DNA of 44,865 bases from Chitinivibrio alkaliphilus ACht1 (GTDB lineage: Bacteria; Fibrobacterota; Chitinivibrionia; Chitinivibrionales; Chitinivibrionaceae), in assembly GCF_000474745.1 (NCBI RefSeq), contig NZ_ASJR01000017.1:1-44865 (forward strand). Direction: 5' to 3'. Within the stretch, counting starts at the first letter, position 1; each line of letters begins with the position of its first letter. This document shows positions 1 to 44,865 of this stretch, in pieces. Made by a program: the position numbers and the translations under genes. The notes under the pieces are model-generated. The model had not been told where the DNA came from. It worked only from the letters and a program-made list of their open reading frames with translations, and searched no databases.

Positions 1-284
1 AGTCTGTTCCATGCAGACCATGTTCTGTTTGCCACGCGCGCCTGAATTTCATCGGAATAGGGAGCAACATCTACAACACCTTCACGCAGCCTTATGGAGA
101 GCCGATATATTGCCGTTTCAATAAACATCCGTGTTGTTTCGTTGAATTTTCTGTCCAATTGAACATAATAATCCATGATAGTTCGAGGAGTACCGGGGGG
201 CATAATGCCCACAAAGGTTCCGGTCCTCTCCTCCACATAGGTCTCTATATCATCTATTAAACCAACAGCATAGAGGGCTTCCAC
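1..284 (-). CDS. unrecognised protein, N-terminal part, cut by window edge
   Basis: An open frame runs from a TAG at 291-293 on the minus strand out of the window at position 1, so the C-terminus is not visible. A GTG at 284 preceded by a weak TAGGA is the likeliest start and gives 94 visible codons. The visible part is mostly helical and charged, with short patches such as GIMPPGTPRT and NRTWSAWNR, and has no signal peptide or membrane segment. I do not recognise the family. It lies just beyond the terminator of the deacetylase gene, so it is probably a separate transcription unit or is reached by read-through. Confidence 0.4.
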   Translation of the reverse strand, partial: MEALYAVGLIDDIETYVEERTGTFVGIMPPGTPRTIMDYYVQLDRKFNETTRMFIETAIYRLSIRLREGVVDVAPYSDEIQARVANRTWSAWNR

Positions 285-325
285 ATATTCCTACCGAATC
301 ATATAAAACTCCCGATACAATAAGA

Positions 326-351
326 GTGGTCGCTCCTTTGGGAGCGACCAC
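326..351 (-). terminator. intrinsic terminator after the deacetylase gene
   Basis: A perfect 11-bp inverted repeat (GTGGTCGCTCC / GGAGCGACCAC) with a 4-base loop lies about 50 bases past the stop codon of the deacetylase gene. On the minus strand the stem is followed by a T-rich stretch (TCTTATTGT). It probably separates the deacetylase gene from the unrecognised gene at the window edge. Confidence 0.75.
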
Positions 352-399
352 AGAAAACTGTGTGTGAATAATATATATATCTGACAGTAATTCAGATAA

Positions 400-2934
400 T
401 TATCGAATATACAGTTTTTGCTGTTGTAGATCTCCTCCTCGTGCATTTTCAATTTGCAACAGGTACACCCCGCGGGAAATTGTTGGAAGAGACAGTTGAT
501 TAACCCCCTGACTCAAGCTCTTTCCGTCAAAGGAAGCTACCTGTCGGCCCATGGGTGTAGTCAGACGTAGAGAATACTGCCCAGCTTCTGGAATAACAAG
601 GGATAGTTGATTGTTGACGACACCTTCTACGGAAAATTGATATTCAGGGGACATGGTCATATCATCAATAATTGACGTTTCACCTTGTGACACAGATCCA
701 TAAAAAGTAATGTTTTCCACCATGAAGGAAACTTCATATGGATCAAGTCGGGGTCCCCATGAACCATCATGACGATTCATCGGTGCAAGAGGCTTGATCT
801 CAATAGCTGTAATTTCTGTAGGATCAATAGGATCATAGGTAAGCTCACCCGTATAGGTCTCCTCATAATCAAAGGCATGCAGGGGAATCTTTCCTGATTG
901 CACCATGGGTGATGAAGCAATATTTTCCTTAGGATAGATATTGTTCAATAAGGCTTGCCTCTTTTCTCCCGACTCAAGCTCTATGATAATTGCTAGAGGT
1001 GAGGTTGACTTATAGTCAAGGGAGATATGACTCAAATCATCAACATCAAGATTATATGCACTAAAGGTTGCCCAGGGATAATTAGAACCTTGTACTGCAT
1101 CCACCACAACCTTTCCATCAAAACTTCCCGAGAAGGCTCCTTGGGAAGCACTTGAGTTTAGCTCTTCATTGCGAATAAAAGCAAAGGTAATATCATCGCC
1201 AGACTGTGCTTGAAGTGGCTCAGGAGCTTTATTTGCTAAATCACGAACACGATTGATTTGTTCTGTTGCTGTGACAAACTCCGTATTCGGCTGGCTTTGT
1301 GCATAGGTTATAAACTTTTCCAAAGCAGAAATACGATCTTCCCACGTATTCCATCCATTGACAACACATAATCCCCAGGCATCGCGATTAAAATCGGTCA
1401 GAAGGGTTGCGTTATCATAAATAGGAGTGTGGTAATCTGTGTGCATACCAATACTCAAGGGAGCACGATTTCCTTCCATACGTAAATCAAGGGTATGTTT
1501 CATCATCTCAACCCAGTTATCATGAGTCATCCCCCATAAAATCCACGTATTAAAATCGAACCCTGTAATTTTACCATGCTGCAACCAGTACTGTCGATCA
1601 GATCCACGAGTCTGATACTGTGTTCCGATGCTGCTATTATCAAAGCCCTCTGCTGCCGGCAGGATATCGTCATCATTTCCCCCACCACTTGCTTCAAGAA
1701 CTATTTCATAATTGTCATACACATCATCACGAATATGTTCAGGAACAATAAAGGTGTTTACAGGAATCTGCCACAACCCTTCTCCCGCAGGCATTGAGTC
1801 GATATGACGACGTCCGCCTCTGCTATATTGAGTCCACGTATTTTGGGCACCGTTATCCACAGTGTATGGCCACAGCATATTCGTCCCATCGCGGTGATTC
1901 TCATACCCTTCCTCTAAGGAACAATCCCAAAGATAGCCAAGATCTGCCAAGGCATAGAATAGGCCGGAGCTTGTTTCAAGGCGGGGCGCACGAAACCCGA
2001 TAAAGGTGTTTAAATCAAACCCTGCATCCGCATAGGCTTCACGAGAATATTCCAAGGCACCTTTCCAGGCATCTTCACTAACAAAACGCCCGGCATAAAC
2101 AGCCCACCCCATGTGTTGCTGACGCGAACCAACGGGTTGTCCAAATTGCTCAGACTGAGTAATGGTATCTCCCCAGGGAGTTACCTGTGTATTGTTGGCA
2201 TTAAACCCCTCTCCACCCCAGCTTGAGAAACCACCGGTATTTGACATACCTTGAATGTCTCCTTCACCGTATGGATTATTTCCCTCTTGATACGGAAGGG
2301 GAGAATTTGATTCCATGTGATCAAAGGTATGGTCTGCAATCTCATGTCCTGCATCTAAGGCCTGTTGTGTCGCTATTTTAATTGTGTTCGGCTGCACCAA
2401 TTCTTCGGGGTTTCCACGGACCCACACTTCATGCTCACGCCCCCATGAAACAGCAATAGTATTGTGGTCAAGGCCATCTTCTGAACGTGGCTCATACCAT
2501 CCATACTCCGATTGATAGTTCATCCACGCTTCTCCTTGCCCATGATTTCCATCGGACCACACATCCACATACAAACCGGTAATCATAGTAAAGGTCTGAG
2601 GAACTCCCAGATCAATGGCCCACTTCATACCCATATCACCTTCTTGGATATTTAATGCGTTATTTTGTGGAATCCACGATGGAAAGCCATGAGTTGCGTA
2701 CGATCCTTGCCCACCAACAACGCTTGCATCTTCCCATGGAATATCTCCATCAGTATGCTCATAGGCTGTTCCATCAAGACCAGAATAGGCATTATCATCC
2801 CAAATAATTGAAATGAGCTGCGTAATACCAGCTGGGTCTTTCCCTGCAGGGTTCATGGGGGAAGGGAACACATAATCCTGCGCATAACTCAGTAAGACAC
2901 ATGCCAGAATCATACTTGAAATTCGTTTACACAT
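400..2934 (-). CDS. secreted polysaccharide deacetylase-like protein with sandwich domain and T9SS-type C-terminal domain
   Basis: This 844-residue protein is probably exported: a signal peptide covers about residues 1-18 (cleavage near SYA-QD). Residues 40-510 carry NodB (CE4)-type deacetylase motifs: WDDN at 45-48 (metal or catalytic Asp pair), HTFDH at 202-206 (HxxxH metal site) and RAPR at 315-318. Known members remove acetyl groups from chitin, chitin oligomers or other glycans; the substrate here is not determinable. Residues about 598-746 look like an all-beta carbohydrate-binding sandwich (CBM11/CIA30 style). Residues 760-844 resemble a Por/T9SS-type C-terminal sorting domain, ending in GVYLLQIE and KLYIR. 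The ATG has AAGGAG six bases upstream. The gene upstream on the same strand is a membrane-bound AraC regulator, suggesting substrate-dependent control. The family assignment is fairly firm; activity is inference. Confidence 0.82.
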   Translation of the reverse strand: MCKRISSMILACVLLSYAQDYVFPSPMNPAGKDPAGITQLISIIWDDNAYSGLDGTAYEHTDGDIPWEDASVVGGQGSYATHGFPSWIPQNNALNIQEGDMGMKWAIDLGVPQTFTMITGLYVDVWSDGNHGQGEAWMNYQSEYGWYEPRSEDGLDHNTIAVSWGREHEVWVRGNPEELVQPNTIKIATQQALDAGHEIADHTFDHMESNSPLPYQEGNNPYGEGDIQGMSNTGGFSSWGGEGFNANNTQVTPWGDTITQSEQFGQPVGSRQQHMGWAVYAGRFVSEDAWKGALEYSREAYADAGFDLNTFIGFRAPRLETSSGLFYALADLGYLWDCSLEEGYENHRDGTNMLWPYTVDNGAQNTWTQYSRGGRRHIDSMPAGEGLWQIPVNTFIVPEHIRDDVYDNYEIVLEASGGGNDDDILPAAEGFDNSSIGTQYQTRGSDRQYWLQHGKITGFDFNTWILWGMTHDNWVEMMKHTLDLRMEGNRAPLSIGMHTDYHTPIYDNATLLTDFNRDAWGLCVVNGWNTWEDRISALEKFITYAQSQPNTEFVTATEQINRVRDLANKAPEPLQAQSGDDITFAFIRNEELNSSASQGAFSGSFDGKVVVDAVQGSNYPWATFSAYNLDVDDLSHISLDYKSTSPLAIIIELESGEKRQALLNNIYPKENIASSPMVQSGKIPLHAFDYEETYTGELTYDPIDPTEITAIEIKPLAPMNRHDGSWGPRLDPYEVSFMVENITFYGSVSQGETSIIDDMTMSPEYQFSVEGVVNNQLSLVIPEAGQYSLRLTTPMGRQVASFDGKSLSQGVNQLSLPTISRGVYLLQIENARGGDLQQQKLYIR

Positions 2935-2987
2935 AAAAACTCCTTTTTAGGGGTACCTAATTACTACTGCAAAGGTATATCAAAAGA

Positions 2988-2999
2988 TATTCGCGAATA
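2988..2999. promoter_or_regulatory. 12-bp perfect palindrome, candidate operator
   Basis: TATTCGCGAATA is a perfect palindrome in the 143-base gap between the AraC regulator and the deacetylase gene. A second inverted repeat, AAAAAGT-TG-ACTTTTT, lies at 3006-3021. The spacing suits control of the deacetylase promoter, possibly by the neighbouring regulator, but no clear -35/-10 pair was identified here and AraC sites are more often direct repeats. Weak inference. Confidence 0.3.
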
Positions 3000-3077
3000 C
3001 ATTTCAAAAAGTTGACTTTTTCCCAGCAATCTTTACAACACACTGCTAAACAACACGTTACAACTACCTAAAGACTT

Positions 3078-4211
3078 TTAACACGACACTATCTTTCCCA
3101 GGGATTGTTCTACTTTTTTGTTATCTCTACGCAAACCATATCGATTTCGATACTCCTGGGGAGAAATCCCTTCACAATTCTTAAAGGTTCTGCTAAAAGA
3201 ATTCGCATATTGATGTCCCGTGAGAAACGATATGCGGCTTATGGGATACTCGGTTGTCCGTAGAAGCTCCCGTGCTTTTGAAATACGTAGGTGTGTCACA
3301 TATTCCTTATAGGTCATACCCCGCTCTTCTCTGAGAGCAGTTGTTAGTTCTGCTATGGTGTAGCCCAATTTTTCTGCCACGGCAGCTCGGCGCAGCTCTG
3401 AGGAGGTAAAATGAATATCGATATACGCTGCCACGGAGATCCGCTGCTCGTGCTTTTCGGGGAAAACTTCATCAGGAAGCACTTTCTTAGACGCATGCTT
3501 TTCAGAAACATCAAGGCCTCTTGAAAGAGTGCTCTTACTTCCATAGATACGGGCTTTTATCTTTCTGTTTTTATAGAGACGCATCTGCGTATATACAGTA
3601 ACCAACAGGATAAATATACCAATGAAGGTGGTTATAGCTCCTGTCAAAGCAGCCCTTTTACTCGGGATAAAACGAATTGAACGAATAAAAAACCGCTCCC
3701 CTCGTATGGTAATGTTGCTCACCTTTGAAATATCCTGTGTTCCATACCAAGAGGCATCTCTTTGGGCAAACCATCGTCGGGGCACGGCAAAATCATTGAT
3801 TGGAATCCGAACACGTCCTTTCAAAGAGCTCTCAAAGGAGTATTCTCTCGGCATATGCGTATCCAGTTTTCCATGATATGATACTGAGTCAATCATAGAA
3901 CTGAGACAAAGGGTAAACTCTTCTGAGTAAGGATGGATATCAATCTCAAGATAGGAATAGCACGAGAGATCCATTGCACGATGCACAAAGGGTGAGTGAT
4001 ACCGAAAAACGGTCTGTCTATCGCCATCTGCACCAATAAGAGAATCAAGCACCACGCGAGTTCCGGAATCACTGGATACGGAATATTCAAAGAAGGGGTC
4101 CCTTTCGGGAAACACAGAAAGAGAAGCAGGGAGAAACAGAGCATACACTACGGTTCCCGCAATAAGAGAAATGAAAAAGATTTGTACATACACCCGCTGT
4201 CGTTTTTTCAT
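3078..4211 (-). CDS. transmembrane AraC-family regulator with periplasmic sensor domain
   Basis: Taken from the ATG at 4211 (MKKRQR), this is 377 residues. In-frame ATGs at 4223 and 4301 are possible; none has a good ribosome binding site. A membrane segment at about 8-28 and a second at about 187-209 flank a roughly 155-residue extracytoplasmic domain. That domain is beta-rich, with YSYLEIDI (85-92), RIPINDF (135-141) and IRSIRFI (176-182), a pattern like CBM11/CIA30 sandwiches. A charged linker leads to a C-terminal AraC/XylS double helix-turn-helix (about 265-365), including the typical tail FSRTFKNCEGISPQEYRNRY. The layout predicts a one-component, membrane-tethered transcription factor that senses something outside the cytoplasm. 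It sits directly upstream of the secreted deacetylase on the same strand, its probable target. Domain calls are visible in sequence; ligand and target are inferred. Confidence 0.82.
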   Translation of the reverse strand: MKKRQRVYVQIFFISLIAGTVVYALFLPASLSVFPERDPFFEYSVSSDSGTRVVLDSLIGADGDRQTVFRYHSPFVHRAMDLSCYSYLEIDIHPYSEEFTLCLSSMIDSVSYHGKLDTHMPREYSFESSLKGRVRIPINDFAVPRRWFAQRDASWYGTQDISKVSNITIRGERFFIRSIRFIPSKRAALTGAITTFIGIFILLVTVYTQMRLYKNRKIKARIYGSKSTLSRGLDVSEKHASKKVLPDEVFPEKHEQRISVAAYIDIHFTSSELRRAAVAEKLGYTIAELTTALREERGMTYKEYVTHLRISKARELLRTTEYPISRISFLTGHQYANSFSRTFKNCEGISPQEYRNRYGLRRDNKKVEQSLGKIVSC

Positions 4212-4370
4212 ACCCACACCCATGAGAGATACTGCATACCTCAATATAGTGTTTTTTGATATATGTAACAGACCCCCAAAACAACAAAACACTCTTAACA
4301 AACTGATTATAAGCTAATTGCAACATATTAACTCGTACATAACACAGGAAAATGAACACTATTTTGATAC

Positions 4371-4400
4371 AAAAAAAGCTCTTTTGCCTTAAAAAGAGCT
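4371..4400 (-). terminator. hairpin plus T-run, minus strand, in divergent leader
   Basis: AGCTCTTTT and AAAAGAGCT form a 9-bp stem with a 6-base loop. On the minus strand it is followed by seven T residues, the form of an intrinsic terminator. It lies between the divergent AraC regulator and yigZ genes, with no minus-strand gene just upstream. It could be an attenuator in the AraC leader or a stop for antisense transcription. The stem is AT-rich, so strength is uncertain. Confidence 0.4.
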
Positions 4401-4449
4401 CTCAGCATATTGCCGCTTTACAAAAATGACAGCAAAAGGTATTTTTTAT

Positions 4450-5058
4450 ATGAAGAATACTTATCATATTCCCCGAAAATCCGAAAAAGATTCCCATGAG
4501 GTGAAAAAAAGCACATTCATCTCCTATCTCTTTCATGCGCCTCATATGAATGACGTGTCATCTCATCTCCAAGCCCTAAAACAAAAACACCCCAAGGCAC
4601 GCCATATCTGCTGGGCTTGCATTGCCGGAGATCCAGCAGACACATCAGTCCGTGGATTTAGTGACGATGGAGAGCCTTCGGGCTGCGCAGGTAAACCTCT
4701 TCTAAAAGTACTTGCCTATTCCGGCCTCGGAGAAACCGCCCTCTTTGTGGTACGCTATTTTGGAGGGATAAAGCTTGGTACCGGAGGTATGGTGAAAGCA
4801 TATACTACAGCTGCACAACGTGTAATTTCCCTCTGCAGTACGGAGAAAATTGTTCCGACCATCTCCGGTGAAATAACAATCCCCTATCGTATGGAGCCAC
4901 TCCTGCGGTATATACTGCAAGATCCTGCAATTACTCATACTGAATTTCAGTACAGCGAAGCTGTGCGGGTACACCTTTCTCTTGAAGAGACTTCCTTTCA
5001 ACGAATTTCTGAACGTATTCGCACAGAATGCAACTGCACTATTAGCCCAGATCCATAG
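4450..5058 (+). CDS. yigZ: YigZ/IMPACT family protein (UPF0029)
   Basis: A 202-residue protein of the IMPACT/YigZ family, whose members have two ferredoxin-like domains and are linked to translation or stress control; the biochemical role is not firmly settled. Diagnostic motifs are visible: SDDGEPSGCAGKP at 71-83 and VRYFGGIKLGTGGM at 101-114. The ATG at 4450 is preferred over the in-frame ATG at 4426 because AAAGG lies upstream and the N-terminus then matches the family (KKSTFI near residue 20). It is divergent from the AraC regulator and starts a short plus-strand group with the coiled-coil and UbiB genes. Confidence 0.88.
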   Translation: MKNTYHIPRKSEKDSHEVKKSTFISYLFHAPHMNDVSSHLQALKQKHPKARHICWACIAGDPADTSVRGFSDDGEPSGCAGKPLLKVLAYSGLGETALFVVRYFGGIKLGTGGMVKAYTTAAQRVISLCSTEKIVPTISGEITIPYRMEPLLRYILQDPAITHTEFQYSEAVRVHLSLEETSFQRISERIRTECNCTISPDP

Positions 5059-5173
5059 CTCATTTTTGAAAACAGATTTCCTGCTGAAACAAAGAAAAAG
5101 GAACTCTTCCTCTTTTTTTTCAGAGCACCATGTATATATAGGTATACCTCTCAACACAGTAAAGGTGGTTTGT

Positions 5174-5500
5174 ATGAAGAATTTTATTAAGGGAACTCTT
5201 TTTGGCGGAATTGGGCTGGGGCTCCTTACTTCAGAACGCATTGAGCGGCTCCTTAAGGATATGATACAGAAAAGCGAGATGAGTAAATCTGAGGGCGAAC
5301 AATTTATGGCTGAAGTGAAAAAAAAGTCGGAAAAAACCCAAAAAGAGATTGAAAAACGTATTTCTGAGGAAATTCAAAAAGCACTCTCAAAACTGAATCT
5401 TTCTCAGGAAGAACAAGTCGCAAAGCAGGCAAAAAAAATAACCGCCCTCGAAAAACGAATACGGGAGTTGGAATCATCCCAGAATGATACGAGTAAATAA
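5174..5500 (+). CDS. small phasin-like coiled-coil protein
   Basis: 108 residues from the ATG at 5174, which has AAAGGTGG at good spacing. The N-terminus contains a short glycine-rich hydrophobic stretch (about residues 5-18, GTLFGGIGLGLL); the rest is a charged helix predicted to form a coiled coil, ending at about residue 100. Small proteins of this style (phasin or PHA granule-associated-like) are often found beside ubiB homologues. It overlaps the start of the UbiB gene by 17 bases, so the two are probably translationally coupled and functionally linked. Function unproven. Confidence 0.7.
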   Translation: MKNFIKGTLFGGIGLGLLTSERIERLLKDMIQKSEMSKSEGEQFMAEVKKKSEKTQKEIEKRISEEIQKALSKLNLSQEEQVAKQAKKITALEKRIRELESSQNDTSK

Positions 5501-7175
5501 AAAGCAAACCATTGGGAAAACCTACATCCACTTTAGGCGCTATCGTGAGATTGTAGCAATACTTTTTAAATTCGGTTTTGATAACATCATCGATCAACTC
5601 AATATCGGCGATGTTATCCCCTTTCTGCCGAAGAAAAAACTTGCCAATATTCATGCCTACAGCAATGTAGAACGCTTACGTATGGCCGTGGAAGAATTAG
5701 GGCCAACCTTCATTAAATTGGCTCAAATTCTCTCCGTACGCCCCGATCTCGTCCCCTACGATATAGCTCGGGAATTTTCCCAATTACAAGATCGCGTCCC
5801 CCCTTTCTCCTCTGATACGGCCTGCGAGATCATAGAAGAACAAACGGGAGAAAAAATCCCTTCACTCTTTCTTGAATTTGACAAAACCCCCATTGCTGCA
5901 GGGTCAGTATCACAAATTCATTATGCCTTGCTTCACAGTGGTGAAGAAGTAGCCGTAAAAGTACAGCGACCCCATATCACAAAAAAAATTGAAGTTGATC
6001 TTGAAATACTCTATCATGTCGCAGGTTTTATAAAAAACCACCATAAGAAACTCACACACCATCGCCTCGAGCATATTGTAGAAGAGTTTGCCAAGACCCT
6101 CTCAAAGGAACTTGACTTTGTCAATGAAGCGCACAATATCATGCAGTTCTCATCGATGTTCAGATCTTCTGACCTACTGCACGTGCCTCGGGTCTATCAC
6201 GAATATAGCACGGAGAAACTCCTCGTTATGGAGTATATTCGGGGAACCAAACCGGCTTGCCGAGAAGAATTATTGGAAAAGACACACCTTCCGCCCCTCG
6301 AAGAAATAGCAAAATATGGCCTCTCTCTCATCTTTGAGCAAATATTTATCTATGGCTTCTTTCATGCAGATCCTCATCCGGGAAACGTATTTATCCTCGA
6401 CTCCGGGAAAATATGTTACATTGACTTTGGCATTACCGGACGGGTGACCCGGGAAGAACGAGAAACCTTTATGGATTTGCTCTTAGCAATTTCTCACCGT
6501 GATGAAAAAAAACTGGTTCGGCATATTCTCAAATTTACCCATGAATCACACTTAGGGGAAACAGAAAAACTTGAGCGGGATTTTATCGAACTTATCGACC
6601 AGTACATTAATGCCCCTTTGGAAGAAATGCGCTACTCCCGCATCATCCATCGACTCTTCGCCATATTAAATGAAAATAGGGTAAGCTTGAAAAGTCATAT
6701 TTACCTCATGCTGAAAACCTTGGCAACAACGGAAAGTCTGGGACGGACCCTCTACCCCGATCTGATATTACTCGAAGAGATGCGCCCCTTTATACGACGA
6801 ATTTACCGAAAACGGTTTAGCCCACGTACCCTGTCCGAAAAAGGAGCAACACTCATTGGAGAACTGCTCCAACTTGTCCGAGATTTTCCTGAAGATATTC
6901 ATACCATCACGCAACGAATTTTACTAGGAGAACTTTCTATTGAGCTACGGCATGAAGGTCTTCGGGAGATCGCCGATACCCTTGATCGGGTAAGTAATCG
7001 CATCTCCTTTTCCATTGTGCTTGCAGCTCTTATTGTGGGTTCATCTCTGTTAATTCAGGCTCATACACCACCGCTATGGAATGATGTCTCAGTTATCGGC
7101 CTTGGCGGGTTTCTCCTCGCTGGACTTATCGCCTTTATTCTTATTTTTTCTATGTTACGAAAACGGGATTTTTAA
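5484..7175 (+). CDS. UbiB/ABC1/AarF-family protein kinase-like ATPase
   Basis: 563 residues matching the ABC1/UbiB atypical kinase family, which in known cases supports ubiquinone or other isoprenoid-lipid metabolism. Visible motifs: KLAQ at 78-81 (the family KxGQ region, here with A instead of G), AAGSVSQ at 138-144 (A-rich loop), VAVKVQRP at 156-163 (ATP-binding Lys), HADPHPGN at 294-301 (catalytic loop) and DFG at 314-316. Two C-terminal membrane helices (about 508-530 and 538-560) match the UbiB layout. It overlaps the phasin-like gene upstream. Its stop TAA shares the bases TTAA with the stop of the convergent U32 gene. No quinone biosynthesis genes are nearby, so the pathway is not shown. 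Confidence 0.9.
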   Translation: MIRVNKKQTIGKTYIHFRRYREIVAILFKFGFDNIIDQLNIGDVIPFLPKKKLANIHAYSNVERLRMAVEELGPTFIKLAQILSVRPDLVPYDIAREFSQLQDRVPPFSSDTACEIIEEQTGEKIPSLFLEFDKTPIAAGSVSQIHYALLHSGEEVAVKVQRPHITKKIEVDLEILYHVAGFIKNHHKKLTHHRLEHIVEEFAKTLSKELDFVNEAHNIMQFSSMFRSSDLLHVPRVYHEYSTEKLLVMEYIRGTKPACREELLEKTHLPPLEEIAKYGLSLIFEQIFIYGFFHADPHPGNVFILDSGKICYIDFGITGRVTREERETFMDLLLAISHRDEKKLVRHILKFTHESHLGETEKLERDFIELIDQYINAPLEEMRYSRIIHRLFAILNENRVSLKSHIYLMLKTLATTESLGRTLYPDLILLEEMRPFIRRIYRKRFSPRTLSEKGATLIGELLQLVRDFPEDIHTITQRILLGELSIELRHEGLREIADTLDRVSNRISFSIVLAALIVGSSLLIQAHTPPLWNDVSVIGLGGFLLAGLIAFILIFSMLRKRDF

Positions 7176-8413
7176 ATAGTCCGCCGCAACATGTCACCAA
7201 TTCGAAGCTTTACGCCACCCTCTAAGACAACCACAACTAAACGATTTGTAACAGCTCGTTCTACTAAGTTTCCTGAAAGATCATAGATGCCGGATACACG
7301 CACCTTGCACGGGCCTTTTTTCTGATTTACCGGGAGTAAAGAAAGCGCTTCTCCGCACACAATCGGATTTTTAACATCAACCACGGCTCGTCCCCCCGTC
7401 AAAACATCCTTTACCCGTCCCAAAACACGTATCTTTGATTTTTCCTTTGCATACCCCGTAGACTGCAACTGATTATCTCCTCCAAGAAATCCCGTGGTAT
7501 AGGGGCGATGATCGAGTTCATTTAGCTGTTCTACCAGAGCAGGATCTACACCAGAAGAGGGGTCTTTCATAAGCGTATCAATGACAATCCGATAGGCACG
7601 AACCACCGTGGTAATATAATTTACACTTTTATTTCGCCCCTCTATTTTCAGTGAGTCTGCCCCAAGGGAAAGCAGGGAAGGAAGAAGCGGCAAGGTATTT
7701 AAATCTTTCGAATTAAAAATATACGTCCCCCGTTCATCCTGTTCTAAACGGAGGGCAAAGGAAGGGGAAGGATCCTGTGATGAGGTACCATGGGGAATAA
7801 GATCATAAGGAAACCGGCACGGTTGTGAACATTCACCATGATTGGGATGTCTCCCGTCATAATATGCTCCCATGAGACATCTGCCCGAAAGTGACATGCA
7901 GAGCGCCCCGTGTACAAATATTTCTGTCTCACAAAGAGATGCCCCTACAATTTGCGCGATCTGACTGCTGTCAAATTCACGGGGAAGCACGACCCGACGT
8001 ATCCCCTGCTTCACCCAAAAACGCACACTTTCAGTGTTGAATGTGCCCGTTTGTGTGCTCAGATGCAGTTCAATATCTGGGCAATACTCTTTACAAAGAA
8101 CCAACACACCAGGATCACTCACAATGAAAGCGTGAGGGCGATGGCTCTGTGCTACCATTTCTTGCAAAAACTCGCGAACCGATTCAAGCTCTGTGTCGTT
8201 GGGAAGGATATTCAGCACGACGTATATCTTTCCCTGAAAACGATGGGCCAACTCCATAATCTGCGGAAGGTCGGTCACGATGAAGTTATCAGAATAGGCA
8301 CGCAGATTCAACACTCCCATTCCAAGGTATACCGCATCTGCGCCACTCAGAAACGCTGCTTCAAGGCTTTCAAAATTACCCGCCGGAGCGAGCAGTTCCG
8401 GTTGTTTCATCAT
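7172..8413 (-). CDS. peptidase U32 family protein (TrhP/YegQ-like)
   Basis: 413 residues of the U32 family. The N-terminus PELLAPAGNFESLEAA and the signature around 164-200 are diagnostic, with Cys172, Cys179, Cys195 and Cys199 in the positions of the conserved cysteine set. The Arg-rich IEGRNKSVNYI segment follows. Family members studied in E. coli and Bacillus (YegQ/TrhP, RlhA) act in RNA hydroxylation, TrhP on tRNA wobble uridine; older names call them collagenase-like peptidases. TrhP-like is the best guess but other U32 subgroups cannot be excluded by eye. ATG occurs twice at the start (8413 and 8410); AAGGG better fits the second. It is the last gene of the minus-strand run and is convergent with ubiB. 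Confidence 0.85.
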   Translation of the reverse strand: MMKQPELLAPAGNFESLEAAFLSGADAVYLGMGVLNLRAYSDNFIVTDLPQIMELAHRFQGKIYVVLNILPNDTELESVREFLQEMVAQSHRPHAFIVSDPGVLVLCKEYCPDIELHLSTQTGTFNTESVRFWVKQGIRRVVLPREFDSSQIAQIVGASLCETEIFVHGALCMSLSGRCLMGAYYDGRHPNHGECSQPCRFPYDLIPHGTSSQDPSPSFALRLEQDERGTYIFNSKDLNTLPLLPSLLSLGADSLKIEGRNKSVNYITTVVRAYRIVIDTLMKDPSSGVDPALVEQLNELDHRPYTTGFLGGDNQLQSTGYAKEKSKIRVLGRVKDVLTGGRAVVDVKNPIVCGEALSLLPVNQKKGPCKVRVSGIYDLSGNLVERAVTNRLVVVVLEGGVKLRIGDMLRRTI

Positions 8414-8421
8414 AGCCCTTT

Positions 8422-9225
8422 CTAAAAACGGGAAAAATACTCAAGACGAATTTCTCGTCCCCAGCCGTACACACTATCGTCGGCTGGATAGTTTTTGCTG
8501 CGAATGCGATTGCTGAACACATCACGAAAATGCAGCGAAAACTGTAAGGAAGAAACAAAACGCCATGAAAAACCGAGATTTAAAAAGCCTGACGTGATAC
8601 CCCAATAGGTGTCAGGATCAGCGTCTTTCACCTGTTGATTGGTTGCAAAATCGTATTCTATAATTGCGGCAATTTCTGGATTAATTCGGATATTAGTGCC
8701 GATCCCAAAGTTAGGCCAGTGTACATTGTCAACATCTTCGAACGAGTAGTTGATATTCATGATAAATTCTGCAGGAAAATTAAAAAAGGCGTAGTTCCGC
8801 CCCATGGTTACGTAAACCCCTTCTGATTTGTATACAAACCCCCGATACTCTGGGGCATTACCGCTATAGCCCTGAATATCAACTCCTGTCGCCACACTCC
8901 AGCGTCGGTGGGGTTCATTAAATAAATGGTACTTTATTCGTGCTCCAGGCCAAGGATACCAATCAACCTCGTCTCTACCAATAAGCCCGTCACCACCATA
9001 GCCAACCCCAACCAATAAGCGATCTGACAACCCCACATCCACAGAAAAAATTACCCCTGCTCCGGAGGTACTTCCACCGGGTGGTGAGATACGACTTGAC
9101 ACAGAATATGCCCCGCGAGGAAGGGTTGATGGTGCAGACATATCGATGAGATGACCACTGTAAAGAGCGTGTGAAAGAGACACCATCACAAGAACCAAGA
9201 AAGAAGTATGGACACGTATAGTCAT
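8422..9225 (-). CDS. putative outer-membrane beta-barrel protein
   Basis: 267 residues with a signal peptide (about 1-20, ending near SHA-LY). The rest alternates aromatic and polar residues in short predicted strands with Gly/Asn/Asp turns and ends in an aromatic residue (RLEYFSRF), typical of outer-membrane barrels. I do not recognise a named family. The ATG overlaps the mltG stop in an ATGA, so it is co-translated with mltG. A role in the envelope is likely but not further defined. Confidence 0.6.
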   Translation of the reverse strand: MTIRVHTSFLVLVMVSLSHALYSGHLIDMSAPSTLPRGAYSVSSRISPPGGSTSGAGVIFSVDVGLSDRLLVGVGYGGDGLIGRDEVDWYPWPGARIKYHLFNEPHRRWSVATGVDIQGYSGNAPEYRGFVYKSEGVYVTMGRNYAFFNFPAEFIMNINYSFEDVDNVHWPNFGIGTNIRINPEIAAIIEYDFATNQQVKDADPDTYWGITSGFLNLGFSWRFVSSLQFSLHFRDVFSNRIRSKNYPADDSVYGWGREIRLEYFSRF

Positions 9226-10373
9226 TGAAAGCTACCAATTTTGAAGAGTAGGGTTTTGTTCTCGTACCTGCAACTTTTTCCGATTATGTTCCGCATTTGT
9301 TCGAGAAAAATAGTGTTCCCCAGAACCATCCCATTTCGCCACAAAAAAAGTTCATCTGTTTCTAAGGGGTCAAGGGCTGCCACAATGGCTGCTTTTCCCG
9401 GGGAACAAATGGGCCCCGGAGGAAGTCCTCGGTGGATACGCGTGTTATAGGGCGAAGGATTTTGCAGCTCTGACACGCGGAGCGGCCCTGTAAATCGATT
9501 AATAATAAATCTAACCGTTGCATCAGCTCCCAGAGGGATATTTTGATCAAGGCGGTTATGAAACACACCTGAAACACGGCGGAGTTCATGGGCAACATTG
9601 GTCTCTTTTTCTATAATTGAGGCAAGGATCACTGCTTCATAGGGAGAAAGAGAGGGCGTATCAACCTCCTCCAGAATTGCCTCCATAGCTTGAGTGTATT
9701 GGCGGACTAATATGCGAATAATCTGTTCTTCACTCAATTCTTTGGGAAAGAGGTAGGTTTCTGGAAAAAGAAACCCTTCAAGGGATTCATAGGAATCTTT
9801 AGAAAGGGAGCCCATAAAGGAAGAATCACGGGCAAGGGAGTCAAACCGTACCGTATCAATGGGATACTGGCGCGCAATCGTTCGGGCTGTTTGCTCAATG
9901 GTCAGCCCCTCGGGAATTGTCACCGTAACTCCCTCAACAAGGGCAGATCCTAAAAGCACCTCCAGTGCATGAAGCACCCCAGACTGCTCAGGAACCGCAT
10001 ATGCTCCCGCTTGAATTTTATGGCCCACTTCCTGGTAACGAACATAATAATAAAAGAGAGCCCAATGGGGAATTATTTCTGCATCTTCAAGTAATTCAGC
10101 AATGCTACGCAGTGATGCACCGCGAGGAATTTCAATACGTACGGTTTCTCCCCGCCGTTCTTCAGGAGCATAAAAGCCCCAATAGGCTAAGAGCCCACAG
10201 AGAAGAGTCACAATTACGAGAATGAACATTACAAACTTTTTTACCACTATCTGCATAGCTCTAACCATCCATAAAAAAGCATAAAAAGCATACCCTGCTC
10301 CCGCTAATATATATAATAAACCGGTAAACCAGGTCTGTCCGAATTGGCGTATGAGAGAAAAGGCGTGGTGCAT
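9222..10373 (-). CDS. mltG: endolytic murein transglycosylase MltG (YceG family)
   Basis: MltG cleaves nascent glycan strands in the periplasm and is tied to strand length control. The 383-residue frame has a hydrophobic N-terminus, a LysM-like region (about 75-125) and the catalytic domain with the SIIEKET motif (Glu255), followed by FHNRL, PLGADATV and SPYNTR, all family signatures. From the first ATG (10373) there are two hydrophobic stretches (about 14-36 and 45-65). Most MltG proteins have one, so the ATG at 10256 (MQIVVKK) is an alternative; neither has a strong ribosome binding site. It begins right after the dprA stop and overlaps the outer-membrane protein gene by 4 bases. Confidence 0.92.
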   Translation of the reverse strand: MHHAFSLIRQFGQTWFTGLLYILAGAGYAFYAFLWMVRAMQIVVKKFVMFILVIVTLLCGLLAYWGFYAPEERRGETVRIEIPRGASLRSIAELLEDAEIIPHWALFYYYVRYQEVGHKIQAGAYAVPEQSGVLHALEVLLGSALVEGVTVTIPEGLTIEQTARTIARQYPIDTVRFDSLARDSSFMGSLSKDSYESLEGFLFPETYLFPKELSEEQIIRILVRQYTQAMEAILEEVDTPSLSPYEAVILASIIEKETNVAHELRRVSGVFHNRLDQNIPLGADATVRFIINRFTGPLRVSELQNPSPYNTRIHRGLPPGPICSPGKAAIVAALDPLETDELFLWRNGMVLGNTIFLEQMRNIIGKSCRYENKTLLFKIGSFQ

Positions 10374-11501
10374 TTACCGTTGCAGGCGGTATACCTGCCC
10401 TCCTTCTTGGATAATATGCTCATCCATTTCTAATTGCAACAGCGTCGAAAATAACTCCTCATGACGATCAATTTCTTCCATAAACTGATCAAGGCGAAGC
10501 CCCTGCGGTGACGCTTTCAACAAAGTCATAATTTTTCGTGCCGCCCCAGTGAAGTTCTCAAGTGAAAGGCTATCAACGGGAGTTATAACTGAAGCAGAGG
10601 TACCGGCATCTGATATTGTCTGCCCTGTGGGATTTCCATACATGGCATCCATGGATGAAAAAAAGGAGTCCCCATCAAGATAGGGAGTTGCTCCATGACG
10701 AAGCAAGGTGTTTGTACCGCGACTTTGGGCAGAAAAAATTGATCCAGGTACAGCATAAACATCCCGATTCTGCTCTAAGGCATTATGTGCCGTGGACAGC
10801 GCCCCACTTTTCTCACCTGCCTCTACAACAACAGTAGCCATAGTTAAGGCCGAAATGATACGATTTCGCCGAAGAAACATATAGGGTTTCCCTCCTCGTC
10901 CGGGGGGATATTCTGTTACCAGTGCCCCCTGTCGACGAATACGCACTGCGAGATGCCGATGCCCTGCTGGGTAAATTCTATCCAAGCCATTGGCAAGAAC
11001 AGCCACGGTGGTTCCTCCTTCCAAGGCCTGTTCATGAGCAACCCCATCAATCCCGTGGGCAAGCCCACTGACCACGCCATAGCCACGAGCGACCGCCTGA
11101 CGTGCAATATTGGCAGCCACTTCCCGCCCGTATGATGAGGGGGTTCGTGTCCCCACAATACTTACGGAAGGTCGTGATAATGCTGCCGTATCGCCCATTA
11201 CATAGAGAACAAAGGGAGGATCTGGACTGTTACGCAACAACTGCGGATACGCAGGATCTTCAGGAAATACCAAGGTAATTCCGTAGGAGAAACACCACGA
11301 ACATACCCGATCGGCCTCATCCAACAGAGAGGGAGAAATATGCTGTGCAACCCGCGATGTAAGAAGCTGTTTTTTCCTTGATGAAGAACAAGTAAAAATT
11401 GGTGCTATAGCTCCATACGCTGCGCGTATTTTTTCAATACGTCGCGGACCAACCCCTTCAACAAGAGAAAGGGCAACGCGGGCTCGCTCCTCCTTATCCA
11501 T
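10374..11501 (-). CDS. dprA: DNA processing protein DprA/Smf
   Basis: 375 residues from the ATG at 11501 (MDKEERARV). DprA loads RecA on incoming single-stranded DNA in transformation. A helix-hairpin-helix-like segment (LVEGVGPRRI) is at the N-terminus. The Rossmann-type core follows with SIVGTRTPSSYG, SGLAHGIDGVAH, FLRRNRIISAL and EAGEKSGALSTA, and the C-terminal winged helix (QGLRLDQFMEEI) is present. The longer open frame up to 11633 is not used because family members begin near this ATG, which overlaps the stop of the upstream reductase by 8 bases. Complete and in frame. Confidence 0.94.
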   Translation of the reverse strand: MDKEERARVALSLVEGVGPRRIEKIRAAYGAIAPIFTCSSSRKKQLLTSRVAQHISPSLLDEADRVCSWCFSYGITLVFPEDPAYPQLLRNSPDPPFVLYVMGDTAALSRPSVSIVGTRTPSSYGREVAANIARQAVARGYGVVSGLAHGIDGVAHEQALEGGTTVAVLANGLDRIYPAGHRHLAVRIRRQGALVTEYPPGRGGKPYMFLRRNRIISALTMATVVVEAGEKSGALSTAHNALEQNRDVYAVPGSIFSAQSRGTNTLLRHGATPYLDGDSFFSSMDAMYGNPTGQTISDAGTSASVITPVDSLSLENFTGAARKIMTLLKASPQGLRLDQFMEEIDRHEELFSTLLQLEMDEHIIQEGGQVYRLQR

Positions 11502-12095
11502 ACATCTTACGAGCGATAGATACCATTTTCTTTCCGAGGTTTTCCGCAGTCCGAATCCCCGCTGAATCTTCTCTGATTCCTGCAGGATACCCACTCCAAA
11601 GATTTGCTCCAAAATGGGCGGTAGGAGCAGCATCAGAAAGGGCGATCATACCATGAATTAAAGCACTGCGAAGAATCTCCATTTCTGTTAATTCCTGTCC
11701 CCCATGACGGGAACGCCCCACAGAAAGTGCTCCTGCCAAGAGATTTTCCCAGCGAAAGCCGGTGCGACGAAAGACCACACTCCGATCAAAAAAAGCCTTT
11801 AGCTGAGAACTCATACCCCCAAAGTATACAGGAGAAGCAAAGACATACCCCACCACATCGGTATCAACCATACGCGGCAGAAACTCGTTTGTATAGGAGT
11901 CATCCTGTGAACAGTTTGGTACATCCAGTCCTGAACAATAGCCGCAATCCACACATCCACTAAAGGTGTAATCTGCCAAGGGAAGTATCTCCGTCTGTAT
12001 TCCTGCATCGGCAATAATATTCATAACGCGCTCTAAGCCAAAAAGGGTTGTACTCCCCTTTTTTTAGGACTTCCACATACTCCAATAATTTTCAT
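11494..12095 (-). pseudogene. flavodoxin-type NAD(P)H-dependent reductase, frameshifted at an A7 run
   Basis: The in-frame part (from 12024) lacks the FMN-binding N-terminus, but that N-terminus is present in another frame. ATG at 12095, with GAGGAG upstream, reads MKIIGVCGSPKKRG, the classic start of this family. It overlaps the TolC-like stop as ATGA. One extra A in the A7 run at 12059-12065 joins it to the rest, giving about 200 residues. The remainder has a Cys cluster (CVDCGYC) and ASPVYFGGMSSQLKAFFDR, typical of iron-sulfur flavoprotein/NADPH-dependent FMN reductases. It may be a true frameshift, a sequencing undercall, or a gene decoded by polymerase slippage. Its location within a tightly overlapping run argues against simple decay. 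Confidence 0.8.
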
Positions 12096-13456
12096 CGACC
12101 CATCTCCTCATCTACAAAATCAGTTTCATATAAATAATCAGCCACGAGTAGCCGCATGTCAATCAAGGCATTATTCAAATCGTATAAGGCTTGTGCCCGC
12201 CGAAGACGCTGCAAAGCATACGCCTCTTTACGGTGATTCAGTTCTTCTACGGTCATAACCCCATTATCAAATCGAAGACGAGCTATTTCAAGTGCTTCTA
12301 AAGCTGCAGAAACAGCTCGATCCTGACGTTCTATGGCTGAAAGATGTTCTGTATACGTTGTATACGCATGACGAAGTTGCCACAGGACATCCTGCTTTTT
12401 CTCAATGTAGTCCAACTCCGCAATACGCTTGGCATACCGCGCTTCAGCAAGGCGTTCAACACGTGCACCAAAGGTAAAAAGAGGATATTCTACCTGAAAA
12501 AACGCTTCCCGATGATCCTGTAGTGAAATATCACTGTCAGGAAAGGTTCGTACCCCAGCCCGCACTCCCCAAGTAAATTGTGGTAAAAAGGCGGTTCGCT
12601 CTTGGCGATACTCCGCAGCAGCAATATCTCGAGCGATATCCTTAAGAAGAATTTCTTTATTTTCCGCAAGGGCCGTTTGCTCAATGGCAGATATCCCCTG
12701 TCCATATTGCTGCTGTACAAGACTATCCGTTAAGTCCAACTCCCTCTGTTCCTCTGAAAAACCGCCTAACTCCAAAAACTCTTGAAAGAGAAGCTCCTCT
12801 TGCCGTTCAGCCTGACGAAAATCATCCATGGCGTTAGAATAGGCAATGGATGTGACGAGTGTATCATAGGAATCCCGTGTCTCACCGTGAAAAAGGTCTA
12901 CCGTACGCTTATGAAGACGCTCTTTTTCAGCGGCAAGATCAGCATAAATTGAACTCTTTTTTCGACTTAACAAAACCGAATAGTACATTTTTGTGGCGCG
13001 AGCCTTCTCTTCCATCTGTGTTAACTGCCACTCACAAATCATATATGATGTCTGAGTTTCTATAATAGCAAAGGAGTCACGGCGGGGATGAGTTATCCAC
13101 AAGGGGTTTTCCATGGCAATTCCCGCGTAGACTTGATGGCGAGGCGCCTCTTCAAACCAAGTGGCATATTGTTCATCAAGTAGTCGTGATAAAAACTGCG
13201 TACCTGGAGCAGGAAAGGATGACTCCTGAACAAAACGCTCTTCCAGATGAGGCTTGTCATACCCTGCAAAGGGAAGATTTTGCGGCACAAATTGATAGCG
13301 ACTAAAGGCCATTAGCTGTGGATAAAACTCCCGTTCAAAGGCAGTGTATTTTCGTTGCCACTGCCGATGAATCAGCTGAGATTGCTCTATACGAGGAGAC
13401 GCTGCATATACGCTGTCAATATAATCAGTAAGAGAAAGTTCTTCTCCAAAGAGCAT
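12092..13456 (-). CDS. TolC-like outer-membrane efflux protein (N-terminus unresolved)
   Basis: 454 residues of the outer-membrane efflux protein (OEP) family, the channel partner of export pumps. The two long helical hairpin regions and typical motifs are visible: ITPRRDSFAI-like strand region, LFTFGARVERLAEARYAKR, YTTYTEHLSAI and RFDNGVMTVEELNHRKEAY near the end. The first ATG (13456) has no ribosome binding site and gives no signal peptide, which an outer-membrane protein needs. Upstream in frame there is a hydrophobic stretch (LFLYAALWYVFFQF) without a normal start. With one extra T in the T8 run at 13463-13470, a GTG at 13503 would supply a full signal peptide. No pump or adaptor gene is adjacent. 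Confidence 0.8.
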   Translation of the reverse strand: MLFGEELSLTDYIDSVYAASPRIEQSQLIHRQWQRKYTAFEREFYPQLMAFSRYQFVPQNLPFAGYDKPHLEERFVQESSFPAPGTQFLSRLLDEQYATWFEEAPRHQVYAGIAMENPLWITHPRRDSFAIIETQTSYMICEWQLTQMEEKARATKMYYSVLLSRKKSSIYADLAAEKERLHKRTVDLFHGETRDSYDTLVTSIAYSNAMDDFRQAERQEELLFQEFLELGGFSEEQRELDLTDSLVQQQYGQGISAIEQTALAENKEILLKDIARDIAAAEYRQERTAFLPQFTWGVRAGVRTFPDSDISLQDHREAFFQVEYPLFTFGARVERLAEARYAKRIAELDYIEKKQDVLWQLRHAYTTYTEHLSAIERQDRAVSAALEALEIARLRFDNGVMTVEELNHRKEAYALQRLRRAQALYDLNNALIDMRLLVADYLYETDFVDEEMGR

Positions 13457-13504
13457 GAATTGAAAAAAAACATACCACAGAGCAGCGTACAGGAAAAGCT
13501 CACT

Positions 13505-13975
13505 CTATTGGCGAATACGGCCGTTACAAATGTGTTTATTTTTATACCGCTCATCATGGGTCACCTCTCGGCCAAACCATGCAGGTGGAACGAAGGCTGC
13601 ACTGCTCGCACGGTTCTCAAACTCCACCTCCACAGAATAAAACCCGTTCAGCTCTTCATAATATATATCAAGTTCGAGCTGAAGGTGTGTATAGGGCAGA
13701 TGATACCGACGTTTCACAACTCTTCGTCCTTCGGTTAAGCGCCACAGGAGAGTAAAATCCTTTTCTTTAAGAAGAATTTCTTCTTCCTCACGCACTTCAC
13801 CTTGTCCCTGTTTTACCGTAAGCGTAAAGACCGTACCAGCCTGGCGAAGACGCACTTCACGGTCATCCTCAATGCTCAAATATCCCTGTTTGATATCGGT
13901 ATATGGATATTGAGACAGGTTATCCGGCAGTTTTTTTACCAAAAACTGCCGTTCAATTTCCTGTGTATGCACCAT
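13505..13975 (-). CDS. CYTH domain protein (triphosphate tunnel metalloenzyme)
   Basis: 156 residues. EIERQFLV at 6-13 is the CYTH signature (ExExK-like; here ending EIERQ), followed by RLRQ and TVKQGQGEVREEEEI, the alternating charged strands that line the tunnel. Bacterial members of this small class hydrolyse inorganic tripolyphosphate or are class IV adenylate cyclases; which one applies cannot be told from sequence by eye. It lies between ftsZ and the TolC-like gene. The Lys usually at position 5 of ExExK is Gln here, which could affect activity. Confidence 0.8.
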   Translation of the reverse strand: MVHTQEIERQFLVKKLPDNLSQYPYTDIKQGYLSIEDDREVRLRQAGTVFTLTVKQGQGEVREEEEILLKEKDFTLLWRLTEGRRVVKRRYHLPYTHLQLELDIYYEELNGFYSVEVEFENRASSAAFVPPAWFGREVTHDERYKNKHICNGRIRQ

Positions 13976-13982
13976 ACTATTA

Positions 13983-13996
13983 CGAAAATATTTTCG
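13983..13996. repeat. 14-bp perfect palindrome after ftsZ
   Basis: CGAAAATATTTTCG is a perfect palindrome in the 29-base gap between ftsZ and the CYTH gene. No T-run follows on the minus strand, so it does not look like a standard terminator; it may be a protein-binding site or chance in AT-rich DNA. Confidence 0.35.
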
Positions 13997-14004
13997 AGAT
14001 ACTA

Positions 14005-15399
14005 CTACTGCATTTGCTGACGAAGAAAGGCAGGAAACTCATTATCATCACGGGGAATGCCCGCTGCAGATGCTGTGCTTCGCTGGTCATTGCTTCTGTC
14101 ACGAGAAAGCATTTCCTTCGTGCGACCACCGGACTGATGCTCTTTTCTCACCCAAGCGGGAGTTTCGATATCACGAGGATCAAAGTAATGGGGATTACTA
14201 CGTGGTGACGGCGGCGTGGACGGTTCCACCTGTTCTCGTTCAACCCGTTCCCGTGAAACATCAACAATGGGCAAATCATCTGATGAAGATGCCGATCTTG
14301 CAGGCTCCGTAGTCTGTTGCTCATCGGTAACATTCATGGCCATTTTCTGTTGTACAGGGGGCTTTTTTTCCGTCTGTGCCCGCTCAACACTGCGGGGGCG
14401 TTGACCTTCCTGGGCAAACCCCGTGGCTACAACTGTTACCTGCACTCGACTTTCCATGGCTGGATCAATCATTGCACCAAATATAATATTTGTTTCAGAA
14501 TCTTCTCCTACAAACTCATTGATACGTTGCTGTGCATCACTGACTTCATCAAGAGCCAAATCCATACCACCCGTAAAATTCACTAATAGTCCTCGGGCCC
14601 CAGAGATATTTATGTCCTCAAGAAGCGGTGAGTTGATCGCCTCTTCAGCAGCCTGAATAGCTCTGTTTTCCTTATCATCAGATTCACCAACACCCATGAG
14701 AGCATCACCCATATCTTTCATCACGGTTTTTACATCGGCAAAATCAACATTTACCAATCCCGGTTCGGTAATGAGCTTGGCAATCCCCTTGGTCGCATCA
14801 TTTAAGACACGATCCGCTGTTTTAAATGCCTCAAGAATGGGCGTACCCTTCTCTACAATGGAAAGCAGCTTTTGGTTTTCAATAACAATAATGGTATCAA
14901 CACATTTTTTAAGTTCCTCGATTCCAGAACGGGCATTCCGATCACGAACCTTGCCTTCAAAAAGAAAGGGTTTTGTAACCACCCCAATAGTGAGGATGCC
15001 CATATCTTTTGCCAAACGTGCAACCACCGGAGATGCACCTGTTCCGGTGCCACCACCCATACCGGCAGTAACAAACACCATATCAGCCGATTCAATTTCC
15101 TTGATGATCTCTTCTTCATTCTCTTCAATGGCAGCCTTTCCCACATCGGGGTTTGCTCCAGCACCAAGGCCCTTGGTTAACTTCTCACCAATCTGAATCC
15201 GTCGACTTGCCTTATTCTTATCCAAGGCTGCTGCATCGGTATTTATTGAGATAAATTCAACATCATCCAACCCATCATCAATCATACGGTTTACCGCATT
15301 ACCGCCAGCTCCGCCAACTCCTACAACTTTAATTTTTGCTTCTGCATCAAACACTTGTTCCATGTCCATATCTGGCACAGTTCCTTTCGTGTTATTCAT
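14005..15399 (-). CDS. ftsZ: cell division protein FtsZ
   Basis: 464 residues from the ATG at 15399, which has GGGGG at good spacing; the longer frame to 15441 is not favoured. FtsZ is the tubulin-like GTPase that forms the division ring. GGAGGN at 29-34 and the tubulin signature GGGTGTG are intact, as are the T7-loop residues around the FADVKTVM stretch. A long, Glu/Arg/Ser-rich linker follows the core. The C-terminus carries the conserved tail [10 protein letters not shown], and about 45 residues earlier there is a second similar motif, [10 protein letters not shown]. It is the last dcw gene, 49 bases after ftsA. Confidence 0.98.
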
Positions 15400-15448
15400 A
15401 GTTTCCCCCATATAACATATAATGTTTGTTTTATTCTTCAATAAGTTT

Positions 15449-16681
15449 CTAAAAATATTTCTGAAAAACCTCTTTTATCTTTACCCAAAGATCCTTAATT
15501 CCATCAACTTCAAGTCCTCCTCTTCCTTTTTCCGGTACATTTTCGATCTCCATACCATGCATACAAAGACCTATCCCTGTCGCATGTATGGGAGATTTTG
15601 CCACATCTATCAACCCTGTGAAATTTTGCGGATATCCAATTTTTACAGGATGTTCAAAGACCCGTTCCGCCACACTCTGTATCCCCTCAAGAAGTGAACC
15701 ACCCCCCGTGAGGACAATTCCCGCACCAAGCATATCGTTATACCCAGACTGCTGTATTTCCCGGTAGGCGTAGTTTAATATTTCTTCTACTCGCGGCTCA
15801 ATAATTGATGTAAGAATCTCCCGCGAAACCTGACGCTCTTCACGACCACCCACACCGGGCACGGGAAAATCTTCTCCCGTCTGGACAACACGCGGATCTG
15901 CACAGCCATACTTCTTTTTTATTTCTTCAGCCTTATCAATGGGCGTACGAATTCCAATGGCGATATCCTTAGTAACGTACTCTCCGCCAAGACCAATCAC
16001 TCGTGTATCACGCAGGGAGTCATCAAGATAAATTGCAATATCTGTCGTTCCACCACCAATATCAATTAAGGCAACCCCGATCTCTCGCTCATCCTGTTCC
16101 AGAACAGACTTGCTGGAGGCAACAGGCTCAAGCACCACATCTGCAACCACAAACCCTGCCTTTTCCACACTTTTACAGATATTTTGTACACTTGTGGTTC
16201 CACAGGTAATAATATGTACATTTGTTTCTAATCGAACACCACTCATGCCAATGGGATCTTTAATGCCAATTTGATCATCAACAATGTAATCCTGTGGCAC
16301 AATACTAATTGTTTCTCTGTCCTTAAGATTAGGTACGGCGCTTGCGTTGTCTATGGCGCGACGAACGTCTTCTTCCGTGATCTCTCCCCCATCACTTTTC
16401 ACTGCCACAACACCAGATTTGTTAAACGACTGGACATGTTCCCCGGCAATTCCCACATACACCTCTGAGGTATCAACACCCGCAATCATCTCTGCTTCGC
16501 GGACAGCAGAACGAATTCCCTGTACAGTTTTATCAATATTAACCACAACGCCCTTGCGCAACCCGTGGGATGGGGCAACCCCGCGCCCGATAACCTTTGT
16601 TCCTCCATCAGTATCATGCTCTGCAATTATGCAGGCAATTTTGGTTGTTCCAATATCCAATCCAGCAAAATGCTTTGCCAT
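15449..16681 (-). CDS. ftsA: cell division protein FtsA
   Basis: 410 residues; the ATG at 16681 sits 8 bases after GGGGAGAG, better than the TTG at 16687. FtsA is the actin-like protein that tethers FtsZ to the membrane. Visible signatures: GLDIGTTKI (phosphate 1), [15 protein letters not shown] (phosphate 2), [11 protein letters not shown] (adenosine loop) and the SHDS-type 1c domain region. The last residues (about [14 protein letters not shown]) form the amphipathic membrane-targeting helix. It lies between ftsQ and ftsZ as usual. Confidence 0.97.
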
Positions 16682-16695
16682 ATTCAAACTCTCCC

Positions 16696-17496
16696 CTATT
16701 TAATAAATGCCACATCATCATACGAGAGATCAATATACTCCCGTATTGTTAGATCACTCCCTTTGAGAAAATCAAAGAGGGTTTCCATATTCTCCACCAC
16801 CTGCTCATTAAAGGAGTAGCCTACCCGTATTTCCGGACGAACCCCTTTCATCTCCAGTGCAATATGGGAGGAATTACTCATATCAACAGCCAGGATATGT
16901 GTAAAATGTCCCGTCGCACGAAGAATCTTTGCCAAGCGATTAAAACGACGGAGATCCTGCGGTATAATTTCATGTTCCCTCTCGTCTGTCACAGTATCAC
17001 GAAGCCCATACACCACGGGAATGTCAAAATAATCCCCTGCAACAAAGGGCCAGAGTATTCCCTCTTTATTCATAAAATAGACCTGATGTCCAGTTACCAT
17101 AAAGGCGTGGGGACGATGCTCTACCACCTCAATGGTAATATCTCGACTCAGTGAACGACGTACATGCGCTGTATCTATAGGATCAAGAGTAGAGAGCTTT
17201 CGGGCGATGGAGTCTACCTGCACCGAAAAAATTCCCATGGTTGTATCAAGACCACTATGACTGAGTAATGACTCCCGATCAACAAACCGGTTGCCGCGAA
17301 CAATAAGGGTGTTCACCCTGAAGAATGGTTCAACAACAGTTATATACCACTCCGTATCGATAGCAGGAATGCCCCAGAAGAGCGCAACCATCAGGCTCAA
17401 AACAACACAGATGCGACGGCCCGGCTTTACCTGACTTACGCGGTCACGTCGCTCCAATCGTCGCTGCATCTGATTTGTTCCAATACGCTTTGCCAT
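16696..17496 (-). CDS. ftsQ: cell division protein FtsQ
   Basis: 266 residues, starting at the ATG at 17496 that shares its A with the murC stop TGA (a GTG at 17499 is possible). FtsQ is a bitopic divisome protein linking inner-membrane and periplasmic parts. A basic cytoplasmic tail is followed by one membrane segment (about 28-47), then a POTRA domain (VNTLIVRGNRFVDRESLL) and the FtsQ/DivIB domain (IEVVEHRPHAFM, NKEGILWPF). Typical length and position between murC and ftsA. Confidence 0.93.
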   Translation of the reverse strand: MAKRIGTNQMQRRLERRDRVSQVKPGRRICVVLSLMVALFWGIPAIDTEWYITVVEPFFRVNTLIVRGNRFVDRESLLSHSGLDTTMGIFSVQVDSIARKLSTLDPIDTAHVRRSLSRDITIEVVEHRPHAFMVTGHQVYFMNKEGILWPFVAGDYFDIPVVYGLRDTVTDEREHEIIPQDLRRFNRLAKILRATGHFTHILAVDMSNSSHIALEMKGVRPEIRVGYSFNEQVVENMETLFDFLKGSDLTIREYIDLSYDDVAFIK

Positions 17497-18866
17497 CACC
17501 CAATCTCCCGGAGAATTTCAGTGCCAAGCTTCCACACATCTCCTGCACCAAGAAGAAGGACATGATCACCTTGACGCACCCGCCCATGGAGATATGCCGG
17601 TGTTTCTTCCACAGAGAGGGCATATGCTTTTTTACCAAGACGAGAAATTTCATGGGCTAAACCTACGGAATCAACGTGTGGATCGTGAGCTTCACGTGCC
17701 CCATAAATAGGAAGAAGAAGCACCTCGAAGATATCATCTGAAGCAAGGGCTGTGACAAATTCATGCCACAACTGTTTTGTGCGACTGTATAAATGGGGCT
17801 GAAACACCACAAAAAGGCGTTCCGTACTCATACCGGCCATTGCTGACAAAGTAGCTGTAATTTCCGTAGGGTGGTGGGCATAATCATCATATACCGAAAC
17901 CCCAGCCGCCGTACCAATATACTCCATGCGCCGCTTGACCCCGCCAAATTCAGCGAGTCCGTGACGCACTGCCTCAGGAGAGATACCCATCTCCAAGGCC
18001 ACCACAGCAGCGGCCGCGCCATTCTGTATATTATGCCTTCCCACAAGAGGAAGTACGATATTTTCAAGGGAAATATCTGCGCCGTATATGGAAAAACAAC
18101 TCTCATTCCCATGACATTCCACCTCTTCAATTCGATATGTTGCATCATGCGAATACCCGTATGTCACCATGGGTTTATCAAGAGTATCCCAAATAGCCCG
18201 CACCCCTGGATCATCAATGCACAGAACACCACATCCAAAAAAGGGTACACGGTGGAGAAACTGGGAAAAGGCATCCTGTATATCTGCAAGATCTTTGTAA
18301 ATATCTAAATGGTCTTCCTCGATATTAGTCACTACAGCCATGGTAGGGTGCATTTCTAAGAAAGAACGATCATACTCATCTGCTTCAGCGACAAGATAGT
18401 TTCCCGAACCAACCATGGCGCCACTGGTGGTTCCACGGCCACGCAAAACCCCTCCCACAATAACTGTCGGGTCATATCCAGCACTCTCCAACACTGACCC
18501 GATAATAGACGTGGTCGTTGTTTTTCCATGGGTTCCGCTGATACCGATAGAGAAAGAGCTCCGCATGAGATCACCTAACATACCTGCCCGTTTCATGGTA
18601 GGAATGCCCCGTTCATGTGCCCACACAAGTTCTGATGTATCCTCCCGTACGGCACTGCTGTATACCACCAAATCAGCCCCACGCACAAGGTCCACCCCAT
18701 GGCCAATCTGTACAGAAATACCCCAAGCACGTAATTGCAACACACCGTCACTGCATACACAATCACTTCCCGTAACCGTATATCCGCGGCGATGTAATAC
18801 CTCCGCCATGGGAAACATTCCTGCTCCGCCAATACCAATAAAATGAATTTGTTGGTTACGCTTCAT
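17496..18866 (-). CDS. murC: UDP-N-acetylmuramate-L-alanine ligase MurC
   Basis: 456 residues. MurC adds L-alanine to UDP-MurNAc in the cytoplasm. HFIGIGGAGM near the N-terminus binds the nucleotide, ISGTHGKTTTTS is the ATP P-loop, and EADEYDRSFL and YDDYAHHPTEI are MurC-specific signatures. GGAG lies 8 bases before the ATG. The gene overlaps murG by 11 bases and ftsQ by 1. Complete. Confidence 0.98.
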   Translation of the reverse strand: MKRNQQIHFIGIGGAGMFPMAEVLHRRGYTVTGSDCVCSDGVLQLRAWGISVQIGHGVDLVRGADLVVYSSAVREDTSELVWAHERGIPTMKRAGMLGDLMRSSFSIGISGTHGKTTTTSIIGSVLESAGYDPTVIVGGVLRGRGTTSGAMVGSGNYLVAEADEYDRSFLEMHPTMAVVTNIEEDHLDIYKDLADIQDAFSQFLHRVPFFGCGVLCIDDPGVRAIWDTLDKPMVTYGYSHDATYRIEEVECHGNESCFSIYGADISLENIVLPLVGRHNIQNGAAAAVVALEMGISPEAVRHGLAEFGGVKRRMEYIGTAAGVSVYDDYAHHPTEITATLSAMAGMSTERLFVVFQPHLYSRTKQLWHEFVTALASDDIFEVLLLPIYGAREAHDPHVDSVGLAHEISRLGKKAYALSVEETPAYLHGRVRQGDHVLLLGAGDVWKLGTEILREIG

Positions 18867-19932
18867 AATGACGCTCCACGGTTTTTATAATAGTTTCCGT
18901 GGCTTGGTACGGTGCTGCCATACGTGCCTTCTTTTGGCGAAGAGCATACTCTTCAGGATCTTCCTTAAAAAGATATTTATACATATCGATAACCTTTCGT
19001 CCAAGCCCGTCAGCTTGGGGCAAACAGGTCGCCCACCCTTCAGATTGGGCATTCATTGCATTATGATATTGGTGGTTATCGGCTGCCCATGGAAGAGGGA
19101 TAAACAGGGCTGGAAGTCCAAAAAAGGCGCTCTCACTAATAGTCGCTGCACCGGCTCTGCCGATTACAAGAGAAGCAACTGCGTAATACGGATACATATC
19201 TTCAGTGTGTGCAAAGGGAAAGACGACCTTATTATACGCGTATCGTTGCGCTATTTTTTTATATGAGACTGTTCCCGTTTGCCACAAGACTTGTACTCCA
19301 AACCCCGAGATATAATCAATGGCTTCATAGAGAGCCTCATTCATAGATTGGGCCCCCTGACTCCCCCCTGTAATAAGAATTGTACGTTTCCCGCATACAA
19401 ATCCTTCTGGGTAGAGATCCTGGGCGTACTCTCTTTTTCGAGGCCGAACGGGGGTGCCGCATATTATATCCTTTTCCAAAAGAGCAGGAAGCATTGATGG
19501 AATAAGGGGCATTCCAAGAAATATCGCTTCTGCCTTTTTGACAAAAGAACGATTCACAAACCCAAGAACACTATTCTGCTCATGCAGAAAATATGGTACC
19601 CCCCGCATACGACATGCTTGAAGAACCGGACCGCAAACATATCCCCCAAAGGCGATAACAACATTATATGATGTAATACGGGGAAACAGACGTGCGGTTG
19701 CTCGCACCATTTTCCAGATCGGACCTATACGGTCAAGAATACTCGTGCTTTGAAACCCTTCCACAGAAAGAACTTGTCTCGGTATTCCATATTTTTCAGC
19801 AAGGCTAGCCGTCCATCCACGATCTGTGGTAGCCCATTCGACAGTATGTCCCTGATCTTGTAATGCTGCAGCGACGGAAAGAGCAGGAAAAATATGACCT
19901 CCCGTGCCACCTGCTGCGATGAGAATGTTCAT
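18856..19932 (-). CDS. murG: UDP-GlcNAc:lipid I N-acetylglucosaminyltransferase MurG
   Basis: 358 residues of glycosyltransferase family 28. MurG converts lipid I to lipid II at the inner membrane face. AAGGTGGHIFPAL is the N-terminal glycine-rich loop; HEQNSVLG, ITGGSQGAQSMN and IGRAGAATISE are the donor-binding signatures. GGGAGG precedes the ATG, and the gene overlaps the ftsW stop as ATGA. Complete. Confidence 0.98.
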   Translation of the reverse strand: MNILIAAGGTGGHIFPALSVAAALQDQGHTVEWATTDRGWTASLAEKYGIPRQVLSVEGFQSTSILDRIGPIWKMVRATARLFPRITSYNVVIAFGGYVCGPVLQACRMRGVPYFLHEQNSVLGFVNRSFVKKAEAIFLGMPLIPSMLPALLEKDIICGTPVRPRKREYAQDLYPEGFVCGKRTILITGGSQGAQSMNEALYEAIDYISGFGVQVLWQTGTVSYKKIAQRYAYNKVVFPFAHTEDMYPYYAVASLVIGRAGAATISESAFFGLPALFIPLPWAADNHQYHNAMNAQSEGWATCLPQADGLGRKVIDMYKYLFKEDPEEYALRQKKARMAAPYQATETIIKTVERHYEA

Positions 19933-21032
19933 AGCACCTCCCGTGGTGCAAAGGTAGAAATATTTAGTAAAAGCCCCACACTGAAGATACTCACCATGAG
20001 GTTCATTCCGCCATAACTCATAAATGGCAAAGGTATTCCCGTTGTCGGCATTAATCCAATATTAACCGCCGTGTGTGCAACAAAATTCATCACTAAAAAA
20101 GCGGTTAGACCAAGGGCCAGATACGTCCCGGCCATATCATCGGCTTGACGAGCAATGCGAAATCCCCGCAGAAAGACAAGGATAAACAGAAACAGCAGTA
20201 TTGCCCCTCCCACAAACCCAAACTCTTCTGCAAAGGAAGAAAAGATAAAATCGGTATGCGGCTCAGGAACAAAGCCTCTCTTTTGAATCCCCTGTCCCAG
20301 TCCCTGGCCGAAAATTCCGCCGTGTCCAATGGCATTTAAGGCTTGGCGTAATTGAAAATTACTATCCTGTACCCCCGCTTCACGATTAAAAAAAGCAGTC
20401 ATCCGTTGTACACGGTACTCACGCTGATTCATATATACAATACCCACAAGGAGAGTTGATAAAAAGACAATCAGAAGGTGAGTCTTTCGCACCCCTGCCA
20501 CAAAAAGCATTAGAAACCCTGCCAGAAAAATAAATACGGCACTGCTAAAATCAGGTGCCAAGGCGACAAGAAGCACCACTAAAAGGATAACTGCCCATAG
20601 CACCAAAAACTGCGGCAGGGTGCGAACCTGCTCTAAAGTTCGTTGTGACAAAATTTTCGCAAGTAGTAATACAAGCCCCAGCTTTGCAAATTCAGAAACC
20701 TGTAGGGCAAACCCAAAAATACTGATCCATCGTTTCGTATTATTGATTTCCGGGACCAGCGGTGTAAGAGCATACAGAAGCATGCATACTGATAGAAGAT
20801 AGATCCATCCTCCCCACTGTACCACCTTTTTATAATTGACACACATAACTCCCACGGCCAAGATAACTCCCACAAGTCCTCGTTTTAACTGATTCACAAC
20901 AAAAAAGGTTGGATTATTAAAACGATCTGTAGCAAATACGTAGGATGAGCTATAAAGCTGCACAAACCCAATAAAGACAAGAAGGAGTACTGCCACAAGA
21001 AGTACTACATCAATCTGTTTAACTCGTCCCAT
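19929..21032 (-). CDS. ftsW: SEDS glycosyltransferase FtsW
   Basis: 367 residues from the ATG at 21032 (GGGAGGG upstream; GTG at 21038 is an alternative). FtsW polymerises lipid II at the septum together with FtsI. Around ten hydrophobic segments are visible, with LAPDFSSAVF, the conserved GxGxGxQK-type loop (GQGLGQGIQKRGFVPEPHTD) and TGIPLPFMSYGG near the end. Its location next to murD and murG and the cluster context favour FtsW over RodA. Confidence 0.95.
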   Translation of the reverse strand: MGRVKQIDVVLLVAVLLLVFIGFVQLYSSSYVFATDRFNNPTFFVVNQLKRGLVGVILAVGVMCVNYKKVVQWGGWIYLLSVCMLLYALTPLVPEINNTKRWISIFGFALQVSEFAKLGLVLLLAKILSQRTLEQVRTLPQFLVLWAVILLVVLLVALAPDFSSAVFIFLAGFLMLFVAGVRKTHLLIVFLSTLLVGIVYMNQREYRVQRMTAFFNREAGVQDSNFQLRQALNAIGHGGIFGQGLGQGIQKRGFVPEPHTDFIFSSFAEEFGFVGGAILLFLFILVFLRGFRIARQADDMAGTYLALGLTAFLVMNFVAHTAVNIGLMPTTGIPLPFMSYGGMNLMVSIFSVGLLLNISTFAPREVL

Positions 21033-22380
21033 TATCACCCTCCCTTACCAACTGCTTAAAACGGTTTCCCCGCGCAATATAGTTGGGAAAAAGATCGAAG
21101 CTCGAACAGCCCGGAGAAAGCAGCACAACCTCTCCTGAATCAGCCATATTCGACGCCGCATGGAAGGCCTCTTCCATGGTAGAATACAGATGAGTAGGAG
21201 CGACATTATTCCAGTGGGTATACATCGTTCTCCCTGCTTCACCAAATAGATATAGTGAAATGGAACGGCCCCTTATAGCTTTGGCAACCTGTTTAAAATC
21301 ACCACCTTTGAACCGCCCCCCCGCAAGGAGATGTATCTTCTGACCAGGGAATCCAGACAGGGCGGCACATACCGAGTCGAAGGTTGTTGACTTTGAATCA
21401 TTAATATAGGTAACCCCCCTCACGGCAGTAACTCGTTCCATGCGGTGCGGAAGTCCGTGAAAGTTCGTAACAACCGACTCAAAGATATCACCGGGAACAC
21501 CGTGAAGATAGGCTGCAAGAGCAGCGGCACAATAATTATCCTCATTATGAACTCCAGCAAGAGGAGCACCTTCCACAGACGCATAGAATGTTTTTTCACC
21601 TTCAGAAGTAAGAAAATATATGCGTGATTTATGTACATACATACCGGATTTTTCAGATGGAACGTCTCCAAAGTAGTATACCCGGTGGTTTACGAGGCTA
21701 TTGCCCAGGGTAACCAACCGCTCCTGCCGACCTGAAAGAATCACCGCCCCGTCTTTTTCAGTCATGGTAACAACTCGCTCTTTGAGCTGTGCATACTCTT
21801 CAAAACTACTGTGCCGATCAAGATGATTAGGGAAGATATTTAAAACCATCGCCATGGAGGGGCAAAACTGTGCAACCCACTCCATTTGGAATGTGCTCAC
21901 CTCACAAACCAAAATCCCCTCTTGCCCTGACTCCTCAACGGCATCAGTAAGCGGATATCCGATATTTCCACAGGCCGGACTTGCTGGATAAATAGTTTCT
22001 AAAAGCTTTGAGAGAAGACTGGTCACGGTACTTTTTCCTGCAGACCCCGTAATGGCAATAAGCGGGAGCGTGCTGCGTGATGCGCCAAATTCCAGCTCTC
22101 CGACAAGGGGAATGTGGGCCTCTTGTAGTTGCGTACATATGGGAGCATCAACAGGAATCCCCGGTGAAATAACGGCTTGAGATGCCGTAAAAACAGCAGC
22201 ACTATGCCCACCCGCTTCCCAGGTGCAGCACTCGACAATACCAGCATCTGTTAACCGGGTACGAACCACCTCCACAGAAGCTGTATCACTGAGAATATGA
22301 GGTATGCCGTGATGTACGCAATATCGTGCAACAGCGCAGGCGCTTCTCCCGCTTCCAATAATGGCAATCTTTTTTGACAT
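21019..22380 (-). CDS. murD: UDP-N-acetylmuramoyl-L-alanine-D-glutamate ligase MurD
   Basis: 453 residues from the ATG at 22380 (GGAGAGG eight bases upstream). MurD adds D-glutamate. Seen: IAIIGSGRSACAVA at the N-terminus, ITGSAGKSTVTSL (P-loop), NIFPNHLDRHSSFEEY and NDSKSTTFDSVCAAL plus LLSPGCSSFDLF, which are MurD-specific. It directly follows murF with 2 bases between the murF stop and this ATG, leaving no room for mraY, which usually sits here. Overlaps ftsW by 14 bases. Confidence 0.97.
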   Translation of the reverse strand: MSKKIAIIGSGRSACAVARYCVHHGIPHILSDTASVEVVRTRLTDAGIVECCTWEAGGHSAAVFTASQAVISPGIPVDAPICTQLQEAHIPLVGELEFGASRSTLPLIAITGSAGKSTVTSLLSKLLETIYPASPACGNIGYPLTDAVEESGQEGILVCEVSTFQMEWVAQFCPSMAMVLNIFPNHLDRHSSFEEYAQLKERVVTMTEKDGAVILSGRQERLVTLGNSLVNHRVYYFGDVPSEKSGMYVHKSRIYFLTSEGEKTFYASVEGAPLAGVHNEDNYCAAALAAYLHGVPGDIFESVVTNFHGLPHRMERVTAVRGVTYINDSKSTTFDSVCAALSGFPGQKIHLLAGGRFKGGDFKQVAKAIRGRSISLYLFGEAGRTMYTHWNNVAPTHLYSTMEEAFHAASNMADSGEVVLLSPGCSSFDLFPNYIARGNRFKQLVREGDNGTS

Positions 22381-22382
22381 AC

Positions 22383-23783
22383 TCACACCTCTCCCGTAAG
22401 AAAAGGAATTAGGGTTTCTAACTCACTTGCACGAGACCCTTTTAATAAGATTCGATCTCCCGGCGCAAGCAACTGGGGCGCTGCTGTAATAAAAGCATCT
22501 TTACTGGCAAAACAGTGGCATACTTCTTGATCCATCCCTGCCATCATCGCGCCTTCACAAAGGGCAGCACCGAACTCACCGATATGGATAATTACTTCCA
22601 TCCCATATTCAGCCGCCGCTGCACCGCAGTTTCGATGTAAGGAGTCACTATACGCTCCTAATTCTGCCATGTCACCGCTAATACTCACCAAACGCCCCGA
22701 AGGCGCAGGCATGTCATGCATCATCTGAAACGCCGCGTTCATAGACGAGGGGTTTGCATTATAGCAGTCTAGTACCAATGTATATTGCCCTGTGTTTCGG
22801 ACTTCTCCCCGAAGGGGAGCAGGACGCAGGGTTGCTAAGACACTACGAACCATATCAGAATCAACCCCCATGGATTCTGCAAGAGCAAGAGCAGGAAGCA
22901 TGGCATACACAAAATGTCGTCCCGGCAAAGGGATATGAAAGTCCTCTCCATGATAGGTAAATCCATAGGTGCCTTCGGAAGTACAATAGACATTTTCAGC
23001 GCGTAAAGAAGCCGCCTCACTGGTTCCAAAGGTACACATTGTAAGCCCGGCATATGCACTATGACGCATTTGCTCCATACTATGAGAATCATCCCCATTA
23101 ACGTAGAGTACGCCTTGATGAAGCCCTAAGACCTCAGCCAGCTCAAATTTTGCAGCAGCAGTCTTTTCTATTCCTCCAAAACACCCGACGTGAGCATACC
23201 CAATATTAGTAATTATCCCCATATCAGGCTCAAGAATTTCTGCAAGATCAAAGATTTCTCCGCCGTGGTTTGCGCCAAGTTCAAATACAGCTAAGTCCTC
23301 ATGTCCTGTAAGACGAAGAATGGACAGGGGAAGCCCAATGTGGTTATTCCAATTACCTTCTGTTCCCCCCACGCGATAATTTTGCTCTAATATGGTGCGT
23401 AGAAACCGAGCTGTCGTAGTTTTTCCGTTTGAGCCGGTAATTCCGATACAGGGAATATCAAGATATCGACGATATGCACGGGCTGCTGCACTCACCGCCT
23501 CAAGGGGATTATGAACAAGCAAAACACGATCTCGGAACGCCCCTGGTATTTTTTCCAGAGAAGAAACAATGGCAGCACACGCCCCCTGCTCCAAAGCAGT
23601 AACCACATAGTCATGTCCATCACGTTCTTCACCGGGCAGGGCAAGAAAGAGATCTCCCGGAGTAATCTTTCGTGAATCCATCCAAATATCAGGTAAAGAA
23701 CGGGCTCCCAAAGAGGAAACAATTTCCCTTTCTACGCCCATCCACAAAGCAAAATCAGAAATAGTTACAGGACGTGAACTCAT
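22383..23783 (-). CDS. murF: UDP-MurNAc-tripeptide-D-alanyl-D-alanine ligase MurF
   Basis: 466 residues from the ATG at 23783, which overlaps the murE stop as ATGA and has GGAGG seven bases upstream; the longer frame to 23807 is not favoured. MurF adds D-Ala-D-Ala. ITGSNGKTTTARF is the P-loop, and VFELGANHGGEI, DCYNANPSSMNAA and GDMAELGAYS are MurF signatures. Complete. Confidence 0.97.
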   Translation of the reverse strand: MSSRPVTISDFALWMGVEREIVSSLGARSLPDIWMDSRKITPGDLFLALPGEERDGHDYVVTALEQGACAAIVSSLEKIPGAFRDRVLLVHNPLEAVSAAARAYRRYLDIPCIGITGSNGKTTTARFLRTILEQNYRVGGTEGNWNNHIGLPLSILRLTGHEDLAVFELGANHGGEIFDLAEILEPDMGIITNIGYAHVGCFGGIEKTAAAKFELAEVLGLHQGVLYVNGDDSHSMEQMRHSAYAGLTMCTFGTSEAASLRAENVYCTSEGTYGFTYHGEDFHIPLPGRHFVYAMLPALALAESMGVDSDMVRSVLATLRPAPLRGEVRNTGQYTLVLDCYNANPSSMNAAFQMMHDMPAPSGRLVSISGDMAELGAYSDSLHRNCGAAAAEYGMEVIIHIGEFGAALCEGAMMAGMDQEVCHCFASKDAFITAAPQLLAPGDRILLKGSRASELETLIPFLTGEV

Positions 23784-25255
23784 CGACGCGCCTCCAGTCG
23801 TTGCCATGCACGGCTCACTTCTTCACGATCATCAAAATGATACTTTTTAGTACCAATTTCTTGATATGTTTCATGTCCCTTCCCGGCAACCAAGACAACA
23901 TCTTCATCTCCTGCCTTGTCTAAGGCCGTCTCAAGAGCAATTCGTCGATCCTCAATCATCTTGAACGGAGCATCTGCTGGAACACCATCTGCAATATCCC
24001 GGAGGATACCCGCAGGATCTTCTGTTCGGGGGTTATCACTCGTAATAATCGTATAATCGCTGTAACGGGCTGCCACGGCGCCCATGCGAGGACGCTTGCC
24101 CCGATCCCTATCGCCGCCAGCACCGAAAACAAGGATGAGGCGTCCCTTTGTCAGTTTTCGTACGGTGGTAAGAACATTCTCCAAGGCATCGGGCGTATGT
24201 GCATAATCTACCACAACTTGAAATGACGCAGCTTCCAGGGTAACTTTTTCCATTCGTCCAGGAACCGGTTCCAGCTGATCAAACACCCTTTGGATTAGCG
24301 CTGAAGAATACCCCTGGAGCAAGAACGCTCCCGCAGCTGCCGTAAGATTATACACCGTAAAGTCTCCCGTAAGAGGAGAAGAAAAGGGTATTGTCTCTCC
24401 CCGGAAGGAAAGACGAAAAAACACTCCATCCCAGCTACTATGTTTTTCGGTAATAGAGAAATCAACTTCGGCAGTACATCCGTAGGTATATACAGCGCCA
24501 GATAATTCTTTGGCAAGCCGTTTTCCATAGGGATCATCCCTATTGATCAATGCATACCCATCACTCTTTAGGTGATGGGTAAAAAGTGTCTTTTTCGCCT
24601 GAAAATACGATTCCATGGAGTCATGGAAATCTAAATGATCTTGGGTAAGATTTGTAAACAGGGCAATATCAAAGAGAATACCTCGAACCCGCTGAAGAGA
24701 CAGGGCATGAGAAGAAACCTCCATGACAAGAGCCTCGGGAGCAGGATCTGCTGTACCAATTTCGCGAGCAAGATCAACAAACTCTGGTGTTGTACGTCCC
24801 GTATCAACATACCGTTCTCCATACCAGTTTCCAAGCGTACCAATCTGCCAAACTGTTGATTGTGAAAAGTGGGAAACGCACAAAGCGCGCAGCACCGTTG
24901 CAATGGTTGTTTTTCCGTTAGTACCTGTCACGGCAAAGCTCTTCATGGAAGAAAAATCAATCGACCAAAGCTTTTTGGCAACGTCTGCCATGGCTGCACG
25001 AACATCCGTAACGGTGACCCAGCCATGGGTACACCCCTCAGGGCATGATCGTTCCGAAAGAACCGCCACAGCCCCCTTTGCTCGAGCATCAGAAATGTAG
25101 TCATGCCCATCACAGGAAAAGCCCGCAATGGCAACAAAAAGTGTGTCGGGAACAACCCTGCGCGAATCATAGGTAATGGAACGAATATCTACTCCGTCCA
25201 TATTATGCACAGCAAGAACAAATTCATTCGTTTTCAGAAAAGTATCTATCTTCAT
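23780..25255 (-). CDS. murE: UDP-MurNAc-L-Ala-D-Glu meso-diaminopimelate (or lysine) ligase MurE
   Basis: 491 residues from the ATG at 25255 (GGAG upstream; TTG at 25270 possible). MurE adds the third peptide residue. VTGTNGKTTIATVLR is the P-loop; MEVSSHALSLQRV, FTNLTQDHLDFH and VDYAHTPDALENVL follow. The substrate loop contains SDNPRTEDPAGI; the DNPR motif is the one associated with meso-diaminopimelate specificity, so DAP peptidoglycan is likely. Overlaps the ftsI end by 32 bases. Confidence 0.97.
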   Translation of the reverse strand: MKIDTFLKTNEFVLAVHNMDGVDIRSITYDSRRVVPDTLFVAIAGFSCDGHDYISDARAKGAVAVLSERSCPEGCTHGWVTVTDVRAAMADVAKKLWSIDFSSMKSFAVTGTNGKTTIATVLRALCVSHFSQSTVWQIGTLGNWYGERYVDTGRTTPEFVDLAREIGTADPAPEALVMEVSSHALSLQRVRGILFDIALFTNLTQDHLDFHDSMESYFQAKKTLFTHHLKSDGYALINRDDPYGKRLAKELSGAVYTYGCTAEVDFSITEKHSSWDGVFFRLSFRGETIPFSSPLTGDFTVYNLTAAAGAFLLQGYSSALIQRVFDQLEPVPGRMEKVTLEAASFQVVVDYAHTPDALENVLTTVRKLTKGRLILVFGAGGDRDRGKRPRMGAVAARYSDYTIITSDNPRTEDPAGILRDIADGVPADAPFKMIEDRRIALETALDKAGDEDVVLVAGKGHETYQEIGTKKYHFDDREEVSRAWQRLEARR

Positions 25256-27191
25256 ACTCTTTTTCTCCAAATAATGTACATACGGGCGCTCCTTGAATCA
25301 CTTCTCCTGCCGTAGGAGATTGAGCAACCACTGTTCCACGTCCGGAAAAGTAGGGGGTAATCCCCTCTAGGCTCAGGGTATTTATCGCATCTTTCATGGA
25401 TCGTCCAACACAATTGGGCATCACCTGAATATCCGTATCTTCAAGAGACGTGCTCGTAAAGAGAAGCACGGGGCTATTATCGATAATCCTACTTCCAGCT
25501 TTGGGAGTTTGATTTACAACAAATTCACCGTTTCCAACAAATTCAAAGGAAATCTCCTTTTCAAGACATGCAGATACAGCTTCACTTCGTGTTTTGTCCT
25601 GTAGATCTGGATAGGTTCGTACAGAACGCGGAGCGACCGAAGCTGTTGCATCATCCCAGTCACGTAACCCGTAATCAAGATTAGGAGAATGGGCAATACG
25701 GGTAAAGATATCTGCCACTGCCGGAGCAGCCACAGCCCCACCTCCCTTTGCATCTTTAGGTTCATCCACCACGACAGCAGCCACCAGGCGAGGCTCATCC
25801 ACCGGTGTCATGCCCACAAAGGATGAGAGCACCTTATCGGTACTGTACAAACCCGTTTCAGGATCAATTTTTTCACTTGTCCCCGTTTTACCCCCCATGG
25901 TCGTTACATCATAGGTTGCCCTTCGGGCTGTACCGTGTGTTACCACTCCTTCTAAAATCTGCCGCACCTCATAGGCTGTCTGCGGAGAAATAACCTGGCG
26001 AAGTACCGTCGTATCTGCCGTACGCACCACCTCACCATTTTGATCGTTTATGGTATGAAAAATACGGGGACGTACTAAATATCCACCATTTGCAATGGCA
26101 TTTGTCGCCGTGACTAACTGCAATAAGGTCGCTGAGAATTCATGTCCAAAAGAGATTGTCGCGGGAGTTCGCCCAGACCATGTATTATACGGTCGAACAA
26201 CCCCTCGCTCTTCTCCCGGAAGGACAATGCCGGTTCTGCTGCCAAATCCAAAATCAGTCAGATACTGATACATTCTCTCTCGTCCAAGAGAATCTCCGAT
26301 TTGGGCAAAACAGACATTACTTGAATACCAAAAGGCCTCTTCAAGAGAAAGTGTGTCAAAGGGACGGTGATCACGGATTACTTCACCATAAATCTCAAAG
26401 ACCCCCTGCCGTCCGTCAAGACTGTCCCCAGGAGCATACAACCCTTCTTCTAAAGCAGCGGCAAGGGTGAGTGTTTTAAAGGTAGAACCTGGTTCATAAC
26501 TTACTGAAATAGGAAGATTTCTCCGATCTTCTCCAGAAAACATCCACCAATATCCCGGATTAAACCCATTATCAGATGCCATGGCAAGAACATCTCCACT
26601 ATGGGGCTCCATAACCACCGCAAAAGCTCTTTTGGCTTCATAGGTCGTGCACACCTGAGCAAGAACATCTTCCACAATGGCCTGTATCTCCGTGTCAAGG
26701 GTAAGACGAACATCCATCCCATCTATGGTGGGCATGCTATCTTCTCCGAGAATCTGAAAGAGTCTCCGCTGCCCATCATATCGATATCGACTATACCCCG
26801 ACTCACCGGAAAGATAGTGATTAAAGCTGTATTCAACACCACCCCAGCCCTTATCACGGCCAGTCCATCCAATTACAGGAGAAGCAAGATTTGCATAATT
26901 ATAAATGCGATTTACATATATCTCACCCTGATCAATTGCCTCCTCGGCAATGCGAACACGAACATTCCGATCCAAGCTTTTTGCCAAGACCCGTCCATTT
27001 CTATCAAGGACTCTCCCCCGACGCGGCTCAAGGACAATACGAGCAGAGGTTTGATTTTGAATAATTGCAGAAAACTCATCACTTCGTACTATCTGCATAT
27101 TAAAAAGATACGACAGGACAACAACAGCGTAGATACACAAAAGAATCTGTGTACTCTTTAAACGCCGTGATACTCCTTGATCGAGGGTCAT
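25224..27191 (-). CDS. ftsI: septal transpeptidase FtsI (PBP3) with C-terminal PASTA domains
   Basis: 655 residues, class B penicillin-binding protein, the septal transpeptidase. One membrane segment (about 14-33) is followed by RRGRVLDRNGRVLA. The transpeptidase motifs are STFK (SxxK), SSN (SxN, in FWYSSNVCFA) and KTGT in MGGKTGTSEK. Two PASTA-like repeats occupy about 530-650 (YPDLQDKTRSEAVSACL and MPNCVGRSMKDAINTL). PASTA modules are common in Spo VD/PBP2x-type FtsI and less so in proteobacteria. ATG overlaps the ftsL stop. Confidence 0.96.
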   Translation of the reverse strand: MTLDQGVSRRLKSTQILLCIYAVVVLSYLFNMQIVRSDEFSAIIQNQTSARIVLEPRRGRVLDRNGRVLAKSLDRNVRVRIAEEAIDQGEIYVNRIYNYANLASPVIGWTGRDKGWGGVEYSFNHYLSGESGYSRYRYDGQRRLFQILGEDSMPTIDGMDVRLTLDTEIQAIVEDVLAQVCTTYEAKRAFAVVMEPHSGDVLAMASDNGFNPGYWWMFSGEDRRNLPISVSYEPGSTFKTLTLAAALEEGLYAPGDSLDGRQGVFEIYGEVIRDHRPFDTLSLEEAFWYSSNVCFAQIGDSLGRERMYQYLTDFGFGSRTGIVLPGEERGVVRPYNTWSGRTPATISFGHEFSATLLQLVTATNAIANGGYLVRPRIFHTINDQNGEVVRTADTTVLRQVISPQTAYEVRQILEGVVTHGTARRATYDVTTMGGKTGTSEKIDPETGLYSTDKVLSSFVGMTPVDEPRLVAAVVVDEPKDAKGGGAVAAPAVADIFTRIAHSPNLDYGLRDWDDATASVAPRSVRTYPDLQDKTRSEAVSACLEKEISFEFVGNGEFVVNQTPKAGSRIIDNSPVLLFTSTSLEDTDIQVMPNCVGRSMKDAINTLSLEGITPYFSGRGTVVAQSPTAGEVIQGAPVCTLFGEKEYEDRYFSENE

Positions 27192-27553
27192 TCTAAGGGC
27201 CGTAAGAGCTTTTCAAAAAAATCCCTGGTGCTACTCCGCCTGCTCGTTTCCTGCGAAGATCTCTCACGTCGAACATAGAACGTATTTTCCATGGTCGCCT
27301 CTTCTAAATCGTCAAAGAGAGCACGATACTCCCCCAGTCTTCGCGGGTGTGTCAAGTGAGAAATTTCAACCCCCATGGCAGCAATACGGCTTTGCAACTC
27401 TCGAAGCTCTTGCCGAAGAGTTATCTCTTCGCGAGTCAACACATGGGCACGCCCTTCCTTCCAAACAGAACCTACGAAGGGAACCAACACCACCCCACAC
27501 CAAAAAAACGCCGTCACCACGGCACGGAATACTCGCAGGGGAAGAACCATCAT
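27188..27553 (-). CDS. ftsL: FtsL-like division protein
   Basis: 121 residues: short cytoplasmic tail, one membrane segment (about 9-28), then a leucine-rich helical stretch with heptad character (LRQELRELQSRIAAM). This is the FtsL/FtsB layout and the position between rsmH and ftsI is the usual ftsL site. Sequence conservation in the family is low, so the call rests on topology and context. The tail after residue 85 is charged and Ser/Arg-rich. ATG overlaps the rsmH stop. Confidence 0.78.
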   Translation of the reverse strand: MMVLPLRVFRAVVTAFFWCGVVLVPFVGSVWKEGRAHVLTREEITLRQELRELQSRIAAMGVEISHLTHPRRLGEYRALFDDLEEATMENTFYVRRERSSQETSRRSSTRDFFEKLLRPLE

Positions 27554-28479
27554 ACCCGCACCCCTCCCCGTAATTTAGCACTTCGAGCACGGCTATTACG
27601 CGCAATTTCTTCCGACGATGCAACCACGGGCTTGCGTGTAAGGGCTCGCATCCGAGCATTGTTTCCACCACAAGTGCATACAGGTACATGGGCAGGACAA
27701 TGACAGCTTTTTTCTGCAGAACGAATAAAGTTTTTTACAATCCTATCTTCCAGAGAGTGGTAAGAAATCACCGCAATGCGACCTCCGGGAGAAAGATAGT
27801 GAAGAGAATGTTCTAAAACCTGCCGCAACTCAGCAAGCTCATCATTTACTTCTATACGAAGGGCTTGAAAAATCTTGGAAAGCGCCTTGGGAGAAATACG
27901 AGGATACTCCTGTTCAAGCAAGGATACAAACTCCCCCGTGGTATGTACAGGCATGGTTTTGCGATACCGACAAATGCAATCTGCCATTTTGGCAGCTCCA
28001 CGCACTTCTCCATATTCACGAAGAATCGTACCTAACTGCTTTTGACTATATTCAGAGAGGACCGTTTCCGCAGAAAGGGGGCTCGACCGATCCATCCGCA
28101 TATCAAGGGGGGCATCCATACGATAACTAAACCCGCGGGGCCCCGCGTCAAACTGATGAGATGATACGCCAAGATCAAGGAGAATCCCCGATACAGAAGA
28201 AATTTGTAAAGAGTGCAGTGTTTCGGGAAAATCCTTAAAACAGCGCTTATCAAGATGTACTGATTCAATCTGTTCTTCCTTCAGTCGTCGCGAAACCTCC
28301 GCAAGGGCATCTTCGTCACGATCGATACCAATCACCATCCCCTCACTCCCCATAGCACGGGCCATGGCAAGGCTATGTCCTCCGCCGCCGAGTGTTCCAT
28401 CGAGAAAGACTCCGCCCGAAGCAACATCGAGTAGCTCCAGACACTCCGGAAGAAGCACAGGGGTGTGATATCTACTCAT
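27550..28479 (-). CDS. rsmH: 16S rRNA (cytosine-1402-N4)-methyltransferase RsmH (MraW)
   Basis: 309 residues from the ATG at 28479 (MSRYHTPVLLPEC), with GGAG seven bases upstream; the frame open to 28545 overlaps mraZ too far and lacks family similarity. RsmH methylates C1402 in the decoding centre. Signatures: GTLGGGGHSLAM (SAM site), GIDRDEDAL, LLDLGVSSHQFD, GFSYRMDAPLDMRMD and ISYHSLEDRIVKNF. It overlaps the mraZ stop by 8 bases. Confidence 0.97.
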   Translation of the reverse strand: MSRYHTPVLLPECLELLDVASGGVFLDGTLGGGGHSLAMARAMGSEGMVIGIDRDEDALAEVSRRLKEEQIESVHLDKRCFKDFPETLHSLQISSVSGILLDLGVSSHQFDAGPRGFSYRMDAPLDMRMDRSSPLSAETVLSEYSQKQLGTILREYGEVRGAAKMADCICRYRKTMPVHTTGEFVSLLEQEYPRISPKALSKIFQALRIEVNDELAELRQVLEHSLHYLSPGGRIAVISYHSLEDRIVKNFIRSAEKSCHCPAHVPVCTCGGNNARMRALTRKPVVASSEEIARNSRARSAKLRGGVRV

Positions 28480-28915
28480 GTTCAAACTCCGCAGCTGCTG
28501 AATAAAAAAGCTCATCAAAATCCTCGGTATCCTGCACGAGGGCATCAGGATGAATTACTTCAATAAAATCTCCCATGCCTACGAGGGCCACCTTCGACGC
28601 TGTCCCTACATGGGATAACTGTTTTCCTGAAATGGTTATCCGTCCTTGCGAATCAATCACGGAGTCAGTCATAGAACGATACACCATGGAGTAATACTTC
28701 AGATTCTTCGGAGTTTTGGGTAAACGAGCCAGTTTTTCGGCCTCTGCTTGCCAAACATCTTCAGGGTAAATCCAAAGTGCGTTATTGGGGGCCATACGAA
28801 TGTACAAGGTTGTGTCGGAACAGGAATCAATGGAACGACGAAACTTTGCCGGCACGTTAACACGCCCCTTAGAATCTACAGAGTATTCATACGTTCCAAT
28901 AAATCGATTTATCAC
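28472..28915 (-). CDS. mraZ: transcriptional regulator MraZ
   Basis: 147 residues from the GTG at 28915 (MINRFIGTYEYSVDSKGR); the open frame reaches 28939 but that would put the operator repeats inside the gene. MraZ is an AbrB-like, ring-forming repressor of the dcw cluster. Both half-domains show the DNA-binding motif: VDSKGRVNVPAKFR near the start and IDSQGRITISGKQL near residue 82. It is the first gene of the cluster, with its own triple-box operator immediately upstream. Confidence 0.95.
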   Translation of the reverse strand: MINRFIGTYEYSVDSKGRVNVPAKFRRSIDSCSDTTLYIRMAPNNALWIYPEDVWQAEAEKLARLPKTPKNLKYYSMVYRSMTDSVIDSQGRITISGKQLSHVGTASKVALVGMGDFIEVIHPDALVQDTEDFDELFYSAAAEFEHE

Positions 28916-28916
28916 A

Positions 28917-28946
28917 CTATCACCCACTATCACCCACAATTTCCCA
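28917..28946 (-). promoter_or_regulatory. MraZ box: three TGGG direct repeats, 10-bp spacing
   Basis: On the minus strand three TGGG repeats start at exact 10-base intervals (CCCA on the plus strand at 28943-28946, 28933-28936 and 28923-28926): TGGGAAATTG, TGGGTGATAG, TGGGTGATAG. This matches the known MraZ operator plan of three TGGGN-type repeats on one helix face. It lies between the -10 and the mraZ GTG, so binding would block initiation: autoregulation of the whole cluster. Confidence 0.85.
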
Positions 28947-28956
28947 TTTCACATAG

Positions 28957-28984
28957 AATATACCATATCCAAAGGGTAAATCAA
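28957..28984 (-). promoter_or_regulatory. sigma70-type promoter of the dcw cluster
   Basis: Minus strand: -35 TTGATT (28979-28984), 16-base spacer, -10 TATATT (28957-28962). The MraZ box starts 10 bases downstream of the -10, which is the expected arrangement. Position between the upstream terminator and mraZ supports it. Confidence 0.65.
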
Positions 28985-29007
28985 GAGAAAATGTCAACTT
29001 TTTTCAA

Positions 29008-29039
29008 CAAAAAAAACGCCGTGGCAGACGCACGGCGTT
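29008..29039 (-). terminator. strong intrinsic terminator upstream of the dcw cluster
   Basis: AACGCCGTG and CACGGCGTT form a 9-bp GC-rich stem with a 7-base loop (29015-29039), followed on the minus strand by a run of eight T. It ends the group finishing with the DUF2141 gene and insulates the dcw promoter. Confidence 0.88.
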
Positions 29040-29110
29040 AAGAGAAAACAACGTAAAAGTATCTCAGTACAAAAAGGGGAGTTATGAACCCTCAAGCTCT
29101 CCCAAAAAAC

Positions 29111-29533
29111 CTACTCTTCATAGTGCAAATGCAGGTCTATCTCCATGGAGGGGCGAAAGATAAAGCATGCCTCAATAAAACTCATCAATCGATGCTCTTT
29201 TTTAGTACCCGAAAACCCGTAAGGCTCTACAGGCTGAGATTTAAAGTTTCTATCCAAAACCCCACTTTCAGAGATATCTTGAAATACAAACAGGGCATAG
29301 ACATCTCCTACCGTGAGATTATGAAAACTTCCCCGAAGAGTATCTGTCACAACAGACTCCGCAGATATCACGGTCTTTTTATATGCCCGTGAAAAATCTC
29401 CAAACCCATACTCATCGCGATACAGGGCTATATAGAGATCTCCCTTCTCTGGAAGATGACCCGTAATAGTCACCCCCAGAGAAGCGGCCGACAAAAAGGC
29501 CACTAAACAAACCAGCCAGAGGCACAATTTCAT
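29111..29533 (-). CDS. secreted DUF2141 protein
   Basis: 140 residues with a signal peptide (about 1-19, SAASLG). The body is beta-rich and includes the DUF2141 hallmarks: a GDLYIALY strand, a DxNxxG-like turn (DISESGVLDRN) and PVEPYGFSG near residue 108. DUF2141 proteins are small periplasmic or exported beta-sandwiches of unknown function, common in FCB bacteria. AAGGAG precedes the ATG. It lies 15 bases after the Smr gene and before a strong terminator. Confidence 0.8.
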   Translation of the reverse strand: MKLCLWLVCLVAFLSAASLGVTITGHLPEKGDLYIALYRDEYGFGDFSRAYKKTVISAESVVTDTLRGSFHNLTVGDVYALFVFQDISESGVLDRNFKSQPVEPYGFSGTKKEHRLMSFIEACFIFRPSMEIDLHLHYEE

Positions 29534-29548
29534 ACGTAACTCCTTAGA

Positions 29549-30186
29549 CTATTGCAAAAAAACTCGCGTCGCACCATCACCGCCTTCGGCTCCGGATACA
29601 TATTTGTAAGAATCTACACGGTGAGCCCAGTCAGTATCGAAACTTTGACGCAACCGTTGTCGTAACACATCACTGCCGTGATTCCCCCGTCCGTGAATAA
29701 GCAATACCTGTGTAACCCCATCGTTACGAGCAGTTGCAAAAAGATCAGCCACAGCTTTTCGTGCTTCCTCCCAACTCTTTCCATGCAAATCAAGCCGCTG
29801 CTCCATGGCCCGCCCCTTGCGATACACCGAGGACTTTGTTCGAGGGGAGTTGTGTACATAAAACTCCTCCTTTTCGGCACCCAAAAAACCTTTTTGCTCT
29901 ACATACTCTAATATGGCAGCTTGCTCCGGTCGTAAGGACATCTCCTCTTCCCAAAAGGGAGTTTCCTGATATTCTGAGACCACCGATGAATCCTGCTTCT
30001 TTCCTTTGGGTGGTGTTTTTTTAGGGAATCATCTGAAGAACAATGACGCTCCGACTCTTCAGAACACCTCTCTTGTACCGCAAGAAACTCCTCATACAAC
30101 TCTTCCTGCATTATTTCATCACACTCCTCAGTATGAGAATTCTGACGAGAGAGACAGCGGAAAAGGTCACGGAGCATTCTCTGCAT
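29549..30186 (-). pseudogene. Smr-domain protein, frameshifted at an A7 run
   Basis: The C-terminal part (29549-29983 frame) is a clear Smr domain: LDLHGKSWEEA, LLIHGRGNHGSDVLRQ and the C-terminal GGDGATRVFL. Smr domains bind or nick nucleic acid. That frame has no good start. Another frame from the ATG at 30186, two bases after the tgt stop, runs as an acidic N-terminal arm into SSDDSLKK and then loses phase at an A7 run (plus strand T7, 30016-30022). Adding one A joins the two frames (…SLKK-TPPKGKK…) into about 212 residues, the normal length for stand-alone Smr proteins. Sequencing undercall, slippage decoding or a real mutation are all possible. Confidence 0.75.
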
Positions 30187-30187
30187 A

Positions 30188-31327
<1,140 letters not shown>

Positions 31328-31333
31328 CTATCC

Positions 31334-32104
31334 TTACTGCCATACAACAAGATTAAAGAAGTCATTAAATATATTTTGTGAACCACAGATAATGCCCCGA
31401 GATTTCAAATTCATTTCACCTCCATCAATATCTGCCATACCCCCGCCTGCTTCCCGCAGTATACAAAGCCCTGCAGCAAAATCCCACGGATGTAGTTCAT
31501 ACTCAAAAAATGCGTCAAATCGTCCGGCTCCTGTCCAACAAATATCAAGGGCCGCACTCCCCGTTCTACGCAACCCGCGAATATTATGGTGAAACAAAGC
31601 CTGCACTGTATCAAGGGTTTTTCGCATCATTTCACCTCGATCGTAATAAAAGCCTGTGCAAATAAGGGCTTGAGACCAGCCTGTTCGTTGCGAAACAACC
31701 ATGGGTTGACCATTCAAAAAGGCGCCTTTTCCCCGTTCTGCGTAAAACAGTTCATCACGGGAAGGGTCATATACAGCCCCGACCTGCACCACACCATTCT
31801 GTGCATAGGCGATGGAAACACTATAATGGGGCATACCGCAAGAAAAATTATTGGTGCCATCAAGGGGATCAACAACCCACAGATGCTCTGCATGCAAATC
31901 AACCTGCTCTGCAGACTCTTCACCCAAAAAAAGATGCGTAGGATATGCCTCTGCAATAGCGGTACGAATGTATGCTTCAGCAGCATAGTCAGCTTCTGTT
32001 ACTGTATTGATAGCGGAACCTTTTTCTGAAATGTGAGCAACACCGTAATAGTCCTGCACTATTTTTCCAGCGCTACGAATAATCTCCGTGAGAAACTCTT
32101 CCAT
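31334..32104 (-). CDS. inositol monophosphatase family protein (SuhB-like)
   Basis: 256 residues. Metal-site motifs are intact: GEESA (near residue 62), DPLDGTNNF (about 79-87) and LHPWDFAAG near 205. Family members dephosphorylate inositol phosphates or related sugar phosphates; SuhB also acts on rRNA transcription complexes. GGAGG precedes the ATG. A strong terminator lies just upstream, so it probably has its own promoter or depends on read-through. Substrate not determinable. Confidence 0.92.
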   Translation of the reverse strand: MEEFLTEIIRSAGKIVQDYYGVAHISEKGSAINTVTEADYAAEAYIRTAIAEAYPTHLFLGEESAEQVDLHAEHLWVVDPLDGTNNFSCGMPHYSVSIAYAQNGVVQVGAVYDPSRDELFYAERGKGAFLNGQPMVVSQRTGWSQALICTGFYYDRGEMMRKTLDTVQALFHHNIRGLRRTGSAALDICWTGAGRFDAFFEYELHPWDFAAGLCILREAGGGMADIDGGEMNLKSRGIICGSQNIFNDFFNLVVWQ

Positions 32105-32116
32105 GACTCCTCCAAT

Positions 32117-32148
32117 AAAAAAAGGCCGAAGCTACTGCTCCGGCCTTT
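32117..32148 (-). terminator. strong intrinsic terminator
   Basis: AAAGGCCG and CGGCCTTT arms extend through GAGC/GCTT with one G-T pair to a stem of about 15 pairs and a 4-base loop, followed by seven T on the minus strand. It ends the gene for the basic membrane-anchored protein. Confidence 0.92.
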
Positions 32149-32151
32149 ATA

Positions 32152-32868
32152 TTAACGTCGTCCGTATACGATCTTTTCTTTCTTTTCACTCTTCTCTTCA
32201 CTGCGAGGTGCTTCAGTCTTTTCGGGAGTAACCTTTGCTGGAGCAGCCTCTTTCCGAGGAGCCTGTACTTCATCACGAGCCTTTGGCGCAGTTGGAGCCG
32301 GAGCCTTCGGCGTTTCTTTCCGAGGAGCTCTGTTGGCGTTTGATGCATCATTGTTCTCGCTCGTCTTCTTATTTGACGAAGTGTCTTTCCGCACATTTTT
32401 CTGAGACGGACGGCTCTGCTGCTGAGATCCACCCTTCCCGCCTCTTGCATTAGCAGTATTTTTCTTCAACTCACGATTAATATCACGTAAGGATTTATCC
32501 GGAGAACTTACCTTTGGCGTAGTATCTTTCTGAGTATTTTGGCGTCTATTTCCGCCAGATGATCCATCTTTGCTTCCGCCAGATCCGCGTCCACCCCGTC
32601 CCTGCGTATTATTTCGATTATTTCGGGGGGCTCCACTTCTCTGGCCATTACCACCCTTTGAATCATTTCCCCGACCTTTTCCGCCAGAGCGAGAATCGCG
32701 TTTATTCGAATTCTGTTTTTTTGTGTTGCGATTATTTTGTTGCCGTCTATTGGCAAAGGATTTCTTAAAATCCTCTAAGCTGTTATCCAGCTGTGAAAGC
32801 TTGATAAGAATAACAATCTGCAAGACTGCAAGAATTATTACGACAGCAAATAAAGCATGGTTTTCCAT
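32152..32868 (-). CDS. membrane-anchored basic low-complexity protein
   Basis: 238 residues from the ATG at 32868 (GGAG nine bases upstream); the open frame reaches 32919 but without a ribosome binding site. One N-terminal membrane helix (about 5-25, ALFAVVIILAVLQIVILIKL) is followed by a short helix (QLDNSLEDFKKSFANRR) and then about 190 residues of disordered sequence rich in Gly, Arg, Asn, Lys, Ser and Gln, turning Ala/Pro/Glu/Lys-rich toward the end, which is the basic motif KIVYGRR. RGG-like patches suggest RNA or polyanion binding. I know no named family. Just upstream is a 59-residue membrane protein; downstream is a strong terminator. Confidence 0.75.
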   Translation of the reverse strand: MENHALFAVVIILAVLQIVILIKLSQLDNSLEDFKKSFANRRQQNNRNTKKQNSNKRDSRSGGKGRGNDSKGGNGQRSGAPRNNRNNTQGRGGRGSGGSKDGSSGGNRRQNTQKDTTPKVSSPDKSLRDINRELKKNTANARGGKGGSQQQSRPSQKNVRKDTSSNKKTSENNDASNANRAPRKETPKAPAPTAPKARDEVQAPRKEAAPAKVTPEKTEAPRSEEKSEKKEKIVYGRR

Positions 32869-32915
32869 AAAATCTTTCTCCATTACATGTTCTGTAAAAG
32901 CCTCATTACGTATAA

Positions 32916-33032
32916 TCAATAGATAGGTCTATCCAGTAAAGGCTGATGCTGCATTGGTTGCGAGGCTCTAAATATAGACTCAACACACTCCGTACCATGT
33001 TTTTTTACGTAATCAACGGAATATTCACGCAG
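32916..33032 (-). CDS. possible small ORF without a standard start
   Basis: Thirty-eight codons are open after a TAA and end at TGA 32916-32918, reading REYSVDYVKKHGTECV and SIFRASQPMQ with protein-like composition. No ATG, GTG or TTG start is in frame near its beginning. A TTG start with AAGG upstream at about 33059 opens another frame (KYLKQVHI) that would join this one if one base were removed. It could be a decayed or miscalled small gene, or simply the leader of the downstream gene. Confidence 0.2.
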   Translation of the reverse strand: MREYSVDYVKKHGTECVESIFRASQPMQHQPLLDRPIY

Positions 33033-33073
33033 CCTTTATATGTACCTGTTTTAAATATTTCAAAGAGCCGGCC

Positions 33074-33253
33074 TTACAATTCTATATCACCAATACCATC
33101 AGACATATCTTTTACTTCATCTATTCGTTCTAGATATTGATTGATACGATGCACACAACGTGCAGAAATCAATAATTTTGCCCAAATGAAGAAGAGAATG
33201 AGACCGAAAAAAAACAACACTAAAATCCAAAGCCACTGAATGGTTTCAGCCAT
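33074..33253 (-). CDS. 59-residue single-pass membrane protein
   Basis: ATG at 33253 with GGGAGAAGAG upstream. Residues about 5-25 are a strongly hydrophobic helix (WLWILVLFFFGLILFFIW), followed by a charged cytoplasmic tail with YLERIDEVKDMSDGI. It contains a T8 run in the hydrophobic part that is in frame as read. No family recognised. It lies between the LOG-family gene and the basic membrane-anchored protein, possibly co-transcribed with both. Confidence 0.6.
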   Translation of the reverse strand: MAETIQWLWILVLFFFGLILFFIWAKLLISARCVHRINQYLERIDEVKDMSDGIGDIEL

Positions 33254-33338
33254 ACATCTCTTCTCCCAACAAAAATATGTTATCCCACAGGAAGATATCA
33301 GAATAAATTAAAAATAATATTCCCATGGGACCAACTCA

Positions 33339-34004
33339 CTAAAAATTCGTTGCGGTATTCCGCGTGTTATAGAAACGATCTATTACCGAAATTGTTTCTT
33401 CCACATCATCTGTTATATGAAGTAAGCCCGTGTCTTCAGGGCTAATATACTTGCTCTCAAGCATCACCGTTTCAATCCAATCAACCATGCCTTTCCAATA
33501 CTCTTTCCCCATAAGGACAAGAGGAAGCTGTGGTGTTTTTTGTGTTTGGATTAAGGTAAGGGTTTCAAACATTTCATCAAGAGTACCATACCCACCGGGC
33601 AAAATAACCACTGCGGCAGCATAGCGGAGAAACATCACCTTACGAACGAAAAAATAGCGAAAATGCATCTCCACATTCTGATACGCATTGGGAGTTTGCT
33701 CAAAGGGAAGCTCTATATTAAGGCCAATAGAGTCGCCTCCTCCATCGCGGGCACCTCGATTAGCCGCTTCCATAATACCCGGACCACCTCCGGTAATTAC
33801 ACCATACCCGTGCTCTGCCAAACTTCGAGAAAGGTTCATTGCCATCTTGTAATACGGTTCTTCTTCCCGAGTACGGGCTGAACCAAACACAGAGATACAG
33901 GGACCACGATTCGATAGTGTCTCTATACCCTCAACAAACTCTGAAATAATTCGAAACATTCTCCATGTTTCTTCTACATCATGACGATCCGCTTTTGCAA
34001 CCAT
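33339..34004 (-). CDS. LOG-family (TIGR00730) Rossmann-fold protein
   Basis: 221 residues from the ATG at 34004 (GGAGG seven bases upstream; the frame to 34025 lacks one). Signatures of the LOG/lysine decarboxylase-like family are VFGSART, GGGPGIMEAANRGA and PGGYGTLDE. Characterised relatives remove the base from nucleoside monophosphates (cytokinin activation, or PpnN-type nucleotide turnover). Which substrate is used here is unknown. The PGGxGTxxE motif is intact, so activity is likely. Confidence 0.9.
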   Translation of the reverse strand: MVAKADRHDVEETWRMFRIISEFVEGIETLSNRGPCISVFGSARTREEEPYYKMAMNLSRSLAEHGYGVITGGGPGIMEAANRGARDGGGDSIGLNIELPFEQTPNAYQNVEMHFRYFFVRKVMFLRYAAAVVILPGGYGTLDEMFETLTLIQTQKTPQLPLVLMGKEYWKGMVDWIETVMLESKYISPEDTGLLHITDDVEETISVIDRFYNTRNTATNF

Positions 34005-34098
34005 AGAATCCTCCAGGATAAACACAGGAAGTGTAACCGTTCTATTCTACAATACTGCGTAAAAAACAACAAGAAGTTTTCTCATATCTCTTTTATTT

Positions 34099-35178
34099 TC
34101 AGTCTGTACTATCTTCTAACGCAGCTTCATATCCATCCCAACTGCGTATTAAGCTCCCCAATCGATTCCAACGTATTTTTGCAGGAAGAAGAAACCATGG
34201 AACATCTTCTTCAAGTGAAAAATAGATAATAAACGCTTGAGCTTTTACAAAATTATCGTTCACAAACCCCCAAAAACGAGAATCTGAAGAATTGTCGCGA
34301 TTATCACCCACGGCAAAATAATTATCATTCTGTACTACATATTCTTGGATCTCCGTACCATCAATCGTAAGGGTCTGCCCAATAGTTAGGGTATCATCGG
34401 GATAATAGTAGGAAAAGCGCTTTTCGATTTCCTCAAAAACCAAGACATAGTTAAACCAGTAAAAATGAGGGTTTTGATCAATCAGATCAAACCATTCAGA
34501 GGAAAAACGAAAACGACTAATAATGTCATAAGGCCACATATTGTCAGAGACAAACTGGTTCCCAAACTCTTGCTGCGCATCTCCGTTTACTTTGAAGGTG
34601 TAGTAGTCCCGTATGCGTTTTCTTGGATTCTCTTGATGAATCAACCGCTTGTAGAAGAGAAATTCTCGCAAGGGCGCATTGACAAGATCGAGGGTATCTC
34701 CACGGCCAGGAATATACAAGGGGTCAAACTCTTCTATCAATCGATTATAGGGCTCAACAAAGGAAAATTGACCGTTCTGCAAAAATTGAGCTGAGTCAGG
34801 GGGCAACGTGCGAACACTATTAATATACATATCAGCACCATCAAACCACACCGTATCACCAGCAACCGCTACAAAGCGCTTGATATAGTCTTTACGCTCC
34901 GGCCCAGGGTATTTAAAAATAACCACATCCCCCCGTTGTGGGGTTCGGATACCGGGAAATTTGAGGTAGGTAAAGGGAATAACCGGTGCACCATACACAA
35001 ATTTTAGCCCTAGAAGGAAATCACCGGCAAGCAGAGATCCCTCCATTGATTTGGTAGGAATAGTAAAGGCCTGTATGACATAAATAATAAAAATTAATGC
35101 CGTAGCAAGAGCAGAAATCATCTCTTTACTAAAATTTAAGATCCCTTCTTTTTCCCCTCTTCGGCCGCTCTTGGTCAT
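34099..35178 (-). CDS. lepB: signal peptidase I
   Basis: 359 residues. LepB removes signal peptides on the outer face of the inner membrane. One membrane segment (about 19-38) leads to the catalytic Ser44 in TKSMEGSL; the general base is Lys100 in DYIKRFVAVAGD; box E GDNRDNSSDSRFWG is near residue 310. About 140 residues inserted between the Lys box and box E make it longer than E. coli LepB by about 35 residues; large inserts at this position are known in the family. AGGAG precedes the ATG. It follows the helix-turn-helix gene by 19 bases. Confidence 0.95.
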   Translation of the reverse strand: MTKSGRRGEKEGILNFSKEMISALATALIFIIYVIQAFTIPTKSMEGSLLAGDFLLGLKFVYGAPVIPFTYLKFPGIRTPQRGDVVIFKYPGPERKDYIKRFVAVAGDTVWFDGADMYINSVRTLPPDSAQFLQNGQFSFVEPYNRLIEEFDPLYIPGRGDTLDLVNAPLREFLFYKRLIHQENPRKRIRDYYTFKVNGDAQQEFGNQFVSDNMWPYDIISRFRFSSEWFDLIDQNPHFYWFNYVLVFEEIEKRFSYYYPDDTLTIGQTLTIDGTEIQEYVVQNDNYFAVGDNRDNSSDSRFWGFVNDNFVKAQAFIIYFSLEEDVPWFLLPAKIRWNRLGSLIRSWDGYEAALEDSTD

Positions 35179-35197
35179 GATATATCAACTCCTGCTG

Positions 35198-35851
35198 TCA
35201 TATAAATTGAAATCGTTCATGGACTTCCCGATCCGTTTTTGCTAATATACGTTCCTTCAACAAAGATGGAAAGAAATATATCTGCTGAGAAAGCAATTCC
35301 AAATCATGGGGGGTGTGAATATACACGGTCTTAGCTGGAGAAAGAAGACGAACACAACGATTTCGCAGCTCCATTGGATACGGAGGGGCTGAAGAAGACA
35401 AGGCAGAACACATGTCATCTGTAAATACAAGAGCAACAAGGCTACGATTCTTTTGTGCCTGCTCTATCTTATACAAAATATCAGCAGCAAGACAGGAGAA
35501 AGTACCAGCCAAAAAGAAAAAGGAGGTAAGACTACCTTCATGAGCGTCCAAAAAAGCGGAGATCTGATCATAAACTCTATTCCCGAGCGCTTCTTCTCGC
35601 AAAATACGATACACCGAACTCTGAGATACCCGATACCGTCGAGCAATCTTCTCCACCGACAACCCTTGTCGATACAACAAACGGATATGTGTATTCCTTC
35701 CGGCAAACGAGCGCTCATAGGCAGGGATACCATACTTTTTACGTAATTTATAAATTGCCTGTCGTGTAACCCCATAAAATTCCGCAATTGCAGCATCGGT
35801 ATGATACTTTTTTTGTAGAGAAAGTAACTGCTCACGTCCAATTCTATTCAC
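35198..35851 (-). CDS. unknown protein with two helix-turn-helix motifs
   Basis: 217 residues from a GTG at 35851 (GGGG six bases upstream, overlapping the rel stop); ATG at 35863 is an alternative without a ribosome binding site. Two homeodomain-like HTH motifs stand in tandem near the N-terminus: AAIAEFYGVTRQAIYKLRKK and VEKIARRYRVSQSSVYRIL, the pattern of resolvase/transposase-type DNA-binding heads. The remaining 120 residues (about 95-217) are unrecognised, include SFFFLAGTFSCLAADIL and LVALVFTDDMCSAL, and end RFQFI. No catalytic motif of a recombinase is visible. Probably a DNA-binding regulator; target unknown. Confidence 0.6.
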   Translation of the reverse strand: MNRIGREQLLSLQKKYHTDAAIAEFYGVTRQAIYKLRKKYGIPAYERSFAGRNTHIRLLYRQGLSVEKIARRYRVSQSSVYRILREEALGNRVYDQISAFLDAHEGSLTSFFFLAGTFSCLAADILYKIEQAQKNRSLVALVFTDDMCSALSSSAPPYPMELRNRCVRLLSPAKTVYIHTPHDLELLSQQIYFFPSLLKERILAKTDREVHERFQFI

Positions 35852-38003
35852 GTCCAACCCCATCCACCAAGGGACGAGACACTTTGCTTACTCCCGGAAT
35901 TTTGCGCAGGTTCCGCTTTACGGTAAAGAGTGCTTCCGTGTTAAAAACTTTTAATGTAAGTTCAACATACAGCTTTGCCCCTTCAACACGATATTCCAAA
36001 AACGAGATTTCCAACTTATGGTTCTCCACCAGAGAAATCACATCTTTTAAAAACACTGGATTATCATGGGCTTCCAAGGAAATTCGCGATGTGCTCGATT
36101 CCCCTTTTTTGGTATCCTCCCACACAAGAGAAACAGCGCGGAGAGGGTCATCTTTAAACAGAGACGCCGTGGGACAGTCTGTACGATGCACCGCAATTCC
36201 TCTTCCATGGGTTATAAAGCCGACAACATGATCTCCCGGTATGGGGTGACAACACGGTGAAAACCGAATCATCGTACTTGGCATACGACGAATAACAAGA
36301 CTTTTCCGGCCTTCCCGCCGAATAGAGTCAATCTCATCAATGGCCTGTTTCTGTGTCACTGTTCGACGGGTGATAAATGTAATAATCTCGCTGGAGAAAC
36401 GAGATTTTTCAGCCACAGCAATAAACAGCTCATCCTCTGATTGAAAATTAAACTCTCGCAAGACTTCCGGTAGGTAGGTTTCCAGATTTTCACGCAAATG
36501 GAGTTTTCCATACTCCCGGAAAAGAAGTTGCTTGCCTATGGACAAACGGTCCTTGCGCTCTACTTTTCGCAACCAGCGTTTTATTTCAGAGCGTGCACGG
36601 GGAGTGCGAACATCATTAAGCCACTCCACGTTTGGTTTACGTTCAAAAGAGTGCAGAACTTCCACTAAATCACCATCGTAGAGTTCTTGATCAGGCTTTT
36701 CAATATGACCATTTACCTTTGCACCAATACAGTGCAAGCCGATATCGCTATGTATTGCAAAGGCAAAATCCATTACGGTAGCACCCTTTGGCAAAATAAT
36801 CTTTTCGTTCTTCGGTGTTCTGACAGAAATATCACGCTGTTTAATATCAATCTTAAAAAACTCAAAGAACTCCGTCGAATCTGAGAGTTCTTTCTGCCAT
36901 GACACGAGGTTACGAAGCCATTTTACGGCATTACTCTCTCCAATGGGACTATCTTTATACCGCCAATGTGCCGCCACCCCTTCCTCTGCTTGATAATTCA
37001 TCTCTACGGTACGAATTTGTATCTCTACAATGTTCCCATCAAAGCCTGCAACGGTCGTATGAATAGACTGATATCCGTTTGACTTGGGAGAGGCAATGTA
37101 GTCTTTCAACTTATACGGAACAGGCTGCCATAAACTGTGAACAACCCCCAATAAACGGTAGCAATCATCAACACTATTGCAGATTAAGCGTATGGCAAGA
37201 AGATCAAAAATCTCATTATACGGGATATTCCTATTTTTATTTTTTTTGTAAATACTGTAGTAGGTTTTGCTCCTGCCAAATACCTCTGCCTCAATACTCT
37301 GCTTTTGAATCTTATCTTCAAGGATGGACCGTAATTTATGAATTAAAACCTGACGTCGAGATTCACTTTCGGAGATCTTCTCCACAACCTCATGATATTC
37401 TGCAGGATACAAGTGCTTAAAAGCAAGATCCTCAAGTTCTGACTTTACATTTCCCATGCCGAGACGAAGGGCGAGGGGGACATAGATATCAAGGGTTTCC
37501 CGGGCAATACGCTCTTTTTTCTCTTGCGCCATATACCGAAGCGTTCTCAGATTATGTAAACGATCGGCAAACTTTATCATAATAACGCGTACATCCTCAG
37601 CAGCGTTTAAAAGAACCTTACGGTATGTTTCAACTTTTCGAAAGTGCTTATCCTCTTCATGAACAGAGGTGAGTTTTGTGACGCCATCTACAATACGAGA
37701 TACGGAAGCCCCGAAGCACGTTTCAATATCCCCGGTATTAACACTCGTATCTTCCACCACATCATGCAGCAGGGCTGCAATAACCCCGGTTGTTCCCATA
37801 CCTTGCTCTGCACAAATAAGGGACACCTCCATGGGATGAATAAAATAGGGTTCACCAGACTTTCGCAACTGGCCCTCATGAGCATCCCAAGAATAGGTAA
37901 AGGCATGAGAAACACGGTCAAAATCAAGATCAGGACTCAAAGACTTGAGCCGATCAAGATATTGCGTTTTGGCAATCCGAGCATTGGAGAAGTCAAGATT
38001 CAT
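35844..38003 (-). CDS. rel: bifunctional (p)ppGpp synthetase/hydrolase Rel
   Basis: 719 residues from the ATG at 38003 (GGATGAG upstream). It makes and degrades the stringent-response alarmone. The HD hydrolase domain is intact (LLHDVVEDT at about 79-87, FADRLHNLRTL). The synthetase domain shows FDLLAIRLI, DYIASPKSNGYQSIHTTV and EIQIRT. A TGS domain (ISVRTPKNEKIILPKGATV) and a C-terminal ACT domain follow. It is the only Rel/SpoT homologue in the window and looks fully bifunctional. It overlaps the coiled-coil gene end and the HTH gene start, so the three are likely co-transcribed. Confidence 0.95.
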   Translation of the reverse strand: MNLDFSNARIAKTQYLDRLKSLSPDLDFDRVSHAFTYSWDAHEGQLRKSGEPYFIHPMEVSLICAEQGMGTTGVIAALLHDVVEDTSVNTGDIETCFGASVSRIVDGVTKLTSVHEEDKHFRKVETYRKVLLNAAEDVRVIMIKFADRLHNLRTLRYMAQEKKERIARETLDIYVPLALRLGMGNVKSELEDLAFKHLYPAEYHEVVEKISESESRRQVLIHKLRSILEDKIQKQSIEAEVFGRSKTYYSIYKKNKNRNIPYNEIFDLLAIRLICNSVDDCYRLLGVVHSLWQPVPYKLKDYIASPKSNGYQSIHTTVAGFDGNIVEIQIRTVEMNYQAEEGVAAHWRYKDSPIGESNAVKWLRNLVSWQKELSDSTEFFEFFKIDIKQRDISVRTPKNEKIILPKGATVMDFAFAIHSDIGLHCIGAKVNGHIEKPDQELYDGDLVEVLHSFERKPNVEWLNDVRTPRARSEIKRWLRKVERKDRLSIGKQLLFREYGKLHLRENLETYLPEVLREFNFQSEDELFIAVAEKSRFSSEIITFITRRTVTQKQAIDEIDSIRREGRKSLVIRRMPSTMIRFSPCCHPIPGDHVVGFITHGRGIAVHRTDCPTASLFKDDPLRAVSLVWEDTKKGESSTSRISLEAHDNPVFLKDVISLVENHKLEISFLEYRVEGAKLYVELTLKVFNTEALFTVKRNLRKIPGVSKVSRPLVDGVGRE

Positions 38004-38007
38004 ACAA

Positions 38008-40620
38008 TTACTCATCCACAAGACGGGACTTTTCTTTTTTCAACTCCCGAAGTTTCGATTCTACCTCGCCCAGAAGAAACTTCAATTCGGCAGTTTTCTC
38101 TATGGCCGACAAGATCTCCTCTTCATCCTCTTTCAAATTTGTAATTTGAGCTCGAAGATCACCCACCAGAAGCTCAAGATTATTATATTTTTTCTCCGCT
38201 TCACGGATCACCTGTTCCTTATCGTCGAGGACGGAAATACGCCCCTCAATATCCTGAAGAACTCCCATGGCGCTATCAGAGCTTTTCTTTATTGAAGCAA
38301 TCTCTTCAGCTTTATTTTCTATATATTCCATATCGGAGTTCAGTATTGTCAGCACTTCGTGGAGTTTTTCAATTTCTTTGTTCGCCTGTTCTATGCGTTC
38401 AAATCCCTCATCGATACTTGATATTCGATACTCAATATCACTCACCACGGTTTCCACAGAATCGATACGCTGGTCCACCGTATCAATACGGCTGGAACGA
38501 AGTGATATCTGTTCCATTTCATGACGAAGATCGGCAAGCATCTCTCCCACACGAGAGACACGTCCTTCTGCTTCCTGAATATACGACTTCTGTTTATCTA
38601 TTTTACGAAGCTCTTCCTGGTGCACATCCAACATCTCCTGAAAGCGCTTTTCTGAGAGTGTGATCTTTCCCTCAAATTCACTAATCTGCTTTTGAAAATT
38701 ATCAAGCCCCCGCTCTGAGTCACTCATCAAGGCAGTGATGGTATTACTCATTTCACTGAGTTTTTCCTTTTCCCGATCGATAACCAACTTTTCCTGACGA
38801 AGGTTGTTCAAAATATTCTGTGCTTCAATGGAGTGTCCCGAGAGCGTTGAAATTTTCTGTTCAACCTTAGAGACATTTTCACGTTCACGATCAATTACCT
38901 GAATTTTCATATTAACATCGCCCAACAGATAATTCAGCTGGTCAAGACGCTTCTCTGTCTTTTCAACCATGCTTTGTCGCTCAAGCTGCTGTTCAATACG
39001 GGAGTCAATATCCTCAACCATCAAATCAAGGCTGTCTATTTTTCGACCAACCTCATCAACGGCAGATGATTTTTCATTCACCATATGTATACGATCACGC
39101 ACAGAATCGGATATAATCTGTAGCTCATCAAACCGTGCTGAAAGTGCAGACAACTCTTGCTCCCGTTCAGACAGCTCTAAGGTTTTTCTGTTGAGCTTAT
39201 CCTCTTTCTTTTCCAATTCAAGACTTATCTCAAAGAGGTCGTCCATCTTCTTCTGTATATGATCCAGCTCTTCACTGCGTGAGAGAATTTGCCGTTTTTC
39301 TTTTTCCACAGCACTGATTTTTGAATCGAGGAACTGAATACGGCTCTCCAAACCGGCTAATTCATCAATGCGAGACTCATATCGTTTCAAATCCCCATCA
39401 AGATTATTAACCCGATCAGAGATTTCGTCATACACAGATAACTCATTTTCTGTATTTTTGATACGCTGTTCAACACGATCAAGATTCTTTTCATATTCAA
39501 GAATCTTTGCACGACTTTCATCAATACGCTCTTTATGCTTAATAATTGTATCCGCCGTGGCCTTGGTATTTTTCGCCACGTCAAATACTTCATGAATTTC
39601 CTGTTTCACCGACTCAACATGGCTACTCTTTTCAAGGATCAAGTCAACCTTTTGATCGAACTCTTCACGAATGGTGTCAACATTAGCAATCTTTGCACGG
39701 GATTGCTCAAAGAATTTCCGAAACTTTCGCACCTCATCAATCGCATCACGACTGTCGTAAAACAATGAGTCTAAGCGAGAGATATTTTTATCGATACTGG
39801 TAATTTTATCCTGTTTTTCTTCAAGATGTTTTAAATCGCTCTCTAAACGCCACGTCAAGGTATTAAGCTGGCCATTCATCTCCGTGGCCTTTTCCACCAC
39901 AACCTGCTGCCGTTTCAACCCCTTTATCTTTCCATCAATATGCTCCACCAAGGCATGAAGCTGTTCGGTTTTCTCTCGGGTCAACTTATACTGATCAACC
40001 TCATCCTTTAACACCTCAAGCTGACTTTTTAACATGTCAGCCTGGCCCCGACCACCGGCAAGAATACGCTCTAACTCATCCTCTTTTCGAGTAAGCTGCT
40101 TATGCCTATTTCCACATTCCTCAAGCCCCTCGGAAATTTCTCTATAGGTTGATTCAACTGCGTATAATCTTTCCAGAAAGGTTTTTACAACGCCCTCAGG
40201 ATCTTTATCTTCAGAAAGCAACATCGTTAGTTTTTCTACAGAAGAAGCAAGATGAATATCCTCTTGTTTAATATCATCCATACGGTGTTCTAACTCTGTA
40301 AACTCCTGCTTCATTTCGTCCATGGCTGTCGCCATTTGAGAAAGTTGTGTTGATTTTGTATCCCACCGCGTCAACTCTTCACGAATATTTTTGAGGCACA
40401 GGGTTATCTCTTCCTTATTTTTCTGAAAGTCAGCAAGGGTTCCTTGGGCTTCACGTGCATTTGAAACATACTCACCCAGCTCGTCAAGAAGTGGTAACAA
40501 CTCCTTTCGCTCTGCTAAAAAGCTATCATAAAACGACTCAAATCGCTCAATCTCCCGAGCTAGTGTATCCGCTACAACCGCCGGATCTTTCATATTTTTC
40601 TTAAAAAAATCAGAAATCAC
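38008..40620 (-). CDS. 870-residue coiled-coil protein built of 31-residue repeats
   Basis: No membrane segment, no signal peptide, no P-loop: the chain is almost entirely charged helix with hydrophobic heptad-like positions. The start is a GTG at 40620 with AGGAG seven bases upstream. From residue 182 to the end a 31-residue unit repeats: each begins with a pattern like xLxxxLxxL (for example SLDLMVEDI 530, QLNYLLGDV 561, NLELLVGDL 814, ELKFLLGEV 845). Units start at 182, 213, 244 and so on to 461, then 499-592, then 628-845; only two spacings differ (38 and 36). Such a rod of about 100 nm suggests a cytoskeletal filament or scaffold; crescentin- or CfpA-like roles are only analogies. It lies between an L,D-transpeptidase-like gene and rel. 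Confidence 0.85.
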   Translation of the reverse strand: MISDFFKKNMKDPAVVADTLAREIERFESFYDSFLAERKELLPLLDELGEYVSNAREAQGTLADFQKNKEEITLCLKNIREELTRWDTKSTQLSQMATAMDEMKQEFTELEHRMDDIKQEDIHLASSVEKLTMLLSEDKDPEGVVKTFLERLYAVESTYREISEGLEECGNRHKQLTRKEDELERILAGGRGQADMLKSQLEVLKDEVDQYKLTREKTEQLHALVEHIDGKIKGLKRQQVVVEKATEMNGQLNTLTWRLESDLKHLEEKQDKITSIDKNISRLDSLFYDSRDAIDEVRKFRKFFEQSRAKIANVDTIREEFDQKVDLILEKSSHVESVKQEIHEVFDVAKNTKATADTIIKHKERIDESRAKILEYEKNLDRVEQRIKNTENELSVYDEISDRVNNLDGDLKRYESRIDELAGLESRIQFLDSKISAVEKEKRQILSRSEELDHIQKKMDDLFEISLELEKKEDKLNRKTLELSEREQELSALSARFDELQIISDSVRDRIHMVNEKSSAVDEVGRKIDSLDLMVEDIDSRIEQQLERQSMVEKTEKRLDQLNYLLGDVNMKIQVIDRERENVSKVEQKISTLSGHSIEAQNILNNLRQEKLVIDREKEKLSEMSNTITALMSDSERGLDNFQKQISEFEGKITLSEKRFQEMLDVHQEELRKIDKQKSYIQEAEGRVSRVGEMLADLRHEMEQISLRSSRIDTVDQRIDSVETVVSDIEYRISSIDEGFERIEQANKEIEKLHEVLTILNSDMEYIENKAEEIASIKKSSDSAMGVLQDIEGRISVLDDKEQVIREAEKKYNNLELLVGDLRAQITNLKEDEEEILSAIEKTAELKFLLGEVESKLRELKKEKSRLVDE
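38011..40077 (-). repeat. protein-level 31-residue (93-base) tandem repeat
   Basis: About 21 successive 31-residue units within the coiled-coil gene, counted by hand from the translation and consistent with the total length. They are diverged in sequence, keeping hydrophobic positions near 2, 5-6, 9, 13, 16, 23 and 30. 31 equals four heptads plus three residues, so each unit would contain one stammer. Confidence 0.8.
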
Positions 40621-40635
40621 ATTATACTCCTCTCA

Positions 40636-41883
40636 TTATTGGACAGACACCTCGCTGACAATCCGCCACGAACCATCTCTCTTTAAAAGGTCTAACCGCT
40701 TCCTGCTTACAGAGCGGAAGACTTCTGACTCATAGGTTTGATTAAAAACAAGCGACACGGTTGTATCTGTCATGTTTTTCACTTCAGGAGAGTCAACCTG
40801 TATTTCAATACGATCATAGCGTTCAAAGGTACTCTGTTTATGAGCAATCCACGACTCCCAGGTATGTCCCGGCACGTCTAAGTTCTTCGCATCATAAAAG
40901 GGGGCATATACTGCTGTATCCATGGACTCCCATGCCTCTTTCCATGAGTCAACGTAGGAAACAAAAAAAGTGTGTAGAGAATCCTTGCGTTCCTGTTGAG
41001 CGATGGCATTTTCCCGTTCCTGCACAAGATACGTGCGTTCTGCCATGATATTCTCAAGGTCAACACTTTCCTCAAAATTGAGGCCGCCATTTTCATGAAT
41101 CAACACAGGTATCAGCTCGTGCCCATATATTTTATCGTACAGTTTTTTAAGGTTATCATTATGAACAGCCAAACAACCTCGAGTACTAACGGGAACTTCA
41201 TCAGGGGTTGTCCCGTGAATCCAAATACCACTCCCTGTACGACCCGCCGCAATATCGTGGCGATTCGGGTAATTTAAAACAAAGGAGTACGGCCCATATA
41301 TTTCGGCTGATGACCCGTACCGTTTATACAACTCTTCATCTGATTTTTTTTGGATAATGAAGTAAATACCTTGAGGAGTGCGAAGATCACCCTCATACAT
41401 TTTCATACCCGGACGCGACCCCGATGCTACAGGAAATGTTCGCGTATGATTCCAAAACAAACCATCACGCTGGAGAACATGTAATACACGATCGTTCTTA
41501 TCCGCTACGAGAATATATGAGAAATCTTCACCCATACTTCTAAAGCCAGTGCGTGTAATACCACCCTCTTGAGATGAATCCAGAGACGTGTCTACAGGAG
41601 TATCGTCCACCTGCTCCTCCCGGTCGTCATGAGAAGACACCCCGTTCTTCTCCACCCTGTTAGCATCTACCTGTCTCTCACCAACCGTGGAAAATAGGAA
41701 TAGTGCCACAGAAACAAAAATACCGGAGAGAACAATAAAGGCGCCCAGTGCAAGAAAGACCCGTCGTATCAAAAGAGGACTTTGCTCATAAGCACTGCGA
41801 ATACGCCATTTATCAATGGTGGTCCGAACATGGTTCTCAAATCTCTTTGCTCGAAGGAGCATTCTACGAATCATACTTTCCAT
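40636..41883 (-). CDS. membrane-anchored YkuD L,D-transpeptidase-like protein with C-terminal NTF2-like domain
   Basis: About 415 residues (ATG 41883 or GTG 41886; neither has a strong ribosome binding site). A basic N-terminus and one membrane helix (about 41-65) are followed by a Ser/Asp/Glu linker. The YkuD domain (about 120-258) has the catalytic pattern HGTTPDE-VPVSTRGCLAV with the His and Cys in place, plus GDLRTPQGIYFI, as in the YafK/ErfK group that forms L,D-crosslinks or attaches proteins to peptidoglycan. The C-terminal 120 residues (SYVDSWKEAWESMD, YAPFYD, DGSWRIVSE) look like an NTF2/SnoaL-type fold. It lies directly upstream of the coiled-coil gene, with 15 bases between. Confidence 0.85.
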   Translation of the reverse strand: MESMIRRMLLRAKRFENHVRTTIDKWRIRSAYEQSPLLIRRVFLALGAFIVLSGIFVSVALFLFSTVGERQVDANRVEKNGVSSHDDREEQVDDTPVDTSLDSSQEGGITRTGFRSMGEDFSYILVADKNDRVLHVLQRDGLFWNHTRTFPVASGSRPGMKMYEGDLRTPQGIYFIIQKKSDEELYKRYGSSAEIYGPYSFVLNYPNRHDIAAGRTGSGIWIHGTTPDEVPVSTRGCLAVHNDNLKKLYDKIYGHELIPVLIHENGGLNFEESVDLENIMAERTYLVQERENAIAQQERKDSLHTFFVSYVDSWKEAWESMDTAVYAPFYDAKNLDVPGHTWESWIAHKQSTFERYDRIEIQVDSPEVKNMTDTTVSLVFNQTYESEVFRSVSRKRLDLLKRDGSWRIVSEVSVQ

Positions 41884-41947
41884 CACCGACGTATCTCTAT
41901 CCTTTCCACGTATTCACTTTGTACAGCAGTATACTATATTATGTTGT

Positions 41948-42490
41948 TCAAGTACAAAAAGATTTTACAAAAACAGCAATATCACGGAGAACCGCCTGGG
42001 GCATCTCAATCGCAATATTTGCATAGGGGTACGAAAGAGCAGCTCCAAAGGAGACCCGAAATGCTGGTTTGATTGTTGCTATCAAAAAGGCAAGATGGGG
42101 TGTCTGAGTCTCAGAGCGAAGGACAACCATATCATAGGACGGTCTATCTTCCAACAAAAAACTACGCACCTGCACAGCCGAAGCAACATCAACAATAGAG
42201 AACGCATCAAAAACACGTTCATATTTCTTGTGATCATCAACCTTATCAACAATACCATGCACCACAATTCCGGGACACTCTGTACGCAAAAAACGGACAT
42301 CGTCGCACAGGGCCTCGTACACGCAGTCATTTTCCCCTTTTACGAGGTATAATACAGTAGAGACGTTTCCCTTCATATCAGTGAAACAGGTTTTTTCCTG
42401 ACCACGAAAGGTTATATAACAATCCAACCATTGCACGATATATTTTCCGAGTATCCTTCGCAAAAACTGTTTTACTACCACCATGTACAT
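41948..42490 (-). CDS. unknown protein, weakly like DUF6913
   Basis: 180 residues from the ATG at 42490 (others at 42484 and a TTG at 42499; ribosome binding site poor). It has no membrane segment. The mix of an N-terminal amphipathic helix (QFLRRILGKYIVQWL), a middle alpha/beta part and the closing pattern YDMVVLRSETQTPHLAFLIA-TIKPAFRVSFG recalls DUF6913 proteins of Bacteroidota (FDxLIxL…AxFKVG), but the match is by eye only. Function unknown. It is divergent from the diguanylate cyclase gene, 95 bases away, and upstream of the L,D-transpeptidase-like gene. Confidence 0.55.
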   Translation of the reverse strand: MYMVVVKQFLRRILGKYIVQWLDCYITFRGQEKTCFTDMKGNVSTVLYLVKGENDCVYEALCDDVRFLRTECPGIVVHGIVDKVDDHKKYERVFDAFSIVDVASAVQVRSFLLEDRPSYDMVVLRSETQTPHLAFLIATIKPAFRVSFGAALSYPYANIAIEMPQAVLRDIAVFVKSFCT

Positions 42491-42516
42491 TCTCTGCAAT
42501 AAAGTTTAAAAAAAAG

Positions 42517-42545
42517 TGGACAACCCACAACAGGAAATATATAAT
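42517..42545 (+). promoter_or_regulatory. sigma70-type promoter of the diguanylate cyclase gene
   Basis: -35 TGGACA (42517-42522), 17-base spacer, -10 TATAAT (42540-42545), about 40 bases before the ATG. Near-consensus, so expression without an activator is plausible. Confidence 0.75.
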
Positions 42546-42585
42546 AATGTCTTCCGAAAGAATGTTAATATAATAAGGTAGGAGA

Positions 42586-44721
42586 ATGAAAAAACACAGG
42601 ACGCTTTTGACTTTAGAACTACTTGGGTATGCCTGCGCTTACGTCTTTGTCCTTTTTTGGGGAGGTGAAATATTCCCCGAACCCACAGATCTTATGAGCT
42701 ATCTTTTTCTGGGGCTTTCCAGCGTAACAGTGTTAAGCAGTATTACCCTTTTAATAATGTGGACACGAGCCATGGACTCCATGAGAGCCGTTGGGATAAC
42801 CTCAGTACTCCTCCTCCTCTTTTATACAAACTCAACCTATACATGGCCTGTAAACCCACATATTGCACTCTTTTTTACACTTTTTCTCATCTATTCTTCG
42901 CGAGGAAATGTGAAAGTCTGGCTGTTCTCTCTCTTTTTTACAATCCTGCTTTTTGCCCATCTTCTTGGACAAACACCACCGCTTACTGCAGTAGATACGA
43001 CAACCCTTGCAGGCTTTTCACTCATATTTTCTTTGGGTTCTTTTTTGTCTTCTTATTTCACTCTCAGAGAACAGCGTATTGAGCACGACATTACTACCAA
43101 GGAAGAGGTCTTAAAAAGTAGAAAAACCCTTTCTGATGAAGCAGAAGAGCTTCTCCAACAGCAACAAAGCAGTTCAGAATCAGAAACCCCAGAGTTTGAC
43201 ATTAGTAAAGATGAAAATCTTAAAGACCTTATTTCCAAAGAAATGGACTACGTTGTTTATTTTGTAGAACGGATCTTTCATCCTCACTCAACTATCGCCT
43301 TTATCCATGACGGTACAAATTCCGAGAATAAAAAAACCCTCTCCATATACTCTGCAAAATCTAAGGGCATGAACATAGACAGCACCTGCACGATAGTGGA
43401 AGGAGAAGGTATTATCGGTGAGGTAGCTAAGACCAAACAACCCTTCATTAGCGGAAATTTAACTCTCTATAGTAAAGATATTGGATATTACAAGGGTAAT
43501 GAGGCAATTCAGTTTCTTGTGGCGGTCCCCATAATTTCAAGAACAAACCGTTTTCTCGGTGTTCTTGCCATTGACTTTCGTGAAAAAAGCATCTTTCGCG
43601 AACATCACAAAGACGCTATTCATCGATTTGCAAAAATAGCGGCAAGTCTTTTAACCAATATTCATCTACGTAAAAAAGAACAGGAAAATGCTGCCCGGTT
43701 CCATCTATTCTATGAAACCTCACGAAGTATCTCGAGTACAAATAACAATATAGAAATTTTAAAACATGTCCTTCGGGCAATAAAGAAAACAGGCCCCATT
43801 TTCCGTACTGCTGCAGTAGCCTATTTCCCTGAAAGCAACACCTGTCAGATTATTGCCGTTGATTGCGGAAACCGCGAGATAATAAAAGGGTTTAGTTTCC
43901 CCGCTTCAAATTCTATTATCGCATCAACCCTGACAAAAAATGCCATAGAATATGTCTCTGACTACTTAGAAATTCGAGAGGCAACACCTGTCTATGCAAA
44001 GGGAGAAATGCTTAATAAGCAAATTCGTTCGATCCTTGCAATCCCCTTTAAAAACACAGGAACAAATTACAAGCTTGCCGTTATTGCTGAAAGTACAGAA
44101 AAAGGAATATTCAATGAACGGGCCTATCGTGACAATATTAACATCTTGGTCAAGAACGGCAGTACGGCCTACGAAAAAGCGATACTCTATCAGCAAATGC
44201 AATTGCAAGCAACAACCGACGGCCTCACGGGATTGGTTAACCACCGAACCTTTCAAGAGCATCTTCATGAGCATATTCTGAGAAGCCACCGCTATGAACG
44301 AAAGCTCTCTTTACTCCTTATGGATATTGATCACTTTAAAGATTTCAACGATACCTATGGACACCAAATCGGTGACCTTGTCTTAAAAACTATTTCCAAG
44401 TGCCTTAAAAAGAGTGTCCGCTCAAGTGATTTGGTTGCCCGATACGGTGGGGAAGAATTTGTTGTAATACTTCCAGAAACAAATATACCTAATGCGGAAA
44501 AGATGGCAGAACGTATTCGTGTGAACATTGAAAAGCAACGAATCTCCGTGGAAGAGAAACAATTAAGTGTCACCGTAAGTATTGGTGCCGCAACCCTGGA
44601 TGAACACGCATCCTCACAGTCAAAACTCATAGAAGCGGCTGATGCTGCTATGTATCATTCAAAACGGAATGGAAGAAACCAGGTTACCGTGTTCGAGGAC
44701 GGTATGGAGCCACAGTCATGA
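42586..44721 (+). CDS. diguanylate cyclase: membrane domain, two GAF-like domains, GGDEF
   Basis: 711 residues; GGTAGGAG precedes the ATG. The first 165 residues hold about six membrane helices. Two GAF-like regions follow (about 215-365, with GIIGEVAKTKQPFISG and VLAIDFREK; about 375-535, with IRSILAIPFKN). The GGDEF domain (about 545-705) has DGLTGLVNHRTFQEHL, LLMDIDHFKDFNDTYGHQ and the active-site GGEEF near residue 620. The inhibitory site RSSD stands exactly five residues before GGEEF, so product inhibition is expected. It makes c-di-GMP at the membrane under control of the GAF sensors. The next gene is a PilZ protein. Confidence 0.95.
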   Translation: MKKHRTLLTLELLGYACAYVFVLFWGGEIFPEPTDLMSYLFLGLSSVTVLSSITLLIMWTRAMDSMRAVGITSVLLLLFYTNSTYTWPVNPHIALFFTLFLIYSSRGNVKVWLFSLFFTILLFAHLLGQTPPLTAVDTTTLAGFSLIFSLGSFLSSYFTLREQRIEHDITTKEEVLKSRKTLSDEAEELLQQQQSSSESETPEFDISKDENLKDLISKEMDYVVYFVERIFHPHSTIAFIHDGTNSENKKTLSIYSAKSKGMNIDSTCTIVEGEGIIGEVAKTKQPFISGNLTLYSKDIGYYKGNEAIQFLVAVPIISRTNRFLGVLAIDFREKSIFREHHKDAIHRFAKIAASLLTNIHLRKKEQENAARFHLFYETSRSISSTNNNIEILKHVLRAIKKTGPIFRTAAVAYFPESNTCQIIAVDCGNREIIKGFSFPASNSIIASTLTKNAIEYVSDYLEIREATPVYAKGEMLNKQIRSILAIPFKNTGTNYKLAVIAESTEKGIFNERAYRDNINILVKNGSTAYEKAILYQQMQLQATTDGLTGLVNHRTFQEHLHEHILRSHRYERKLSLLLMDIDHFKDFNDTYGHQIGDLVLKTISKCLKKSVRSSDLVARYGGEEFVVILPETNIPNAEKMAERIRVNIEKQRISVEEKQLSVTVSIGAATLDEHASSQSKLIEAADAAMYHSKRNGRNQVTVFEDGMEPQS

Positions 44722-44865
44722 GACTTGATACACGATACTCAATTTCTCTCCCCGTAACATATCATGAATATGAAAGCTCAACCCCATTTCAAGGAGCAAT
44801 CCTTAACATATCCCAGAGCGGATTAGCCCTCTCTTCAGAAACACCACCTCCCGTTGGAACAGAAG
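44718..44865 (+). CDS. PilZ domain protein, N-terminal part, cut by window edge
   Basis: Forty-nine visible codons. ATG overlaps the diguanylate cyclase stop as ATGA, with GGAG ten bases upstream. RLDTR near the start is the PilZ RxxxR motif and NISQSG about 25 residues later is the [D/N]xSxxG motif; together they bind c-di-GMP. Coupling to a cyclase gene supports a local signalling pair. The rest lies outside the window. Confidence 0.85.
   Translation, partial: MRLDTRYSISLPVTYHEYESSTPFQGAILNISQSGLALSSETPPPVGTE

Follow-up and report, generated by a model that had tools for sequence, protein, structure and literature searches.

The window, by which we mean the whole 44,865-nucleotide stretch of Chitinivibrio alkaliphilus ACht1 DNA, encodes a long coiled-coil protein, here called the rod, that is built on a strict period of 31 residues and whose gene sits in a conserved operon with that of an L,D-carboxypeptidase-type wall enzyme. 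The two proteins are very probably linked in function. We propose that the rod acts in the cytoplasm as a coiled-coil scaffold associated with the membrane and cooperates with the carboxypeptidase, most likely in setting cell curvature, a reading that we hold with moderate confidence.

The 31-residue repeat of the rod protein

The rod gene (38008..40620, minus strand) encodes 870 residues from a GTG start to a stop codon at 38008-38010, and the stretch singled out in the earlier note is the C-terminal four fifths of this ORF. It is preceded by a ribosome-binding site (GAGAGGAG, 40627..40634, minus strand), which in homologues reads AGAGGAG in the corresponding position ahead of an ATG, and it opens with a short hydrophobic and lysine-containing N-terminus (residues 1-13, MISDFFKKNMKDP, 40582..40620, minus strand). 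The repeats that follow form two blocks, also on the minus strand: residues 189-622 (38755..40056) hold 14 exact units of 31 residues, and residues 659-870 (38011..38646) hold about seven. Between them lies the sole irregular unit, 36 residues long (623-658; 38647..38754, minus strand). In a single register the units of block 1 start at 189, 220, 251 and so on to 592 and 623, and those of block 2 at 659, 690 and on to 845, each 31 apart. Two odd spacings had been claimed for the repeat; the one of 36 was confirmed, whereas the one of 38 (461 to 499) turned out to be a slip of one heptad, the first ten unit starts of the earlier note sitting 7 residues early relative to the single register.

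The strict period reported in the earlier note is real and exact, and hydrophobic and identity autocorrelation, a cyclic profile and Fourier analysis all agree on it. Autocorrelation of the translation, the check suggested at the time, gave a peak at 31 and not at 7 or 11 only: among lags 1-129 of the window rod protein, lag 31 had the highest hydrophobic autocorrelation (0.391; shuffle SD 0.035, maximum of 2000 shuffles 0.119), with harmonics at lags 62, 93 and 124. Residue identity also peaked at lag 31 (14.4% versus 7.7 +/- 0.9% in shuffled sequences, maximum 10.8%). When a cyclic profile that could jump register freely was fitted, period 31 was best (log-likelihood -334, compared with -384 for 38, -407 for 24 and -429 for 28) and also beat all remaining periods tried. 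The period is kept in homologues at 20-41% identity, all of which show 31/62, and the mean autocorrelation of 21 homologues peaks at 31 (0.59), 62 (0.55) and 93 (0.49).

The Fourier peak fell at 3.445-3.446 residues, or 31/9, in both repeat blocks. The repeat had been described as four heptads plus a stammer, and the arithmetic of that description holds, with nine hydrophobic layers per 31-residue unit at 3.445 residues per layer, but the heptad signal itself was nil: Fourier power in the rod at 3.5 was 0.5 and 0.1, against 81 and 41 at the peak. The core spacing is 31/9 = 3.445 and not the 3.5 of an ordinary heptad coiled coil. In state order, the repeat consensus is hydrophobic at 0, 3, 6/7, 10, 14, 17, 24 and 27 with a single polar core layer near 21, basic at 13 and 30 (57-62% K/R), and acidic around 1, 8, 9 and 25; the charge autocorrelation likewise peaks at lag 31 (0.186). 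By standard coiled-coil geometry, the left-handed winding of a 31/9 rod would be tighter than usual and its axial repeat 46 Angstrom, and if fully extended the rod would be about 100-130 nm long. AlphaFold predicted the rod monomer to be nearly all helix with the first dozen residues disordered, at low confidence (pLDDT 67, pTM 0.24).

Residues 196-868 (673 columns) align over 21 sequences with zero indels, at 22-41% identity to the window. A 31/9 rod free of indels across 673 residues is an unusual design for a natural coiled coil. The most conserved stretch, residues 554-574 (KTEKRLDQLNYLLGDVNMKIQ, 38899..38961, minus strand), and the conserved C-terminal unit, residues 839-856 (AIEKTAELKFLLGEVESK, 38053..38106, minus strand), are nearly invariant in the family, and both are versions of the repeat. 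At the DNA level, no repeats past chance-like short matches were found in the rod gene, so the repeats are old and diverged. The near-all-helix prediction, the charge peak at lag 31 and the indel-free conserved register favour the earlier suggestion that the protein is a filament or long scaffold whose surface is regularly patterned.

The rod locus and its phylogenetic distribution

Directly upstream of the rod lies a gene for an L,D-carboxypeptidase-type enzyme (40636..41886, minus strand), predicted to be membrane-anchored. Members of this enzyme family combine a single membrane helix with a YkuD domain (motif HG...(S/T)xGC) and an NTF2-like domain of the Csd6 type. In the window, a cytoplasmic N-terminal tail of about 45 residues with an xxAY motif (IRSAY) precedes the predicted membrane helix (41752..41886), followed by the YkuD catalytic domain with its IHG...STRGC active-site motif (41125..41517) and the C-terminal NTF2-like domain (Pfam Cds6_C; 40651..40959), all on the minus strand. 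Against the PDB, the enzyme profile matched over both domains 7O21 (E=3.6e-62) and 4XZZ (1.5e-44), which we take to be Bd1075 and Csd6, and 6XJ6 (Pgp2; 1.2e-34), while ordinary YkuD proteins matched at 1e-4 only. Among solved structures these are its nearest relatives, and we class the enzyme, by homology, as an L,D-carboxypeptidase of the Csd6/Pgp2/Bd1075 type, with which it shares both domains (E from 1e-34 to 1e-62). Bd1075 trims wall peptides on the convex side to produce vibrioid Bdellovibrio cells, and its loss straightens them (PMC8938487); the helical form of Helicobacter and Campylobacter cells depends on Csd6 and Pgp2, respectively (PMC4599014, PMC8038945). Unlike these proteins, the neighbour enzyme is predicted to be anchored in the inner membrane and has a conserved cytoplasmic tail and a rod partner, whereas Bd1075 carries a sec signal peptide and is encoded by a monocistronic gene.

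The Csd6-type NTF2-like domain was also seen at the C-terminus of a secretin-like protein encoded elsewhere in this genome (L102, G000:C16, 3425-5794), in ORFs of about 1000 residues in several relatives, and in a tyrosine-kinase-like protein (L098) in G035.

Directly downstream of the rod lies a RelA/SpoT homologue (35844..38003, minus strand), which probably starts at an ATG at 38003 (MNLDFS..., supported by a relative) and not at 38021 as in the ORF list. A divergent GAF-GGDEF gene (42586..44721, plus strand) often stands upstream in relatives too. The order enzyme, rod, SpoT was found in nearly all loci that were sufficiently long and intact, and it holds even in lineages at 20-24% rod identity. 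The rod start codon overlaps the enzyme stop in many relatives; in the window there is a 15-base gap. Elsewhere in the window, a division and cell wall (dcw) cluster (14005-28545, minus strand) contains mraW, a PASTA penicillin-binding protein, murE, murF, murD, ftsW, murG, murC, ftsA and ftsZ, with mraY not at its usual site between murF and murD, and an 844-residue ORF at the window's end (400-2934) had no Pfam match.

In a scan of 84,980 species genomes a single-sequence query found no relatives of the rod and an alignment query did. All were in Chitinivibrionia/Chitinispirillia, other Fibrobacterota MAGs, one MAG labelled 'bacterium' and Candidatus Raymondbacteria. Within the Fibrobacterota, 37 of 168 genomes carry the rod: most genomes in the window's order, families f9 and f10, and 5 of the 6 genomes in one f11 genus, with none in the large family f8, which we take to be Fibrobacteraceae. 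Rod-negative species include members of genera g15, g19, g20 and g22, and G012. Homologues are mostly 770-890 residues long, with two termite-gut members of 682.

Most rods in the window's order begin with M[MI]FSxKK, just after the AGAGGAG ribosome-binding site. The 682-residue rods, which lack residues ~20-195, still keep this N-terminus as MAIFSK; the window's version is degenerate (MISDFFKK), and rods of f9, f10, f11 and genus g11 have no MFS-type N-terminus. The bactofilin membrane anchor has the consensus MFSKKKK, and crescentin's own anchor can be replaced by that of BacA (PMC12448750). The rod has no bactofilin domain and resembles bactofilins in this peptide only; through it the rod may bind the membrane. 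We also looked for MFSKKKK in the bactofilins of rod-bearing genomes; it was absent from the clearly read loci, but as most loci were not readable this counts neither for nor against the anchor.

The enzyme is present in all 37 rod-positive genomes, nearly always adjoining the rod, compared with 3 of the 131 rod-negative ones. These three (G001, G166 and G167) had a YkuD+NTF2 enzyme above the cut-off, and the remaining weak NTF2 matches that we inspected in rod-negative genomes were unrelated ORFs; in G158, a YkuD-type fragment beside SpoT is cut by the contig end, where the NTF2 domain could not be judged. Within the window's order, 30 genomes have both genes, 9 neither and 1 the enzyme only (Fisher p ~4e-8, uncorrected for kinship). 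On the SpoT tree, the absences over all labels need 5-7 separate changes, and in the window's order joint absence occurs at at least three separate places besides G038, a genome 68% complete whose lack of a rod was not counted as a secure loss. Adjacent genes can go in one event, so that each joint loss counts only in part as independent support for a shared function.

The enzyme tail follows the rod as well. It spans about 35-60 residues before the membrane helix and carries (E/D)IxxAY or a close variant in all rod-positive loci with a complete N-terminus (IRSAY in the window, VRRAY/IRRAY in the 682-residue lineage, xxAF in f11), with Ala-Tyr conserved at 90% or more in rod-positive genomes. 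In G001 (L099, G001:C169), which has no rod gene, enzyme and SpoT lie about 40 bases apart and the enzyme lacks the tail; rod and tail are both present in its sister G003. The f14 enzyme of the rod-less G167 has a signal-peptide-like start and no tail. This pattern, behind which stand few rod-negative cases, fits a docking of the tail onto the rod.

A candidate curvature scaffold

The rod shares a conserved operon with the carboxypeptidase, the two genes are found or missing together, and the N-terminus resembles a membrane anchor; these features make a shared role of rod and enzyme at the membrane likely. In the mechanism that we envisage, the rod would assemble into a filament along the cytoplasmic surface of the inner membrane, to which its N-terminal peptide would tether it. 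The enzyme would be an L,D-carboxypeptidase of the inner membrane whose active site faces the periplasm and whose conserved tail reaches into the cytoplasm; by binding this tail, the filament would gather the enzyme on one flank of the cell, and wall peptides would then be trimmed unevenly, giving curved growth of the vibrio or spirillum kind. Direct docking of the enzyme tail on the rod is a tentative proposal, and we are slightly more hesitant about the fuller picture, a dedicated two-part curvature module of Fibrobacterota in which a membrane-bound 31/9 filament docks the enzyme tail and directs the site of wall trimming.

Like crescentin, FilP and Ccrp, the rod is a long coiled coil, predicted to be cytoplasmic, with no globular or enzymatic domain, has a putative short N-terminal membrane anchor and occurs in curved bacteria, and by analogy it may work as crescentin-type filaments do, including by assembling into filaments. 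It differs from these proteins in its strict 31/9 repeat in place of heptads and in its operon with a wall enzyme, and no sequence relation to them was detected. A cytoskeletal polymer joined through membrane proteins to a wall hydrolase is likewise described for the CcmA - Csd5/Csd7 - Csd1 helical-shape complex of H. pylori (PMC9507126); its polymer, a bactofilin, is a beta-helix where the rod is a coiled coil, and the two have no homology.

The shapes of cultured taxa agree with the curvature reading: Chitinivibrio is a vibrio and Chitinispirillum a spirillum, whereas Fibrobacter, which has neither the rod gene nor the enzyme gene, is a non-motile rod-shaped cell (PMC4814513). Several observations weaken the curvature reading. 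G001 keeps the enzyme without a rod, all rod-positive genomes are also flagellated, and the putative MFS anchor is degenerate in the window and absent in f9, f10, f11 and g11. Very few of the genomes come from organisms of known cell shape, and the rod-negative members of the order need not be straight. In Bdellovibrio, the monocistronic Bd1075 acts without such a rod, and the sole Ccrp is dispensable for curvature; according to the same study, how a bacterium places a protein on one of its lateral walls has no known mechanistic basis (PMC8938487). If true, the curvature scaffold proposed here would be a direct link from an intermediate-filament-like cytoskeleton to wall editing and one answer to the one-sided placement of an enzyme. 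The co-occurrence of rod and enzyme, and the loss of the tail with the rod, open a cytoskeleton-guided mechanism to direct test in a phylum whose cell biology is hardly studied.

Other explanations for the rod

Rod and carboxypeptidase might cooperate at the inner membrane for a purpose other than curvature, as an envelope-stress or growth-phase module acting through SpoT and (p)ppGpp or as a polar organiser, which we regard as unlikely but worth serious attention. The SpoT neighbour is conserved about as well as the enzyme, and a divergent GGDEF gene is commonly upstream; however, SpoT persists among unrelated neighbours in genomes without enzyme and rod, which rules out its dependence on the pair, and enzymes of this class are known as determinants of cell shape. 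A part in the flagellar or motility machinery, for example as a scaffold for a polar flagellum, would agree with the flagellin genes found in all 37 rod-positive genomes, and a link of the rod to a swimming lifestyle is possible. The flagellar role itself seems to us very improbable, as at least 27 flagellated genomes have no rod and no flagellar genes were recognised adjoining it. We give scarcely any weight to an SMC- or Rad50-like chromosome protein or other cytoplasmic tether: NCBIfam models of SMC and Rad50 matched weakly, but far below their cut-offs and over the coiled-coil arms only, and the rod has no ATPase heads.

As for its family, Pfam matches to the rod (baculovirus PEP, BLOC1_2, laminin II) were all below cut-off and were set aside as generic coiled coil, the rod profile matched nothing in the PDB beyond generic helices (those of chemoreceptors and a spike HR1 mimic), and our literature search on 31-residue or stammer coiled coils and curvature coiled coils found nothing recognisable as the rod. 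The earlier view that the rod belongs to no named family was nearly right: the NCBIfam model SpiroCoCo_C (NF047515) scores 160.3 bits over the whole protein against a cut-off of 125, and it matches 21 of 21 members of the rod family. SpiroCoCo proteins of spirochaetes are also long coiled coils, and a true fragment (L061) shares the 31-residue period. The score, however, is a sum over repeats in which single stretches reach about 61 bits at most; the profile matched at positions 2-238 only, its HTH-like end (~239-313, 75 positions) being absent from the rod and present in L061. The N model (NF047514) gave 72 bits against a cut-off of 75, and hhalign of the rod family with L061, a single 254-residue fragment, gave 28% probability. 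With a match to the repeat only, no HTH-like end and a weak hhalign result, we did not accept membership, and consider it improbable that the rod is a member or Fibrobacterota homologue of this family, of which no mention was found in the literature searched. The period common to the rod and L061 is nevertheless worth noting, spirochaetes being helical too.

L061 (G038:C115, 2-766) is a C-terminal SpiroCoCo fragment in a termite-gut Chitinispirillales MAG, perhaps on a contaminating spirochaete contig. The SpiroCoCo HTH-like end (VLQLNRRGYTPAEIARRTQLSEEQVETVI) also matches the last ~35 residues of unrelated membrane proteins (L062, 5993-6958; L063, 6279-7223; L064, 6484-7449; L065; L066) and is a widespread C-terminal motif.
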